From Chamaesiphon minutus PCC 6605 (GTDB lineage: Bacteria; Cyanobacteriota; Cyanobacteriia; Cyanobacteriales; Chamaesiphonaceae), in contig NC_019697.1 of assembly GCF_000317145.1 (NCBI RefSeq), positions 496,001 through 560,000 of the forward strand: a stretch of 64,000 nucleotides of DNA, written 5' to 3'. Shown here piece after piece: positions 1 through 64,000 of this stretch. The notes beneath the pieces were generated by a model that worked only from the letters and a program-made list of their open reading frames with translations, searched no databases and had not been told where the DNA came from. Position 1 is the stretch's first letter; every line of letters begins with the position of its first letter. A program made the translations under genes and the position numbers.

Positions 1-130
1 ATCTGAATCCCCCCTAACCCCCCTTAAAAAGGGGGAACCGGAAGTCCCCCTTATTTAAGGGGGATTTTCACCAATCTCGCTTTTTTCCAGAGATGTGTAT
101 ACACGGTAGCTCCTGGGAGGGGATTTAATA
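1..130. repeat. Intergenic C/G-rich hairpin repeats at the left edge
   Basis: The first 80 bases hold short inverted repeats of the type CCCCCTTAAAAAGGGGG and CCCCCTTATTTAAGGGGG, followed near position 110 by a TCCTGGGAGGGGATTT motif. Similar CCCTCC/GGAGGG hairpins recur at 11381-11408 and near 33150. They look like dispersed cyanobacterial intergenic repeats and may end the ndhD transcript, which stops at 143. No gene is visible here. Confidence 0.5.
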
Positions 131-142
131 TTAGGGGGCAGA

Positions 143-1627
143 TTATTTGCTAATTTCTATTTCAGCGATTTGGGTACCTGCTTGAGGGAGACTAGCGACG
201 ATGGCGTCGGTGGAAATTTGGGTGTGAGAGATAATGATGTTTGGTTGGATGCCGAGTAAGATAATCAGCGTAGCAAGTACGATCGCGGGAATGCGTTCGT
301 AACCTGCCACTTTGGGTAAATATGTGAGATCTTCAGCTAATTTGCCAAACAGGGTGCGATTGATGATGATGATGAAGTAGACAGATGTCAAACCCGTACT
401 CGCCAAACAGATCAGTGTCGCAATTGGGAAAGCGATGTAGCTACCCTGGAAGGAGAGAAATTCGCCGATAAAGCCTACCATTCCTGGAATACCCGCACTT
501 GCCATCATGGTTAAAATCGCCATAGCTCCGACAAAAGGTAAGCCCCGTTTGGGATTGAGCAAGCCGTGGAGTTGGTTGAGATCGCGCGAGCCAGTTTTGG
601 CTTCCATGATACCGACGAGGTTGAATAATAGAGCCAAAATCAAACCATGTGCGACCATTTGATAAACGGCACCCAGCAGGCTCAAAGAATTGCCAGCGGC
701 GGTGGCGAGGAGTACATAACTCAAGTGAGCGACAGAACTATACGCGATTGTTTTCTTGATATCGGTTTGCGCGATCGCGATCAGGCTACCATATACGGCA
801 GTAACTACCGAAATCAGAGCTAACCACGGCGCGACAATTACCCACGCATCGGGAAATAAACCCAAACCAAAGCGGATCAGTCCATAAGTACCCAACTTGG
901 AGACAATGCCACCTAACAACATCGAAACGGGTGTCGATGCCTCGACATAGGCATCGGGCAGCCATGTATGAAAGGGCACCAGCGGCATTTTAATGCCAAA
1001 ACCGAGGACGATAATACTTAGGAATAAGAGTTGTAGATTGGCAGGTAAATGAGTTGCTGCTAATGACTGATAATTAAAGTCACCAGTTTTGGTAAACCAC
1101 GCCCAGCTTAAGAAACCTGCAAGTAAGATAATGCCCGATAATGCCTGATAAATCAGAAATTTGGTTGCCGCGTAGCCGCGCTTCTCGCCGCCCCAAATGG
1201 CAATCAATAAGTAGAGTGGAATTAGCTCCAACTCATAAAACAAGAAGAATAATAGTAAATTCTGAGCGAGAAATGCGCCAGTAATTGCCGTGCTGACTAA
1301 TAGCATTAAGGCATAAAATAATCGAGGGCGTTCGGTATTTTTGCTAGTTGCTTGTACGGATAGTAAAACTAGTAAAATATTGAGGATGACCAGCGGTAAA
1401 GATAAACCATCGATACCCAACTGATAATCTAAGCCCAACGGCTCGATCCAAGTGAAATGCTCGACAAATTGTAATCCAGTATTTTGATAGTTAAACATCG
1501 CTGCGATCGCGATCGTGACTGCTAAAGTCAAGCCCGAAATAGCCAAGGCGATCGAACGACTAAATCCAGGTAAAATTCCAATTAAAATCGCACCCAAAAC
1601 GGGCAGCCAGACAATAGAACTTAACAT
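143..1627 (-). CDS. ndhD: NDH-1 subunit 4 (NdhD, CO2-uptake type likely)
   Basis: This is a 494-residue polytopic membrane protein of the proton-pumping antiporter-like subunit family of NDH-1, with about 14 hydrophobic segments. The conserved FYELELIP motif sits near residue 130, and the VAHLSYVLLA and MVAHGLILALLF segments are typical of NdhD. It translocates protons in the thylakoid NDH-1 complex. It is the third gene of a minus-strand cluster after ndhF and a carbonic anhydrase, with 143 bases separating it from the latter. Cyanobacteria have respiratory (D1/D2) and CO2-uptake (D3/D4) paralogues. Pairing with an ndhF of the F3/F4 type and a carbonic anhydrase favours the CO2-uptake class, but D3 and D4 cannot be told apart by eye. 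A cupA-type gene would be expected beyond the left edge. Confidence 0.93.
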   Translation of the reverse strand: MLSSIVWLPVLGAILIGILPGFSRSIALAISGLTLAVTIAIAAMFNYQNTGLQFVEHFTWIEPLGLDYQLGIDGLSLPLVILNILLVLLSVQATSKNTERPRLFYALMLLVSTAITGAFLAQNLLLFFLFYELELIPLYLLIAIWGGEKRGYAATKFLIYQALSGIILLAGFLSWAWFTKTGDFNYQSLAATHLPANLQLLFLSIIVLGFGIKMPLVPFHTWLPDAYVEASTPVSMLLGGIVSKLGTYGLIRFGLGLFPDAWVIVAPWLALISVVTAVYGSLIAIAQTDIKKTIAYSSVAHLSYVLLATAAGNSLSLLGAVYQMVAHGLILALLFNLVGIMEAKTGSRDLNQLHGLLNPKRGLPFVGAMAILTMMASAGIPGMVGFIGEFLSFQGSYIAFPIATLICLASTGLTSVYFIIIINRTLFGKLAEDLTYLPKVAGYERIPAIVLATLIILLGIQPNIIISHTQISTDAIVASLPQAGTQIAEIEISK

Positions 1628-1770
1628 AATTATTTATATTTCCATTTTTATGCAAGATGGGCAAGTAAACTAATAATTTCATAGTAAAATCTATTACTAA
1701 TTAGTTCAAATTGCCCGTCAAATCGATGTTATAGCCGCTGCGTCTAAAAGCAGCTACGCTTTATGAATAT

Positions 1771-2481
1771 TTAAGCAACTTGGGTAACAATTCCAGTATC
1801 AAGACTATAAAAACCACCGATAATTTTGAGCTTGCCGCTATTAATTAAATCAGTTACTACAGGCGAAGCTTTGAGCGTAGCAATTTGATTTTTGATATTA
1901 GCAATAGTCGTCGCCCTTAATAGATCGCCTGATTCATTTGTGCTAGCAACTTTCAAGGTTTTAATGTGCTTGAGAACACTACCAATTTGTCCGGGAACTG
2001 GTTGGTTATCCATTGCTGCCTTCACAGCACCACATTTCTGATGTCCTAATACTAAAATTACTTTTGCGCCCAATACTAAAGTACCGTATTCTAGACTACC
2101 AATTTCTTCTGGTGTAGCTACATTACCCGCCACCCTAACTACAAATAAATCGCCCAATCCTTGGTCGAAAACGATCTCGGCGGGGACGCGCGAATCAGCA
2201 CAACCTAAAATTGCGGCAAATGGTTTCTGACCGCTAGCAACTTCTCGCAACCGAAAAGAACCCCGATTGGGTTGGTTTATTTTTTGACTAGAAAATCGTT
2301 TATTACCTTGCAATAATTCAGCAACAGCTAAATCGGGTGTTAACCTTTGTTTCGCATCTGCGGCTGGAGCATCGAATAAGTTTAGTCCCAATTTACTAGT
2401 AATTAAACCACTACCCACAGCAGTAGCACCGAATTTAAACAAATTGCGACGAGATACAGAGTTAATGATTTTTCCTTTCAT
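1771..2481 (-). CDS. Tat-exported beta-carbonic anhydrase (EcaB-like)
   Basis: This 236-residue beta-class carbonic anhydrase interconverts CO2 and bicarbonate. Zinc and active-site residues are all visible: C94, the D96-R97 dyad (CADSRVP), H147 and C150 (GHQKCGA). The N-terminus carries a twin-arginine motif SRRNLFKF (residues 10-17) followed by a hydrophobic stretch and DAPAADAK, so it is predicted to be exported folded to the periplasm or thylakoid lumen. The gene lies between ndhF and ndhD in the same orientation, 100 bases after ndhF. In Synechocystis the beta-CA EcaB has been associated with the CupA/CupB forms of NDH-1, so this placement fits a role in CO2 supply or trapping next to that complex. 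The family call is firm; the link to NDH-1 is inferred from position. Confidence 0.92.
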   Translation of the reverse strand: MKGKIINSVSRRNLFKFGATAVGSGLITSKLGLNLFDAPAADAKQRLTPDLAVAELLQGNKRFSSQKINQPNRGSFRLREVASGQKPFAAILGCADSRVPAEIVFDQGLGDLFVVRVAGNVATPEEIGSLEYGTLVLGAKVILVLGHQKCGAVKAAMDNQPVPGQIGSVLKHIKTLKVASTNESGDLLRATTIANIKNQIATLKASPVVTDLINSGKLKIIGGFYSLDTGIVTQVA

Positions 2482-2581
2482 GGTAATGATGATTTGATTA
2501 TTTAATTATTTAAAACAAATGAAAAATTCAAGTATATAACAACTTCGTTACTCATTATATACCGAAATGTATCACTTACCT

Positions 2582-4414
2582 TTAGACAAATAATCCCATC
2601 ATTAGGCCGACCAATATAATGCCAGTAAAAGCCACCAAAACATAAAACTGCGATTGTCCGGAAGTTGTATATTTGAGAGTCTGTCCGCCAAATAATGTCC
2701 CCAAACCAATGATATTAACGAATCCATCGACAATATATCGATCGAACCAATTAGTAATCCGCGCGCTAGTTGCTACTAGCAACACGATTGTCAATTGATA
2801 AAAACGCTGGACGTAGAAATCATATGCAAAAAAGTTCTGAATTGCAGGCATCGGTAGCTTCACGGGTTTGGGGATGGCATTGACACTATAAATTACAGCA
2901 CTAATCGTAATGCCCGAAATACTCGACCATACTAACAACGGCGCAAACATCGTATCTAATGCACCCCAACTCGGTAATAAATCGAGATTGCGTAACATAA
3001 GTGGCAGATGGCAGATAAAAACAGCGGTAGTAATGACAGGTAAACTAATCAACCAAAACGGCTCGACCGATCGTTCGCTCATTGGTTTGACTTTACCCAA
3101 GAAAATCATACAAAATAATCGAGTCAAGCTAAATGATGTGAGTGTATTTACAATTAAAATTACGCCCACTAACCAAGGTTGCTCTAACCATAAACCATCG
3201 ATTAATTGTAAAAAGCCCCAAAATCCACCCAAAGGCGGTAGTGCAATAAAAGACGCGATCGCGACTAAGAGCGCAGATCCAGTAAAAGGACGGCGCGACC
3301 ATAAACCACCTAACTGGGTTAAATCTTGAGTAACATTCGTCCAAATAATCGCACCGATGCCCATGTATAGCAAAGACATCCCAAAGGACTCGTTGAACAA
3401 AATAAATCTAGCAGAGTCTAAATTTTGGGTGCCGATCGCGATAAATACCAAACCGATATAAGCACTCAATGTATAGGAAAGTACCCGCTTCATATCGACC
3501 TGGGCGATCGCGATTAGCGAACAACAAATCGCCGTCGATACGCCTAAAATTACTAGCGTAGTTAATAAAATCGGCGATAGCGAAATCACTGGAGATAGTT
3601 TAATTAATACAAACGCCCCCGCACCGACAACCACCGCATTCCGCAATACCGTGGCCGGAATTGGTGCTTCCATGGCTTCATCCAGCCATAGCTGGAAGGG
3701 AATCTGAGCGCATTTACCCAACGGGCCTGCGCTGAGAGATAAACCCAGTAATAAGGCTACTGTCGGGTCTAATTTTGCCGTTTGCGACCAAGTTGCTAAC
3801 TCGGTAAAATTCCACGTTCCGGCGATCGGATAAATGGCAATTACGCCCATCAGCAGGATAATATCGCCCACTCGCTTCGTCCAAAACGCATCCCGCGCGC
3901 CAGTAATTACCAGCGATTGAGCAAACCAAAAGCCGACTAATAAATAAGTCGCTAGAGTTAGCAATTCGAGAAAAACATAAGTAAAAAATAGCGAATTTGA
4001 TAGCACCAAACCGCAAATTCCCGCACCGAAACAATTCATCAGTGAGAAGAATCGCGCCCAGCTCCAATCCATCTCTAGATAGCCCACGCTATAGATCTGC
4101 GAGACAAAATTGATGCCCGCAACGACACTCACAGCAGTCAACGTAATCGCCGAAACCTGAATTGGGAAATTAATATCTAGGGTGCTAGTATGCAGCCAAC
4201 TATAACTTATTTCTTGTGAGGGCAAGTCCCAACCAATTACTAGGGATACCACTGAATGAATGAAGGCGATCCCCGCCATCAGAATATTCACATAACCTGC
4301 TGGTCTAGTGCCGAGTTCCCCCGACCAGCCTAAAGACCAAGGCAGTGCCAAGATAGCTCCGAAGAGTGGGTAGCACGGAATTAACCATGCTGTTTGGATA
4401 ACTATGTCATACAT
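2582..4414 (-). CDS. ndhF: NDH-1 subunit 5 (NdhF, F3/F4 CO2-uptake type)
   Basis: This 610-residue membrane protein of the NuoL/NdhF family has about 15 hydrophobic segments. The opening TAWLIPCYPLFGAILALPWS and the following RPAGYVN are characteristic of the shorter NdhF3/NdhF4 proteins rather than the roughly 660-residue respiratory NdhF1. The family motifs GARDAFWTKRVGD, GPLGKCAQIPFQLWLDEAME and APIPATVLRN are present. It forms part of the proton-pumping arm of the CO2-hydrating NDH-1 complex. It is the first gene of the ndhF-carbonic anhydrase-ndhD cluster and reads away from a long non-coding region (4415-5005) that should contain its promoter. Low-CO2 control (CcmR/NdhR type) would be usual for such an operon, but no operator was identified. 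Confidence 0.93.
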   Translation of the reverse strand: MYDIVIQTAWLIPCYPLFGAILALPWSLGWSGELGTRPAGYVNILMAGIAFIHSVVSLVIGWDLPSQEISYSWLHTSTLDINFPIQVSAITLTAVSVVAGINFVSQIYSVGYLEMDWSWARFFSLMNCFGAGICGLVLSNSLFFTYVFLELLTLATYLLVGFWFAQSLVITGARDAFWTKRVGDIILLMGVIAIYPIAGTWNFTELATWSQTAKLDPTVALLLGLSLSAGPLGKCAQIPFQLWLDEAMEAPIPATVLRNAVVVGAGAFVLIKLSPVISLSPILLTTLVILGVSTAICCSLIAIAQVDMKRVLSYTLSAYIGLVFIAIGTQNLDSARFILFNESFGMSLLYMGIGAIIWTNVTQDLTQLGGLWSRRPFTGSALLVAIASFIALPPLGGFWGFLQLIDGLWLEQPWLVGVILIVNTLTSFSLTRLFCMIFLGKVKPMSERSVEPFWLISLPVITTAVFICHLPLMLRNLDLLPSWGALDTMFAPLLVWSSISGITISAVIYSVNAIPKPVKLPMPAIQNFFAYDFYVQRFYQLTIVLLVATSARITNWFDRYIVDGFVNIIGLGTLFGGQTLKYTTSGQSQFYVLVAFTGIILVGLMMGLFV

Positions 4415-4642
4415 AGAGTTTACTCTATAAATTATTGATTTAAATCTTTTGCATCTCTATCCCAAAGAATAATCGAAAACTTCTCTAAAAGATAGGTCTA
4501 ACATAGAGTTTTGCTCAATATTTGAGCTAAGTTTTCCTGATGTATACTATGTATCGAGATCGATCTATTTTTAAGTTAGATTTTAATCTATAGACGTACC
4601 CTTAATCTAGTAGTTTTGGCGGGGATCGAGTTAATATTTTGT

Positions 4643-4674
4643 GGGGATCGGGGATCGGGGATCGGGGATCGGGG
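4643..4674. repeat. Heptamer tandem repeat (GGGGATC)n
   Basis: Four perfect copies of the 7-bp unit GGGGATC are followed by a partial GGGG. It lies in the gap upstream of ndhF. It is one of several unrelated sequences in the window that all have period 7. Confidence 0.9.
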
Positions 4675-4698
4675 AGCTTAACTTCTGCTGCTCACTAT

Positions 4699-4911
4699 CT
4701 AGTCTGCCTGCACGAACTGAGATCGATAGTTTGTCTCAGCCTGAAAACTCAAGTCTCGGCTAGCGATCGTTGCTGGTGGCTCCCATTGCATTCCATCATT
4801 AAAGCCAGCAAAGTGGGTAGCTGCAAAATGGGGAATATCGTCACTAGACGGACGGCGCAGCAGACATCGTTCGGTCTGGATTGTAAAATCGTGGGGAATA
4901 ACTCTTTCCAT
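4699..4911 (-). pseudogene. Remnant of a GNAT N-acetyltransferase (N-terminal piece)
   Basis: About the first 50 residues read like the start of a RimJ/RimL-type GNAT protein: ERCLLRRPSSDDIPHF and then FNDGMQWEPPA, matching the usual beta1-alpha1 region. The frame then loses similarity and stops after 70 codons, so the acetyl-CoA binding core is absent. I interpret this as a decayed or truncated gene in the 4415-5005 intergenic region; a chance open frame is less likely given the motif. The rest of that 590-base region holds the GGGGATC array and presumably the promoters of ndhF (minus) and of the hydrolase gene at 5006 (plus). Confidence 0.5.
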
Positions 4912-5005
4912 CTATCAATCGCTACATTTTCTCGATCTTTGGTGTTAGTCTAACTACAGCTTATCCCGATTTCTGGAGTCCAAATCGACGCTCATAGCGC
5001 AAACG

Positions 5006-6220
5006 ATGAAAAAAGTTTTACCGATTGTTAGTATCTGGCTGGTGGGACTGCTGTTATTTGTAGGCTTGTTTTTGAGTCTGTGGATTATCGTCCCCGCGCC
5101 GATTTTCTCACTCCTTCCTCTTAGTGTGGGCGCGCCAGAAATCAGTCCGGGATTACTGCTATTAAATATTTTGGTCGCGATCGCGATCGTGACGATCTTC
5201 TGGTTGAGAGGTTTTCGATACTGGCGATTGTTTCTATTTACATTATCTTTGAGCGGTTTAGCATTAGGCTTGAGTGCGCGGCCATTACTGCAATTTTCTA
5301 CAGTCCAACAACAAGCACAAGCCGCGATCGAGTCAAGTTTGGGGCGAGACTATCTTAAAAATATTCCGCCGGAAATTATGCCCAAACTGCGATCGCAACC
5401 CCTGATTATTGCCGATATCTGGCGCAAAATTCCGATTCCCAAAGTCAGGATCGATCGAGCGATTCCCTTTGCCAATCCCGATGGCGTCAAGCTGACGATG
5501 AATATCTATCGACCGCTCCAGGTCGGCAAATACCCAGCGATCGTGTCAATTTATGGCGGTGCTTGGCAACGCGGTAGCCCCGATAGTGACGATACTTTCA
5601 ACCGTTATATCGCTGCTCAAGGTTATGTGGTGTGGGCGATCGATTATCGCCATGCACCTGCTTATCGCTTCCCCACTCAGATTGAAGATGTGCGCTCGGC
5701 ATTAACATTTATTAAAAAATATGGTGCTGAAAATGAAACCGATCTCGATCGTGTCGCACTCATCGGTCGATCGGCTGGCGCGCAACTAGCAACCTTAGCA
5801 GCTTACCAAGATCCACCGCTGCCCATTCGCGCCGTTGTCAATTATTATGGCCCTGTCAATCTGACGGCTGGTTACGAAGATGTCCCTACTCCCGATCCGA
5901 TCGAGTCTCGCGCCACACTGCGCGCCTTCCTCGGCGGCACCCCGCAAACCGTTCCCGAACTTTACCGCCAAGCTTCCCCAATTAACGCTGTCAAACCCGC
6001 TCTACCACCATCTCTGCTCATCTACGGCGGCAAAGACCACATTATCGAATCCAAGTATGGTAAGTACCTCGCGCAACAATTGCGATCGCAAGGAAATCGC
6101 ACCATTTTCATCGAAATTCCTTGGGCAGATCATGCTTTTGATGCTGTTTTTTCGGGAGTGAGCAATCAACTCGCACTCTACTATACCGAGCGATTTTTAG
6201 CTTGGGCTTTAATTAATTGA
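5006..6220 (+). CDS. Membrane-anchored alpha/beta hydrolase (esterase/lipase type)
   Basis: This 404-residue protein has three hydrophobic segments in its first 95 residues (about 9-30, 46-66 and 72-92), then an alpha/beta-hydrolase domain of the carboxylesterase/acylaminoacyl-peptidase type. The nucleophile is S256 in GRSAG. The likely acid is D344 in YGGKDH and the likely histidine is H376 in WADHAFD. The usual HGGG oxyanion loop is YGGAW (183-187). The substrate is not predictable; hydrolysis of a small acyl ester at the membrane is likely. The gene stands alone, divergent from the ndh cluster. The ATG start is followed at once by the first hydrophobic segment, which supports it. Confidence 0.85.
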   Translation: MKKVLPIVSIWLVGLLLFVGLFLSLWIIVPAPIFSLLPLSVGAPEISPGLLLLNILVAIAIVTIFWLRGFRYWRLFLFTLSLSGLALGLSARPLLQFSTVQQQAQAAIESSLGRDYLKNIPPEIMPKLRSQPLIIADIWRKIPIPKVRIDRAIPFANPDGVKLTMNIYRPLQVGKYPAIVSIYGGAWQRGSPDSDDTFNRYIAAQGYVVWAIDYRHAPAYRFPTQIEDVRSALTFIKKYGAENETDLDRVALIGRSAGAQLATLAAYQDPPLPIRAVVNYYGPVNLTAGYEDVPTPDPIESRATLRAFLGGTPQTVPELYRQASPINAVKPALPPSLLIYGGKDHIIESKYGKYLAQQLRSQGNRTIFIEIPWADHAFDAVFSGVSNQLALYYTERFLAWALIN

Positions 6221-6354
6221 TAGTTGATAATTGATAATGCTTATACTTGGAAGGTTAGGCTAATTCGTACCTTGTGAGAAATAGGAATAAATGCCATGAT
6301 AATATCTAGCTAGTTGTGGTGGCAATATATTTATATAGTTATTAATCGATTGCT

Positions 6355-6924
6355 GTGGCTGCTACCAAAAAATTATTAATTCTCGATCTCGATGAAACTC
6401 TAGTTTATGCAACCGAAACACCATCGATCGGATTGCCAGATTTTTACGTGTATGACTATGCCATTTACAAGCGTCCATACCTAGATATTTTTCTTGCAAC
6501 TTGTCTGGAGTGGTTTAATGTGGCAATTTGGACATCTTCTGGATCTGACTATGCTACTGCCGTTGTAGCTGCGATCTTTCCCGACCCACAAGCTCTAAAG
6601 TTTGTCTGGGCTAGCGATCGCTGTTCGATCGCCTACAATTATAATTACGATCTCATCGACGGTGGTTATCCCTCATATTACTCGCGCAAACCACTAAAAA
6701 AAGTCAAACGACGTGGCTATAAGTTAGAATCGATTATCGCAGTTGATGATACTCCCAAGAAATGGGAACAAAGTTATGGTAACTTAGTCAGAATCGATCC
6801 TTTTGAAGGAGATGAATCTGACATAGAATTAAAGTATTTACTCATTTATCTAGAGGAACTTAAAAACGTAGAAAATGTTCGATCGATCGAGAAAAGAAAG
6901 TGGCGACAACAGGTTTGTACATAA
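6355..6924 (+). CDS. FCP1/SCP-like HAD phosphatase
   Basis: This 189-residue protein has the FCP1/NLI-interacting-factor fold of the HAD superfamily. The catalytic DLDETLV motif is at residues 11-17 (nucleophile D11, general acid D13). The second motif is WTSSG, and the late acidic motif is VDDTPKKW. In eukaryotes this family dephosphorylates the RNA polymerase II tail; the bacterial members have no established substrate. The start is a GTG at 6355, immediately before the conserved beta-strand and catalytic motif, so little can be missing upstream. It is monocistronic, and about 220 bases separate it from moaA. Confidence 0.85.
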   Translation: MAATKKLLILDLDETLVYATETPSIGLPDFYVYDYAIYKRPYLDIFLATCLEWFNVAIWTSSGSDYATAVVAAIFPDPQALKFVWASDRCSIAYNYNYDLIDGGYPSYYSRKPLKKVKRRGYKLESIIAVDDTPKKWEQSYGNLVRIDPFEGDESDIELKYLLIYLEELKNVENVRSIEKRKWRQQVCT

Positions 6925-7145
6925 ACAAACGACCCAATTTATTAATATATATTCCAAAATAGAGACCACCTCTGATTTGGAGTGTTAGAATCAAATCTAA
7001 AAAGTAAATGTCAGAAGTCAAACTCGATCGAATTGAAGCTCAGATCGGCCAATCGAGCGAACTGATGGTAATGAGGTAAAGCTGACACCTGAATATTTGT
7101 AGAGATTTTGCCCACGATCGACAATCGATCGGTAACAATAGAAAG

Positions 7146-8135
7146 ATGAACCAGGTAAATTACTTACGGATTAGCCTCATCGATCGGTGCAACTTTCGAT
7201 GCCAATACTGTATGCCGGAAGGAGCAGAACTAGAGTATCTCCACCGCCAGCAACTTTTGACTGATGACGAGCTGTTGACTTTGATTCGGGAAGTATTTAT
7301 TCCGGTCGGCTTTAATCGTTTTCGACTAACTGGTGGCGAACCATTATTACGCAGTGGCATTGTTGAGATCGTGCGATCGATCGCCAATCTTCCACAGACG
7401 CAAGATTTATCTGTAACTACCAATGCCTTTTTACTGGCTGGCATGGCCGAAGACTTGTACCGAGCCGGACTCAGACGCGTCAATATCAGCCTCGATTCCC
7501 TTCATGAAGCCACCTTCGATCGGATTGTCGGCAACGTTGGTAAATCCCGCTGGCAACAGGTCTGGAACGGGATTCTAGCTGCCGATCGCGCGGGATTTAC
7601 ACCCCTAAAATTAAACGTTGTGGTCATCCCAGGTGTGAACGATACAGAAGTATTGGATTTAGCCGCTCTGAGCATTGATAAACAGTGGCACGTCCGCTTT
7701 ATAGAGTTTATGCCAATCGGTAACGATGAGTTATTTAGCGATCGGGGGTGGGTATCTTCAGAATCGATCCGCCACCAAATTCGCGAAAAATGGGGTTTAA
7801 CTGAGGCACAAGTGCAAGGAAATGGCCCTGCGGATGTCTTTACCATCCCTGGTGCGAAAGGGACGCTCGGGTTTATCAGTCAGATGTCCGAATGCTTTTG
7901 CGACAGGTGCAATCGAATGCGGCTATCTGCGGATGGCTGGTTGCGTCCGTGCCTGCTCAACGAAACCGGACAACTAGATCTCAAAACCGCACTACGCAAC
8001 GGTGTCTCTACCACTCAATTGTGTTCGCAAGTCAGAGATTTACTCGCGCTCAAACCAGAAATTAACTATAAAGGTCGCGAATCTGGCAGTGAAACTGGAG
8101 TATATCACCGAACGATGTCTCAGATTGGGGGTTAA
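7146..8135 (+). CDS. moaA: GTP 3',8-cyclase MoaA
   Basis: This 329-residue radical-SAM enzyme catalyses the first step of molybdenum cofactor synthesis, converting GTP with MoaC to cyclic pyranopterin monophosphate. The N-terminal cluster cysteines C15, C19 and C22 (CNFRCQYC) bind the SAM-coordinating 4Fe-4S centre. The C-terminal cluster motif [10 protein letters not shown] with a later cysteine (RPCL) binds the second 4Fe-4S. The LTGGEPLLR and NVSLDSL-type motifs are present (here NISLDSL), and the protein ends in GG, as needed for catalysis. Its length is normal for the family. No molybdenum-cofactor riboswitch was recognised in the 220 bases upstream, and no other moa gene is adjacent. 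Confidence 0.96.
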
Positions 8136-8149
8136 AACAAATGGCATGG

Positions 8150-8230
8150 CGGGGATTGCGGATTGTGGATTGTGGATTGAGCCTGTATTACACTCCGATC
8201 TATCCCCTATCCCCTATTCCCTATCCTCTC
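8150..8230. repeat. Two period-7 arrays, GGATTGY and TATCCCC
   Basis: Two 7-bp arrays lie between moaA and the convergent glycerate kinase gene. The first is four GGATTG(C/T)-like units around 8155-8180. The second, from 8201, is TATCCCC TATCCCC TATTCCC TATCCTC and runs into the kinase stop codon. Confidence 0.75.
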
Positions 8231-9524
8231 ATGGGCGAATGGCGATCGTAATATCTGCCACATTAGTACCAGTTGGCTCAGTTTTAAGTAGATCGCCCAA
8301 TTGCTGAAAAAATGGATAACTATCATGTCGGTCGAGTGCTATTTTAGCATCCAATTCTAATGCCAAAGCGCGATCGATCGTCGTCTCATTTACTATAGCT
8401 CCCGCCGCATCTGTCGGCCCATCGGTACCATCGGTTGCTAAGGTAATTATCCATGCAGGGGCATTATATTTGGCTAATTCGATCGCGGCTGCCAATCCTA
8501 ATTCGGTATTGCGACCACCTTTACCCGTGCAGTTTGCTGGTAGATTAACCGTAGTTTCGCCACCATAAATTAACACGGTTTTACTGGGTTCGGCAATAAT
8601 TCTTTGGGCGATTTCTACCCCACGCTCTTTTGCTTCTCCTTCCCATTTAGTGGTAACAATCTGTGGATAATAACCCATTTCTGGCGATCTGGCAGCTTGT
8701 TCTACAGCTTGACAAGCTTGAAGATTATTGCCAACTAAGACATTGTGCGCGCGCGGATGATTGGTTAAACCGGACGCGATCGAACCAATCGGATCGCCGA
8801 TAACATCTGATAAAATTAAGCTAATTACTTTTCCCGTTCCGACCCGCTCGACTAAACAACCACCTTTCAATCTATCGATCTGCGAACGCACGGCATTAAT
8901 TTTCTCGATCGATAAACCACTGCCTAATAGTGCCATTCCAATCGCCTGTAGTGCTGGCAGTGAAATATTTTCGGTAGGGTTGAGGATATTAAGATCGATC
9001 GACTGGCTCGATAAAGCCGCCCGAATTAATTGTTGAGTTTCCTGACTAATTTCGGCAGTCGGCGGACTATTTAGTAGTTCTTTTAAAGCATTGCAAGGAC
9101 GCGGTGCGACGATCAAAGCAGAGGCTCCGCCAGAGATACAAGCGAGGACTAATGTTTGCTCCGTACAGTCGGCAAGTAATTCCCACACGCGATCGCCAGC
9201 AGTTAAACTACGATCGTCAGGTACTGGATGTGCCGACTCGATCGTTTCCCAATTAGCCGGAAATTTAACATCTTTTAAATGGTCGTATTTAGTAATGACT
9301 AATCCTTGAGGAATTCGACTGCCAAGGAGTTCGTGGAGCGATCGAGCCATTGGCACGGATGCTTTACCGACTGCAACACACCGAATATCTTTATTTTTTA
9401 AATTAATTACGCGATCGCTGATAACCAGATCGTCACCATCTAGTCGCAAATGATTTTGAATGGCGTTATATGGGTTGACAGCAGCTAATGCAGCGGCAAT
9501 TAATCGATCGATGAAAGCTTCCAT
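8229..9524 (-). CDS. Glycerate kinase (DUF4147/MOFRL family)
   Basis: This 431-residue protein has the two-part architecture of class II glycerate kinases: an N-terminal DUF4147 domain (IRCVAVGKASVPMARSLHEL, ESAHPVPDDRSL, CISGGASALI) and a C-terminal MOFRL domain (LIYGGETTVN, GKGGRNTELGL, ATDGTDGPTDAAGA). The family phosphorylates D-glycerate with ATP, usually giving 2-phosphoglycerate, which could return photorespiratory glycerate to metabolism. It is convergent with moaA, separated only by period-7 repeats. The product position (2- or 3-phosphoglycerate) cannot be read from the sequence. Confidence 0.9.
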   Translation of the reverse strand: MEAFIDRLIAAALAAVNPYNAIQNHLRLDGDDLVISDRVINLKNKDIRCVAVGKASVPMARSLHELLGSRIPQGLVITKYDHLKDVKFPANWETIESAHPVPDDRSLTAGDRVWELLADCTEQTLVLACISGGASALIVAPRPCNALKELLNSPPTAEISQETQQLIRAALSSQSIDLNILNPTENISLPALQAIGMALLGSGLSIEKINAVRSQIDRLKGGCLVERVGTGKVISLILSDVIGDPIGSIASGLTNHPRAHNVLVGNNLQACQAVEQAARSPEMGYYPQIVTTKWEGEAKERGVEIAQRIIAEPSKTVLIYGGETTVNLPANCTGKGGRNTELGLAAAIELAKYNAPAWIITLATDGTDGPTDAAGAIVNETTIDRALALELDAKIALDRHDSYPFFQQLGDLLKTEPTGTNVADITIAIRP

Positions 9525-9620
9525 ATTCTTTAACCGTAAAGTCTTTGATTTAGTCTAGTTTCGAGGGATGGGTAATAAATACTGTCGTTGGCGTATTTTT
9601 ACCACCCAACAATAGGAGAA

Positions 9621-9779
9621 ATGTCTACTTCTGTGAAATCCAGTTTTAGAGGGATAACCTTCTCTATGAAAGGCTCAATAGCGAAATTGGTATCTACACC
9701 TACCGCTACCGCGAGTAATTTAATGGCTGGCGAGCAGTCGTTATTTATCCCAGTCGCAGCATCGAACAAGAACGATTAG
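9621..9779 (+). CDS. Possible small hypothetical protein
   Basis: A 52-codon frame begins at an ATG and continues to TAG at 9779; an upstream TTG at 9588 would extend it. The product is rich in Ser, Thr and Ala, has no membrane segment and matches no family I know. It sits between the glycerate kinase and gatB genes, in the same direction as gatB. It is weakly supported and could be a chance frame in the gatB upstream region. Confidence 0.25.
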   Translation: MSTSVKSSFRGITFSMKGSIAKLVSTPTATASNLMAGEQSLFIPVAASNKND

Positions 9780-9868
9780 CGATAGTCAGACTCGATCGAG
9801 GATAGTCAAATACTCGATCGCGATACAATAAGAGCATATATCGCTCTACACTAATTTTTTATAGGCGC

Positions 9869-11353
9869 ATGACCGTAGCTACCCCGACCAAAATCCAGTA
9901 TGAAGCCGTAATTGGGTTAGAAACTCACTGTCAACTCAACACGGCTACCAAGATTTTTTGTAACTGCTCCACCGAATTTGGCTCTGTCCCCAACCACAAT
10001 ATTTGCCCAGTGTGTACGGCAATGCCTGGAGTTTTGCCAGTACTCAACGAGAAAGTATATGAGTATGCTGTCAAAGCGGGTTTGGCTCTCAATTGTCAGA
10101 TTGCTGCCTATAGTAAATTCGATCGCAAGCAATATTTTTATCCTGACTTACCCAAAAATTATCAAATTACCCAATTCGATCTCCCCATCGCCGAGCATGG
10201 CTGGGTAGAAATCGAAATCCTAGATGACGCTGGCAATCCCACCCGCAAGAAAATCGGCATCACCCGGATGCACATGGAAGAAGATGCCGGGAAGCTCGTG
10301 CATGGCGGTAGCGACAGATTATCTGGCTCCAGTTACTCGCTGGTAGATTACAATCGCACTGGCGTCCCCCTGTGTGAAATCGTCTCCGAACCCGATCTTC
10401 GCAGCGGTATCGAAGCGGCTGAATACGCCCAAGAAATCCGCCGGATTATCCGCTACCTCGGCGTCGGTGACGGGAACATGCAAGAAGGTTCCCTCCGCTG
10501 CGACGTAAATATTTCCGTGCGTCCCGTCGGTCGCGAGGAATTTGGCGTTAAAGTCGAGATCAAGAATATGAACTCCTTTAGTGCGATTCAACGTGCGATC
10601 GATTATGAGATCGACAGACAAATTACCGCAATCGGTAATAACGAGCCAATCTTCCAAGAAACCAGATTGTGGGAAGAAGGCACGCAACGCACGATTAGTA
10701 TGCGGAGCAAGGAAGGCTCTAGCGATTATCGCTATTTCCCCGAACCCGACTTGACGCCGATGATTTTGGCAGATAGTCAAAAGGCCGCTTGGAAAGCCGA
10801 ACTCCCAGAATTACCTGTCGAAAAACGCCATCGTTATCAAGAGGAATTAGGCTTATCTCCCTATGATACGCGAGTCCTCACTGACGATCGATCTGTCGCC
10901 GAATATCTCGAAGCCACAATCGCCGCTGGTGCGGATATCAAGCAAGCAGCTAACTGGGTAATGGGCGATATTACCGCCTATCTCAAGAATCAAAAAGTCA
11001 GCATTCGCGATATTCCCCTCACGCCGACAGTGTTGGCAGAATTAATCGGGTTAATCGACAAAGGTACCATCAACGGTAAGATTGCTAAAGAAATTCTCCC
11101 CGACTTATTCGAGCACGGCGGTTCGGTGCAAGCCTTAATTGAAAGCAAAGGCTTAACTTCGATTTCCGATCCTGCGGAATTGGAAAAAATCGTCGATGAA
11201 CTCCTCGCCGCCAATCCTAAAGAATTGGAGCAATATAAAGCCGGAAAAACCAAACTTTTAGGCTTCTTCGTCGGGCAACTAATGAAACAAACAGGCGGAC
11301 GTGCCGAGCCAAAATTAGCCAATCAAATCCTAGCCAAAAAGTTGAACGGTTGA
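9869..11353 (+). CDS. gatB: Asp-tRNA(Asn)/Glu-tRNA(Gln) amidotransferase subunit B
   Basis: This 494-residue protein has the full GatB/GatE N-terminal catalytic domain ([33 protein letters not shown] with the zinc cysteines, [37 protein letters not shown]) and the C-terminal YqeY/GatB tail domain that binds tRNA. With GatA and GatC it amidates misacylated Glu-tRNA(Gln), the normal route to Gln-tRNA in cyanobacteria. The gene stands alone, as is common in cyanobacteria, and is followed by a clear intrinsic terminator. Confidence 0.97.
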
Positions 11354-11380
11354 AAAATCCTCTCCTCGGAAGGCTGTGTT

Positions 11381-11408
11381 AAAAATCCCCTCCTGGGAGG
11401 GGATTTTT
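11381..11408 (+). terminator. Intrinsic terminator after gatB
   Basis: AAAAATCCCCTCC and GGAGGGGATTTTT form a 13-bp perfect stem with a TG loop and a T-run. It starts 28 bases after the gatB stop and ends just before the GTG of coaX, so coaX probably has its own promoter or depends on read-through. Confidence 0.8.
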
Positions 11409-11424
11409 TAAGGGATTAGCGAGC

Positions 11425-12201
11425 GTGGAGGCTATTATTAACATTATCCAGATTGGATTAGCGATCGGGAATTCGCGCTATCATTGGGCTTGGTTTTTAA
11501 ATACCAAACTCCAATCGAGTTGGGATACCGAATATCTCGCGCCAGAGCGATTTATAGAATCATTTTCGATCGATCTTCAAGTACTAATTAAAGAACATAA
11601 AATTCAGGTAGATTTAATTCCAATCTATCTTGTTTCTGTCGTCCCCATTCAAACAGAAATCTGGCAAAAATTACCACAAACTCAAATAATTACTTTGTCC
11701 GATATTCCTATGCAAAATCTCTATCCGACACTCGGGATCGATCGAGCGTTAGCAGCCTTCGGTGCAGGTGAAGTTTATGGTTATCCAGTATTAGTAATCG
11801 ACGGCGGGACGGCATTAACAATTACAGGTATTGACGATCGGCATAGTTTTATCGGCGGCGCGATTTTGCCAGGATTGAGATTACAAATTAGCTCTTTATA
11901 TTCGGGTACTGCTGCATTGCCACAAATAACACTACCCCCAGAGCTACCGCCGCGTTGGAGCGACAATACCCCAGGCTCGATCGCTAGCGGTATTTTACAT
12001 ACAATTAGTGCGGGACTAATTGATTTTATTCGAGATTGGCAGCAGTTATTTCCAAAGAGTCAGATCGTCTTTACAGGTGGAGATGGCGAACTTTTGACTG
12101 GATATGTACAAGGCAATTTACAGTTAAATTATCGCAATTCCTTAAGATTCGATCGTCATTTACTATTTCATGGATTATCAGTAATTTTGAAATCGATCTA
12201 G
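11425..12201 (+). CDS. coaX: Type III pantothenate kinase
   Basis: This 258-residue protein of the ASKHA-fold type III pantothenate kinases (CoaX) phosphorylates pantothenate with ATP in the first step of coenzyme A synthesis. Visible motifs are GLAIGNSRYHWAWF (phosphate-1-like loop, where most families have DIGNT), the GIDRALAAFGA segment, VIDGGTALTITGID, and FIGGAILPGL. The nucleotide-binding FTGGDGELL lies near the end. The usual DxGNT aspartate is replaced here by A-I-G-N-S, as in several cyanobacterial CoaX proteins. The GTG start at 11425 directly follows the gatB terminator. Confidence 0.88.
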   Translation: MEAIINIIQIGLAIGNSRYHWAWFLNTKLQSSWDTEYLAPERFIESFSIDLQVLIKEHKIQVDLIPIYLVSVVPIQTEIWQKLPQTQIITLSDIPMQNLYPTLGIDRALAAFGAGEVYGYPVLVIDGGTALTITGIDDRHSFIGGAILPGLRLQISSLYSGTAALPQITLPPELPPRWSDNTPGSIASGILHTISAGLIDFIRDWQQLFPKSQIVFTGGDGELLTGYVQGNLQLNYRNSLRFDRHLLFHGLSVILKSI

Positions 12202-12301
12202 TTAGTAAATAAATACGTGTAAATTAGACATATGACTTCTTAAAGAAGTCGGATGTCTGAGTATCTATGGTAATGTAAATTAGTGACAAATCGCTAAATT
12301 A

Positions 12302-13156
12302 TTACCATAATTCGACCTCTTCTCGATCGATCTGTGCCTGGATGCGATCGATAAAATTTTCAATTTCTTTGGCAATATAGGGCATCGATTCTTCAGGGAA
12401 AGTAAAATCTGCCGACTTAATTAATTTATACTCAGATTTCTTCACTGCGCGGGCGCAAGCTTGGCTTTGCTCCATGACCGATCTCTCATCGGCGTCGCTT
12501 TGTAGGACTAAAAATGGCGGTCGAAAGAGAGATAATCGATCGGCAACTAGTTCGCGGCGAATCTTGGCAGTCGATCGCTGAAAAAATAATTTACAAGTAG
12601 TTGGATATTTCTTGAAAAACCGCCAATAAGCTTGTCTTTTGGCTAAGGGATCGACATCATCGCCGATCGATGTTATCACCTGTAAACTATTTAACCACAA
12701 CTTAAATAGCCAGGGTTGAGAGAGTAAGAATTTTGTCGATCGACCGTATTGTTTCCAGTTAGGAAGTGTATATCCTTCTGGAGAAATTGCCACTACGCCG
12801 CGCACTAAATTTGGATATTTCAATGTATAACTCAAGGCAATCCACGCACCGAGCGAATGTCCGATTAAATAAACCGGACGATGGAGCTTCAGTGCCATCA
12901 AAAACTCGTGGAGCGCAGCTACTTCTAATTCGATCGAGTCTGGTACCCGATTGGCAGTCGAATTACCATATCCGAGCAAGTCTACAGCAAAGCAATGGAA
13001 CTTCTTCTGGGCTAGTGGCTCGATAATCCGCTCCCATTGATGATTATCGTGCCAACTACCATGCAAGAATATCAGTACGGGGCGATCGAGATCTCCCGCC
13101 TCGCGCCAGAAGATTTGGCCTGTAGAGAGCTTAATGTGAGAACTGCGGTAGAGCAT
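12302..13156 (-). CDS. Alpha/beta hydrolase with atypical catalytic triad
   Basis: This 284-residue alpha/beta-hydrolase fold protein has the oxyanion/HG motif LIFLHGSWHDN (residues 28-38), the DLLGYGNS loop and the nucleophile elbow GHSLG with S101. An acid candidate is D221 (LQSDAD). At the place where the family has its catalytic histidine (usually a G-H-F-P type motif) the sequence reads SADFTFPEES, with D250 in the histidine position. It is therefore either inactive as a hydrolase, uses another residue, or has a non-hydrolytic role. Convergent with coaX. Substrate unknown. Confidence 0.8.
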   Translation of the reverse strand: MLYRSSHIKLSTGQIFWREAGDLDRPVLIFLHGSWHDNHQWERIIEPLAQKKFHCFAVDLLGYGNSTANRVPDSIELEVAALHEFLMALKLHRPVYLIGHSLGAWIALSYTLKYPNLVRGVVAISPEGYTLPNWKQYGRSTKFLLSQPWLFKLWLNSLQVITSIGDDVDPLAKRQAYWRFFKKYPTTCKLFFQRSTAKIRRELVADRLSLFRPPFLVLQSDADERSVMEQSQACARAVKKSEYKLIKSADFTFPEESMPYIAKEIENFIDRIQAQIDREEVELW

Positions 13157-13459
13157 AGGGGCTAAATACTAGGGGAGGTTGCTAAGTAAAGAGCGTGCTG
13201 GTTGCTGCAATACTACCCTAAGCTAGATCATAGTAGAGTGTAACTACATTCCGATCGAGCTACTAGCAATTTTGGTGCGCGATCGCTTATGATAAGATTT
13301 GCTGAAGCTACGTCCGGTCGGATTAACCTCTGACAGTTAGGTTCGATCGAATATTTTATTTTATTGAGACGGCTCAGGATTTTTAGCACAGCCATTGACA
13401 GATCCAGTCCCGATTGGGTTGGCAAATGTTACTTATCGTTTATTTTTACAGAGGCAAAT

Positions 13460-13633
13460 ATGGCAAAACGCCGCAACCTGAAGAAGGAAAAGGCGGAGCG
13501 TAATCAAGCATACGCTCGTAAGTTTAGAAAACGCCCCACTGGCGGTCGGATGTTCAAATCCAGATTCCGTCCTCAATCTAATGGCACTTCGGCTGAGGAA
13601 GATAACGAAGATACCTCCGCAGCAGCAACCTAG
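13460..13633 (+). CDS. Small basic conserved protein (57 aa)
   Basis: The start was chosen at the ATG at 13460, preceded by AGAGG. The longer frame from 13364 begins with residues that do not look conserved. The product begins MAKRRNLKKEKAERNQAYAR and continues with RKFRKRPTGGRMFKSRFR, very rich in Lys and Arg, then an acidic Ser/Glu/Asp tail. It looks like a nucleic-acid or ribosome associated small protein; I recall similar short proteins in other cyanobacteria but no function. It is followed by a period-7 GGGGATA array. Confidence 0.65.
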   Translation: MAKRRNLKKEKAERNQAYARKFRKRPTGGRMFKSRFRPQSNGTSAEEDNEDTSAAAT

Positions 13634-13634
13634 A

Positions 13635-13672
13635 TTAGGGGATAGGGGATAGGGGATAGAGATTAGGGAAGA
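13635..13672. repeat. Period-7 array (GGGGATA)n
   Basis: GGGGATA is repeated about three times with degenerate extra units, between the small basic protein gene and the convergent argH gene. Confidence 0.75.
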
Positions 13673-13711
13673 TAGAACTTCCTTTGATGTCTTTATCCCC
13701 TAGTACCTATC

Positions 13712-15094
13712 CTAACCAATTTGAACTTTGGCACGCTCGATCGCTTGACGAACTCGATCGAATCCTGTTCCACCGTAACTATTTCGCGCTGCTACTACTT
13801 GTTTGGGATCGATCGCTGCATAGATATCCTCGGCAAATGCTGGATGTAGCTGTTGCCATTCAACTAGGCTCAGATCCTTAAGTAGTTTGTTTTGGCTCAG
13901 GCAAGTTTTGACGACCTTACCGACGAGATTGTAAGCTTCGCGGAAGGGCACACCTTTAGTTGCCAGATAGTCGGCGACATCTGTGGCATTGGCAAAATCT
14001 GATGCTACGGCTTCAGCCAAGCGTGCGGGACGAAATTCGATCCCTTCTTGGATTAAGATGGTCATCGCTTCCAGGCAGGCTTGGACGGTATTGACGGCAT
14101 CGAATAAAGCTTCTTTATCTTCTTGCAAGTCCTTATTATAGGCCAGGGGCAATCCCTTCATCATCACCAGCATGGCTTGGAGATGGCCGAACACGCGTCC
14201 GGTTTTGCCGCGTACTAATTCTGGCACATCAGGATTCTTCTTTTGGGGCATGATACTCGAACCCGTGGCACAGCGATCGGTCAAGCTGACAAACCGAAAT
14301 TCTTCGGATGCCCAAATAATCACTTCCTCTGCCAAACGGCTTAAATGTACCATAATTAGGCTGGCAGCACCAAGAAACTCGATCGCAAAATCTCGGTCGC
14401 TCACGCCATCCAAACTATTGCTATAAATGTCGTCGAAACCGAGTAACTGCGCTGAATAAGCCCGATCGATCGGGAATGTCGTCCCCGCCAGCGCGCCGCA
14501 GCCTAATGGCGAGATATTCGTCCGCTTATAGACATCTCCCAGCCGTTCCCAGTCCCGCTGCGCCATTTGAAAATAGGCGAGCAGGTGATGTGCCAAACTC
14601 AGCGGTTGCGCGCGTTGGAGGTGTGTATAACCAGGAATCAGCGTCTCGACATGGGTTTGCGCTAGCGTCAGTAGTACCTGTTGAAAGTCTCGCAACTGCG
14701 AGCGGATCTGCTGAATGCGATCGCGCAAGTATAGCCTCGTATCGGTACCGACTTGATCGTTACGCGATCGAGCTGTATGTAGTTTCTTACCGACATCGCC
14801 GACGATCTCCGTCAGCCGCCGCTCCACAGCAAAGTGGACATCTTCAGCATCGATACCGGGATGAAAATTACCCGCTCGATATTCGTCGCGGATCTGTTCT
14901 AAGCCAGCAACTAACTTCTCCCCCTCAGTCGAGCTGATAATACCCGTCTGCGCCAGCATCCGAGCGTGAGCGCAAGAACCAGTCAGATCGTATTCGATCA
15001 ATTCCAGATCGAAGCCAATGCTAGCGTTAAATTTTGCGATCGCTGGATGTAGTGTACCTTCAAAGCGATCGCTCCAAGTCTGTGGTCGATCCAT
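13712..15094 (-). CDS. argH: Argininosuccinate lyase
   Basis: This 460-residue protein of the fumarase/aspartase superfamily cleaves argininosuccinate to arginine and fumarate in the last step of arginine synthesis. The signature [12 protein letters not shown] is present, as are [13 protein letters not shown] and [10 protein letters not shown] near residues 105-170. The length is normal and the start is at WSDRF, as in other family members. It is monocistronic and convergent with the small basic protein gene. Confidence 0.97.
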
Positions 15095-15378
15095 ACAAGA
15101 ACAGGGGCAAAAGCTCCTGAATTAAGGGTTGGGGAATATTCGCAATAGCCAAACTTCAGCCATGTGCAATCGGATGGCTAGCATGTGGCCTAAAGTTGCT
15201 ACTCAGTATTCCACGCTATCATGTGAATGTCATGTCCATCAAAAACTTTACTCAAACATCGATTATGTCTATTCAAAAAACCAAGGTTAAAGCTACCAGT
15301 GTGCTGACAATTTTTTGCCTGAGTGCCGCTCTAGCTATTACTAGTTGCGGCCAAAAAGCAACTGAAACTAGCACTACT

Positions 15379-16819
15379 CAATAGTCCGGACACCTTTTGA
15401 AAAGAAAAATGATCGATCGATCCAAAAAAAGCAATTCATCGCTTAAAGTACAAGTAGAACCCAAGTACCAGATGAATTGCCCTATGGATATTGTACAGAA
15501 CCTACTTGCCAAAGTGGGTAATTTAGCAAACCGCAACGCCAGTTCTTAGCCAGTATATTTGTGACGTTGTTTGTGGTATGCGGCAAGGCAAACTTTACTA
15601 ATCTCAGTCGTTATGGGCAGTATAGCGAACGAACATACCGTCGTCAGTACAAAAAAACATTCGATTTCATTCCCTTCCACGCGCAGACAATTGCAGCAGC
15701 AATTGAACCAAATCGAGAGCAGATCGCAGCGATTGATTGCTCATTTATCAGCAAGAGTGGAAAACAGACATGGGGAGTAGATAATTTCTATAACGGTAGT
15801 ATCAGCAAGTCTCAAAAAGGGTTAGAAATTTCGGTGATTGCAGTGGTGGATGTATTAGCCCATCAAGGTTACACTCTCTCAGTACAACAAACTGCAAAAA
15901 CCGAGCGTCAACCCATCCCCGACGCGAAACCAACGGCGAAGAAGAAGCGTAAATCGAAGTCGAAATCGAAGTCGAAATCGAAGTCGAAATCTAAATCTAA
16001 ATCGAAAGCGAAAACAGAACCAGTGATTTCTGAGCGAGTCAAAGGCTATCTGAAACAACTGAAAATAGCTCGCTCCCATTTGCCTGCGGTAGTAAAATAT
16101 TTAACCGCAGACAGCTTTTACAGTAAGAAATCTGTTGTTGATGGGGTGATTGAGCTAGACCTTCATTTGATTAGCAAATTGCGGATTGATGCGGATCTAC
16201 GATACTGCTACACTGGCAAGCAAAAGCCCAAAGGTGCGCCGCGTAAGTATGATGGCAAGGTGAATTTGAGTGATTTGTCCCGACTGGAATTCGGTGGTGA
16301 GTTAGCTAATGGCACTAAATTGTATAGCCAAGTGGTTTGGCATGTTTCACTTAAACGTAAAATTCGCATCGTTTACTTGGTTGACCAACGTCATCCCGAG
16401 AAGCAGCGAGTAGCTTTGCTCTTTTCTACCGACACGATGATTAATCCCATCAGTCTGTACGAGTACTACAAATCTCGGTTTCAAATCGAATTCATCTTTC
16501 GTGATGCCAAACAATTTACTGGGCTTTGCGACTGTCAATCCCGCCACCAACAATCCCTGGATTTTCATTTCAATGCATCCTTGGCAGCTCTCAATATTGC
16601 CAAGCTTGAACAGCAAAAAACTCAGTCGGATACTGGGGAAGATTCACAGCCGCAATCTTTTTCAATGGCAACTTACAAGCGGCTAGCTCTCAATGGACAT
16701 CTACTTGAGCGGTTTATTTCCATGTTAGAACTTGACCCGACTTTGATTAAATCCCATCCTAACTACGATAGTCTTCTCCACTATGGCTCTCTAGCTCCAT
16801 AAATCTGTCCGGACTATTG
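15379..16819 (+). mobile_element. IS4-type insertion sequence, 1441 bp
   Basis: The element has 14-bp perfect terminal inverted repeats (CAATAGTCCGGACA at 15379-15392 and its complement at 16806-16819) and a 5-bp target duplication CTACT (15374-15378 and 16820-16824). It carries one transposase gene and interrupts a lipoprotein gene. The intact ends and exact duplication indicate a recent insertion. Confidence 0.9.
15484..16802 (+). pseudogene. IS4-family DDE transposase with N-terminal frameshift
   Basis: The intact frame runs from a GTG at 15561 (413 codons) and has IS4-type features: AAIDCSFISKSGK with the first Asp, LTADSFYSKK with the second, and a C-terminal YYKSRFQIEFIFRDAKQ (Y-R-E-K type signature). 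Upstream, an ATG at 15484 opens MDIVQNLLAKVGNLA, then goes out of frame. The continuation KPQRQFLASIFVTLFVV is in the downstream frame. One extra A in the AAA run near 15528-15530 would join them into about 439 residues. The gene is therefore probably disabled, or this is a sequencing indel. A Lys-Ser dipeptide repeat (about ten KS pairs, encoded near 15950-16010) lies between the catalytic segments and is unusual. Confidence 0.75.
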
Positions 16820-17418
16820 CTACTACCACCACTACCGAAGCAACCACCCCAGCGACTGGTGCCACCACCGCTCCGACTACTAGTACTAGCACTACTACTA
16901 CCACTCCGGATGCTGGTGCAGGCGCAGCACTAACCGCAGCCGAAAAAACCCAGTTGACTCCGGCCAAAACTGCCTTGGTCATGGCAAATACGGCCATCAA
17001 AGGTGGTGATGTGGCCAAAGCTAAAACTCAGTTTACCAAATTCACTAGTCTCTGGCCGACGGTAGAACCGATCGTTAAAGCCAAAGCTGGTGCCAACTAC
17101 GAACCGATTGCTAACGGTATCGAAACAGTTAAAACTGCCATGAGTGCGGCAACTCCCGACAAAACCAAAGCCGGAGAAGGTCTCACTAAAGCGATTACTG
17201 CCATGAACGCTTTACTCGCCAAAAAATAGACCGCATTTAATCCAGATCGATAGTTAAATTTCAGTAGTTCCAACTTTGCTCGCTCACACTCCCTGCAAAG
17301 GGTAGCCACTGAACGTAACTAACATCTACATCAAAACTTCCGAACGTTGCTTTTGAGATCCCAATTTAGTCAGAGATGTTATAGTAGTAGCAACCTCTAG
17401 GTTGACAAAGGATATATA

Positions 17419-18612
17419 ATGGCTGCGACAAATGGATCTAAACATCAGACGATCGTTCGTCCGTTGCAATATCGAGATATTGACGCGATTGCTAGCTTAT
17501 GTCAACAAGCAACTATCCCCGACCCAGCAGTAAAGGCTCAGATCGAGCAACTGCTCAAACAAATGAATCGGTGGTACGCACCGTTTCAATTTCTCAATAC
17601 AATTCCGACCCCCAACTTTACCGATCGCGCTTTACTAGTTGCCGAACACGAGCAACAACTGCGTGGTGTAATTAGCGTCTCTCCTTTCAATCGGACGCGC
17701 AGTACTTGGCATGTCGAATGGGTATCGCTGGTAAATGGCTCTGCACGATCGCCAGAAGATCTGCAAGCTGGTAACCCAGTAGAAATTACAGGCAAAAATG
17801 ATATCGGTTCTCAATTACTTCGCTATTGCTTCGAGCACATCGTCGATGCCAGCACTTGGGTATTAGAAGTAGATGTCAACGATAATTCGGCCTTAGCTTT
17901 GTATCGCCAAAATGGATTCCAACCACTGGCGCACCTGACTTACTGGGAAATTGCGCCCGAACTCCTCAAAGAACTAGCACAACGCGAACCGGATCTGCCC
18001 AACCTGCTCCCCGTTCGCAACACCGACGCGCAACTGATCTATCAATTAGATACAGTGTCGATGCCACCATTGCTGCGGCAAGTATTCGATCGTCAAATCC
18101 ACGACTTTAAGAATAACCTCGTCCAAACGATGGTGGGTAAAGTCAAAGAATGGTTTCAACAGAAACAATCCTTCAGCAACTATGTCTTTGAAACCCAACG
18201 CAAAGCCGCGATCGGGTATTATCGATTGTCATTAAACTCCGATCGTCAACTCTCAACCACCGAAAATCGTCAACCGCATCAAGCCGAATTAACCGTTCAT
18301 CCCGCTTATACTTGGCTCTATCCAGAATTAATGGCTCAATTGGCCAGATCTTGCCAATACCTACCATCTCAGCCGCTGCAATTAGTCTCGGCTGACTATC
18401 AACCCGAACGCGAAGAATACTTTCAACAAATCGGTGCGGTACGAGTCAAGCATAGCCTATTGATGTCGCGTTCCGTGTGGCACAAGCTCCGCGAAGCCAA
18501 ACATCTGTCTTTGGAAAATCTCCAAATTGCCGAGATGCTCCAAAGTCTCCAACCCTCGCGTCAGCCACTCCCCAACCGGATTGAGAAAAACGATGCTGAA
18601 GATCTGTCATAG
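17419..18612 (+). CDS. GNAT-family N-acetyltransferase, two-domain
   Basis: This 397-residue protein's first half is a GNAT domain: IVRPLQYRDIDAIASLC at the start, ALLVAEHEQQLRGVISVSPF, and the acetyl-CoA end LEVDVNDNSALALYRQNGFQ. The second half (about 190-397) reads like a degenerate second GNAT copy or a cyanobacterial-specific domain. The substrate is unknown. It stands alone, preceded by the disrupted lipoprotein gene and followed by a large palindromic repeat. Its ATG directly follows GGATATATA. Confidence 0.8.
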   Translation: MAATNGSKHQTIVRPLQYRDIDAIASLCQQATIPDPAVKAQIEQLLKQMNRWYAPFQFLNTIPTPNFTDRALLVAEHEQQLRGVISVSPFNRTRSTWHVEWVSLVNGSARSPEDLQAGNPVEITGKNDIGSQLLRYCFEHIVDASTWVLEVDVNDNSALALYRQNGFQPLAHLTYWEIAPELLKELAQREPDLPNLLPVRNTDAQLIYQLDTVSMPPLLRQVFDRQIHDFKNNLVQTMVGKVKEWFQQKQSFSNYVFETQRKAAIGYYRLSLNSDRQLSTTENRQPHQAELTVHPAYTWLYPELMAQLARSCQYLPSQPLQLVSADYQPEREEYFQQIGAVRVKHSLLMSRSVWHKLREAKHLSLENLQIAEMLQSLQPSRQPLPNRIEKNDAEDLS

Positions 18613-18639
18613 CTGGCCAGATAAGACAGTTTGATGATA

Positions 18640-18789
18640 CTAGTACTCAGTTTCAACCAGGGTATCCACAAGCGATGCGCGATCGTCGGGTTTCCCGACG
18701 GATTAGCGCATCAAGACAGGGGCACCCCTACACAATCGATCTGTAGGGGTGCCCCTTGTGGATACCCTTAGATCTATAATAAGCACTAG
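18640..18789. repeat. Palindromic element, copy a (long form)
   Basis: This fills most of the 310-base gap between the GNAT gene and ndhL. The outer arms are CTAGTACTCAG... and ...AAGCACTAG. The inner stem is GGGTATCCACAAG with CTTGTGGATACCC, and the core is AGGGGCACCCCTAC/GTAGGGGTGCCCCT around CACAATCGATCT. Between the first arm and the core lies an extra hairpin (GATGCGC...GCGCAT with CGTCGGG/CCCGACG inside). It belongs to the family with copies near 36.5, 40.5, 45.2 and 49.8 kb. Confidence 0.85.
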
Positions 18790-18922
18790 TTTTTAGGTAC
18801 AGATCCAAGATGCGAGGTAAGCCAAGTGCGGTGGCCAGATTCGATCGAGTCACGAAGTGGGCACCTGGAAGCTGATACAATAAGGGATAATCGATCGAAT
18901 AGCTAACCTTAAGAGCAAACTT

Positions 18923-19135
18923 ATGATAGTTGCACTACTGTACTTAATTTTGAGTGGGACTTACCTATTAGTACTCCCAGGCGCATTGTATCTTTACCTT
19001 CAGAATAGATGGTACGTAGCCAGCTCGATCGAGCGACTATTAATGTACTTCTTAGTATTTTTCTTGTTTCCAGGCATGATTTTACTCTCGCCCTTTCTCA
19101 ATCTTCGTCCCAAACGCCGAGAAATTGAGGCTTAA
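18923..19135 (+). CDS. ndhL: NDH-1 subunit L
   Basis: This 70-residue protein has two membrane segments. The motif [20 protein letters not shown] followed by [19 protein letters not shown] is diagnostic of NdhL. It is a cyanobacterial/plant-specific small subunit of the thylakoid NDH-1 complex that is needed for its stability and for CO2 uptake. It is followed after 10 bases by a DUF3007 gene and then trpA, a gene order conserved in many cyanobacteria. Confidence 0.95.
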
Positions 19136-19145
19136 ACTTTAGCTG

Positions 19146-19451
19146 ATGCGTAGAATTGATGTCTTTGTCATTGGAATTGTAGTATTCGCGATCGGTGGTG
19201 CTGGCTATCTAGGTCTAAAACTTGCTGGATTAGACAGCATCGATGCGGGAATTTGGAGTCAATTAGTGCTCGTCGGCATTATTTTGGCATGGTTGGGTAG
19301 CTATGTATTCCGAGTAGCCACCAAAAATATGACCTACGCTCAGCAGCTCAAAGACTACGAAGAAGCTGTACTCCAAAAACGCCTAGAAGAACTCACCCCC
19401 GAAGAATTAGCCAAGCTCCAAGCCGAAATCGAGCAAGAACGGCGTGGTTAG
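19146..19451 (+). CDS. DUF3007 family membrane protein
   Basis: This 101-residue protein has two hydrophobic segments (about residues 5-27 and 37-55) and then a charged, probably helical tail (KDYEEAVLQKRLEELTPEEL). It matches the DUF3007 family found next to ndhL in cyanobacteria. It starts 10 bases after ndhL, so the two are surely co-transcribed. A role in assembly or stability of NDH-1 is plausible from the linkage alone; no biochemical function is known to me. Confidence 0.85.
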   Translation: MRRIDVFVIGIVVFAIGGAGYLGLKLAGLDSIDAGIWSQLVLVGIILAWLGSYVFRVATKNMTYAQQLKDYEEAVLQKRLEELTPEELAKLQAEIEQERRG

Positions 19452-19490
19452 GCTTTAGGCTTTAGGTTTTAGGCTTTAGGCTTTAGGTAG
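19449..19490. repeat. Period-7 array (TTAGGCT)n
   Basis: About six TTAGGCT/TTAGGTT units follow the DUF3007 stop codon, then degenerate GGTAGAG units. A CATCCACC-type array with period near 8 follows at about 19556-19592, just before trpA. Confidence 0.85.
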
Positions 19491-19606
19491 AAGGTAGAGG
19501 GTAGAGGCTGGATCGGTTTGGAACTGCGTTCCAATTTTACCCCCATTACCCATTCCCCATCTATCCATCCACCCATCCACTCATCCACCCATACCACCCA
19601 AATTTA

Positions 19607-20401
19607 ATGCTCTCCGTTTCTAGTTGTTTTCAGTCTTTACGCGATCGCGGCCAGTGTGCTCTTATTCCGTTTATTACTGCTGGCGATCCAGACTTAACAA
19701 CTACGGCTGAAGCTCTCAAAACTCTAGATGGTGCTGGTGCAGATCTCATCGAATTAGGGGTTCCTTATTCCGATCCCTTAGCCGATGGCCCGATCATTCA
19801 GGCGGCAGCTACTCGTGCGTTGGCGCACGGCGTCAAGCTCAATGATGTTATCCACATGGTGGCACAGGTGAGTCCGCAGATTAAAGCACCGATTATTCTG
19901 TTTACTTATTACAATCCCATCCTCAACCTGGGAATTCGCGAGTTTCTGAGCCAGATTGCTGCTGCTGGGGTCAAAGGTTTGGTGGTGCCAGATTTACCAT
20001 TAGAAGAAGCCGAAGAACTATTGGTACCTGCGGCAGAAATCGGCATCGAAGTTATTTTGCTCGTCGCGCCAACTAGCTCTCAGGAGCGGATCGTAGCGAT
20101 CGCGGCTAAGTCGCAAGGTTTTATTTATTTAGTCAGCGTCACTGGGGTAACTGGAGTGCGATCGGGATTGGAAGATCGGGTGGGAGATATTCTTGCCAAT
20201 CTTCGCAGCGTTACCGATAAACCGATCGCGATTGGCTTTGGTATTTCGGCACCAGAACACGCTCAGCAAGTCCGAAAATGGGGCGCAGACGGGGTAATTG
20301 TCGGAAGTGCCATGGTAAAACGTTTAGCCGAAGGAACCCCCGTAGAAGGGCTAAAATCGATCGAGCAATTCTGTCAAAGTCTCAAAGCAGCAATTGGTTG
20401 A
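19607..20401 (+). CDS. trpA: Tryptophan synthase alpha chain
   Basis: This 264-residue TIM-barrel protein cleaves indole-3-glycerol phosphate to indole and glyceraldehyde 3-phosphate. The catalytic Glu lies in [17 protein letters not shown] (also holding the second catalytic Asp region), and the phosphate-binding GFGIS and [11 protein letters not shown] motifs are present. It is at the end of the ndhL-DUF3007-trpA cluster, separated from DUF3007 by about 155 bases of simple repeats. No other trp gene is nearby, as is normal in cyanobacteria. Confidence 0.97.
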
Positions 20402-20601
20402 GAATTGAGAATTGATAACTGTTGCGTGTGCTTTAGATGTTCCCCTTATTGTCTTGGCGGAAAACTAACCCACACTGCGTCATCGCTATCTAATCCCCAT
20501 TACCCTCTACTTGTACTTATATTACGGTTCGATCGAACCAAGCGGTCTCGCTTTGATAAAGTTCGGTAAAATAAAGAGTCAGCAGATGTAGGTAGGCAAA
20601 T

Positions 20602-20970
20602 ATGCTCGAACTAAGTAGTATCGCCGAATTTTCTCGGTGTCATTGTATTGGAATTTGTGCGTTTTTAGTTCCGACTAATTTAGGTTTGGCGATTGCCACA
20701 CTGCTATTTACAGGATTAAATCGACCGCCACGAACAATCTATACAACGATCGGTTTGGGAATACTACCAGCGATAGTTTTATTATTACACGTTTTGACGT
20801 GGTGGTCGATCGGTGTGGTCATGTTGCCGACATTTATTTTGCCAATGCTGGCTACTACCTGCTTGGCGATCTATGCTTATGCGCTGTTCAAACCAGCACA
20901 CATGCGAAACTTGTTGCTGACGATCTCCAAAATTTCGATCGCTAAATATCAGCAGTTGCTAGCTAATTAA
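20602..20970 (+). CDS. Small polytopic membrane protein, unknown function
   Basis: This 122-residue hydrophobic protein has about three transmembrane segments (roughly residues 18-40, 46-66 and 68-95) and a short basic C-terminus. It opens with a conserved-looking SSIAEFSRCHCIGICAFLVP. I recall similar proteins only from cyanobacteria, without function. It is monocistronic and followed by a perfect-stem terminator. Confidence 0.7.
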   Translation: MLELSSIAEFSRCHCIGICAFLVPTNLGLAIATLLFTGLNRPPRTIYTTIGLGILPAIVLLLHVLTWWSIGVVMLPTFILPMLATTCLAIYAYALFKPAHMRNLLLTISKISIAKYQQLLAN

Positions 20971-20980
20971 CTATCTTTAC

Positions 20981-21009
20981 AGCCAATGTTTAGTTGGTAA
21001 ACATTGGCT
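20981..21009 (+). terminator. Intrinsic terminator
   Basis: AGCCAATGTTTA, a GTTGG loop and TAAACATTGGCT form a 12-bp perfect stem, followed by TTGCTATTT. It lies 10 bases after the membrane protein stop. The rest of the gap to 21295 is AT-rich and presumably carries the promoter of the Rieske protein gene; nothing else is seen. Confidence 0.75.
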
Positions 21010-21294
21010 TTGCTATTTCAAATTAGTGGTTATATGTAGCTAAACTTTGATGAATAGATAACATTTATCATCCCAAATCGACCTAATAATCGATTCAAGA
21101 TCGAGATTGAGCTGTTGAGAATAAATAGCATTAATTTAATATTTAAAGCGAATATTATCGCTCGCGTATCGATCGGGGTAACATAGTTATTTCAGATTAT
21201 GGAGATTAAATTCAACCGAAGTAAAAATTGCTAAAATAAAAGCGAAGAGCTATTGTCTCTCGTTAATATTTGCAGCAATCAAAGCCCAAAAATT

Positions 21295-21768
21295 ATGATT
21301 AAACGTCGTTCATTTCTTGGCTACTTTAGTATCGGTTGGCTGACTGCTTGTTTTCCTGTGGTATTGGCAGCTTGCGCGCCCAAGCAAGCCACGACAGAAG
21401 CCACAAGCTCTACCCCAGATTCAGCTTCAGATGATAAAACGACTTCCAAACCAGCAGCAAAGAAGACCGCAGATGGATTTACAGTAGTCGGTACTGTCGC
21501 CCAACTCGAACAGGCTGGATATATTCAAACCAAACAAGTCGCGGTGACCAAAGATCCGGCCAATCCCAAGCAGTTACTGGCTGTCAATCCTAAATGTACC
21601 CATCAAGGTTGTGATGTCAAATGGATGGCTGGGGCGAAAAAATACGATTGCCCTTGTCACTCTGCTGAATATGCGGCTGATGGTAAAGTTCTCAAAGGGC
21701 CTGCTACAAAATCTTTAGCTAAGTATCCAGCGAAGATTGTTGGCACCCAAGTGTTGGTGAAAGTTTAG
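21295..21768 (+). CDS. Rieske-type [2Fe-2S] lipoprotein
   Basis: This 157-residue protein starts at the ATG at 21295 (a TTG at 21253 would add 14 residues). The N-terminus KRRSFLGYFSIGWL resembles a twin-arginine signal and continues to a lipobox LAAC. After a Ser/Thr/Lys-rich linker there is a Rieske domain with both cluster motifs, CTHQGC and CPCH, which provide two Cys and two His. It is probably an exported, lipid-anchored electron-transfer protein, smaller than PetC and not the cytochrome b6f subunit. Its partner is unknown. Confidence 0.85.
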   Translation: MIKRRSFLGYFSIGWLTACFPVVLAACAPKQATTEATSSTPDSASDDKTTSKPAAKKTADGFTVVGTVAQLEQAGYIQTKQVAVTKDPANPKQLLAVNPKCTHQGCDVKWMAGAKKYDCPCHSAEYAADGKVLKGPATKSLAKYPAKIVGTQVLVKV

Positions 21769-21794
21769 TTAATTAGTTAACCCAAGTTGCTACT

Positions 21795-22080
21795 TATAAC
21801 CGCAGCGGTTATAAACCGCCGCTCAGCTTGCGTAATGTCCGCCTGTCTTGATTCGCTTCTTTCGGCCTCCCAAGCGCGCGTTGCCGACCCATGTGTTTGG
21901 GTCGGCAACATCTGCGCAATCTCTGATGCGCTGATGTGCCTTGATGGTCGGGTCTTCTGCTGAGGGAACCTCAGAGTTCGATCGTGGAAGTGCGACAACG
22001 ACGCATCGACTTGGAGATTTCTTCTTTGGTTGTGTGCGTTAAGACAACAAAGGCGGACATTACGCATCCTTAGCACTGAC
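21795..22080. other. Structured intergenic region with nested inverted repeats
   Basis: The 21769-22337 gap has no convincing gene but strong secondary structure. It contains ATAACCGCAGCGGTTAT, a hairpin GTTGCCGACCC/GGGTCGGCAAC near 21879-21909, and an outer pair TGCGTAATGTCCGCCT (about 21827) and AGGCGGACATTACGCA (about 22051) enclosing about 210 bases. It could be a small mobile repeat or a structured RNA. The region beyond 22080 holds only CAATCCG-type period-7 repeats at about 22303-22333. Confidence 0.5.
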
Positions 22081-22337
22081 TTCCAACCGTTAGCATGATG
22101 GTAGGTAGCAACTTGATTTAGTTAGTGTAAGTCGGTAAATAGGGGTCTCGAACTAGATGCAGACGATAATTAATGTCTGAAATTATGCGATCGTTTTATC
22201 CCGATCGCGATTGTAACTAGCAGCGGATAGATAAACTAATAACAATTTAAAAACTAATTCCGATCGATGGCTCGATCGACTCCACATATGGCAAGGTTTT
22301 CCCAATCCGCAATCCGCAATCCAAAATCCAAAATGGT

Positions 22338-23252
22338 ATGATGAGTTTTCAAACTGCGCGACCGTATACACTATTGTCGATCGGGGCTGCGCTGATGACG
22401 ATCGCGCTAAAAACTGGAGCCTATTTTTTAACTGGCTCGGTAGGACTATTATCTGATGCGTTGGAGTCTGGGATCAATTTGGTGGCTGCACTGGCAGCGT
22501 TTTGGGCATTATCTTTTGCCGCCACTCCCGCCGATGAAGATCATCCATTTGGACATAATAAGGCCGAATACTTTTCGAGTGGATTGGAAAGTATTTTAAT
22601 TGTCGTGGCAGCAATTGGGATTGCGGTAGTCGCGGTGGGAAGATTATCTTCGCCGCAACCGCTCGAACAGCTCGGCGTGGGCTTATTTTTGACATTAATT
22701 GCTACGGCGATTAATGGTGGCGTTGCCTGGATTTTATTACGAGCGGGAAAGCGACTGCGATCGATTACGCTCCGTGCTGATGCCCATCATTTATTTACAG
22801 ATGTTTGGACTTCAGGCGGCGTCATTCTCGGCATCTTGCTCGTCAAGCTGACGGGTTGGCTGATTCTCGATCCGATAATTGCCTTATGCGTTGCGGCGAG
22901 TATCCTCGTATCGGGAGCAAAACTGCTTCAAGAGACAGGCGCGGGGTTGCTCGATACCTCACTACCACTAGAAGAACGCGATCGCATTACAAATATTTTT
23001 AGTAGGTACGAGCCGCAAGGTATCCACTTTCATGCCCTCCGCACGCGAGTATCCGGTTCGCGGCGATTCGTGACGTTTCACGTCTTGGTACCAGGAAGTT
23101 GGACGGTGCAACAAGGGCACGATCTCTGTGAAGATGTTGAAGAAGCGATCGTTGAGGCTCTACCAGGTGCTAATGTAGTTTCGCACATGGAACCGCTCGA
23201 AGATCCCAAATCCTGGACGGATCTAGAACTCGATCGGTCGATCGATCGATAA
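22338..23252 (+). CDS. Cation diffusion facilitator transporter
   Basis: This 304-residue CDF protein has six membrane segments and a C-terminal cytoplasmic domain. The metal site of segment II is in LLSDALESGINL, with the HPFGHNKAEYFSSG loop after it. The second site is ADAHHLFTDVWTS (D and H/D of segment V). The C-terminal half contains HALRTRVSGSRRFVTFHVLV and a HDLCEDVEEAI region, typical of the ferredoxin-like CDF tail. It exports divalent metal (Zn, Fe, Mn or Co) in exchange for protons; the metal cannot be assigned. Confidence 0.92.
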   Translation: MMSFQTARPYTLLSIGAALMTIALKTGAYFLTGSVGLLSDALESGINLVAALAAFWALSFAATPADEDHPFGHNKAEYFSSGLESILIVVAAIGIAVVAVGRLSSPQPLEQLGVGLFLTLIATAINGGVAWILLRAGKRLRSITLRADAHHLFTDVWTSGGVILGILLVKLTGWLILDPIIALCVAASILVSGAKLLQETGAGLLDTSLPLEERDRITNIFSRYEPQGIHFHALRTRVSGSRRFVTFHVLVPGSWTVQQGHDLCEDVEEAIVEALPGANVVSHMEPLEDPKSWTDLELDRSIDR

Positions 23253-23292
23253 TCCTAGCTCTATCGCGACAACTATCGCCCGACCCGACGAT

Positions 23293-23778
23293 TTACCCGA
23301 TTGCTGTGGATTTAATCGGATGAGCTGGAATGCCGACAACGGTCGTGTTATCTGCCACATTTTTAGTGACGATAGCACCAGCACCAATCTTACAGTTTGA
23401 ACCAACTTTTACTCCTGGCAAGATCGCGGCATTCGCACCGATTTCGGTACAATCGCCAATCCTACTTTTTCCCAGCACTTTGGCACCAGGAGATATTGCA
23501 CAGTATCGACCGATGCTGGCATCATGGCTAACGATCGCCGCTTTGTTGAGCAAAGTTCCATTACCAATCCGCACATTGCATGTGATGGTCGCATGGGAGA
23601 GAATACATACCCCATCACCGATATTATTATCAAATTTTCCAATCAGAGCATAATTTGAAATAATTGAGCATGGCTTCCCACCGATAGAGACCAGCTCTTG
23701 GAAAAGTTTTTTACGAATTGCAGCACTTCCCACCCCAAGGGCAAAATCAGGTGACTCATTCAAAAAGTGCTCTTTCAA
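23293..23778 (-). pseudogene. NeuD/PglD-type sugar acetyltransferase lacking its N-terminus
   Basis: The 161 codons from a TTG encode the end of the N-terminal domain (SPDFALGVGSAAIRKKLF) and a left-handed beta-helix of hexapeptide repeats ending VVGIPAHPIK, as in NeuD/PglD O- or N-acetyltransferases. Normal family members have about 50-70 more residues at the start with a Rossmann-like substrate-binding fold, and no continuation is visible upstream in any frame. It is therefore probably a truncated remnant downstream of the SWIM gene. It may still be expressed. Confidence 0.65.
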
Positions 23779-23886
23779 AGCTTCCCATGATTAGATCGCT
23801 AGTAATCTCACAGCCCACGTCGTGCTATTCCAAGCAAATCTAACCACAGCAACCGATCGCCGACAGCTTATTTCGATCGATTTATG

Positions 23887-25536
23887 CTAGAGCCTTACTA
23901 ATGCTTGCTGATGCTGCATTCGCAAGGCAAGGATATGTTCGCAGGGGCCTTTAAATAGCTTATTTTGCTGGTGCCAATTACAGGTACAATTGGCGGCCAC
24001 CAATCGCTCATCGCGATCGATCTCGGCAATTGGCTTATATGTCTGCGATCGATATTTTATAGTTCCGGCTAGATGTAATGTCCCGTTAGTATCGACACTC
24101 GAACTATCGACTTTGACGACTTTATTCGTGATAAATTCGCTGGCGGCTGATTCGCGATCGTTGGCAAATCTCAATCGATCGATCGGCAATGGTTCTTGAG
24201 TTAATTCGCGGACGCGATAGACTTGTTTATTCAGATCGTAAATCGCTCGTCCGGCTTGAGTATAGGCACTCAAGGCACCTAAAACGACACTGCGATCGAG
24301 TTTCAATCTTTTAGCCAGATCGTCAGGCGATTCGAGCCAATTTTCTTGCAATCCGGCGAATACTTTTTGCTTCGTCCAATCATCGACAGTGTCGCGGGGA
24401 GCCATCAGATCGAAATTTCCGGCTTTTGCCCAGTCATTTGCCGTCCAGCCGGATAAACCCAGGGTGAAGGATAAATCGTGAAGATCGGCGACGTAAAAGG
24501 AGGGTAAACCCGTGCCTAATAAGTGAACGGTGAACTTCTTAGCGACGGGAATCAAGCGTTCTAAAATCAACAATCGGCGGCGTCCCCAAACGCGAATTTC
24601 TTCGGGTTTATTGCCGTGGTAGAAGGATCGATCGCAAACTACTTCGAGATTCCACGGCTCGAAAATGACGCGGACTGGTTCGCCCGGTTTGAGGATATAT
24701 TTCATGCTCCGAGGGCCATGTTTTTCCTTGCGGCGGCGGAGGACGAAGCAAAGATTGTAGATATCCATCGGATGGAGATCGAAGCTAATTGCGGGCAAGG
24801 ACATCGCTGAATTGACTTGCAAGAAGCCGCGTACCCACGTATCGGGTAAATCGATTTTCACCTCTTTATAAGCCACCTCGCCCGCAGTTTGAACGCCAAA
24901 ACCGGAGGGATCTACTTCAAAAACGGTGGATTTATAGGTGCGGATTTTTTGGAATTCGTCGTAAAGTGCGGCGGAATAATCGACATTTGTCGTCCCGCAC
25001 GCAAAGTCGCCGACGTTTTTAAAAACCTCATAGCTGGCACCGAGCCGCCCGTAGCTAGATTCATCTTGGCTGAAACACTCGAAGAATACTTCGTCGGGAT
25101 GGACGGTAATCACCGGATCGAGGACGAACCAAGCATCGCGATCTTTTTGGTACAGGTAGTCGAAATAGCGGCGCACGGATTTGTAGTATCCGCTCGATCG
25201 CTCGGAGCTACGACGGCGTAATTCGCTCATTTCGGCATCGAGTTCTCGCAGTCTGTCAGTCACGGTTTGCCGCTGGGTGGCGATGAGTTGCCAGTCGATC
25301 TCATTGCGTTGCGCTGCCCATTCTTTATAGGCGGTTTTATCTTTGGGCTGAAATCGCAAGTCGGAGACTACGACATCGTGCAGCGCGCTTATCGCTTCGC
25401 GGAAGGCGATATTTTGCCGCAGTTCGCCGCGAAAATAAGTCGGCGTGCGGGTGACATCGGGAGCGAAGGACATATTCGTGCGATCGCCATTGCTGGAGAT
25501 GCTACTGTTGCCGGGATAACTATAGTTAAATTCCAT
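23887..25536 (-). CDS. SWIM zinc-finger protein
   Basis: With the ATG at 25536 the protein is 549 residues and starts MEFNYSYPG; a frame open to 25566 adds ten unlikely residues. The C-terminus has a SWIM finger: CTCNWHQ, then CEHILALR (C-x-C-xn-C-x-H), preceded by a beta segment (YRSQTYKPIAEID). The remainder is a large domain of unknown fold with a coiled stretch (RLRELDAEMSELRRRSSER). SWIM fingers bind nucleic acid or protein. It is the last gene of a minus-strand run and has its own promoter whose -10 region is identical to that of the WGR/HEAT gene at 33.2-36.4 kb. In E. coli the SWIM protein YehQ is likewise linked to the WGR protein YehI. Confidence 0.8.
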   Translation of the reverse strand: MEFNYSYPGNSSISSNGDRTNMSFAPDVTRTPTYFRGELRQNIAFREAISALHDVVVSDLRFQPKDKTAYKEWAAQRNEIDWQLIATQRQTVTDRLRELDAEMSELRRRSSERSSGYYKSVRRYFDYLYQKDRDAWFVLDPVITVHPDEVFFECFSQDESSYGRLGASYEVFKNVGDFACGTTNVDYSAALYDEFQKIRTYKSTVFEVDPSGFGVQTAGEVAYKEVKIDLPDTWVRGFLQVNSAMSLPAISFDLHPMDIYNLCFVLRRRKEKHGPRSMKYILKPGEPVRVIFEPWNLEVVCDRSFYHGNKPEEIRVWGRRRLLILERLIPVAKKFTVHLLGTGLPSFYVADLHDLSFTLGLSGWTANDWAKAGNFDLMAPRDTVDDWTKQKVFAGLQENWLESPDDLAKRLKLDRSVVLGALSAYTQAGRAIYDLNKQVYRVRELTQEPLPIDRLRFANDRESAASEFITNKVVKVDSSSVDTNGTLHLAGTIKYRSQTYKPIAEIDRDERLVAANCTCNWHQQNKLFKGPCEHILALRMQHQQALVRL

Positions 25537-25573
25537 CGATCTAGTTACATGGGAAACACAACGCAAAGCTTAA

Positions 25574-25607
25574 ATACTATTGTACTATGCCATCTGCAAA
25601 TTGTCAG
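25574..25607 (-). promoter_or_regulatory. Promoter of the SWIM gene with shared operator-like -10 box
   Basis: Read on the minus strand: -35 CTGACA (25602-25607), a 17-base spacer, and -10 TACAAT (25579-25584) inside ATAGTACAATAGTAT (25574-25588). The start codon is 37 bases further. The same 15-mer with the same 17-base spacing lies upstream of the WGR gene. The box AGTACAATAGTA differs by one base from the cyanobacterial LexA consensus RGTACNNNDGTWCB as I remember it. Confidence 0.65.
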
Positions 25608-25649
25608 CTTGTATCGATCGCATTACGGATTATGAAACCTTGCCTATAT

Positions 25650-26384
25650 CTACTTCAGACGGAGTTCGATGCGATCGTTGAGATAGTTTTTCCGAGTATT
25701 CCAGTCTGGCAAAATGCTCTCTAATAGTTTGTAAAAACTAGCAGAATGATTGGGAAACCGGAGATGACAGAGTTCGTGAATTATCACATAGTCAATGCAA
25801 TCTTTTGGTGCGCTAACTAAGAGGGGGTTGAGGAATATTTTACCATTTGGGGTGCAGCTTCCCCAGCGTTTGGACATAATGCGAAGTTCAAAGCCAATTT
25901 TTTCTGGAATAATTCCATAAATAGCAACTAATTTGGTGCAGTATTGGTAACGTTCGCTAAATATTGTCATCGCTCGATCGCGAAACCAATTAGAAATGGA
26001 TCTTTCGACATGTTCTCTGTCAAATGGTGTGGGCGTATTAACTTCCAATCTACCTTGCCACAGCCGGATTTTTTCAACTGAACTTTCAATTAGTTTTAGC
26101 CGATATTGACGACCTAAATAGCGATAACCTTCGCCTGAGACGCATTCGGGGGCGGGTAAAGGTGGGGCATATTTGGTAAATTGGCGTTGTTGTTTGGCAA
26201 TCCAGGCGGCGCGATGAATGACTTTGGATTCGATCGATTGCAAGGTCTCATTGGTAGGAGCTTTGACAATAATACTACTATCTGGATGAACTTCGATCGC
26301 CAAGGTTTTGCGGGGGGAATATTCCAGGGCGAAGGTGATGTTTTGGCTTCCGTAGGGCACGCGATGGATCTCGGTTGATTTCAT
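25650..26384 (-). CDS. DUF45/YgjP-type zinc metallopeptidase linked to Type I R-M
   Basis: This 244-residue protein has a zincin motif HELCHLRFPNH (HExxH with a downstream His) and the MSKRWGSCTPNGKIFLNP segment typical of DUF45 (SprT/M48-like) proteins. It lies 62 bases downstream of hsdR in the same direction. DUF45 genes are very often the last gene of bacterial Type I restriction operons, so it is probably part of this system, perhaps proteolytic control of the restriction subunit. That function is inference; the domain call is firm. Confidence 0.88.
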   Translation of the reverse strand: MKSTEIHRVPYGSQNITFALEYSPRKTLAIEVHPDSSIIVKAPTNETLQSIESKVIHRAAWIAKQQRQFTKYAPPLPAPECVSGEGYRYLGRQYRLKLIESSVEKIRLWQGRLEVNTPTPFDREHVERSISNWFRDRAMTIFSERYQYCTKLVAIYGIIPEKIGFELRIMSKRWGSCTPNGKIFLNPLLVSAPKDCIDYVIIHELCHLRFPNHSASFYKLLESILPDWNTRKNYLNDRIELRLK

Positions 26385-26446
26385 ATCATCTAAATATTTT
26401 TTAACCGCAGAGGCTCAGAGAGCGCAGAGAAGAGAAGGAAGAGATG

Positions 26447-29400
26447 TTAGCTGACTTCATAGTTTTCGGCAATCTTGAGGATCTTGGCAATTAGTTCGTC
26501 TAAGTCTGCCCAGTGAATGAATAGATTGTGAGTCTTTTTTAAGTCGTGAACGAGATCGTCGATTTCGTTCATCATCCGGTTTTGGATATCTTTGTGATGT
26601 TGCCAATCGCGGACTTTGTGTTTGGTGATAATATCTTCGATACCGATCGATAGTAATACAAATACGTCTGAATGATTGATATTGCTGTCGATGCCGCCAT
26701 CGATTAAAATCGAGGCTGGTGCTGCAAAGTCCGCCTGCGCGGACTGGGTTGTATATGTGGACTTCACTTCACGAACAACGGAGCGAGCGGTATTGTAGTC
26801 CGCGTAGGCGGACTTCGCATCACGAGCAGAGACTTCAGTCTCTAGGCTCTCTGGGCTACTAGATAATTTAGCTTGCAAAACGTTGTAAAAAGCTCGCGCT
26901 TGGGGGCGAGTTTGCAATGGTAGGGGAACGGTATCCGCGCCACCACTGCGGACGGTTTCTAGACACGATCGCATTTGCTGGAGATATTCGATGTCACCGA
27001 GGCGTTTGGCGCGGTGGGCATCGATCGCGGTTTGAATTAATTGACTCAATCGCAGGTATAATACAGGGTCTTCTTCCATCCGTTCGATCGCGACTTTTTT
27101 GATTCTCGCGGCGATGGCATCGGCTTGGGCGGCTGTTCCTACAATACTTTCAATTTCGGCATTCGATCGATCCAGATCGAAAATATCTACAGGTTCGATA
27201 ATAGTCATAAATTCCGACGCGCCGATTTCTTTTTCTACCATTCGGCGAATTTGGTCGGTATATTCCGAATAGTCTACCTTTTCGCCGTACCTGACTTTAA
27301 CTAGATCCCGCAGCTTGAGCCAAGATTTGAGATCTTGGAGATAGCGGTGTTTGGTAGTTTCGGGAGTATCGGCTTGAAAGGGAGCATTACTGAGGGCGAG
27401 GCGGAGATTTTTGGCGAAATCGCGCAGGGCTGCATAAAATTCGTCCCGACGATCTTGGGGTTCGAGCCACTGCTGGAGGCTTTCGGTATCCTGAAGATTA
27501 GTCACGCCTTTAAATACATCCCACACCGCCGCGTGTAAAGTGGGCAATTTGGCAATTTCTACGCGCACGTCTACCAAGGCACCCTCAATATCCTCTCGAT
27601 CGAAGCCTTCTTGCTCCAAGGCGGCGTAGATTTCTAGGGCTTGGTTCATTTCGCCAAAAATGCCCCGATAGTCGATTACCAGCCCGTATTCTTTGCCCTC
27701 GAACACCCGATTTACTCGCGCGATCGCTTGTAATATATTATGTTCTTTGAGCCGTTTGTCGATATACAAAATCGCATTGCGCGGCGCGTCAAAGCCCGTC
27801 AGCAGTTTATCAACGACGATTAATAAATCTGGTGCATCGTCACCATCGCCATCTTTGAATTTTTCGATTAGCCTGTCTTGATAATTTTTCGGCGTGCCAT
27901 AAATTGCCATCATATCTTTCCAAAAGCGTTGGACTTCCGAAAGATCGGCTTCATTGACACTATCGTTATCTTCGCGAGTATCTGGGGGCGAAATAATTAC
28001 TGCCGATCGCACTTTACCCCAATCGTCGAGAAGTTTTTTATATGTAATTGCCGCGCGTTTGCTAGAGGTAGCGAATTGTCCTTTTAATTTCGTACCCTTG
28101 AAATGTTTGTCAAAATGTTGACTGAGATCGTAGGCAACTTCTCGCATTCTTGCATCGGCTTCATACAGCGGTTCGGCACTTTTGAACTTGCGTTTCAAGT
28201 CGGCTTTTTGTTCGGAATTTAAGTCAGATGTAATCCGATCGAACCATTTATCAACAGCTTCAGTATTTTTGAATTCACTTTCTCGCCCTTCATAAACGAT
28301 CGGCACTACTGCTTTATCCCCGACAGCTTTGGGCATAGTATAAGAGTGAATAAACCCGCCGAATTTCTGGGCGGTACTTTTATCCTTTTTGAGTAATGGC
28401 GTACCTGTGAAGCCGATATAACAGGCATGTGGGAACACATTTCGCATCTTGGCGTGAATTTGCCCGTATTGGGAGCGATGGGATTCATCTACTAGCACAA
28501 ATATATTCGGGCTGGGATTTTCACCCTTTTCTCTAGCGACAGTATCAAATTTATCGATGACGGTGGTAATAATTTCGGCTTTGGGGAGATTGAGTAATTC
28601 GAGTAGATTTTTACCACTTTGAGCTTGAGTCGGCGGCAGTTTACAATTGCCGAAAGTAATGGTAAGTTGATCGTCTAAATCGACTCGATCGTTAACTAGA
28701 ATAATCTTCGGATTGAGAATACTTGGTTCTCTAATTAATGCTTTAGCTAATAACACCATCGTCAACGACTTTCCGCTCCCCGTCGTGTGCCAAATTACGC
28801 CACCCTGACGCGACTTATCCCCGCGTACCTGCTTGACTCGATCGATCGTTGCTCTCACCGCAAAATACTGTTGATAACGGGCGATCTTTTTATCTCCAGC
28901 ATCAAATAAAATATAACCATGAATCAGAGCTAATAATCGTTGCGGTGCGAGTAAACTGTAGATTAATCGATCTTGAGCCGAAACTAATCTCTCACCCGCT
29001 GCCCAGAGTTCGCGAATTTTTACCTGCTCCCAAGTTTGCCGCCAGCTTAATAGTTTCTGACTTTGAGTTGCTGAAAGATCCACATTAATGAGGGCGTATA
29101 ATTCGGCTTCAAACTTATCTAATCCTCCCTCTTCTTTCCACACTGCCCAAAATTCTTTTGATGTGCCAGTAGTCGCATATTGGGCTGAGTTTTGAGCGAT
29201 CGCCATTAAGATTTGAGTAACACAAAAAAAGTGCGGAATCTCATCCGTACGCTGATTTCGTAAGTGTTGACTAATCGCTTCTTCAGTAGCTTTGGGCAGA
29301 TCTGGGCGTTTACATTCGATCGCCACCAACGGAATCCCATTCACAAATACCACAATATCAGGGCGACGAGTTTGGGTACTATTCAACCGCTCGACTTCAA

Positions 29401-29818
29401 ACTCATCGGTAACGTGATAGCTATTATTCGATGGATTTTCCCAGTCGATATATTTGAGTTGATGGCTTTTCTTATCGCCATCGATCGTTTGTTCGAGACT
29501 TTTTCCTAATACTAATAAATCGTAAATCTGTGCGCTAGTAGTGTAGAGAGCATCGTAAGGAAATTGACTAATAGCCGCGACAGCAGTTTGAATATTTGCA
29601 TCGCTAAATGGATGTATTTTACCAGATCGATCGATTTGATTGAGCTTATGAAGTTGAGCCGTCAGGATATCTTCAAGTACTACCTTCGATCGTTTCCCCT
29701 GACGATGTGCGAGTGCTTCGGCTGGCGTGATGTAGGTATACCCGATGTTTTGGATCAGGGCGAGGGCGGGGATTTGAGATGAGATGACTTCGCGTAGATC
29801 GATCGGGGATGGGGTCAT
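26447..29818 (-). CDS. hsdR: Type I restriction enzyme, R subunit
   Basis: This 1123-residue protein has an N-terminal PD-(D/E)xK nuclease (RRPDIVVFVNGIPLVAIECK, with D and ExK), an SF2 helicase/translocase core with Walker A HTTGSGKS, a DESH box (LVDESHRSQYG), motif III FTGTP and a later motif IARVNRVFEGK, and a helical C-terminal domain. With HsdM and HsdS it cuts unmethylated DNA after ATP-driven translocation. It is separated from hsdS by 370 bases of repeats, so it may be transcribed separately. An in-frame palindromic repeat occupies codons of about residues 1000-1032, without breaking the frame. Confidence 0.95.
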   Translation of the reverse strand: MTPSPIDLREVISSQIPALALIQNIGYTYITPAEALAHRQGKRSKVVLEDILTAQLHKLNQIDRSGKIHPFSDANIQTAVAAISQFPYDALYTTSAQIYDLLVLGKSLEQTIDGDKKSHQLKYIDWENPSNNSYHVTDEFEVERLNSTQTRRPDIVVFVNGIPLVAIECKRPDLPKATEEAISQHLRNQRTDEIPHFFCVTQILMAIAQNSAQYATTGTSKEFWAVWKEEGGLDKFEAELYALINVDLSATQSQKLLSWRQTWEQVKIRELWAAGERLVSAQDRLIYSLLAPQRLLALIHGYILFDAGDKKIARYQQYFAVRATIDRVKQVRGDKSRQGGVIWHTTGSGKSLTMVLLAKALIREPSILNPKIILVNDRVDLDDQLTITFGNCKLPPTQAQSGKNLLELLNLPKAEIITTVIDKFDTVAREKGENPSPNIFVLVDESHRSQYGQIHAKMRNVFPHACYIGFTGTPLLKKDKSTAQKFGGFIHSYTMPKAVGDKAVVPIVYEGRESEFKNTEAVDKWFDRITSDLNSEQKADLKRKFKSAEPLYEADARMREVAYDLSQHFDKHFKGTKLKGQFATSSKRAAITYKKLLDDWGKVRSAVIISPPDTREDNDSVNEADLSEVQRFWKDMMAIYGTPKNYQDRLIEKFKDGDGDDAPDLLIVVDKLLTGFDAPRNAILYIDKRLKEHNILQAIARVNRVFEGKEYGLVIDYRGIFGEMNQALEIYAALEQEGFDREDIEGALVDVRVEIAKLPTLHAAVWDVFKGVTNLQDTESLQQWLEPQDRRDEFYAALRDFAKNLRLALSNAPFQADTPETTKHRYLQDLKSWLKLRDLVKVRYGEKVDYSEYTDQIRRMVEKEIGASEFMTIIEPVDIFDLDRSNAEIESIVGTAAQADAIAARIKKVAIERMEEDPVLYLRLSQLIQTAIDAHRAKRLGDIEYLQQMRSCLETVRSGGADTVPLPLQTRPQARAFYNVLQAKLSSSPESLETEVSARDAKSAYADYNTARSVVREVKSTYTTQSAQADFAAPASILIDGGIDSNINHSDVFVLLSIGIEDIITKHKVRDWQHHKDIQNRMMNEIDDLVHDLKKTHNLFIHWADLDELIAKILKIAENYEVS
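26724..26845. repeat. Palindromic repeat inserted in frame inside hsdR
   Basis: The arms GCAAAGTCCGCCTGCGCGGA (from 26724) and AGTCCGCGTAGGCGGACTTC (from 26797) are inverted copies, and a small GAGACTTCAGTCTC hairpin lies beyond. The same GTCCGCCTACGCGGAC palindrome occurs in the intergenic region at 42060-42117. In hsdR it encodes a Ser/Ala/Thr-rich linker-like stretch near residues 1000-1032. This resembles protein-coding palindromic elements known from Rickettsia. Confidence 0.7.
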
Positions 29819-29883
29819 AATAATTTCGTAGGGTGTGTTATCGCGGAGCGTAACGCACCTGCTCCACCATAAATTAAGTTTAC

Positions 29884-30188
29884 GGTAGGTTGGGTTGAAG
29901 AATGAAACCCAACATCTCTAGGGTGTTTGTGCGTTCGTTGGGTTTCGCTATCGCTCTACCCAACCTACAATGTTTCTATTGTAAAGATCCGTAGGGGCGG
30001 GTTTATGCTAGTAAATATCGCTAAATTCTAGAAATACCAAACGAACCCGCCCAACCCCACCAGCAACGCCCAGATCGTTTTCTATCATCAGATCGAAACA
30101 TGCGTCGGTTATTGGTGGGGAGGGCGGGTTCGATCGATCGTTATCGTTACATTCGGTATTCCTAGCATAAACCCGCCCCTACAGATCC
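29884..30188. repeat. Two inverted-repeat elements between hsdS and hsdR
   Basis: This is most of the 370-base gap. The first element is GTAGGTTGGGT (29885) with ACCCAACCTAC (29958), enclosing GAAACCCAAC-type repeats common in cyanobacteria. The second spans 29986-30187: 26-base arms GATCCGTAGGGGCGGGTTTA... and ...TAAACCCGCCCCTACAGATC enclose a second inverted pair (GAACCCGCCC / GGGCGGGTTC). The latter has the look of a MITE and ends two bases from the hsdS stop codon. No gene is visible. Confidence 0.8.
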
Positions 30189-31403
30189 TTAAATCATTTC
30201 AACCCTAATCTTACCTGTCAATAACTGTTGCATCAATCCTAGTTTCTGTTGCTTGTAAGCAGCCAGTTGTTTTTCTAGCGTTGATATTTCCTCATCGGCG
30301 GCAGAGAGTACAGCAGCAATCTTTTCCTGTTCTGGAATTGATGGTAATTTTACGGCGAACTGTCTAATAAAATCACTAGGAACTCGTTGCTGTCCACCAG
30401 ATCCTTGCATCATGGTTTTACCACGCATTCCAAAATTATAAGTTCGAGTTAAATAATATAAATAAATTGGGATAATTTCCATCTTTGCTCTAAGTACGAA
30501 AAATTCTGTGCTTCCAAATCCTATACCTCGCAAACCTTCAATAAATGCACCCTTTCCATTTTCAAAACATGGGGTGATTTTTGCAACAAGAGTATCGCCA
30601 TTAATAAATGCTGTATATCCACTTGTAGAAGTATCTAAATTTATGCTAGCGATATTCTTTAAATGTCCAGACTCAGAAACGCTTGCCATTTCCACAAACT
30701 CACCCACGAATTGAAGATTATTAGGATGGCTTCTGGGATTAATATCTGCAATCTTTTCAAGTGATACTTTCTTCCACTCGCTACCTTCAAACTCCTTAAA
30801 ACGTTTCTTCCCAGTCAACAACTGCTGCATCAGCCCCTGCTTGCGCGATCGAACCCTCCCAATCAACTTCTCCAGCAGATCGATCGACTCATCCCAAACC
30901 CCAAGTATCTCCGCAATCCTACACTGTTCTAAAAGCGGCGGTAAAACGATTGGAAAATCATTTATTTGCTGAGTACTTATATGTGGTATTGCCGTTTCTG
31001 TTTGAACACTTTTCACATATTGCTCAAATCTATGGCTCATTACCAAGTAGGGCAGAAACTTCTGCTCTAGTCCTTTATTAGCTCTTAACCGTGCAACTCG
31101 CTGTACGAGTAAAGCGGGTACATCTTCCTCTCGAATAATTGCAATCTTGAGTCCATTACTTACTAATACACGATCCATCGCGATTATAAGATCTTGAGGA
31201 TTTAGATAATACTTGTTCAGTCCTTCTACATTATTTAATGACCAATGTTTAGCACCATCCCATCTTGTAGAACCTGGAATAATATTATCTCCACGTAGCA
31301 ACCGAATAGATTGCTCAGATTCAGTATACAGTTCACTTTTGAATGGATAGCCAGTAATTATATCTACGTGATTGCCAAGAGTTGTTTTTAGCCAACCTTT
31401 CAT
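30189..31403 (-). CDS. hsdS: Type I restriction enzyme, specificity (S) subunit
   Basis: This 404-residue protein has the two-repeat design of HsdS. TRD1 starts WLKTTLGNHVDIITGYPFKS and ends before a coiled spacer (LIGRVRSRKQGLMQQLLTG). TRD2 starts WKKVSLEKIADINPRSHP and ends in a second coiled spacer (LAAYKQQKLGLMQQLLTG). The two spacers share the KxGLMQQLLTGK repeat. Each TRD reads half of a bipartite DNA target. Its start overlaps the hsdM stop by 4 bases, indicating translational coupling. The recognition sequence cannot be predicted. Confidence 0.94.
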   Translation of the reverse strand: MKGWLKTTLGNHVDIITGYPFKSELYTESEQSIRLLRGDNIIPGSTRWDGAKHWSLNNVEGLNKYYLNPQDLIIAMDRVLVSNGLKIAIIREEDVPALLVQRVARLRANKGLEQKFLPYLVMSHRFEQYVKSVQTETAIPHISTQQINDFPIVLPPLLEQCRIAEILGVWDESIDLLEKLIGRVRSRKQGLMQQLLTGKKRFKEFEGSEWKKVSLEKIADINPRSHPNNLQFVGEFVEMASVSESGHLKNIASINLDTSTSGYTAFINGDTLVAKITPCFENGKGAFIEGLRGIGFGSTEFFVLRAKMEIIPIYLYYLTRTYNFGMRGKTMMQGSGGQQRVPSDFIRQFAVKLPSIPEQEKIAAVLSAADEEISTLEKQLAAYKQQKLGLMQQLLTGKIRVEMI

Positions 31404-32920
31404 AAGCCCAACTCCTCCAAATACCCAACCATCCGAAACTTAACCTTAGATAACTCCTCCTCCAAACCATCGATCTCCGCCTGAACTGCCCCAATATCGA
31501 TCTCCGCCTCCTCCTCAAAAGTATCCACATACCTGGGAATATTCAGATTAAAATCATTCTCCTGAATCTCATCAAACCCCGCCAAATAAGCATACTTCTC
31601 GATCGTTTCTCGCTGCGTGTATGCCGCCACAATTTTGACGATATCTGCCGCCCTGAGATTGTTCTGGGTTTTCACATCCGCAAAATCCCGACTGCCATCG
31701 ATAAATAGCACCTTATTGTCTGGTTTATTCCGCTTAAATACCAACACCGCCGCCGGAATTCCCGTACCGAAAAACAGATTACTCGGTAAACCAATTACCG
31801 CATCTAACAGATTTTCGGCGATTAATTGTTGGCGAATCTTCCCCTCACTACTGCCCCGAAATAACACCCCGTGGGGCACCACTACCGCCACTCTACCGCG
31901 CTCTAGGCTCATGGTTTCGACGATGTGGGAGATAAAGGCAAAATCCCCCTTACCCTTGGGGGGAATGCCCCGATTGAAGCGTTTGAACCTGTCGGAAGCT
32001 ACATCATCCGCGCCCCATTTATCCAGACTAAACGGCGGATTGGCTACCACCACTTCAAACCGCATTAACTTATCATTTTCCAACAGCTTGGGATTGCGAA
32101 TCGTATCGCCCCACTCTACCCGCGCACTATCTACCCCATGTAGAAACATATTCATCTTGGCTAAAGCCCAAGTACCGCCCGTATTCTCCTGCCCAAACAG
32201 GCTATAGTTATCACTCCCCTGACGGCGCACATAGTTGGCACATTTAATCAACAGCGAACCCGAACCGCAAGTAGGATCGCAAATTCGCTCTCCTGGCTGA
32301 GGTGCGACGAGTTCCGCCATTAGTTCCGATACTTCCCCAGGCGTGTAAAATTCCCCCGCTTTCTTGCCTGCTCCAGCGGCGAATTTGGCAATCAAGTATT
32401 CGTAAGCATTGCCAATCACATCCAGATTACCGATACGGGATGGGCGCAAATCTAGTTTCGGATTGGCGAAATCTTCCAGCAGCATCTTCAAGCGGGTATT
32501 CCGCTCCCGCGTCTGCCCTAAATTCGCCTCGCTATTAAAATCAATATTCCGAAACACCCCCGCCAGCTTGAGTTTATTGGCTTCCTCAATCTGCTCTAAT
32601 GCCTTATTAATTACCTCGCCGAGGTTGGTATCATTCCGTTTGGTATAAATATCATCAAACCGACAATCGGGGGGCAATACAAACCGCTCCCGCTCCAATC
32701 GCCGCAGAATCCGCTCCTTATCATCGCCATACTGCTCTTGCAATTGCGCGTAATGTTCCGTCCATGAGTCGCTGACGTATTTGACGAACAACATCACCAG
32801 CAGATAGTTTTTGTACTCGCTAGCATCGATCGTACCTCTGAAGGTGTCGCAAGCGCGCCAGAGGATATTATTAATCTCGTCTTGATTGACAGGGAGGAAG
32901 GGGATAGTAGTTTTGTCCAT
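31400..32920 (-). CDS. hsdM: Type I restriction enzyme, DNA methyltransferase (M) subunit
   Basis: This 506-residue N6-adenine methyltransferase has an N-terminal helical HsdM_N domain (residues 1-150), SAM motif ICDPTCGSGSLLIKC and catalytic motif ANPPFSLDKWG (NPPF). It is the first gene of the hsdM-hsdS pair and overlaps hsdS by 4 bases. The 265 bases upstream (32921-33185) hold its promoter and a CCCTCCTCGGAGGGGCAGGG repeat just after the WGR gene stop. Confidence 0.96.
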   Translation of the reverse strand: MDKTTIPFLPVNQDEINNILWRACDTFRGTIDASEYKNYLLVMLFVKYVSDSWTEHYAQLQEQYGDDKERILRRLERERFVLPPDCRFDDIYTKRNDTNLGEVINKALEQIEEANKLKLAGVFRNIDFNSEANLGQTRERNTRLKMLLEDFANPKLDLRPSRIGNLDVIGNAYEYLIAKFAAGAGKKAGEFYTPGEVSELMAELVAPQPGERICDPTCGSGSLLIKCANYVRRQGSDNYSLFGQENTGGTWALAKMNMFLHGVDSARVEWGDTIRNPKLLENDKLMRFEVVVANPPFSLDKWGADDVASDRFKRFNRGIPPKGKGDFAFISHIVETMSLERGRVAVVVPHGVLFRGSSEGKIRQQLIAENLLDAVIGLPSNLFFGTGIPAAVLVFKRNKPDNKVLFIDGSRDFADVKTQNNLRAADIVKIVAAYTQRETIEKYAYLAGFDEIQENDFNLNIPRYVDTFEEEAEIDIGAVQAEIDGLEEELSKVKFRMVGYLEELGL

Positions 32921-33185
32921 TCAGAATCCATGCTGGCATTTTTAGCATTCTCCCACATCCCACTGTCGGCATCAGGATTTTGAGGATGTAAGGATGGACA
33001 GGATGAGGTGGTTTGTGGGTAGCATCATCTTAATATTAATATCCTTTGTATCCTAAGTAAGTAGGTGCAAATATTTATTAAATAGATAATGCCTGAAACC
33101 TTAGAGATCGATTTTATCTTTTCCATCTAATTTACTCAGGAGACGTTAAGGTAATTCCCCTCCTCGGAGGGGCAGGGGTGGGTTT

Positions 33186-36100
33186 CTAAGTTTTCATAGG
33201 TACTTGTTTAACCAAAATCGGCACCGATAATTGCGGATATAATTGATGAATTTTTAGCAAAGTTTCTAACGCACGAGCCTTTTCGCCGATCGCGATCGAG
33301 GCTGATTGTCTGGTTAATAATTCAATTACTACTTGAGCCGCAGCTTCACTTTTAATTGCTTCGCTATTGAGGAAGGCAAAGATCCGTTGTTTGGCGACGC
33401 GAGCGCGGTTGACTTGGGCGAGGACGCGAGTAAAATAAGGCGTCAATTCTTGCAGTCTGTCGAGGTTTCCCGCTGCATAGTCTTCGAGATATTGACTGGC
33501 GAATAGCTGCATATCGGTAGTGGGATGTTCGCTAAATTTGAGCAGATATTCTAAGCCATCTTGTTGTTGAAAACAGCTCCCGACTAGATCGCGTCCGAAT
33601 TTCCGCACGTCTTCACGATTGCTATCGCAAATACTAATTACTACTGAGGGGCTAAGTTCGGCGGGGGTGAGCAGTTCGCCAAATAGCTTGAAGCCAAATT
33701 GACGGGAGTCTTCCCATTTGGATGCCATGACTACGGTAGCAGCGAGTAAGTCCGCAGGTTGTTGGCGCAAGCGCGGTAAGATTTGCTCTAACATTTGCCA
33801 GCCAGCGACGCGAATTGCCAGAATTTCATGATGGGTGAGTTCGGCAATTTTTTCGGTAGCTAATGTATCTGCCCAGCGGGTACTATTGACTTGTAAAATC
33901 TTACCTGCGAGATCTTGGCTGGCAGTAGCAGCAGATTTAAGCAACGTCCAGGTAATTTCAGCACTGGTAACTGCCATCCAATTTGGTAAGTCATTTTGCA
34001 ATAGTTGCGAGATGAACGTATGCAATCCTTCGTGTGCTTCGGGTGCTAATAAGATCGGAATTAATCGATCGAGTAAAGTAGTGGTAAAATCTGGGTGCGC
34101 TGCGGCAATTCGCTGGATACTGGCACGAATTGCCGATCGCATTTCGGGGAGTTCGTGAGTGACTAATGTTAAAATTAGTTCGATTCGTTCTATTAAAAGT
34201 TCATCTGGTAATTGTCCGAATAATTGGACGCCAATGACGCGGACTGAAGCAACTGGCGATTCTAATAAAGCATCGATTAAACCGGGCGGTAGATCGATCG
34301 TTTGCGTCTGATGATTGAGTAAGATTTGCGCGCCACAAGTTTGTAAAACTGGGAGCGGATGACGGAGTAAATCGAGGACGATTTCTAAACCGATCGCTCT
34401 TAAGGCGACACTAAAACAAGTAATTAATGTTTGAGTGGCATGTTCGGCAATATGCGATCGCGTCGTATCTAAAGTTAATAATTCAGCAATAATGCGTCCG
34501 ATTATCGTCCGTGCGGTATCCGCTGGGAAAATCGTATTGCATAATAATTGTTGAATAAATAACTGTGTATCTACTTCGGGACTGATAATTAAACCTGCAA
34601 TTAAACGATCGTCAGTAATAAATCGATCGATCTGGGTGCGAATCCAATTATGTGCTTCGCTCCGAGCGGGTGCGTAAGCACAATTAGCGATCGCGAGAAT
34701 CAGATCGGTTTGGGGATTGTCGGGTTGATAGCGAGAGCGCGCTAATTCAAAGCCAAATTGAGCGGTAACTTCGTAAGGTTTGGCTAACAGTTGCATCAAG
34801 ATCTCGATCGAGATGCCTTGGCAAAATTCGGCACAAGTTCTAATTGCTTTGATGGCAAATTCATGAACTGGCTGGCACTGACTCTCTGATAATAGTTGGA
34901 GTAGTAAATGCGGTTGTTGCTCCCATAATTCTGGAAACGCTTCTTCCCGAACATTCGGAGCCGGATCGCCGATTTTATATGTAGACTTACACCGCCAGAC
35001 ATCATTCGATGGCGGCAATTCATAGCGCGGACTATTAGTATAGAGAATGTGATTGAATGCTAAATAAGCTGCATATTTATCCCAGCTAATGCGGCGATTG
35101 CGACGTTCGGTGTGGTGCCAATAATTTGATTCGCGAATGGGAGTGGCATCGAGATCGCTATATTGCAAGAGGATATGTACCGCTAGCGGTACATATTCCG
35201 ATCGATTTAATTCGCCCAAAGTTTTGAGCGATCGCCAGACTCGCCGCCGCAAATAATCGCGAGTTTTATGACTATAAGCCAATCGACAATTCGACTTAGC
35301 CATTTCTGCTTGGAATTCACCCGTTGGTGTTGACTCATATTGGCCTGTTTTGGGATTGCGTACCCAATTTTGCATCCGTAAGTATTCACTAGTATTAGGG
35401 ATGTAAATACCGTAAGTATTACTATTATAAAATGCGGGAGTTCGATCGAGTCGATAAACCAGGATGCCAAATACTTCGGCGTCGTGGCGATATTCAGCAA
35501 TCTTGAAAATGTGCCGCAACCGCTGAAAATAATTGGGCTGGAAGGGTGCGTGTCGCACTATCTCTAGAACAGCAGGGCGAGTATGTTCGCTATCAATCTG
35601 ATATAGCAAATCTAGTACGTCAAATTGAGGCGGCGTAGCGGTGGCAAGATAAGTTTGTAAAGCCTCGATAATAGTGGCTGTGGCTGCACCTTGCCGCACT
35701 AACTCGCGCAACGGCTTGGGTAATTTGACGATTAGTTCGTCGCGCAATGCCCCCGCACCTTCTGGATTGAGCTTGAATAAAGCTTCGAGCGCAATTCGGC
35801 GGATATGAGCTGGCGTGTCGGCTTGACGGTAAATCGCGTCTAACATCGGCACCGCGCTGGCATCGCCGCAATTTCCCAATGCCCAAGCGATACTATAATT
35901 CGTCAGCGGATTGTTGCCCCATAATTGCATCAGTAAAGGCGTCGCTGCGGCTAATTGTAACTCTCCCGATCGCCAAATCGCCCGATCGATTTTCCATTCC
36001 TTCGGTTTGGTGATGGCATTGCGGTTATTTACCGCCAACATCAATCTGGCTAACACCGCTCGGTTGCGTTCATCTGGTTCGTCGATGTTCGCAGGTACGG

Positions 36101-36374
36101 CAACACTCGCTGCAACCGCTTCAGGTGCCACCGTACCCGCCTCGCGATAGCCTTTAGTTACTTTCGATCGAATTAGTCGATCGAACACCCGTTGCGCCTC
36201 ATTTAGCGGGACTGCGGTTACTGTTTCTGCCCCTTCGCGCAGATTGCCCCCGCGTCTACCATAGCGATAATTTACCATGTAGCGATCGGGTGCTACTTGA
36301 CACAGATCGACTTCATAGACTTTATCCGAACTACCTGCTTGATAGACGAGGGTGGTGCGTTGAATGAGTTGCAT
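33186..36374 (-). CDS. WGR-domain protein with HEAT-like repeats
   Basis: The start was chosen at the ATG at 36374 (MQLIQRTTLVYQAGSSDKVY), because the 44 residues before it in the open frame are not protein-like. The product has about 1062 residues. Residues 1-85 form a WGR domain (SSDKVYEVDLCQ, YMVNYRYGRRGGNLREG), a DNA-binding module known from PARPs and MolR/YehI. The rest is long alpha-helical HEAT-like repeats (ALGNCGDASAVPMLDAIY, IRRIALEALFKLNPEGA). Its promoter shares an identical 15-bp -10 region with the SWIM gene. A role in DNA damage response or conflict is plausible but unproven. A complete Type I R-M operon separates the two genes. Confidence 0.82.
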   Translation of the reverse strand: MQLIQRTTLVYQAGSSDKVYEVDLCQVAPDRYMVNYRYGRRGGNLREGAETVTAVPLNEAQRVFDRLIRSKVTKGYREAGTVAPEAVAASVAVPANIDEPDERNRAVLARLMLAVNNRNAITKPKEWKIDRAIWRSGELQLAAATPLLMQLWGNNPLTNYSIAWALGNCGDASAVPMLDAIYRQADTPAHIRRIALEALFKLNPEGAGALRDELIVKLPKPLRELVRQGAATATIIEALQTYLATATPPQFDVLDLLYQIDSEHTRPAVLEIVRHAPFQPNYFQRLRHIFKIAEYRHDAEVFGILVYRLDRTPAFYNSNTYGIYIPNTSEYLRMQNWVRNPKTGQYESTPTGEFQAEMAKSNCRLAYSHKTRDYLRRRVWRSLKTLGELNRSEYVPLAVHILLQYSDLDATPIRESNYWHHTERRNRRISWDKYAAYLAFNHILYTNSPRYELPPSNDVWRCKSTYKIGDPAPNVREEAFPELWEQQPHLLLQLLSESQCQPVHEFAIKAIRTCAEFCQGISIEILMQLLAKPYEVTAQFGFELARSRYQPDNPQTDLILAIANCAYAPARSEAHNWIRTQIDRFITDDRLIAGLIISPEVDTQLFIQQLLCNTIFPADTARTIIGRIIAELLTLDTTRSHIAEHATQTLITCFSVALRAIGLEIVLDLLRHPLPVLQTCGAQILLNHQTQTIDLPPGLIDALLESPVASVRVIGVQLFGQLPDELLIERIELILTLVTHELPEMRSAIRASIQRIAAAHPDFTTTLLDRLIPILLAPEAHEGLHTFISQLLQNDLPNWMAVTSAEITWTLLKSAATASQDLAGKILQVNSTRWADTLATEKIAELTHHEILAIRVAGWQMLEQILPRLRQQPADLLAATVVMASKWEDSRQFGFKLFGELLTPAELSPSVVISICDSNREDVRKFGRDLVGSCFQQQDGLEYLLKFSEHPTTDMQLFASQYLEDYAAGNLDRLQELTPYFTRVLAQVNRARVAKQRIFAFLNSEAIKSEAAAQVVIELLTRQSASIAIGEKARALETLLKIHQLYPQLSVPILVKQVPMKT

Positions 36375-36397
36375 AGACGATCGGTAACAAATTCTCG

Positions 36398-36431
36398 ATA
36401 CTATTGTACTATACGATCGATCCAGTGACAA
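36398..36431 (-). promoter_or_regulatory. Promoter of the WGR/HEAT gene with shared operator-like -10 box
   Basis: Minus strand: -35 TTGTCA (36426-36431), a 17-base spacer, and -10 TACAAT (36403-36408) inside ATAGTACAATAGTAT (36398-36412). The start codon follows after 23 bases. The 15-mer and spacing match the SWIM gene promoter at 25574-25607. Confidence 0.65.
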
Positions 36432-36474
36432 TCCAATACTTCTGTTGCTCACATCTTGCACCAATATGGAAAGA

Positions 36475-36627
36475 CTAGTGCTTAGTAGAGATAGTCGGGT
36501 ACCCACAAGCGGCGTTTTTATTCGGGGGGAACCCCCGAATAAAAAAACGACAAGACAGGGGCACCCCTACGCAATTAATCTGTAGGGGTGCCCCTTGTGG
36601 GTACCCTGGGTCTACACTAAGCACTAG
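36475..36627. repeat. Palindromic element, copy b (long form)
   Basis: Outer arms CTAGTGCTTAG... / ...CTAAGCACTAG, inner GGGTACCCACAAG / CTTGTGGGTACCC, core AGGGGCACCCCTAC/GTAGGGGTGCCCCT. As in copy a, an extra hairpin sits between the first arm and the core, but its sequence is different (TTTTTATTCGGGGG / CCCCCGAATAAAAA). It occupies most of the 318-base gap between the WGR gene and the AAA-WD40 gene. Confidence 0.85.
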
Positions 36628-36692
36628 TAGTCTACGGCGTAAATAAGGTTACTATTTTGGGAGACTCGGAGACTGGGAGAAAGAAACGATCG

Positions 36693-39600
36693 TTACGGAT
36701 TGCAGATAGAATCGATCGAGACGGAATTGCGATCGCGTTGAGTGCGAATGCCAGCGAGATACTCCTGCAAACGCTCGCAGCCCTTGGCATAAGAAGCATC
36801 GAGGCTCAGATATACCCGTTCTAACCTCGCCAAATTCCAGAATCTCATCACGCCATTTTTATCCACCGCGACGAAAGTTTTACCATCGGGGCTAAATGCC
36901 AGACTTAAAGCATTAAAACTCTCAATCGTGCGCCGCAATTCGCCCTTGCGACTCCAGAATTTAATCGTCCCCCCGCCACTGGTGGCAATTTCCTGTGAGT
37001 CAGGGCTAAATTGAACGTCATCGCTAGCAGCTTGATGAGCTTGGTATTTAGCTAAAGATTTACCATCTGGAATGCTCCACCAGCGGAATAGTCCATCCAC
37101 GCCTGAAGCCGCAATTGTTTTGCTATCGGGACTGAAACTAATTTTTAGTAAGCTTTGCATTTTTTGGCGATTATTATCGTCTAATGTCCGAACTTTGGTA
37201 AAGTCGCTGGTGCGATAGAGTTCGACGCCATTAGTACTATTTGCAGCTAAATAACGACCATCGGGACTGAAGGTGACTTTCCAAATCCAATGATCGTTAT
37301 TTGTAATTTTAATTTCTGTAACTAGTTTCCCATCGCGCACATCCCAGATTTTAATTTTTTCATCATTACCGACAGAAGCTAAATAACGCTTATCAGGACT
37401 AAAGCTGACATCGAGGGCAAAATCATTATGCTTTAAAGTGCGAACCAGTTTACCATCTGCGACTTGCCAGATCTTAATTGTATTATCTTCACTCGCTGAA
37501 GCGATCGAGCGATCGTCGGGACTAAAACTCAGGCCATATACCCAATCTTTATGACCGCTAATAGTTCGGAATAATCGACCATCTGCCGTCCAGATTCTAA
37601 TTTGCTTGTCCGAGCCAGCGGTAGCTAGATATTTTCCGTTATTACTATAAGTTACCCTTTTGATGCTTAAATCGCTAGCACTAACATTACGTTCTAATGC
37701 ACGATCGGGTTCCCAAATAATTACCTGAGAATCTGTTGCTGCTAGTGCGATCCGTCGCCCGTCAGGACTATAGCTGATACTTTTATATTCTGTTTGGTTC
37801 GAGCTAATGTGAGCGAGTAAGATATTCCCCCAATCATTAGCATTAATTGTCGATCGAGAATAGGCTAAAATGCGATCGAAGTCCCAGATTTTCAGAGTTC
37901 CTCCAGCGGTTGCTAATTCTCTGTTATTGGGATTAAAAGCTACATAAAAGCCTTCTTCATGGATCTTTTCGAGCGTTTTATATAACTTAAATTCACCAGC
38001 TTTAATTTGCCAAATTTTTAAGCTTTTGTCGCTACCACCGCCACTGGATACCAACCATTTACCATCTTGTCGAAACGAGAGCGAATACGCCCAATCTTGA
38101 TGACCAGTAAGAATTTGCGGACTCTTGCTAGTTTGCCATGCCCACACTTTAATCGTTGTGTCAGTACTGGCAGCAGCGAGAAACTTACCATCGACACTAA
38201 ATTTCAGATCCCGAAAACTGTGAGTGCGATCGCCTACTTCTCCAGGAGTTTTAGGAAATGCTAACACTTTCATAATCTTGCCACTCTTCACTTCCCAAAT
38301 GACAATTTCGGCATTTTGAGAATCGGTATTAGTTGCCGCCGCAATATACTTCGCATCTTGCGTAATTGCCACGCGCAAAAACTTGTCCCGTCGCTCGTAT
38401 GGTGCCAATGTTGGGGTAACTTGTTTGCCTTCAATATTCCAAATTCTTACTCGATTATCATCACCTACCGTTACGATCTTTTTACTGTCGGTACTAATAG
38501 CGAGATCTTTTAAAGATTGGGAATGGGGAATCACGATAATTTCTTTACCATCTGGTTGCCAAATCTTCAGCGATCGATCTTTACTAACTGATGCAATAAA
38601 TTTACCATCAGAGCTATAGTTAACCCCTGTAACGGTATTTTGATGCGTGAGACGGTTGCGTTCGAGCGTACCGTAGAGAGAGTATTGAAGATTGGTTTCG
38701 GTTTCTGGCTGTAACTGCCGATCCGGATCGTTTAGTAATAATTTGGCGGCTTCTAAAGTCCCAATTAAAGTTTCGAGAGTATGCTTGGAATTATCTGATT
38801 TAATTAATGCTTGATTGAGGGCATTTTTAGCCGTAATTGTAGCAATCTGGGCTTTCTCTTTTTCTCGCCGCGCTTCGGCACCTAGATACAAAGCACTGAA
38901 GGCAAATAAGATGGCAATTCCCGACAGCAACCACAGTTGTTTGATACGTTGCTGAAGCACTTCTTGATTGGCTTCATAAATGCGCTGTTCGCGACAAGTA
39001 CTGAGAAACTGACTATCGATATTACTTAAATTTTTGCCTTTAGACCAAGTTAGTGCGTCTTCCAAGGCTTTACCTCGAAGCAATCGAGAATTATCTTGCT
39101 TGTTCGATTCGAGCCACTCCTTAACAGCCGTACCATACGGACGGAAGCTGGCGAGCTGTTTATCTACCCACGATCGATTAAATATCTCGGCATAAATTGG
39201 ATTGGCAACTCGCAATCGATCGCCAAATTTAACCGTAATTCCCGATAATTGTAACTCGCGTTCTTCGGGGAGATTATCGATCGAGATCGATCGGTCGGTT
39301 AAAATCTGGCGATACAGCCCTAATAAGCTACTCGATCGAGTTTCACTAGCAGTCAATCGTGCCGCGATCGTTTTAAAATGTGGCGGATTATCTTTACTTT
39401 CCCAGTCTTCTAATATCTCCGCTTGCACTAGTTTTTTAATAACAGCAACTGCATCATTCGATCGCACGAATAGATTACTTTGCGTGAGTAAATAGCACAA
39501 CTTTTGAGTCAAAAATGGTTGCCCGCCCGTCCATTCTAAAATATTTGCTAGCGTCGCTTGCGGGTTGTCCGTTAGCTCCATCAATCCGATCGCGAGTGGG

Positions 39601-40346
39601 CTAGCTTCTGCTAATGTAAATCCCGTTAATTCGATCGCCCGTCCGACATTAAATGGCGTGCGTCTTTTGTCGGCGATTAAATCTGAAGGTGTAGCTACAC
39701 CAATTAAAGCAAAGGTGAGGCGTTGGTAATCGGGATTCGTCGCTCGGCGATCGTAACAACTCCGAATAATTGCAAAGAAATCATCTGTCGAAAAATCCAA
39801 GCTCAGAGTACTATCGATCTCATCGATAAAAATCGCCAACGGCGTGGTTGTATTGGGCAACAGCACCGTTTCAATAAACTCAGCCAACCGCTGGGGGGGC
39901 GGCAAAAAATCGCGTTCTTGCCACCAACTTTTCATAAATTGGAGCGGATTGGCTAACTTAAAATCTTTCACTAAAGTATAGGCAATTCCTGCATACCACT
40001 GTTCCGGCTGAATATTCCCGCTCCCCCTACCCGAAACATCGATCGTCGTACAAGCCACTCCCTCGCCCCGCAACCTGTGCAAAGTCCGCACCAGCAGGCT
40101 GGTTTTGCCCATTTGGCGAGAGTTAAAGACATAGCAAAAATCGCCCGCCTTCAACCCATCATAAAAATCGCGATCGGCACGGCGGATGGCATAGCTGGGT
40201 GCATGTTCTGGCAAACTGCCCCCAACTCGATACTCATAGGGTTCGCGTTCTAGCATCGATCGTGGAGGGGTATCCAGGGGTACCCGCAGGTTGTCGCAGT
40301 AGCCATAGGCATGAATTGAGCTTGAGCAGTTCTCTAACCTTATCAA
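36693..40346 (-). CDS. AAA-like NTPase domain fused to WD40 propellers
   Basis: The frame opens at a TTG at 40346 (1217 codons); an ATG at 40256 (MLEREPYEYRVGG) is a likely true start. The N-terminal third is the AAA-like domain common in cyanobacteria, with P-loop SRQMGKTSLLV and a Walker B-like AIFIDEID. A single membrane segment (SGIAILFAFSALYLGAEA) lies near residue 480. About a dozen WD40 repeats follow (DRSLKIWQ, DNRVRIWN, DTTIKVWA, DKQIRIWT, DNTIKIWQ, DEKIKIWD, FRWWSIPD). Such proteins are presumed signal-sensing NTPases, and no substrate is known. It is divergent from the HTH-AAA gene, with 273 bases between. Confidence 0.87.
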   Translation of the reverse strand: MIRLENCSSSIHAYGYCDNLRVPLDTPPRSMLEREPYEYRVGGSLPEHAPSYAIRRADRDFYDGLKAGDFCYVFNSRQMGKTSLLVRTLHRLRGEGVACTTIDVSGRGSGNIQPEQWYAGIAYTLVKDFKLANPLQFMKSWWQERDFLPPPQRLAEFIETVLLPNTTTPLAIFIDEIDSTLSLDFSTDDFFAIIRSCYDRRATNPDYQRLTFALIGVATPSDLIADKRRTPFNVGRAIELTGFTLAEASPLAIGLMELTDNPQATLANILEWTGGQPFLTQKLCYLLTQSNLFVRSNDAVAVIKKLVQAEILEDWESKDNPPHFKTIAARLTASETRSSSLLGLYRQILTDRSISIDNLPEERELQLSGITVKFGDRLRVANPIYAEIFNRSWVDKQLASFRPYGTAVKEWLESNKQDNSRLLRGKALEDALTWSKGKNLSNIDSQFLSTCREQRIYEANQEVLQQRIKQLWLLSGIAILFAFSALYLGAEARREKEKAQIATITAKNALNQALIKSDNSKHTLETLIGTLEAAKLLLNDPDRQLQPETETNLQYSLYGTLERNRLTHQNTVTGVNYSSDGKFIASVSKDRSLKIWQPDGKEIIVIPHSQSLKDLAISTDSKKIVTVGDDNRVRIWNIEGKQVTPTLAPYERRDKFLRVAITQDAKYIAAATNTDSQNAEIVIWEVKSGKIMKVLAFPKTPGEVGDRTHSFRDLKFSVDGKFLAAASTDTTIKVWAWQTSKSPQILTGHQDWAYSLSFRQDGKWLVSSGGGSDKSLKIWQIKAGEFKLYKTLEKIHEEGFYVAFNPNNRELATAGGTLKIWDFDRILAYSRSTINANDWGNILLAHISSNQTEYKSISYSPDGRRIALAATDSQVIIWEPDRALERNVSASDLSIKRVTYSNNGKYLATAGSDKQIRIWTADGRLFRTISGHKDWVYGLSFSPDDRSIASASEDNTIKIWQVADGKLVRTLKHNDFALDVSFSPDKRYLASVGNDEKIKIWDVRDGKLVTEIKITNNDHWIWKVTFSPDGRYLAANSTNGVELYRTSDFTKVRTLDDNNRQKMQSLLKISFSPDSKTIAASGVDGLFRWWSIPDGKSLAKYQAHQAASDDVQFSPDSQEIATSGGGTIKFWSRKGELRRTIESFNALSLAFSPDGKTFVAVDKNGVMRFWNLARLERVYLSLDASYAKGCERLQEYLAGIRTQRDRNSVSIDSICNP

Positions 40347-40483
40347 AACATAGCCAAATCGAGAACAGACCCCTTATATATTGAGTTTTAATTGAGTTTT
40401 AATTGACTTAATATCGAGAAATTACTAGAATTACTAGATGTAAGTAATGCCAATGACTCACATCTTGCAGCATTATCTAAAGA

Positions 40484-40547
40484 CGAGTGCCTAATGTAGA
40501 TCTGAGGGTATCCCCAAGGGGCACCCAAGTTCTACACTAAGCACTAA
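40484..40547. repeat. Palindromic element, copy c (short, decayed form)
   Basis: Arms GAGTGCCTAATGTAGATCT... and ...TTCTACACTAAGCACTA survive, but only half of the core (GGGTATCCCCAAGGGGCACCC) remains. It lies in the divergent gap between the two AAA-like genes. The preceding CTCACATCTTGCAGCATTAT matches the left flank of copy b, so the full element may start further left. Confidence 0.7.
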
Positions 40548-40619
40548 GACATTTAAATTATCTCGACACACCCCCGAACCCCAGCTTCACAGCCGCATAA
40601 TACGTTCCTGGAGAGATCG

Positions 40620-42005
40620 ATGCCACGCTCAGTTAGACTTCGATCGGATGTTATCGGTAGGGTACAAACGCTCGTCCATCACAACTTTTTTTGTCAAAAC
40701 GACTTAGCTGACGAACTTGGCTTCGCGCAATCTACTATTAGTAATTTTATTAACGGTATCCCCGTCGATCGACGGATCTTTCAGGCGATTTGTGAAAAGT
40801 TGGGGATTGAGGATTGGCGCGCCTTTGCAGAAATGCCCCAGCAGAGGGGGAGCGGGGGAGAGAGTGAAACGCGGGAGATGGGGGGACAGAGACAGCCGCA
40901 AGAACAGCAGGTTTTGAGTCAACGCTCGGTACAGCCGATAGTTGTGCCTGCACCGCTACCGCCGAGCGCGACAGAGCTATTGCCCTTAGAAACGCCAGAA
41001 GGCTCGGTACCACTCAACTCTAACTTTTATATCGAGCGACTGCCGCAAGAGACTTATTGCAAAACCGAAATTGCTAAACCCCACGCGCTGATCCGACTTA
41101 AAGCACCGCGCCAAATGGGTAAAACCTCGCTGATGCTGCGCTTATTGCGTCAAGCCGAAAGTCAGGGCGATCGGACGGTATATCTGAGTTTAGAACAAGT
41201 AATGGAGCAAGCGTGGAGCGATGCCGATCTCTTTTTGCACTGGTTTTGCGCTAGTGTCGCGCTTAAAACTCAGCATAAATTTCAGCACGAAGAATATGCC
41301 AGTCTCACCACAATGGTGGGGAGTACGCTCGGTACTCAGGAATATTTCGAGAGCTACTTATTGCCCGATTTAGTCGCACCGCTGACTATTGGCTTAGACT
41401 CGATCGATCGATTATTCGATTATCCCCATCTATACAACAACTTTTTTAGCCTCTTACGCAGTCTCCACGAAGCGGGAAAACATACCGAAGTCCTCAGCAA
41501 ACTGCGACTGATTATCTCTCACGCCGCCGAAGTCTATGTCCCGCTAGAAATCGATCGATCGCCATTCAATGTCGGGATTAGTATCGAACTAGGCGAATTT
41601 ACATCCGATCGAGTGACATTACTCGCCGCCAAACATCAATTAAACTGGACGCAGATAGATATCGACAATTTGATGAGCGTCATCGGCGGACATCCTTTTT
41701 TAGTCAGACTGGCGATGTTCGAGATTGCCAGCAATAATATCGATTTATCGACTTTACTAACGACGGCTACCAGTCGTGAGGGCATTTTTTATCGCCATCA
41801 CCTAGCACGGCTCGAAACCAACCTCCATACTCAACCAGATTTACTCGCCGCGATGGCTAGTGTCATCCGCACTCCAGAAGGGGCAATGTTATCCCCTAGC
41901 TTGAAAGGAAAACTAGAAGGACTGGGTTTGGTTAAATACCAAGGTGAAGTTGTCGTTCCTAGGTGCGAGCTGTACCGTCAATATTTTCGGGCGTTATCGA
42001 GCTGA
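40620..42005 (+). CDS. HTH plus AAA-like NTPase domain protein
   Basis: This 461-residue protein's first 70 residues are a helix-turn-helix of the XRE type (NDLADELGFAQSTISNFING, then FQAICEKLGIEDWRAFAE). After a Gln/Glu-rich linker comes the AAA-like domain: EGSVPLNSNFYIERLP, P-loop APRQMGKTSLMLRLLRQ and Walker B-like LTIGLDSIDRLF. The same domain is in the divergent AAA-WD40 gene. The combination is frequent in cyanobacteria; the HTH may bind DNA or act as a docking domain. There is no known function. It is followed by strong hairpins. Confidence 0.83.
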   Translation: MPRSVRLRSDVIGRVQTLVHHNFFCQNDLADELGFAQSTISNFINGIPVDRRIFQAICEKLGIEDWRAFAEMPQQRGSGGESETREMGGQRQPQEQQVLSQRSVQPIVVPAPLPPSATELLPLETPEGSVPLNSNFYIERLPQETYCKTEIAKPHALIRLKAPRQMGKTSLMLRLLRQAESQGDRTVYLSLEQVMEQAWSDADLFLHWFCASVALKTQHKFQHEEYASLTTMVGSTLGTQEYFESYLLPDLVAPLTIGLDSIDRLFDYPHLYNNFFSLLRSLHEAGKHTEVLSKLRLIISHAAEVYVPLEIDRSPFNVGISIELGEFTSDRVTLLAAKHQLNWTQIDIDNLMSVIGGHPFLVRLAMFEIASNNIDLSTLLTTATSREGIFYRHHLARLETNLHTQPDLLAAMASVIRTPEGAMLSPSLKGKLEGLGLVKYQGEVVVPRCELYRQYFRALSS

Positions 42006-42031
42006 TGTAACATCAGTTGCTTCGATCGGCG

Positions 42032-42142
42032 CAGCCAACGACTGGAAGTCGTGGCTGGTGTTGCGAAGTCCGCCTACGCGGACTAGTTAATCAGTCCGCG
42101 TAGGCGGACTTCGCAACACTAGCAGCGGTTTCTAACCGCTGA
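42032..42142. repeat. Three successive hairpins after the HTH-AAA gene
   Basis: AGCCAACGACT/AGTCGTGGCT forms the first (42032-42056). A 25-bp perfect stem follows, GTTGCGAAGTCCGCCTACGC.../complement (42060-42084 and 42093-42117). Then comes AGCGGTTTCTAACCGCT (about 42122-42138). The middle one is the same palindrome found inside hsdR. The 301-base gap contains no gene. Confidence 0.85.
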
Positions 42143-42306
42143 GGTTATCCGTAGCCACTAGCGTTAATACAATTTCCTAGTTTCGCAATCTTGCAGCGAT
42201 CGAAACTAAATAACAACTAAATAGTAGCAAAAACATCTGTTTGCGGAATTCAGTGTTGTGGATTGTTTAATAATCTCATACCCACTCACTCACACCGATC
42301 GCCGTC

Positions 42307-42741
42307 ATGTCCAAGCAAATTTTTATCTCTGGTTTGACTCTACTTTCTGTATTATTTGCTACAGCTACTAGCGGCTCTGCCGAACTCGCACCTGGAGTCA
42401 ACACCTTAACTATCAAACGGATCGAAGAATCGAAAACTCCATCACGTACCAACAATCGCCAGTTCGCCAACGCCAGCGAGAGATCGATGGCATACGTGCG
42501 GCAGGGTTTAGCCGCTCAAAGAGCTGGTAACGATCGCCTAGCACTAGAATACTACTATCGCGCCGTGAAACTAGATCGTACCAATGCTGTCGCCTTCATG
42601 GCAGCCGGAAATCTCTTAGGCGATACAGATGAAGGTATTAGTTGCATGAAAGCCGCCGCATTGCTATTTCAACGTCAGGAAAACCAAGAAGGCTACGAAA
42701 TGGCAACCAATTGGTTGGCAGAACGCGGAGCGTCGGAATAG
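42307..42741 (+). CDS. Secreted TPR-like protein
   Basis: This 144-residue protein has a signal peptide (hydrophobic residues about 6-24, cleavage near SGSAELA), followed by a short linker and a helical TPR-like region (SMAYVRQGLAAQRAGNDRLA, then YYRAVKLDRTNAVAFMAAGN). One or two TPR units are evident. It is likely periplasmic. No partner or function is identifiable. Confidence 0.65.
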   Translation: MSKQIFISGLTLLSVLFATATSGSAELAPGVNTLTIKRIEESKTPSRTNNRQFANASERSMAYVRQGLAAQRAGNDRLALEYYYRAVKLDRTNAVAFMAAGNLLGDTDEGISCMKAAALLFQRQENQEGYEMATNWLAERGASE

Positions 42742-42755
42742 GGGGTAGAGGGTAG

Positions 42756-42856
42756 GGGGTAGGCTTTAGGCTTTGGGCTTTGGGCTTTAGGCTTTAGCTT
42801 TAGGCTTTAGGCTTTAGGCTTTAGGCTTTAGGCTTTAAGCTTTAGGCTTTAGGGGA
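42756..42856. repeat. Period-7 array (TTTAGGC)n
   Basis: About 13 units of TTTAGGC/TTTGGGC follow degenerate GGGTAGA units, between the TPR-like gene and the LRR gene. The same unit occurs in the opposite orientation on the other side of the LRR gene. Confidence 0.9.
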
Positions 42857-42969
42857 TTTTGGATAAACGATCCCATCCACCCATCCTACGGTGGTACAGT
42901 CCACCCATCTACCCATCCCCCCGCAAGTTGGCAGTATGTAGCCCATCGAAACATCGATTATTAACAACA

Positions 42970-43791
42970 ATGGAACTAGCCAACCTAATTCAAAAAATCG
43001 ATCGAGTGCAGCTCGAATCGTTACCCACATTAGATCTGAGCTTTCACCAGCTCGGTATTTTACCAGATAGCGTCGGCAATCTATCAAGCTTAATTACTCT
43101 ATCTTTACTTAACAATAACCTGATTAATTTGCCAGAAACGATCGGCAATCTTGCCAAACTTACTAGTTTATCTCTCAGTAGCAATCAACTGAGTAACTTA
43201 CCCGATTGCCTTGGCAAGCTATCAAATTTAACCAACCTATATATAGGCTCCAATCGATTAGTTAATATCCCCGAAAATATCGGTAATTTCTCAAAGTTGA
43301 TTAAGTTGAGCCTCAGAGATAATCTCCTAAATAAGCTCCCCGAAAGTATCGGTAGTCTCAGTAATTTAACCTGCCTACATCTCGATCGCAATCGACTAAT
43401 CAGCCTGCCAGCCAGTATCGAATACCTCACTAACTTAACCGAGTTAAACCTCAGCGGTAACTCACTCGATCGCTTACCAGACACTATCAGTAGGCTTACC
43501 AACTTAACCGAATTAAAGCTAAATGGCAATCGACTCACAAGTCTGCCCGAAAGTATTTGCAATCTCAAAAATTTAACAGAACTGCATCTCGATGGTAATC
43601 CGCTCACAGATTTATCCATTCTTCAAGAATTACCTAAATTAGAAACCGTTCGGTTTCAAGGTGTCAATCTGCGCTATCAATATTGGAGCGATTTGAGTAG
43701 CTGGAAACTTCAGCGACTATTAGCTAAATATAGAATCGAAATCGATCGAAAATCGATCGAATCAACCAAAAGCAAATTAACTATCGACTAA
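42970..43791 (+). CDS. Leucine-rich repeat protein
   Basis: The start was taken at the ATG at 42970 (MELANLIQKID); the frame is open upstream into repeats. The product has 273 residues with about ten LRRs of 23 residues following the pattern LPxxIGNLxxLxxLxLxxN (for example LPDSVGNLSSLITLSLLNNN). It has no signal peptide or membrane segment, so it is likely cytoplasmic and a protein-interaction scaffold. A basic helical tail ends it. The gene is bracketed by heptamer arrays in inverse orientation. Confidence 0.85.
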   Translation: MELANLIQKIDRVQLESLPTLDLSFHQLGILPDSVGNLSSLITLSLLNNNLINLPETIGNLAKLTSLSLSSNQLSNLPDCLGKLSNLTNLYIGSNRLVNIPENIGNFSKLIKLSLRDNLLNKLPESIGSLSNLTCLHLDRNRLISLPASIEYLTNLTELNLSGNSLDRLPDTISRLTNLTELKLNGNRLTSLPESICNLKNLTELHLDGNPLTDLSILQELPKLETVRFQGVNLRYQYWSDLSSWKLQRLLAKYRIEIDRKSIESTKSKLTID

Positions 43792-43832
43792 CCATAACTA
43801 TCCCATCCAACCTCTACCCTCTTCTGCCTTCT

Positions 43833-43919
43833 GCCTAAAACCTAAAACCTAAAACCTAAAGCCCAAAACCTAAAGCCTAAAACCTAAAGCCTAAAGCCTA
43901 AAACCTAAAGCCTAAAGCA
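43833..43919. repeat. Period-7 array (CCTAAAR)n
   Basis: About 12 units of CCTAAAA/CCTAAAG follow the LRR gene. It is the reverse-complement family of the array at 42756-42856. Confidence 0.9.
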
Positions 43920-44039
43920 ACCGAACCCCCACGGACGGATATTACTGCGCCCGAATCATGAGAGCCTAGTTAATACTTCGTTACAATAAACGTAATCGAT
44001 AAAAAACGCTCCTAGACTCAAAGAAAGAGGTCGCTGTAG

Positions 44040-45164
44040 ATGAATGGTAATATTCGGGTGGGTTCCTTATTTGGCATCCCTTTTTATGTAAACCCCTCAT
44101 GGTTCCTAGTGTTGGGCTTGGTCACATGGAGTTATGGCGAAGGCTTGGCGGCGCAATTTCCAGATTTGCCAGGTAGCACCCCCTTACTCTTAGGCTTAGT
44201 TACCGCCTTACTCTTATTTAGTTCCGTACTCGCACACGAGCTAGGACACAGCTTCGTCGCGATTAAACAAGGAATCAAAGTAGACTCGATTACCCTATTC
44301 TTATTCGGCGGATTAGCCAGCTTAGAAAAAGAATCCGACAGCCCTGCTAACGCCTTTTGGGTCGCGATCGCTGGCCCTGCGGTAAGCTTAGTTATCGCGG
44401 CTATTCTGACTGGACTCGGTTTCGCCACTCATATTACTGGCCCCTTAGCCGCCATTGCCGCCGTACTGGCAGCTATTAACCTCTCGCTCGGTTTATTCAA
44501 CCTGATTCCTGGTTTACCCCTCGATGGTGGTAACATTCTCAAAGCGATCGTCTGGAAAGTCACTGGAAATCAATACAAAGGCGTCAAAATCGCCAGTATC
44601 GTCGGTCAAGCCTTTGGTTGGGTCGCAATCGCTTCTGGCCTATTGCCTGTATTCTTATATGGTAGCTTCGACAACTTCTGGAACCTGCTAATCGGTTCGT
44701 TCTTACTTCAAAATGCTGGTAAATCCGCTCAGTATGCGCGAGTTCAAGAACGCTTGACCGGATTGACTGTCGCCGATGCTGTTACTCCTAACAGTCCCAT
44801 CATTCGTGACAATATCACTCTCCGCGAATTTGTAGACCAACGTACCCTCGCTGGTAGCAACTGGCAGAAGTTCTTAGTAACTAACGAATCTGGACACTTA
44901 GTCGGCGAACTCGCCCTAGACGCACTCAAAGATGTCCGTTCCGATCGTTGGGCGCACACTCTAGTCAGCGAGATCGTACAATCGATCGAGCCATCGACAA
45001 TTATTATCAGCGATCGACCATTATTGCAAGCGATCGAACAATTAGAATCCAAGCATGTCAGCACCCTTAGTGTCACCGATAGCGAAGGTATTCTCGTCGG
45101 ACTCTTAGAAAAAACAGCCGTAATTAACCTGATCCACCGCCAACCACAGGCCAATCCTGCTTAG
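44040..45164 (+). CDS. Site-2 protease (M50) with CBS domain pair
   Basis: This 374-residue membrane protein has the zinc motif HELGHS (near residue 75) and the distal ligand motif PGLPLDGG of intramembrane metalloproteases. Several hydrophobic segments lie within residues 1-225, and two CBS domains fill residues about 240-370 (ITLREFVDQ, LLQAIEQLESKHVSTLSV). S2P-CBS proteins cleave membrane-bound regulators, and the CBS pair may sense nucleotides. It is monocistronic, followed by palindromic copy d. Confidence 0.92.
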   Translation: MNGNIRVGSLFGIPFYVNPSWFLVLGLVTWSYGEGLAAQFPDLPGSTPLLLGLVTALLLFSSVLAHELGHSFVAIKQGIKVDSITLFLFGGLASLEKESDSPANAFWVAIAGPAVSLVIAAILTGLGFATHITGPLAAIAAVLAAINLSLGLFNLIPGLPLDGGNILKAIVWKVTGNQYKGVKIASIVGQAFGWVAIASGLLPVFLYGSFDNFWNLLIGSFLLQNAGKSAQYARVQERLTGLTVADAVTPNSPIIRDNITLREFVDQRTLAGSNWQKFLVTNESGHLVGELALDALKDVRSDRWAHTLVSEIVQSIEPSTIIISDRPLLQAIEQLESKHVSTLSVTDSEGILVGLLEKTAVINLIHRQPQANPA

Positions 45165-45188
45165 ATCTAGAGGTCGAGATCTTTTAGA

Positions 45189-45269
45189 ACTAGCATAGAC
45201 CATCGGGTACCCACGAGGGGCACCCCTACACAATCGATCTGTAGGGGTGCCCCTCGTGGGTACCCTAGT
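45189..45269. repeat. Palindromic element, copy d (short form)
   Basis: The core at 45205-45265 is a near-perfect 61-bp palindrome: GGGTACCCACGAGGGGCACC, then CCTACACAATCGATCTGTAGG and the complement. It lacks the extra hairpin of copies a and b. Short CTAG-containing flanks remain. Confidence 0.9.
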
Positions 45270-45404
45270 TTTTAGCCGCAGCTAATTCTCATTATGATTG
45301 GGATTTCCCCGCAATTACTCGCTAGAAGTAACCCGATTGTCATGGTAGTGTAAATTAATTGCGATCGTCTGCAAATAACATTTAGCCACTTCTAAATCCA
45401 TCCC

Positions 45405-46466
45405 ATGCGACCAAAGTTTGTCCCGATAATTCTGGCTGGCGGTAAAGGCGAACGGTTTTGGCCGCTGAGCCGCAAACATCGTCCCAAACAGTTTCTCTGC
45501 CTCGATGGTAGCGGCGAAAGTCTGATCCAAGCCACAGCTAACCGATTATTGCCGATTGTCGGTGGGTGGGATGATATTTGGGTCATTACCTCAAAACTTC
45601 TCGAAACAGGCGTTCAGGAGCAATTGCCTAGCTTACCAGCAGCGAATTTACTCGCCGAACCAGAAGGAAGAGATACGGCAGCAGCGGTAGCTTGGGCGAC
45701 ATTGGAAGTAGCCAAACGGTATGGCGAAGATGTCGTAGTCGGCTTTTTTCCTGCCGATGCTTGGATTGCAGATGCCGAAGCTTTTGCCCAGACCATCGAA
45801 TCGGCGGTACAATTGGCCGAGCATACAGGCGCGATCGTCACGTTAGGAATTACACCGACTTTTCCCTCAATTGGTTACGGTTATATCCAGCAGGGCATTG
45901 CCAGCGGTAAGTATAACGATCGAGATACCTATCGAGTCGATCGATTTACCGAAAAACCAGATTTAGAAACAGCAAAAAGCTTTATCGCTAGTGGCGACTA
46001 TACCTGGAATAGTGGCATCTTTATTTTCACAGCTAGCACCGCGATCGGCGAATTAAATATACATGCACCCGAACTAATGCAATTACTGATCGAAAAAGGC
46101 GTCAGTATTTATCCCACCTTACCCAAGATTAGTATCGATTATGCCTTGATGGAAAAAACCAAACTCACCCATGTCATTCCCGCTGATTTTGGTTGGGATG
46201 ACTTGGGCGATTGGAACGCGATCGAACGACTCCTCAAAGGTGACAATATTAATGTCGAATTAGCCAATCACGTCTGTATCGACACCACAGGTGCAGTGCT
46301 CTATGCCAGCAATCCAGACGAAGTAGTAGTCACGATCGGATTAGAAGATGTCGTCGTCGTCCGCGATGGCGATGTGACCCTAATTGTCGCCAAAGATCGC
46401 ACCCAAGAAATCAAACAAGTGGTCAATAAAATTAAAGAAGATCGAGAACTCGATCGGCTACTCTAA
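45405..46466 (+). CDS. manC: Mannose-1-phosphate guanylyltransferase
   Basis: This 353-residue nucleotidyltransferase opens with the signature ILAGGKGERFWPLSRKHRPK for nucleotide binding, followed by QFLCLDG. FTEKPDLE and a WNSGIFIF motif are also present. It makes GDP-mannose from mannose 1-phosphate and GTP for exopolysaccharide or glycan synthesis. It lacks the C-terminal isomerase domain of bifunctional proteins (about 470 residues), so it is a monofunctional form. The ATG is 8 codons before the motif. Confidence 0.93.
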   Translation: MRPKFVPIILAGGKGERFWPLSRKHRPKQFLCLDGSGESLIQATANRLLPIVGGWDDIWVITSKLLETGVQEQLPSLPAANLLAEPEGRDTAAAVAWATLEVAKRYGEDVVVGFFPADAWIADAEAFAQTIESAVQLAEHTGAIVTLGITPTFPSIGYGYIQQGIASGKYNDRDTYRVDRFTEKPDLETAKSFIASGDYTWNSGIFIFTASTAIGELNIHAPELMQLLIEKGVSIYPTLPKISIDYALMEKTKLTHVIPADFGWDDLGDWNAIERLLKGDNINVELANHVCIDTTGAVLYASNPDEVVVTIGLEDVVVVRDGDVTLIVAKDRTQEIKQVVNKIKEDRELDRLL

Positions 46467-46542
46467 TTGGCTCTATCGATAGACAAGATTAAAAAAGATC
46501 TTGGGTCATAAGACCGATCGATAGAAAAAGCGAGCGAGCGAT

Positions 46543-46761
46543 TTAAACCACATGCGATCCACATAAAAAAAGGAGAGAATCATGATTCTCTCCTTTTTTA
46601 TGTTGGCCTTGGCCATTGTTGTCGTTGCCTTGGTCTTTGAGTTTTTGTCGTAACATTTGAGTGCGCTTTTTGAGTTGGCGTTGGCGTGCCGAACCGCCTT
46701 TACCCTTGTCATTTCTCCCTTCTTTGCGGGGGGATTCCCATCGCTTGAGACGCTGTGACAT
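46543..46761 (-). CDS. Small basic hypothetical protein
   Basis: The start was chosen at the ATG at 46761 (MSQRLKRWESPRKEGRNDKG). The 72 residues are strongly basic (ARQRQLKKRTQMLRQKLK) with a Gly/Asn/Gln-rich stretch. The last 20 codons run across the terminator palindrome at 46561-46602, which is odd and may mean that the natural gene ends earlier or has been altered. It is convergent with manC. Confidence 0.45.
   Translation of the reverse strand: MSQRLKRWESPRKEGRNDKGKGGSARQRQLKKRTQMLRQKLKDQGNDNNGQGQHKKGENHDSLLFLCGSHVV
46561..46602. terminator. Bidirectional terminator palindrome
   Basis: AAAAAAGGAGAGAATC and GATTCTCTCCTTTTTT form a near-perfect stem around CATG, A-rich on one side and T-rich on the other, so it can end transcription of manC (plus) and of the small basic gene (minus). 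Confidence 0.8.
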
Positions 46762-46927
46762 ACATTTTAAGTAGCTTGTGATTATATCGTAGCAAATTAG
46801 TTTATCGATCGCAAGACCTCGCTCTTTCATTCGATCGAGATGACACAACTTATTCGTCAAACAAAACCCATTACCGATCGAGATTTAAGGATTGACAGGA
46901 TTGACAGGATTAGGCAAGCGGTACTAT

Positions 46928-48151
46928 CTACACATTACCCATGGCCAAACCTGCCAGATATCCTGTCGTCCAGGCACTCTGAAAATTGAAGCCACCAGTG
47001 ACCCCATCGATATCGAGAATTTCGCCTGCAAAATACAACCCCGGACAAATTTTGCTTTCCATCGTTTGGAAATTCACCGACTTAAGATCGACACCGCCAC
47101 AGGTGACAAATTCTTCTTTAAATACGCCTTTGCCAGTAATCTGATATTCACCGCGATTGAGTTCGCCAATTAAGCGATCGAGTGTTTTATTTGCCAATCC
47201 CGCCCATCGATCGGTAGATTGAATGCCGATATGACTCGTTAGCGATTCCCACAAGCGATGAGGAATCGGCACGGGGCAACTATTTTGGATCGTTTTTTGG
47301 GGTAATTGAGATTTGACGGATAAGATTAATTCGCGCAATTTATCGGGGCGATAATCTGGCAACCAATCGATAATTAAAGTAGTTTGATAGCGCGCCTCCG
47401 CCAGCAACCTGGCACCCCAGGCTGATAATTTTAGCACTGCTGGCCCGCTGACACCCCAATGGGTAACCAGTAATGCTCCTGTTTGCGTCAAAGCGTTCTT
47501 ACCCGCACCAGCCAGCTTGACAGTGGCCGATTTGACGCTGACACCTGCTAAATTTGCCAAACGCGAATCGGGAATATTGAAGGTAAATAGCGATGGTACG
47601 GGAGTCGCGATCGGATGTCCCAATTGTTGCGCCCATTTATAGGCACTGGGATTGCTGCCTGTCGCTAACAATACTCGATCGGCACTCAGAATCGCCCCAG
47701 ATTTGAGGGCTACAGACCATCCTGACGGCTGTTGAGGGCTAATTTCGGCTACAGCCTCACCCGTCCAGATTTTGACGCCCGCAGCCGTCGCAGCGGCTAA
47801 TAGGCACTGCACGATCGTGTCTGAGTCGTCGGTAGTCGGAAACATCCGTCCGTCAGCTTCGGTTTTGAGCTTGACGCCGCGCTCGGCGTACCAGTTGACG
47901 GTATCTTGAGGCTGAAAGCGGCTAAAGGCACCGCGTAGAGCTTTATTACCGCGCGGATAGTATTGGACTAGTTGAGTCGGCTCGAAGCAGGAGTGAGTGA
48001 CATTACACCGCCCTCCACCAGAGATTTTGACCTTCGCCAATGGGTGTTTTCCCGCTTCGATTAGGGTAACGCGAGTATCGGGATAAGTTTGGGCGCAGGT
48101 AATCGCAGCAAAGAAACCTGCCGCTCCGCCGCCGATGATGATGATTTGCAC
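46928..48151 (-). CDS. HI0933/BaiN-type flavoprotein
   Basis: The start was taken at the GTG at 48151 (VQIIIIGGGAAGFFAA), because the open frame upstream is simple-repeat DNA. The 407-residue product has the FAD dinucleotide fold GGGAAG, the family signature KISGGGRCNVTH, and the C-terminal FAGEILDIDGVTGGFNFQSA. It belongs to the HI0933/YhiN flavoproteins, which are NAD(P)/FAD-dependent oxidoreductases or aminoacetone-type oxidases of unsettled substrate. Transcribed alone, with a heptamer array upstream. Confidence 0.9.
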   Translation of the reverse strand: MQIIIIGGGAAGFFAAITCAQTYPDTRVTLIEAGKHPLAKVKISGGGRCNVTHSCFEPTQLVQYYPRGNKALRGAFSRFQPQDTVNWYAERGVKLKTEADGRMFPTTDDSDTIVQCLLAAATAAGVKIWTGEAVAEISPQQPSGWSVALKSGAILSADRVLLATGSNPSAYKWAQQLGHPIATPVPSLFTFNIPDSRLANLAGVSVKSATVKLAGAGKNALTQTGALLVTHWGVSGPAVLKLSAWGARLLAEARYQTTLIIDWLPDYRPDKLRELILSVKSQLPQKTIQNSCPVPIPHRLWESLTSHIGIQSTDRWAGLANKTLDRLIGELNRGEYQITGKGVFKEEFVTCGGVDLKSVNFQTMESKICPGLYFAGEILDIDGVTGGFNFQSAWTTGYLAGLAMGNV

Positions 48152-48252
48152 TGTGGGGGTGGATAGGTGGGTGAGTGGATGGGTGGATGGGTAATGGTCA
48201 TGGGTAATGGGTAACGGGTAATGGGTAATGGATGGAACGCCGTTCCACAATA

Positions 48253-48425
48253 CCTAAAGCCTAAAACCTAAAGCCTAAAACCTAAAACCTAAAACCTAAA
48301 GCCTAAAGCCTAAAGCCTAAAACCTAAAGCCTAAAACCTAAAGCCTAAAACCTAAAGCCTAAAGCCTAAAACCTAAAGCCTAAAACCTAAAGCCTAAAAC
48401 CTAAAGCCTAAAGCCTAAAGCCTAA
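48253..48425. repeat. Long period-7 array (CCTAAAR)n
   Basis: About 25 tandem 7-bp units alternate irregularly between CCTAAAA and CCTAAAG, between the flavoprotein gene and the thioredoxin gene. It is the longest of the heptamer arrays in the window. Confidence 0.95.
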
Positions 48426-48428
48426 TCC

Positions 48429-48971
48429 CTACCCATGCGCGCGAGGATCGGCTTTGTCTTCGCTGGGGACTACTTTGGGTGTAAATTTAGAAACTTCGCC
48501 TGCGGCTGCGGTGTCGGAGAGGGGATTGCCAGCCATGAGATCTGTTAATTTTAATTCTAAAATCTGGCGGGGTTGTTCGCCGATCGCTTGGGCGAGTACT
48601 CGTCCTTTATTATCGAAAAAGACGAAGTGGGGAATACCATCGACGCGGTATTTAGTGACTTCGGGGAGCCATTTGGTGTTATCGACATTGAGCATCGAAA
48701 AGTTGACTCGATCGCCAAATTGGGCTTTGACGGTGGCTAGATCTGGAGCCATGGCCTGACAACTGGTACACCAATCGGCATAAAATTCCATCAGAGTGGG
48801 TTTGCCATTGGTTAGGGCAATGTCGAGCGGTTGAGATTGTTTGGCTTGAGTGGCAAGGCTGTCGGTAAAGTTTTGGGCGCGAACTCCCAGTACGAGTGCA
48901 ACGACTAAGACGATCGCGATCGTGACGATCGCAAAGTTACGCATCCGTTGTGCGGGAGGAGTTGATTGCAT
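48429..48971 (-). CDS. txlA: Membrane-anchored thioredoxin-like protein (TxlA/HCF164-like)
   Basis: The start was taken at the ATG at 48971 (MQSTPPAQRMRN), giving 180 residues. One membrane segment (about 12-30) is followed by a thioredoxin domain with active site WCTSC in LMEFYADWCTSCQAMAP, and the cis-Pro region VDGIPHFVFF. This matches cyanobacterial TxlA and plant HCF164, which deliver reducing power across the thylakoid membrane for cytochrome maturation. The C-terminal tail is Pro/Lys rich. Its stop is beside the heptamer array. Confidence 0.9.
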   Translation of the reverse strand: MQSTPPAQRMRNFAIVTIAIVLVVALVLGVRAQNFTDSLATQAKQSQPLDIALTNGKPTLMEFYADWCTSCQAMAPDLATVKAQFGDRVNFSMLNVDNTKWLPEVTKYRVDGIPHFVFFDNKGRVLAQAIGEQPRQILELKLTDLMAGNPLSDTAAAGEVSKFTPKVVPSEDKADPRAHG

Positions 48972-49104
48972 AATAAAAATTAAGAATTCAGCATAGTATG
49001 TAAATTCAATATATCGTGCTGGTTGCAATTGGTGTGGAACCCGATCCGATCGCGCGTCCGATCGAGTGGTAAACTGTCAACTGTTAACTGTCAACTAGTT
49101 CGAG

Positions 49105-49713
49105 ATGTTGTCAATCCCCACCTTTCCCGAAGCCGAGTGCGAGATTTTACAATCGTTGGCTGGTTATAGCGATCGAGAATTAGTGAGCTTACACCAACAG
49201 CATCCCGAACAGGGCAAGTTTTTTACGGCGTTGTTTTGTCGTTATGGCGCGATCGTCCATAGCGTGGTGCAACATGCGGTAGAATCTCAGCTTCAGGCAG
49301 ATTATCTGTTTGCGATCGCGTGGCGACAGATTTTTGGCGAACTGCGACAAGTCAAATTAGCCGCCGCTCCAGAAGCAACTAATTGGCAAAACTGGCTGAT
49401 GGATATTACTGGAAACACGATCGAGCGGATTGAAGTGCCCGCACCAGCACAGATCCGTTATGCGCTCAATGCCGCGCCGCCGCCATTGTGGTGCTATCTA
49501 GAACTCGCACTCGATCGCGTACCGCCGCTGTCGCGCTTGGTGGTAGTGATGACTCAGAGTCTCAAATGGAACGAGCAGCGAATTTCGGCTTATCTGCAAG
49601 GCGAAGGACAAACAATTCCCGCAGCAGAAATTCCTGCCTATCTGACTGAAGGTTATCAACAATTAGAAGCTGCGGTACCAGACGATATTCGTGAGATTTA
49701 TCTGGCTAAATAA
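49105..49713 (+). CDS. Sigma-70-like protein (degenerate ECF-type), uncertain
   Basis: This 202-residue protein is soluble. The segment DRELVSLHQQHPEQGKFFTA then LFCRYGAIVHSVVQ and ADYLFAIAWRQIF resembles sigma region 2. The late part (LDRVPPLSRLVVVMTQSL, then WNEQRISAYLQ) resembles region 4. I recall similar cyanobacterial proteins annotated as sigma-70 family. The helix-turn-helix residues are not well conserved, so it may not be an active sigma factor. Its start follows a TCAACTGTTAACTGTCAAC repeat. Confidence 0.5.
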   Translation: MLSIPTFPEAECEILQSLAGYSDRELVSLHQQHPEQGKFFTALFCRYGAIVHSVVQHAVESQLQADYLFAIAWRQIFGELRQVKLAAAPEATNWQNWLMDITGNTIERIEVPAPAQIRYALNAAPPPLWCYLELALDRVPPLSRLVVVMTQSLKWNEQRISAYLQGEGQTIPAAEIPAYLTEGYQQLEAAVPDDIREIYLAK

Positions 49714-49754
49714 TCTAGGTGGCATCGATCGCATTTTGCACCGATCTAGAAAGA

Positions 49755-49855
49755 CTAGTATGAGTATAGATAGTCGGGTACCCACAAGGGGCACCCCTAC
49801 ACAATTAATCTGTAGGGGTGCCCCTTGTGGGTACCCTGAATCTAAACTAGGCACC
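49755..49855. repeat. Palindromic element, copy e (short form)
   Basis: The core at 49776-49836 is a 61-bp near-perfect palindrome (GGGTACCCACAAGGGGCACC, center ACACAATTAATCTGT, complement). It is flanked by GACTAGTATGAGTATAGAT and TCTAAACTAGGCACC, which match the outer arms of copy b in part. It lies between the sigma-like gene and the convergent parvulin gene. Confidence 0.9.
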
Positions 49856-49898
49856 AAGATTTGTGCATTCTTCTTTCCCCAGATGTCAAAGCGGGACG

Positions 49899-50642
49899 CT
49901 AAATCTCGATCGGGCATTGCGGGTAGGCAGCGATCGCATCTGCTAGCCACAGATCGAACATTTCCATGAGGATTTGCTGTCTGAGATCGTCATCTAATCG
50001 CGGTTCGACAATCTCCTCGACTTGAATTAAATGCACGCCGACAGCAGTGACAATCGGTGCTAGTAATTGTGGTGGTTTAGCGGCAAATATGGTGGCGGAA
50101 ATTTCGGGACGAAGTTGCTTGCGTCCGACTTTCCCAATATAGCCACCTCGGCGACGCAGTTCGGGATTGGGAATGTATTGATAGGCGACATCGGCAAAGC
50201 TGAGATCGCCTTCTTGGAGCGAGTAAAATAGCTCCATTGCCAAGTTGCGATCTTCTAAAATTACTTCGTAAATAATCGCACTGGTATATTCGACTAAATT
50301 TTGATAAAAAAACTGCTCGACGCGATCGCCGAATAAGTATCGCGCTAGTTGCTGCGAAATCAGCTCCTGAGTCACCATTTCCTCAAAGTCATCAACCGAA
50401 AGAAACCGCTCTGCTAGCCACTTTTGAGTGGCTGCGGCACTCTCTAATTTATTTACCAGCCGAAACTTGTCAGCAGCTTGTTGTAAGTCTGCTGTCGTCG
50501 GACTAATTCCCGCTTTGCGGACTTGTTGTTCGATAACTTGGCGGCGAATGATGCCGCGCATCAGTTCGGGAATTTTGCCAGCTAGCTTGGCTTCATTAAT
50601 TAAATCTCGTTCGGTAATTTTACGTTCGATATTTGCTATCAT
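49899..50642 (-). CDS. Cytoplasmic parvulin-type peptidyl-prolyl isomerase
   Basis: This 247-residue protein has an N-terminal SurA-like helical domain (ELMRGIIRRQVIEQQVRKAG) and a parvulin (rotamase) domain (LSFADVAYQY, LRRRGGYIGKVGRKQLRPEI, TAVGVHLIQVEEI). There is no signal peptide, so it acts in the cytoplasm. It lies 86 bases downstream of the REC-HlyD gene and in the same direction. In cyanobacteria a parvulin of this type commonly accompanies C39-type ABC exporters and HlyD adaptors, where it may keep the peptide cargo in a transport-competent form. Confidence 0.85.
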   Translation of the reverse strand: MIANIERKITERDLINEAKLAGKIPELMRGIIRRQVIEQQVRKAGISPTTADLQQAADKFRLVNKLESAAATQKWLAERFLSVDDFEEMVTQELISQQLARYLFGDRVEQFFYQNLVEYTSAIIYEVILEDRNLAMELFYSLQEGDLSFADVAYQYIPNPELRRRGGYIGKVGRKQLRPEISATIFAAKPPQLLAPIVTAVGVHLIQVEEIVEPRLDDDLRQQILMEMFDLWLADAIAAYPQCPIEI

Positions 50643-50727
50643 TGCTCTGCTATAAAGTAGTCTAATTAGAAACTTTTTTAATAAATATATCTGATTTTAA
50701 TACATAGTATAGAATCTCGATCGATTG

Positions 50728-52914
50728 TCAGTTAGAATTACTTAATTTTCTAAATGGATCGAGAATAAAGTCGATAATTCTTCGATTGCGAATGACAATT
50801 TCAGCCGTAGCAGGTTGCCCAGATTTAAATGGAATGCATCGACCGTCATGTTTGATACAAGGCTGTGCTAGCTGCACTTCGATATCATAACTAGCACTAG
50901 TCCCGTTGGGCGAAATCTGAGTGAGTTTAGAATTAGGAGCGACCCAAGTTAATTTACCATTGACAATATCATAACTTTCAAAAGGGAATTCATCAAATTT
51001 GAGTTTGACATCTTTACGATCGGGATTGGTAGCATTGGTGCTATCTAAAGATGCTCTGAGCGATTCGCTCCGCTCGGCGGGGATTTCACCTTTAAATACC
51101 AATCCGCCACCTTGAGGAGCAATTTCGGCTAATAATTGTTTGGGTTGGACGACAGATCCTTCCCGAACGATCGGTAACTCAAAGATCGTGCCATCGAGAT
51201 CGGCACGGATTGTATATCTTTGCAATTGTTGCGTGAGAAAACTACCTTGCGCGCGATCGCGATCGATTTCCGATTGTAAAGTAGCAATTTGACTTTGAAT
51301 TTCTTTCGATTGTTGCTCGGTTTTAAGGACGGCAATATTACCACCTTTAGTTAAGCTTTCTGAGCCACGTTGTTGTTCGGTTACTCGCAATTTTGCCTGA
51401 GCGATATCGGACTGCGTTCTAGAAATCGTGCTTTGATAGTTTTGTTGTTGTTCGGTGAGTCTGAGTCGAGCTTGGGTAATATCGGCACGAGCTTGTTGAA
51501 GCAGTTTTAGGTTGTTTTCTTGTTGTTCTTTGAGGCGTAATTTTGACTGTTGGAGGCTAGCAAATGCTTGAGTGAGCAGTTGCTTTTTTTCGAGCGCGAT
51601 ACTGGCAATTTCTTTAGCTTTAACTTCGGGAATCGCGCCAGTGCGATAGAGGTTTTGATACCGATTTGCTTCATTTTGAGCATCTTTAAGCCGATTCTGA
51701 GCGAGCAAATAGTTGGTTTGGGCATCTAATATCGATTGCTCGGCTTGGCGGACTTGCGTGCGTTTCTCCGCCTGTTGGAGATTGTAGCTCGATTGACGAT
51801 CGGCGAGGGTTTGTTCGGTTTGACGTAGTTGGGCTAATTTTTCGGCGACTTGACTATTGGCGTTAGATTCGAGTGTGGCTAAACTTTGTTGTGCTTGTGC
51901 GATTTGAGATTGTTTTTCGAGGAGTTGAGCTTGATTTTGCTGTTGTTGCGCGGTAGTTCCCAGTCCAATTTGATTTTTGAGCAGCAATAATCGATCGAGT
52001 TGTTGGCGTGCGCCGTTAAGTTTGAGTTGATTTTGGTAGATTTGTTCGCGAATATTTTTGGTGTCGAGTTCCATGATTATCTGTCCGGCTTTAACGAGAT
52101 CGCCTTTTTTGACATAAACTTTAGTAACTGCGACACTACCTTCAATATCGGCTTCGCGTTTGATGGTATTACCTTGAAATTCTAGTCTACCTCTAGCGGT
52201 TCCAATTTCATCCATTTTAAACAAACATGCCCACGGAATCGCAATCCCTAAAAAGATTGCGACAAAGTATAATAATCCCCGCGTCCACGGGATCGGCATC
52301 ATATCGATTAATTCTCTAGCCGAACTCGACCAATCGTGCAATTTACTCAAGCTAGTATTGGCGATCGATGTAAATTGACTCCTAGCATTATCACTAAAAT
52401 CAGCCTGAAGTGGAGCTGGTGATAATGTTAATTGACTGTGATTTGAGGGATCGCGTTTACTAGCTCGATTGAATTCAACAACTCGATCGCGATCGAGTTG
52501 TGGCGATGTAACTTCTCGCTCAGATTGATGATAAATTGTCCGAATTTTATCGGCTAGTTCTAGATCGATTTTACCTTTAATGATGTACTCTTTAATCGAT
52601 GAATTGGCTATATTAGTTAACTCATCGCGATCGATAGAGCCACTCAAAATAATCACATCAATTTGGGGATATTTCTGATTGATAATTTGAGCCGCTTGGA
52701 TGCCATTGAGCTTAGGCATATCGACATCGAGTAAAATAATATCAGGCTGTAAATATTCGAGTTGTTCGATCGCGCTATCGCCATCTGCGGCTGTGCCAAT
52801 TATTTGCAGATCTTCATGCGGTTGCAAGATTGCCTTGAGCTTTTCTCTAACGACGCGTAGATCGTCAACTACCAGGATTTTAATAATTGGTGTGGAGTGT
52901 TGCTGGGCAATCAT
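50728..52914 (-). CDS. Response-regulator receiver domain fused to HlyD-type secretion adaptor
   Basis: This 728-residue protein carries a CheY-like receiver domain in residues 1-130: acidic pocket D17/D18 (ILVVDDLRVV), phosphoacceptor D63 in LLDVDMPKLNG, switch Ser in VIILSGS, and Lys in YIIKGK. A linker and one membrane segment (about 213-233, LLYFVAIFLGIAIPWACLF) follow. Then comes a full HlyD-type periplasmic adaptor with a lipoyl-like half (GSVAVTKVYVKKGDLVKAGQ), long Gln-rich coiled coils (about 290-570), and the C-terminal beta-barrel region. The fusion suggests that secretion is gated by phosphorylation. It is encoded between the ABC exporter and the parvulin. Confidence 0.88.
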   Translation of the reverse strand: MIAQQHSTPIIKILVVDDLRVVREKLKAILQPHEDLQIIGTAADGDSAIEQLEYLQPDIILLDVDMPKLNGIQAAQIINQKYPQIDVIILSGSIDRDELTNIANSSIKEYIIKGKIDLELADKIRTIYHQSEREVTSPQLDRDRVVEFNRASKRDPSNHSQLTLSPAPLQADFSDNARSQFTSIANTSLSKLHDWSSSARELIDMMPIPWTRGLLYFVAIFLGIAIPWACLFKMDEIGTARGRLEFQGNTIKREADIEGSVAVTKVYVKKGDLVKAGQIIMELDTKNIREQIYQNQLKLNGARQQLDRLLLLKNQIGLGTTAQQQQNQAQLLEKQSQIAQAQQSLATLESNANSQVAEKLAQLRQTEQTLADRQSSYNLQQAEKRTQVRQAEQSILDAQTNYLLAQNRLKDAQNEANRYQNLYRTGAIPEVKAKEIASIALEKKQLLTQAFASLQQSKLRLKEQQENNLKLLQQARADITQARLRLTEQQQNYQSTISRTQSDIAQAKLRVTEQQRGSESLTKGGNIAVLKTEQQSKEIQSQIATLQSEIDRDRAQGSFLTQQLQRYTIRADLDGTIFELPIVREGSVVQPKQLLAEIAPQGGGLVFKGEIPAERSESLRASLDSTNATNPDRKDVKLKFDEFPFESYDIVNGKLTWVAPNSKLTQISPNGTSASYDIEVQLAQPCIKHDGRCIPFKSGQPATAEIVIRNRRIIDFILDPFRKLSNSN

Positions 52915-55780
52915 AAGAACGGATAATAATTTTAGTTATAATTTGAATTTTAAAATTCTGATTGGGTAGTACAAATATCGATCGTATCTACATTATCTGA
53001 GATCTAACTGGTGGGCAGTGTCCACTCTAATTAGGTAGGGATAAATATTCTCAAATATCTAATGTCTTAATCCCAGATAGTGAGTACCGTACACCCTATG
53101 CAATCTTTTATATTTAATTGCTAAGTCATTCTTGAATAGTAACGAGTTGTTGTTGGTTTAGATGATAATATTGACCGCGTTTGGCCATGAGTTGATGGTG
53201 GTTGCCACTTTCAATTAAAATACCTTTATCTAATACTAAAATTAGATCGGCATTTTGAACGGTAGAGAGCCGATGGGCGATAATAATCGTACTGCGTTCG
53301 TGGCGAATCTTTTCTAAATTCTTTTGAATTATCCGTTCTGATTCGGTATCTAAACTACTAGTTGCTTCATCAAAAATCAACAGTCGGGGGTTGTTTAACA
53401 ATGCGCGGGCGATCGCCAGTCGTTGGCGTTGTCCCCCCGATAACATGCCTCCACCTTCACCAATTTCGGTATCGTAGCGCATGGGCATTTTCTTAATAAA
53501 TTCATCGGCTCCAGCGAGTTCGGCAGCGTGGTGAATTTCTTCTATACTAGCGTTTGGCTTGGCTAAAGTAATATTATCTTTAATAGTACCGCTAAATAAG
53601 AAGGTATCTTGATCGACAATACCGACTTGAGAGCGCAAAGAATGTAGCGAAATTGTCGCCAACTCTCGACCATCAATTTCGATCGATCCACTTGTTGGTT
53701 GATACAGTCCTAAAATTAATTTAGCTAGCGTAGTTTTACCCGAACCGCTCCGCCCGACTAAGGCGATTGTTTGTCCTGGCGCGATCTCAAAATTGATATT
53801 TTCTAAGACATTTGCTTCAGCATCTTTATTGTATCTAAATGTGACATTTTTGAATTTAACATAACCTTGCAGCTTGCCCAAAGGTTGACGATAAGAATTG
53901 CGATCTTCTTCTGGCTTAGCTTCAATTACATCGCACAATCGCTCGATCGCGATGCCGACTTCTTGCAAATTATTCCATAGTCCCGCCAATCTTTGGAATG
54001 GACTAATCACGTTAGCCGAGAGCATATTAAATGCAAACAATTGACCGATCGTAAACTCGCCCGAAATTACTAACAATGCTCCCATCCAAATTAGAGCCGT
54101 ACTACTAATGGTATTAATAATCGAGCTGATTACCTGAATTTTAATACCCATAATTTGGCCGCGATAGGTCTGCTTGATTTCTTTATTCAAGCGTTCTTCC
54201 CAGTTCCATCGCACCGATTTCTCTACCGACATCGATTTGATCGTGCGTACCCCATTGAGAGCTTCGATCAGATAACTATTCTCGGCATTAGAAGCATTAA
54301 AAATCTCGCGCGACATTTTCTTCAGAAATGGCGTCGATGCAAATGTGAGAATCAAAAATGGTGGAATCGAGATTAGAGTTACCAGTGCCAATTTCCAACT
54401 GTAGATAAACATCAGCGTTGCATACACAAATACCGACATCAAATCTAGAATCACGCCCAAAGATTGACCCGTGATAAAACTTTGAATCTTATGATTTTCT
54501 TGAATCCGCGAGATGATATCGCCCACATGTCGCGAGTCAAAATAACTCAACGGTAAACTAAATGCATGTCTAATAAAGCCGATAATTAAAGCTGCATCGA
54601 TCCGGTTAGCTGTCTGTGCCATGAGATATTGGCGCAAGGCGTACATGGCGATCTGAAAACCACCAAACATCAACAATCCCACCCCAAAAGTTGCCAAACT
54701 ACTAGCAGACTTGTGAATTATCGCTCGATCGAGAATTAATTGCGTAAAAATCGGCGATATGAGGCCAAAAATCTGTAGAACGATCGAAGCGATAAAAATC
54801 TCCAACACGATCGTCCGATGCGGTTTCACCAATTGAAAAAGCTGCCAAAAATCCGTCGATTTTCCTTCAGTTTTTTGGAGGGCTAAGGTAGGCACGACCA
54901 GCAAACAATAACCCGTCCAACTCTGGTTGAATTCTAGATGAGTTAATTTGCGCTGACCGATTGCCGGATCGCAGATAATTACATATTGCGGCGTAATCTC
55001 AAATACCACCACATAGTGATTGCCCTCCCAGTGGAGAATCGCAGGGAGTTGTTGAGTTGCCAACCGATCGAGACTAGCTTTGACGGGGCGACTATTAAAC
55101 CCCAAATTCTCGACAGCATTTGCCAAACCTTTAAGCGATGCCCCATCGCGACTGACATGCGCCAATTCCCGCAACCGATTCATATTAAAATCTCGCCCCC
55201 AATACCTGCCCACCATCACCACACAAGCCGCACTACAATCGGAGGCACTGTGCTGGGCGTAAAAGGGGTAAGTGTGAGTAATTTTTTTCCACCATTGTCC
55301 GAGCTTTTGACTCGGAGTGGGGAAATAAGCTTCCTTGAAACGTTCTGGTGTAGCTTGGGGTCTTGGAGGCGTAACAGAAGACAAGTCCGCGCGCGGCGAG
55401 ATCGGCTCTACCGAACGGACGGGCATGTCTGCTAACGGCGATCGCGCATGTAGTCCTCGCTGAGGCATTTGCAGCGCAGAGGGTTCGACTTCGCCCTGAA
55501 TAATGGCTTCAAGATAGCGCGCGCGCTCCCACAGATGGCTCTGGATCGTAGGGTATTTGAGCCACCAAGCGGCGATACTATCTCGATCGATAAATCCGAT
55601 CGATATTTCGGTTCCACCCACTACCAGCGCGGCTTTAGCCACGTAGGAACTCAGTTCGTCAGCGGCAAAGAGAGTACTAGCACCAAAACTTTTGCCGACA
55701 GTCAACGTGGGATAGCTACAGGATACGTGTAAAAACCTGCAAGATAGACCTCTAATCCTCACCTAGACTGGCTTTTAAAA

Positions 55781-56239
55781 TCAGGCTTCAGCCTTATAAG
55801 CAGTGCCACAAAAAGGACAAAAGCGATGCTTGAGAGAAGCAATCGTTTCCTGGCAATGACTACAACGATCGCGTAGCGCAAAACCACACAGAAAGCAGTA
55901 TTTAGCCCTCACATCCATCCAGAGTGGGTCTGGTGGCGTTCCAGGAGTCCAGCACGGCGCACAGAATTTGAGTTGAGAAACAGCCACAACTGGAGTACCG
56001 CGACAGACTGCCTCTAAATATTCCACCGGAACTTGTAGCGCACTTGCCAAGCCATTTTTACTGTGAGAATTCAGCTTAGTTGTTAGCCCGCGTTCGATTT
56101 TCCCCACGCTTTGCAAGTGAATCCCCGCGATAGCTGCCAATTCCTTCTGATTCAAACCGAGCATTAATCGCATCCGTTTGATATAGTCACCCACAGTTTC
56201 ACTGGTGTTAGGCGATTTATCACTTTGAAGAATATTCAC
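55781..56239 (-). CDS. XRE-type regulator with C-terminal zinc ribbons (transposon-borne)
   Basis: The start was taken at a GTG at 56239; an ATG at 56296 would add 19 residues. The 152-residue product has an HTH XRE domain (YIKRMRLMLGLNQKELAAIA, IHLQSVGKIERG) and then a Cys-rich tail with two or three CxxC knuckles (CAPCW, YCFLCG, CSHC, FCPFCG) as in zinc ribbons. It is divergent from the recombinase gene and probably controls it. The XRE plus zinc-ribbon design is uncommon among Tn3 passengers. Confidence 0.75.
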   Translation of the reverse strand: MNILQSDKSPNTSETVGDYIKRMRLMLGLNQKELAAIAGIHLQSVGKIERGLTTKLNSHSKNGLASALQVPVEYLEAVCRGTPVVAVSQLKFCAPCWTPGTPPDPLWMDVRAKYCFLCGFALRDRCSHCQETIASLKHRFCPFCGTAYKAEA

Positions 56240-56322
56240 AAAACAGTGTCTTAAAATATGTTTATAGAGAACTATACTATGGAAAGTATTATTCAACTTT
56301 ACTAGTTAAACTAACTGATAAA

Positions 56323-57225
56323 TTGTCTATCCCACTAGCTACAGTCGCCACTGAATTTCTAGAGCGTCCAGGACTCGCTCGAAGCACCGTTCAATCCTAT
56401 GAATTGAGCCTCATGCCGCTACTAGGAGAATACGGCAGTTATCCGATTGAAATCTTGAGCCGTTCGACACTAGCAAATTACCTAGATAACTTATCTCATC
56501 TAGCTTATACGACTCATCAACGACATCAAGCAATCTTACAAGCTTTATTCAACTTTGCAGTCGAGCAAGGTTACTTGAAAGTTAACCCTATCGCTCGACT
56601 TCAACGACGCAAACCCAATCTAGAACGGGGAGAGCATTTTTCAGATCGAGTGATTCGATATTTATCCCCAGCCCAAATCACCACACTTTATCAAGTAATC
56701 GACCATCACAGTCGGATGAAAGCTCTGGTGTACTTGCTACATCGCACTGGTGCCAGAATTGCAGAGACTTTAGCATTGAACCTAGAACAGATCGATTTAA
56801 TAGAGCGCAAATTTCAAGTGATTGGCAAAGGGAATAAAATCCGGTGGTGTTTCTACAGTGAAGATGCCGCAACGGTTCTAGAAAAATATCTAAAATACTA
56901 CCGTCACCCAGAATCGGATGCTTTATTTACCGCCCAAAAACCCGTCACCAAATTAGTCACCCGCCTGAGTTATCGCACAGCTCATCGTGACTGGACACAC
57001 CTAATTGAGAGCGCACCAGAACTCAATGGGATTAGAATGCACGACTTACGACACACCTTTGCTACCGAACGAGTTGGCTTGATGGGCATCGAGGAGTTAC
57101 GTGCCCTGATGGGACATACTAATATTCAAACCACTTTGCGCTATCAAAAAGTTACTTCTGAACGAGCAGAAATTGTCGCGCACTCAGCCTTAGATCGATT
57201 GGTGCAAGCCTCGAAAAATAGTTGA
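56323..57225 (+). CDS. Tyrosine recombinase (TnpI-type resolvase)
   Basis: This 300-residue phage-integrase family protein has a SAM-like N-terminal core-binding domain (AREFL-like ATEFLERPGLARSTVQSYEL) and a catalytic domain with R in RTGARIAETLALN, K in GKGNK, HxxR in MHDLRHTFATE, H in LMGHTNIQTT, and the nucleophile Tyr in LRYQKVT. The start is a TTG at 56323. In Tn3-family elements such as Tn4430 a TnpI-type recombinase resolves cointegrates; this is the expected role here. Confidence 0.88.
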   Translation: MSIPLATVATEFLERPGLARSTVQSYELSLMPLLGEYGSYPIEILSRSTLANYLDNLSHLAYTTHQRHQAILQALFNFAVEQGYLKVNPIARLQRRKPNLERGEHFSDRVIRYLSPAQITTLYQVIDHHSRMKALVYLLHRTGARIAETLALNLEQIDLIERKFQVIGKGNKIRWCFYSEDAATVLEKYLKYYRHPESDALFTAQKPVTKLVTRLSYRTAHRDWTHLIESAPELNGIRMHDLRHTFATERVGLMGIEELRALMGHTNIQTTLRYQKVTSERAEIVAHSALDRLVQASKNS

Positions 57226-57320
57226 ATTTAACGATCGCTAAACCTCCTAAAATAATGTTTTGGCGATCTACTGAATTTATGACAGAGTATGGCTTATACT
57301 CTGCCTTGGACAACTGAGTA

Positions 57321-60300
57321 TTGCCAGATCTGGCTGGAATTCCCAACGGCTTTATGACCGCTATCGAACGCACGGCTTATCCCCGCTTCAAATCTCAGGC
57401 AACTGTCAAGGAACTGACCGAAATCTATACACCATCTGCATCTGAGCTAATATTTGCCCAAACACAAGTCAAAAGTAAACGTGGGCTGCTGCGCTTATTA
57501 GTGATGCTCAAATCATTCCAGCGGTTGGGCTATTTTCCACCATCAGAAGCAGTCCCGCCAACGGTTGTCGGACACATTCGGGCTTGTTTGAATCTCAGTG
57601 CCAACGTCTGTGCCATCCCACCCGAACGTTCTCGCTACTATTATGCAGAGGCAATTCGAGCTTACTTGGGCGTTCATCCTTACGACCGTAAGGCTCAAAC
57701 TGCCATTGCTACGGCCATTGCACAGGCGGCCCAGGTGATGGAGTATCCTGCCGATTTAATCAATGTCGCAGTCGAAGAATTGGTCAAAGAACGTTATGAA
57801 TTACCAGCTTTTAGTACTTTAGATCGTTTAGTCGGTCATATCCGTACTGTCGTGAATAATCGCTTGTTTGGGCGCATTACCAATGCGATGACTCCCATCC
57901 AGCAGGCATTTGTAGATGATTTGCTAGCTACTTCACCCGCATCGGGATTAACCTTCAGTTTATTGAGAGCACCACCGAAAAGTGCTCGCCTATCTCACGT
58001 TCAAGCACTACAAGCTAAATTCGAGCAGATGCTCACCTGTGGGGATGTGCGCCAGTTACTCATCACTATTGCACCTGCTAAGGTCAAATCCTTTGCCGCT
58101 CAAGCCAAAGCCTTGGCTCTGACGGACTTGCGGGAGCTGAAACTAGCTAAACGTCGTGCTCTATTGATTTGTCTGCTCTACCGCGTCCAAGTCAAAACTC
58201 GCGACCATTTGGTGGAGATGTTTCTCAAGCGAATGCAGAAAATGCACCAGTGTGCCAGAGACAAGCTGGTAGAGTTACGCGAGCAGCATTTAGCTCAGAC
58301 GGCATCGATGCTGGGAGTCTTAGCTGAGATTTTACAGACATCAGCAGGCGAAACCGATACAGCTAGTTTGGGCGAACGAGTCCAATCTGTGCTGGAAACG
58401 CATGGGGGAGCCGTAGCTTTGTTGGAGCAGTGTGAAGAGATTACTGCTTACAATAGCGACAATTACTTGCCCCTAGTGTGGCGGTTCTACAGTCGTTACC
58501 GTTCGGTGTTATTTCCATTGGTGCGGGGCTTGGAAATCCAGTCCACCAGCCAAGACCTCTCATTGACGGCAGCTTTAACTGTCGTTTTGGCGCATGAAGA
58601 TCGCCGCTCCAAATGGTTGCCAGTGGATGATTTAGATCTGAGCTTTATGAGCGAACGCTGGCGGCGATTGGTGGTGGAGGAACATGAGGGTAAAGTGCGG
58701 TTGGTGCGACAGCAATTCGAGGTGTGTATCTTCACTTATTTGGCAGCAGAATTCAAAAGCGGTGATGCTTGCGTGGTGGGGTCAGAGAACTATGCAGACT
58801 TCCGCGAACAGTTGCTATCCTGGGATGAGTGTCAGCCGCTATTGGCAGATTATTGTCAACAAACCGGAATGGCTCCTACCGCCGCTCAATTTGTCGAACA
58901 GCTTCAGATCGAACTGACAGAGACAGCCACCACTGTAGACCAAATTTGCCAGGATGGGACGCAGATAACCATTAGTGCAGAAGGCGAACCAGTACTCAAA
59001 CGAATTGCTGCTGCGCCACCACCATCTGGAGCAAAGGAATTGGAAGCGGAGATCCTACAACGCCTGCCAGAGCGCAGTGTGTTGGATATCCTTTGTCATG
59101 TCGAGCATTGGCTCAATTGGGTGCGTCATTTTGGCCCAGTTTCTGGTTCTGAGCCAAAGATTGAGAATTCGGTCGAACGGTATATTTTGGCAGTATTTGG
59201 CTATGGTTGTAATCTGGGGCCGAATCAAACCGCACGACACACGCGGGGGAAAGTTAGTTCGCGGATGTTGGCTTATGTCAATCGCCAACATATCTCCATT
59301 CAACAGCTTGAAGCAGCGATGCGAGATCTGATTAATGCCTATAATCTGCTGGAGCTGCCCAAGTGTTGGGGGACGGGGAAGAAGGCTGCTGCTGATGGCA
59401 GTAAGTTTGAGGTTTATGAAAATAATTTGATGTCAGAGTATCACATTCGCTATGGTGGCTATGGGGGTATTGCCTACCATCATGTTTCCGATACCTACAT
59501 TGCTTTGTTCACCCATTTCATTAATTGTGGAGTTTGGGAGGCGGTTTATATTCTCGATGGCTTGCTCAAGAATACTTCGGATATTCAACCCGATACTTTG
59601 CACGCAGATACCCAAGGACAATCAACTACCGTGTTTGGATTGTCATATTTGTTGGGGATTAAACTGATGCCTCGGATTCGGAACTGGCAGGATTATAAGT
59701 TCTTTCGTCCCAGTCAGGATGCTGTTTACGAGTATATCGACCCGCTGTTTAAGGATGTCATTGACTGGCAATTAATTCGCACTCATTGGCAGGATTTAAT
59801 GCGAGTGGTGTTATCGATTCAGGCGGGGAAGTTTTTACCTTCGATGCTGTTGCGGAAATTAGGAAGTTACAGTCGGAAAAATCGTCTCTATCAGGCTTTT
59901 AGGGAATTAGGTCGAGTCGTTCGCACGATCTTTCTGCTCGAATATATTTCCGATCGTGGTTTGCGCCAAGAGATTACTGCCTGTACTAATATCGTGGAGG
60001 GCTACAATCATTTCCTAGACTGGATCTTCTTTGGGAAGGAGGGAATTATCACTGAAAACGATCCCGAACAACAGGAGAAGCGTGTCAAGTATCTCGATCT
60101 GGTTGCTAGTGCCGTGATTCTCCATAATGCGGTGGATCTGTCTGTAGTCATTCAGCAACTGACGGCTGAAGGGGTCAAGATCGATCGTTCGATGTTAGCA
60201 ACGCTGAGTCCTTATTTGACGGGTCATCTGAAGCGTTATGGCGATTTTGTTATCGATCTGCAAAGCATTCCTGCGCCATTGGAGGGCGCAATTCATCTCC

Positions 60301-60344
60301 CGATTGTCTCCGCTCTGTCGGAAGCCAATAACCTGGATGGATGA
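57321..60344 (+). CDS. tnpA: Tn3-family transposase
   Basis: This 1007-residue transposase has the Tn3 design. Its N-terminal DUF4158-like DNA-binding region is followed by helical domains and a C-terminal DDE core. The catalytic residues are D in AADGSKFEVY, D in LHADTQGQSTTVFGLSYLLG with the following LMPRIRNW, and E in CTNIVEGYNHFLDWIFFGKEG. The length matches the family. The frame starts at TTG 57321; an ATG 11 codons on is also possible. No disruption is visible. Confidence 0.95.
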   Translation: MPDLAGIPNGFMTAIERTAYPRFKSQATVKELTEIYTPSASELIFAQTQVKSKRGLLRLLVMLKSFQRLGYFPPSEAVPPTVVGHIRACLNLSANVCAIPPERSRYYYAEAIRAYLGVHPYDRKAQTAIATAIAQAAQVMEYPADLINVAVEELVKERYELPAFSTLDRLVGHIRTVVNNRLFGRITNAMTPIQQAFVDDLLATSPASGLTFSLLRAPPKSARLSHVQALQAKFEQMLTCGDVRQLLITIAPAKVKSFAAQAKALALTDLRELKLAKRRALLICLLYRVQVKTRDHLVEMFLKRMQKMHQCARDKLVELREQHLAQTASMLGVLAEILQTSAGETDTASLGERVQSVLETHGGAVALLEQCEEITAYNSDNYLPLVWRFYSRYRSVLFPLVRGLEIQSTSQDLSLTAALTVVLAHEDRRSKWLPVDDLDLSFMSERWRRLVVEEHEGKVRLVRQQFEVCIFTYLAAEFKSGDACVVGSENYADFREQLLSWDECQPLLADYCQQTGMAPTAAQFVEQLQIELTETATTVDQICQDGTQITISAEGEPVLKRIAAAPPPSGAKELEAEILQRLPERSVLDILCHVEHWLNWVRHFGPVSGSEPKIENSVERYILAVFGYGCNLGPNQTARHTRGKVSSRMLAYVNRQHISIQQLEAAMRDLINAYNLLELPKCWGTGKKAAADGSKFEVYENNLMSEYHIRYGGYGGIAYHHVSDTYIALFTHFINCGVWEAVYILDGLLKNTSDIQPDTLHADTQGQSTTVFGLSYLLGIKLMPRIRNWQDYKFFRPSQDAVYEYIDPLFKDVIDWQLIRTHWQDLMRVVLSIQAGKFLPSMLLRKLGSYSRKNRLYQAFRELGRVVRTIFLLEYISDRGLRQEITACTNIVEGYNHFLDWIFFGKEGIITENDPEQQEKRVKYLDLVASAVILHNAVDLSVVIQQLTAEGVKIDRSMLATLSPYLTGHLKRYGDFVIDLQSIPAPLEGAIHLPIVSALSEANNLDG

Positions 60345-60941
60345 AAGCTAGTTTAGGCAAGGCTTAGAGGTCTATCTTGCAGGTTTTTACACGTATCCTG
60401 TAGCTATCCCAACGTCGCAATCCGATTGCCGTGGAGATCGAACAGCCGTACTTTCCCTGCTAAAACGACATAAAGCCCTGGCTCACTAGTACTAGATTGC
60501 CAAAAGCTCGTCCCTGGCGCGATCGAGATAATCTGCGTCCCTGCTTGAATTTGCGTGAGATCTTGGGGTGCGATATCCGTTCCGAGAGCCTGAATGAGTC
60601 GATTGCCCCAGATAGAGGTAGCAGGAGGATTTTGAACCATAAATCGATCGACTATGCCTTTAACTCTGGTTTGCACGTTGCTTCAGTAGTTGCCTCTACT
60701 GGCGCGATCTGGCGATCGGATAAGTCAGCAATCGTCACATGATGCGATCTCATGACTCGATCGGGTGGACACTCGACAACGCCTGCGAACTTGCCTTCGG
60801 CTCCGATCTCTTCGAGCAACCGATTGATATGTCTGGGACTAACACAGATCTTAAATTCTTGGCACAAATGCTTGCTCAACCATTGTCCCGTCCACCGCGT
60901 AAAGGGGTAGCCCAATTCCTTGGGACTGGTACTGACTAGTA

Positions 60942-62231
60942 TAGAGCGGCGGAAATAAACCAAGTATCTAAGAGGTTAGAGGTTTACCCTTGTAAGTCCA
61001 TTTGAAGGGTTTGGCCATCGTAATGTTAAAGTAGTCCACAAACTCATGGATCCGGGCTTTCAAGTGATTTGTACTGGTAAAGCTACCGCGTCGTAACAAT
61101 TTCCGTACTAGAATCCCAAACCAGATCTCAATCTGATTCATCCAAGAACAATGTTTGGGCGTGTAATGAATCACTAGCCGATGGTTTGGGTCGGCTAAAA
61201 ATTGCGCTCGCGTCTCCATTGACTTCAAAATCCCCGACTGACCTTTAACACCCAGCTCCTGTGGAGTTGTCTCTAATCCGGCCACCAGCCTAACCAGCGT
61301 CTCGGATTGATGGGTATTGAGACAATCCATGACCAAATGGTATTTTGCGGCAGTGGGATATTGTGCTAAGGAACGGGTGACATGCTCGGCGAAATCAGCT
61401 TCGGTTCGAGTTGCGCCCACACTGGCCAACGCAATTCGACCAGTTGCCACATCGAAACTGGCAATTAATGATTGAGTTCCGTGTCGAGTATATTCAAACT
61501 CTACACGTTCGCACTGTCCTGGTTTCATCGGAATATTTGGCATAGTTCTCTCCAGTGCTTGAATCCCAGTCATTTCGTCCAGGCTGAGGGTGACTTCTCC
61601 TGTCAGCGCACGTTGGGGTGCTTGTTCGTAGACACGACAGATGTGTTCAACTTTGTGCCCCAATTCTGGGTCGGGGGGGGATGCAACCAGTAACTACTCT
61701 GGTGGGGTTTGAGTTCGGCTTCAGCTAGGAGTCTGCCCACATGTCGCTGGCTAATCGATGCGACGATGCCCTGTTTTATCAGTTCGGCGGCTAATTCTCT
61801 GCTCGTCCACTGACTGATGGGACGGCCGTACTGTTCGGGCGGGGCACATGCGATGGCGTATAGTTGTGTGATTTGTTCGAGGGTGAAGGTGGCTGGCGCA
61901 CCTGGTCGCACGGCATCCATCAGCCGCTCGATGGCTGGCAGTTGTCGATCCTTCAACTCCAACCATCTGTTTCGCCATAATCTACTCATATCCTTGCTAA
62001 TTTCTAATGTCTCAGCAATCTCACCGTGACTTTTCCCTTGGGCTGCCAAGACGATGATTTTGGCTCGGAGTGCGATTTGTTGTGGCGTTTTCTTGCGCTT
62101 GAGTAGTTGTTGTAGTTCGGCTTGTTCTACTTCATTGAGTGTAATTAGGGCAGCGGATAATCTTGGCATCCTCTGTGTTCCTCTCATTTTGATGAGCTGC
62201 TTTCAATCATAGGTCTATTTACGCCGCTCTG
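60942..62231 (-). mobile_element. IS630-type insertion sequence, 1290 bp
   Basis: The inverted repeats of about 20 bp match at 17 positions (TAGAGCGGCGGAAATAAACC at 60942 and CAGAGCGGCGTAAATAGACC read inward from 62231). The TA target is duplicated (60940-60941 and 62232-62233), with CTAG next to each end. It carries one transposase gene in two frames. It is inserted in the HTH gene. Confidence 0.87.
60968..62187 (-). pseudogene. IS630-family transposase in two frames
   Basis: The 5' frame (62187-61603) carries the HTH half ([58 protein letters not shown]). The 3' frame (to 60968) carries the DDE half: [22 protein letters not shown] and [15 protein letters not shown]. The two should join at YWLHP then [14 protein letters not shown], but an 8-G run (C on the coding strand) at 61673-61680 shifts the frame by one. 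It is either a homopolymer mutation or, as in some IS630 relatives, programmed slippage. Confidence 0.8.
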
Positions 62232-62909
62232 TACTAGTTCCTTGAGTCGCTTGAGGTAGTCGGATGTGACAGTTTTGGGACGACCGATCGGTTGGGTTTG
62301 CCAAGTGTGCGCTTGACCGGATTTAGCCACGAACATCCAGTGTCTGGCTGTCAGTGGCGAACAGTTGAGCTGCCGACAGATTTGAGTTTGGGTTTTGCCT
62401 TCATCTGCCAACAACATAATTTCGATCCGCTGTCGATATTCAGGAATTGTTTCGACTTCTAGTTGATTTTCTAGTAGGTGACGTTGAAATTTTGTTAAAT
62501 ATTTGGTAGTGAGTTGCTCCAAGTCGATGCGATCGATTTGAGTCATAATTTGGCTTCCTAACTCTGAATCTCAGCACATATTAGGCGATTTTTTCAGGTG
62601 TCACACTCTCGCTTTACTATTTCTTAATTTTCATGTTAATAATGACTAACATTTGTCAAACCTAGCATTTATATACCTGTGAATTCAGATTCTTTTTTAA
62701 GATTGTCATCAGCCATATGACTTAAATAAAACATCGATCTCGATCCAAACCTCGGAGCGATATCGATAGTATCGGCAATAGCTACAACCTGGTGTATTAA
62801 AAGTAACAAATGATTCTAAACTAAAGCGGATACATGACGGGATAACTTAGGTTACCAATGATACTGTTCGTGTCAAGAGATCGGATAAGTAATATTAAAT
62901 CGATTAATC

Positions 62910-64000
62910 ATGAAAATTGTTTTAGATACAGATAACGTCTTCACATATTTAGCTAAACTTAAATACTGTACTAATCTCGCGAAGGATACGAGCAAAACTT
63001 TAATTATTTCAGCAAAAAACTTTAACATCGCGATCGAATTTGAAGATGGCAGACATTTATTAGTCAAACAAGAGATTTTGAATGATTGTGGAGAAAGTCG
63101 AGGTGAATTTTGGACAGCTTGGCACATCAAGCAATTAGTCGATCGGTTTCCTAAGCTAGGCGAAAAAATTGGCAACTTTTTACCCGAACTACTACATTTC
63201 GATCCCGAAAGTTCAATTTTAATAGTTAACTATCTCAATAACTACAGCGATCTATATCGCTACTATCTCCAGGAAAATCAATTCCCGATCGAGATCGCTA
63301 GCGCGATCGGACAATTCCTGGCAACTTTTCACTCTCAGACATTTCAACAGCCAGATTATCAGCAATTTTTGGAGCGAGGACTCGATCGAGCCGATTTCCC
63401 AGACGCCAGCGAACCAGACGCAGATCGCCACATCGATACCGCGATGACAGCCACCGATATCATTTACCGTCTCAATCGGATTACGCCCCAAGTTTTTCAG
63501 ACAATGCCGATCGAGTGTCTGCAATTTTTTAAGCTGTATCAACGCTTCCCCAGCTTGACACGCGCCATCGCCGATCTGGGTGCCGCAATCTCACCCAGTT
63601 GTGCGATCCATAACGATCTCAAACTGAATAATATTCTGCTCGACTCCGACTGGAACAGCACCCAGTCGCAAGTAATTAGAGTCATCGATTGGGAACGAGC
63701 GAGTTGGGGCGATCCAGCATTCGATCTAGGCTGTATTTTAGGCAGCTATCTCGAAATTTGGCTGGATGGATTGGCAATTAGCAAGATGTTGAGTATCAAT
63801 GAGTCATTACAGCTAGCAGTAACGCCCTTAGAGCTGCTGCAACCCTCCTTATTTACCTTGGTGCAGTCATACTTAGCAGGATTTCCGACAATTCTGGCTA
63901 CTCGCCCCGATTTTCTCGATCGTGCGATCCAATTTGCGGGACTCGCCCTCATCCAACGCATTGAGATCTCGATCGATAGCCACCGCAGCTTTGGCGATCG
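62910..64000 (+). CDS. APH-like phosphotransferase, class V lanthipeptide kinase type (partial)
   Basis: The frame is open from the ATG at 62910 to the window end, at least 363 codons, so the C-terminus is missing. It is an aminoglycoside/choline phosphotransferase-like fold: the catalytic loop IHNDLKLNNILL (H-x-D-x4-N) and the metal-binding VIDWERASWGDPAFDLG are clear. The N-terminal RHLLVKQE provides the ATP-binding Lys. I recall close relatives in cyanobacteria followed by a HopA1-type gene, as in class V-like lanthipeptide loci. It is divergent from the HTH-exporter operon, across a 363-base gap (62547-62909) in which I see no convincing small peptide gene. Confidence 0.83.
   Translation, partial: MKIVLDTDNVFTYLAKLKYCTNLAKDTSKTLIISAKNFNIAIEFEDGRHLLVKQEILNDCGESRGEFWTAWHIKQLVDRFPKLGEKIGNFLPELLHFDPESSILIVNYLNNYSDLYRYYLQENQFPIEIASAIGQFLATFHSQTFQQPDYQQFLERGLDRADFPDASEPDADRHIDTAMTATDIIYRLNRITPQVFQTMPIECLQFFKLYQRFPSLTRAIADLGAAISPSCAIHNDLKLNNILLDSDWNSTQSQVIRVIDWERASWGDPAFDLGCILGSYLEIWLDGLAISKMLSINESLQLAVTPLELLQPSLFTLVQSYLAGFPTILATRPDFLDRAIQFAGLALIQRIEISIDSHRSFGD

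Follow-up and report, generated by a model that had tools for sequence, protein, structure and literature searches.

The SWIM zinc-finger gene and the WGR/HEAT-repeat gene that flank a Type I restriction-modification (R-M) operon in Chamaesiphon minutus PCC 6605 probably belong to a dispersed type XIII retron, the other parts of which lie elsewhere on the chromosome and would act in trans, the R-M operon having later split the two effector genes. Both proteins match named families over their full length (PADLOC SWIM_XIII and WGR_XIII) and, judged from these matches, are the effector half of a kind of immune element that is already known. The "XIII" of RT_XIII, SWIM_XIII and WGR_XIII is taken here to mean retron type XIII; the scheme of types is reportedly that of Mestre et al. 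2020. In a preliminary description, the pair was regarded as a possibly undescribed two-protein system; membership of named retron families speaks against the first part of this claim, and the presence of a reverse transcriptase (RT) and a non-coding RNA elsewhere in the same genome against the second. The features concerned, within the window of 64 kb (the whole stretch of DNA that was analysed), are the following.

23887..25536, minus strand: SWIM zinc-finger protein (PADLOC SWIM_XIII, 796 bits; CxC...CxH), 549 aa
25574..25588, minus strand: LexA-like box with the same sequence as that of WGR, covering the -10 in the promoter of the detached SWIM gene (exact 15-mer match, matrix score)
25579..25607, minus strand: sigma70-like SWIM promoter, CTGACA-17-TACAAT (promoter scan)
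25650..26384, minus strand: YgjP-like metallopeptidase gene, part of the inserted island (PF01863, 184 bits)
26447..29818, minus strand: HsdR of the inserted Type I R-M operon (TIGR00348, 495 bits)
30189..31403, minus strand: HsdS of the operon (family matches)
31400..32920, minus strand: HsdM of the operon (family matches)
33186..36374, minus strand: WGR and HEAT-repeat protein (PADLOC WGR_XIII, 1144 bits over full length; WGR, HEAT_2), 1062 aa, first gene of the effector pair
36398..36412, minus strand: LexA-like box covering the -10 in the promoter of WGR (exact 15-mer match, matrix score)
36403..36431, minus strand: sigma70-like WGR promoter, TTGTCA-17-TACAAT (promoter scan)

The genes between SWIM and WGR/HEAT are, as originally reported, HsdR, HsdS, HsdM and a YgjP-like protease, and the R-M trio is complete by family profile matches. 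WGR lies on the same strand and at most 2 kb upstream of SWIM at 62 of the 80 best-matching loci, which upholds the view of the two genes as one conserved unit; in relatives they mostly form a single tandem pair, whereas here they are split by the R-M operon. Because the gap between WGR and SWIM is 143, 71 and 496 bases in three Chamaesiphon relatives, the operon does look like an insertion, as had been proposed. The SWIM gene most likely starts at the ATG at 25536, giving 549 aa, rather than at the TTG at 25566, because the latter is only 8 bases from the box; the ATG start is kept in three relatives.

Domain and fold searches found no known toxin or nuclease domain in either protein. The AF2 model of the WGR/HEAT protein (pLDDT 88) consists of N-terminal strands followed by a long helical solenoid, and a fold search with WGR against the PDB was set aside, the matches listed being large solenoid proteins only. 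The model of the SWIM protein, the confident part of which spans about residues 250-360, suggests a PCNA-like clamp domain: all 50 PDB matches listed are clamp chains, although overall confidence in the model is low (mean pLDDT 59.7), and Foldseek aligns part of it to clamps with an E-value of 4e-6 and a probability of 1.00. No sequence similarity was found between the SWIM protein and solved clamps.

The RT on the same chromosome matches RT_XIII with 644 bits (next-best model, 331), contains the signature motifs NAxxH, YADD and VTG, and has the RT of retron Ec86 as its best PDB matches. The RT-RNA unit is 5.17 Mb away in contig coordinates, or 1.12 Mb away if the contig is circular. The RNA adjoining the RT folds with a z-score of -6.7, and compensatory changes occur at 28 of 45 consensus pairs in an alignment of 24 rows, so that, by its conserved structure, it is the putative msr-msd RNA of the type XIII retron. 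The ends of the RNA pair as closing arms in the copy of this genome, a pairing that is absent from the consensus fold. Rfam gave four matches at the RT locus, all under the cut-off and none to a retron family. Elsewhere in the genome is a second copy of the RNA without an RT. Encoding of all parts at one locus is absent here and likewise in other genomes; the arrangement is therefore treated as a variant and not as grounds for exclusion.

In this genome, a LexA-like box precedes each of WGR, SWIM and the RNA-RT unit, and LexA probably links the parts of the retron in this lineage. A LexA protein is encoded in the genome, with a single match to PF01726 (89 bits), its DNA-binding domain. As claimed earlier, the SWIM and WGR promoters are sigma70-like with 17-base spacers (10 of 12 consensus bases each), and the identical 15-mer ATAGTACAATAGTAT covers the -10 in both; its 2 matches in the 6.76 Mb assembly are both in the window, and the reversed control has 0. 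The promoter hexamers alone are weak evidence, because the scan found one site in each promoter against 0.8 and 0.2 in shuffles. The 15-mer is indeed one base off the cyanobacterial LexA consensus RGTACNNNDGTWCB as quoted in the available passages of PMC3091678. Mismatches to this consensus number 0 for the RNA-RT box, 1 each for WGR, SWIM and recA, and 2 for lexA. In a matrix built from 27 distinct putative LexA sites of the same paper, the WGR and SWIM boxes score 12.9 and 15.5 and are the only sites in the 64 kb window that reach at least 12.8 (0.5 expected). The RT locus contains no match to the inner 13 bases of the 15-mer, even with up to 3 mismatches, because the box of the RNA-RT unit is another variant; 2 of the 17 distinct places of AGTACNNNDGTWC in the genome are directly before retron RNAs.

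It is also conceivable, if rather unlikely, that the element is a type XIII retron in which the 15-mer is merely a good -10 region or the site of another regulator. The overlap of the box with TACAAT in both promoters would agree with this, as would the 18 matches of the quoted consensus genome-wide against 27 in the reversed control, that is, no enrichment, and the weak box at the lexA gene of this genome, which scores 5.6 (recA, 9.6) in the promoter comparison proposed at the outset. In MO_167.B51, boxes stand at all three retron parts, yet recA scores 2.4 and the three lexA-like genes -1.6, 0.2 and about 9.2, the gene with the last value being split in its alignment; these values lowered confidence in the dispersed retron very slightly. 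The box is absent from both RT/ncRNA and WGR in 45-51 of 66 systems, depending on the threshold, and LexA control of every type XIII retron was dropped because most systems are without it. Against another regulator, however, stand a site of the same type, AGTATAATAGTAC, over the -10 of recA in this genome, near-perfect palindromes (AGTACATATGTACT) before the RT in other genera, and matrix scores above 8.53 before 13 of 17 lexA and 12 of 19 recA genes. Moreover, a column-reversed matrix gives far fewer hits of at least 9 than the true one (WGR, 2 versus 16; RT, 3 versus 15).

In 11 of the 66 systems, the RT and WGR are each preceded by a box, which is consistent with control by LexA in a subset of these retrons; boxes at the two places are associated (11/3/1/51; p between 4e-9 and 1e-5 for the six pairs of thresholds). 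Where SWIM is away from WGR (12 systems), boxes are found at both genes in 4 and at neither in 8. The box upstream of WGR is kept in all three Chamaesiphon relatives, once with C as first base, and no such box precedes SWIM in them; the 15-mer was accordingly dropped as a general feature of SWIM. Of the earlier suggestion that the two genes are co-regulated and perhaps induced by damage, a LexA-type switch is plausible, but SWIM in the relatives has no box of its own.

Despite their dispersal, the parts of the retron co-occur and co-evolve. In a sample of 292 genomes from the phylum, the set of 10 with a near-full WGR_XIII coincides with the set that has an RT_XIII of at least 570 bits, the RT being unlinked in 5 of them; RTs scoring 463-545 bits with RT_XIII occur in five genomes without WGR. 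Distances of the RT correlate with those of WGR at r 0.95 (17 genomes; partial Mantel, 0.92), whereas r is 0.59 for recA and 0.45 for lexA. In 30 systems the RT is away from the SWIM locus; this locus holds the RNA in 20 of them, 19 times no more than 400 bases behind the SWIM gene. Together these results make it improbable that WGR-SWIM is an independent DNA-protection system with which a retron RT is only optionally associated. Such independence would suit the lack of linkage in this genome, the presence of the RT at another place in 29 of the 32 genomes searched that have none at the SWIM locus, and the absence of any RT_XIII from the other three (G340, G343 and G322), which, however, may be incomplete assemblies. 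In a search with RVT_1 over the genomes of 48 relatives, matches to group II intron RTs predominated, and its only use was to show that G322 has no match. Four of the 30 split systems have no recognisable RNA. It is likewise improbable that the scattering and the R-M insertion reflect a retron falling apart, although an in-frame stop at codon 240 of the C. polymorphus SWIM gene (draft assembly) and a short transposase ORF close to the RNA copy without an RT might indicate this. The reading frames of the RT and of the genes in the window are uninterrupted and full length, with intact signature motifs; the detached SWIM gene keeps a promoter with the same box; and dispersal is seen in many genomes, with sequences that are strongly conserved (SWIM identity 64-94% over 29 rows).

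For the dispersed retron, we infer that it serves in immunity, that its parts act in trans and that LexA controls them. SWIM and WGR/HEAT would form the protein effector module, with the RT, the msr-msd RNA and the second RNA copy acting in trans; the R-M operon would have parted the effector genes later, and SWIM now has its own promoter with the same box. LexA would keep the scattered promoters repressed, and all of them would be induced together by DNA damage or by an attacking phage. The RT would make msDNA, and the two may dock together on WGR/HEAT as a scaffold and on the clamp-like SWIM protein, giving a complex that could monitor abnormal DNA ends or replication forks and, once triggered, would block replication or growth, as other retrons do.

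Retrons are usually described as compact cassettes encoded in cis. It is tentatively suggested that cyanobacterial type XIII retrons might be natural trans-acting immune networks, in which the RT, the RNA, a WGR scaffold and a clamp-fold SWIM protein, although often dispersed over the chromosome, are co-inherited and which in several branches of the RT tree may belong to the LexA/SOS regulon, DNA damage arming all parts at once. The RNA in such networks would sometimes be present in several or orphan copies. If the RT is commonly in trans to the RNA or effectors, annotation based on neighbourhood misses type XIII retrons or labels their parts as solo genes, and recognition between RNA and RT must be specific enough at a distance. 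SOS control, if it holds, would couple retron immunity to DNA damage, and a clamp-like fold in the effector, if correct, would point to the replication fork as the thing sensed or attacked. Among the literature matches listed, no paper concerned the biology of type XIII retrons, and the term XIII is absent from the main text of PMC8934634, PMC12548924 and PMC8867640.

Compared with the cyanobacterial LexA/SOS regulon, the retron boxes fit the consensus with 0 or 1 mismatch and sit on the -10 as that of recA does here, whereas the retron genes are not among the members named in the available passages of PMC3091678. The SWIM protein resembles PCNA and beta sliding clamps in the fold predicted for one part of it, with a TM-score of about 0.5 to the target and an rmsd mostly of 12-14 A, and the clamp-like part is joined to a SWIM zinc finger. 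The RT is homologous to those of retrons with solved structures (Ec86, Ec67, Ec78, Ec83 and Eco8; 1e-51 for Ec86), from which the present element differs in effectors in which no known toxin or nuclease domain was found. With retron type XIII it shares all three protein families at full length and a conserved structured RNA; here, however, the parts occupy at least three unlinked places, an R-M operon lies between the effector genes, a second copy of the RNA is present without an RT, and LexA-like boxes stand before each unit.

The WGR/HEAT and SWIM zinc-finger genes of Chamaesiphon minutus can be read as parts of a dispersed type XIII retron, the reverse transcriptase (RT) and RNA of which lie elsewhere on the chromosome. 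Over their full lengths, the SWIM protein matches the PADLOC family SWIM_XIII (796 bits) and the WGR/HEAT protein matches WGR_XIII (1144 bits); these entries carry no description, and we take the suffix XIII to denote retron type XIII. Pfam gives WGR (6e-5) and HEAT_2 for the latter and a weak SWIM match under the cut-off (E 0.0014) for the former. In PMC11953036, "retron type XIII" is given as a PADLOC call. The two promoters with an identical 15-mer (AGTACAATAGTAT) and the Type I R-M genes of the preliminary description match the sequence, and a genome search finds exactly 2 copies of the 15-mer. The features are as follows (C1, chromosome of C. minutus, G000).

Window 25536: ATG, best start of the SWIM gene, 549 aa
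Window 36374: ATG, best start of the WGR gene, 1062 aa
Window 36693-42005: two extra genes, one WD40/AAA_35 and one HTH/AAA_35, lying between those for WGR and the M50 protease
Window 43918-45163: M50 protease gene
Window 18671-18768, 36556-36609, 45205-45266 and 49776-49841: short dispersed repeat of the GTAGGGGTGCCC type, about 50-65 bases
G000:C1:5697483-5698898: type XIII RT, 471 aa
C1:5955282-5955495 (L219:7282-7495): second RNA copy
G000:C1:1841428-1842708: further defence-type RT, Drt2-like, 515 bits
G000:C1:752529-754427: further defence-type RT, AbiA-like, 127 bits

The model of the WGR/HEAT protein is good (pLDDT 88), and joins a WGR domain to a long HEAT solenoid; its fold search gave no enzyme domain, the 50 PDB matches listed being large solenoid proteins. 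That of the SWIM protein is poor overall (59.7), with residues about 250-360 fairly confident and predicted to form beta-alpha-beta-beta-beta two times. The 50 PDB matches listed for it are without exception clamp (PCNA) chains, at E 4e-6 to 4e-5 and, for most of them, with a TM to target near 0.5 and an rmsd of 12-14 A; the top matches in another library are viral PCNA, DnaN and unnamed models. A sequence search against solved clamps gave no match. The predicted fold makes a clamp-like domain likely; a hint of a winged helix between it and the zinc finger was seen in 1 of 29 relatives.

In the window, nhmmer with the RNA alignment found no retron RNA, and none of the 16 RVT_1 matches of the genome lies there. 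One of the 16, the type XIII RT at C1:5697483-5698898, scores 644 bits with RT_XIII and is homologous to the RT located behind WGR-SWIM in many relatives. The closest named relatives are Chamaesiphon; the C. polymorphus RT is 96% identical. A structured RNA (fold z -6.7) lies directly upstream. A core pattern picked out RNAs of this kind in many loci, and 24 of these were then aligned, giving 45 consensus pairs, 28 of them with compensatory change. With this alignment, nhmmer (221 sequences, 2.13 Mb) found the RNA in 50 of 51 loci with the RT in the locus or not located elsewhere, the single miss being a Chamaesiphon relative (L018) whose sequence stops 213 bases past SWIM, and at the SWIM or RT locus in 26 of 30 systems with the RT elsewhere, these RT loci being searched with 1.5 kb flanks only. 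Within 250 kb of the second RNA copy in C. minutus there is no RVT_1 match; this copy is divergent from a dGTPase gene and is followed by a short DUF4096 transposase ORF. Because the search covered 221 sequences (2.13 Mb), further copies may exist in the genome. At least two RNA matches per locus occur in L043 (four), L042, L046, L055, L059, L064, L073, L093, L094 and L102, which suggests that RNA copies multiply or diverge.

A SWIM scan of genome contigs confirmed 241 relatives, the best 80 of which were analysed. The adjacency proposed earlier for WGR and SWIM was borne out: WGR lies within 2 kb upstream on the same strand in 62 loci, and 2-10 kb upstream in 4; in 3 loci, all of Pseudanabaena, the two genes are on opposite strands. 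WGR is missing from 11 (3 with <5 kb of upstream DNA), and all 11 genomes carry WGR_XIII elsewhere. The RT lies 0.3-7.5 kb behind SWIM in 47 loci; 32 genomes of the other 33 loci were searched, and RT_XIII was found elsewhere in 29 and not found in 3 (the positive control, L025, is outside this count). The full 10 kb downstream of SWIM is present in 16 of the 29, so that the missing RT cannot be put down there to the contig stopping behind SWIM; several of the remaining systems are near contig ends, and their split may be only apparent. In Moorena bouillonii and ESFC-1, the three genes occupy separate places on one large, apparently single, contig. Of the 30 split systems, one of them C. minutus, 20 carry the RNA in the SWIM locus rather than at the RT (starting <400 bases from SWIM in 19), 6 carry it with the RT, C. 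minutus included, and 4 (L048, L067, L076, L082) show it at neither locus. Calothrix parasitica has a second WGR copy (33-37% identical) and a second RNA upstream of its main system (L047:2124-6087). In the SWIM gene of C. polymorphus (L019:10001-11617), codon 240 is an in-frame stop; as the assembly is a low-coverage draft, this is either an error or the mark of a pseudogene.

In an unbiased count over 292 genomes, sampled evenly across the phylum, WGR_XIII (1e-20) matches 11, namely ten near-full (three in pieces) and one partial (G169, 89 bits), and RT_XIII (1e-60) matches 32. RT_XIII reaches at least 570 bits, a line set once the scores were known, in exactly the ten genomes with near-full WGR_XIII. 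Five genomes without a WGR match score 545, 536, 535, 518 and 463 bits, G169 scores 485, a second RT copy in one of the ten scores 538, and remaining matches are <290. The RT is near WGR in 5 of the ten and distant or on another contig in 5 (G000, G129, G172, G213, G008). WGR and RT protein distances correlate at 0.94 (69 systems) and at 0.93 in the 29 with the RT elsewhere. Across 17 of 19 genomes (two had no recA or lexA match), correlations are 0.95 for RT-WGR, 0.86 for RT-SWIM, 0.59 for RT-recA and 0.45 for RT-lexA, and a partial Mantel test of RT-WGR, controlling for recA and lexA, gives 0.92 (p 0.0002).

The R-M genes cannot fit between WGR and SWIM in the Chamaesiphon relatives L018, L019 and L020, because the gaps there are so short (143, 71 and 496 bases), which suggests that these genes were inserted in C. 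minutus. Most GTAGGGGTGCCC-type repeats match the L018 gap. The gene upstream of WGR in L018 matches the M50 protease gene; window genes 36693-43791 were therefore added in C. minutus or lost in L018. L019 and L020 lack such a match. In all three relatives the box precedes WGR only. The SWIM promoter of C. minutus, similar by eye to the L018 WGR promoter, was either copied from WGR or newly arisen.

Several results count against the box being a LexA site. Consensus matches are not enriched genome-wide (18 versus 27 control matches), and most type XIII systems have no box (45-51 of 66 have neither an RT nor a WGR box), so that the box expected upstream of homologues holds for WGR in the three relatives but not generally. 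Of the promoters suggested for comparison, recA of C. minutus carries a similar site, AGTATAATAGTAC, over its -10, but lexA scores just 5.6; in MO_167.B51, recA (2.4) and two of three lexA-like genes have no box. A LexA site is favoured by the recA site, by the sites at both RNAs and by co-occurrence at RT and WGR. The RNA-RT unit has an exact consensus match, AGTACGTGAGTAC, about 13 bases ahead of the RNA match, and another of the 17 distinct consensus places genome-wide, the perfect LexA-type palindrome AGTACTTGAGTACT, lies about 8 bases ahead of the second RNA and is common to it and the dGTPase gene.

The matrix derives from 27 distinct putative sites found by footprinting, as given in part of PMC3091678. 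In 1180 ORF upstream windows of the same loci, retron genes included, its 95%/99% limits are 8.53/12.86. With it, 16 WGR, 6 SWIM and 15 RT upstreams score at least 9, versus 2, 1 and 3 with the column-reversed matrix (700 bases scanned for RT, 350 for others; a few overlapping loci counted twice). Scores exceed 8.53 before 13 of 17 lexA and 12 of 19 recA genes. In 66 systems with both upstreams (15 of 81 left out for short sequence or no RT), boxes occur at RT (>12) and WGR in 11, WGR only in 3, RT only in 1 and neither in 51 (p 4e-9); with RT >8.53, the counts are 11, 3, 7 and 45 (p 7e-6). Six threshold pairs gave p 4e-9 to 1e-5, in tests that ignore kinship. On the RT tree (72 rows) the box must have changed 5 times, by gain or by loss, and well-supported branches force 3 or more of these changes. 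In 12 systems SWIM and WGR stand apart, in C. minutus with the R-M genes between them; of these, SWIM has a box in the same four as WGR: C. minutus, MO_167.B51, ESFC-1 and SBLK (RT score just 7.1); another, L051, offers 115 bases before SWIM. The many systems without a box and the mixed recA and lexA results indicate that LexA-like boxes are a trait of some lineages.

In the dispersed type XIII retron, the RT would make msDNA from either RNA, WGR and the clamp-like SWIM protein would form a sensor-effector, and LexA would keep expression of the units low until the DNA is damaged or phages attack. We infer the sensing and output; the first half of this scheme follows from family membership, and the WGR domain binds DNA ends in other proteins.
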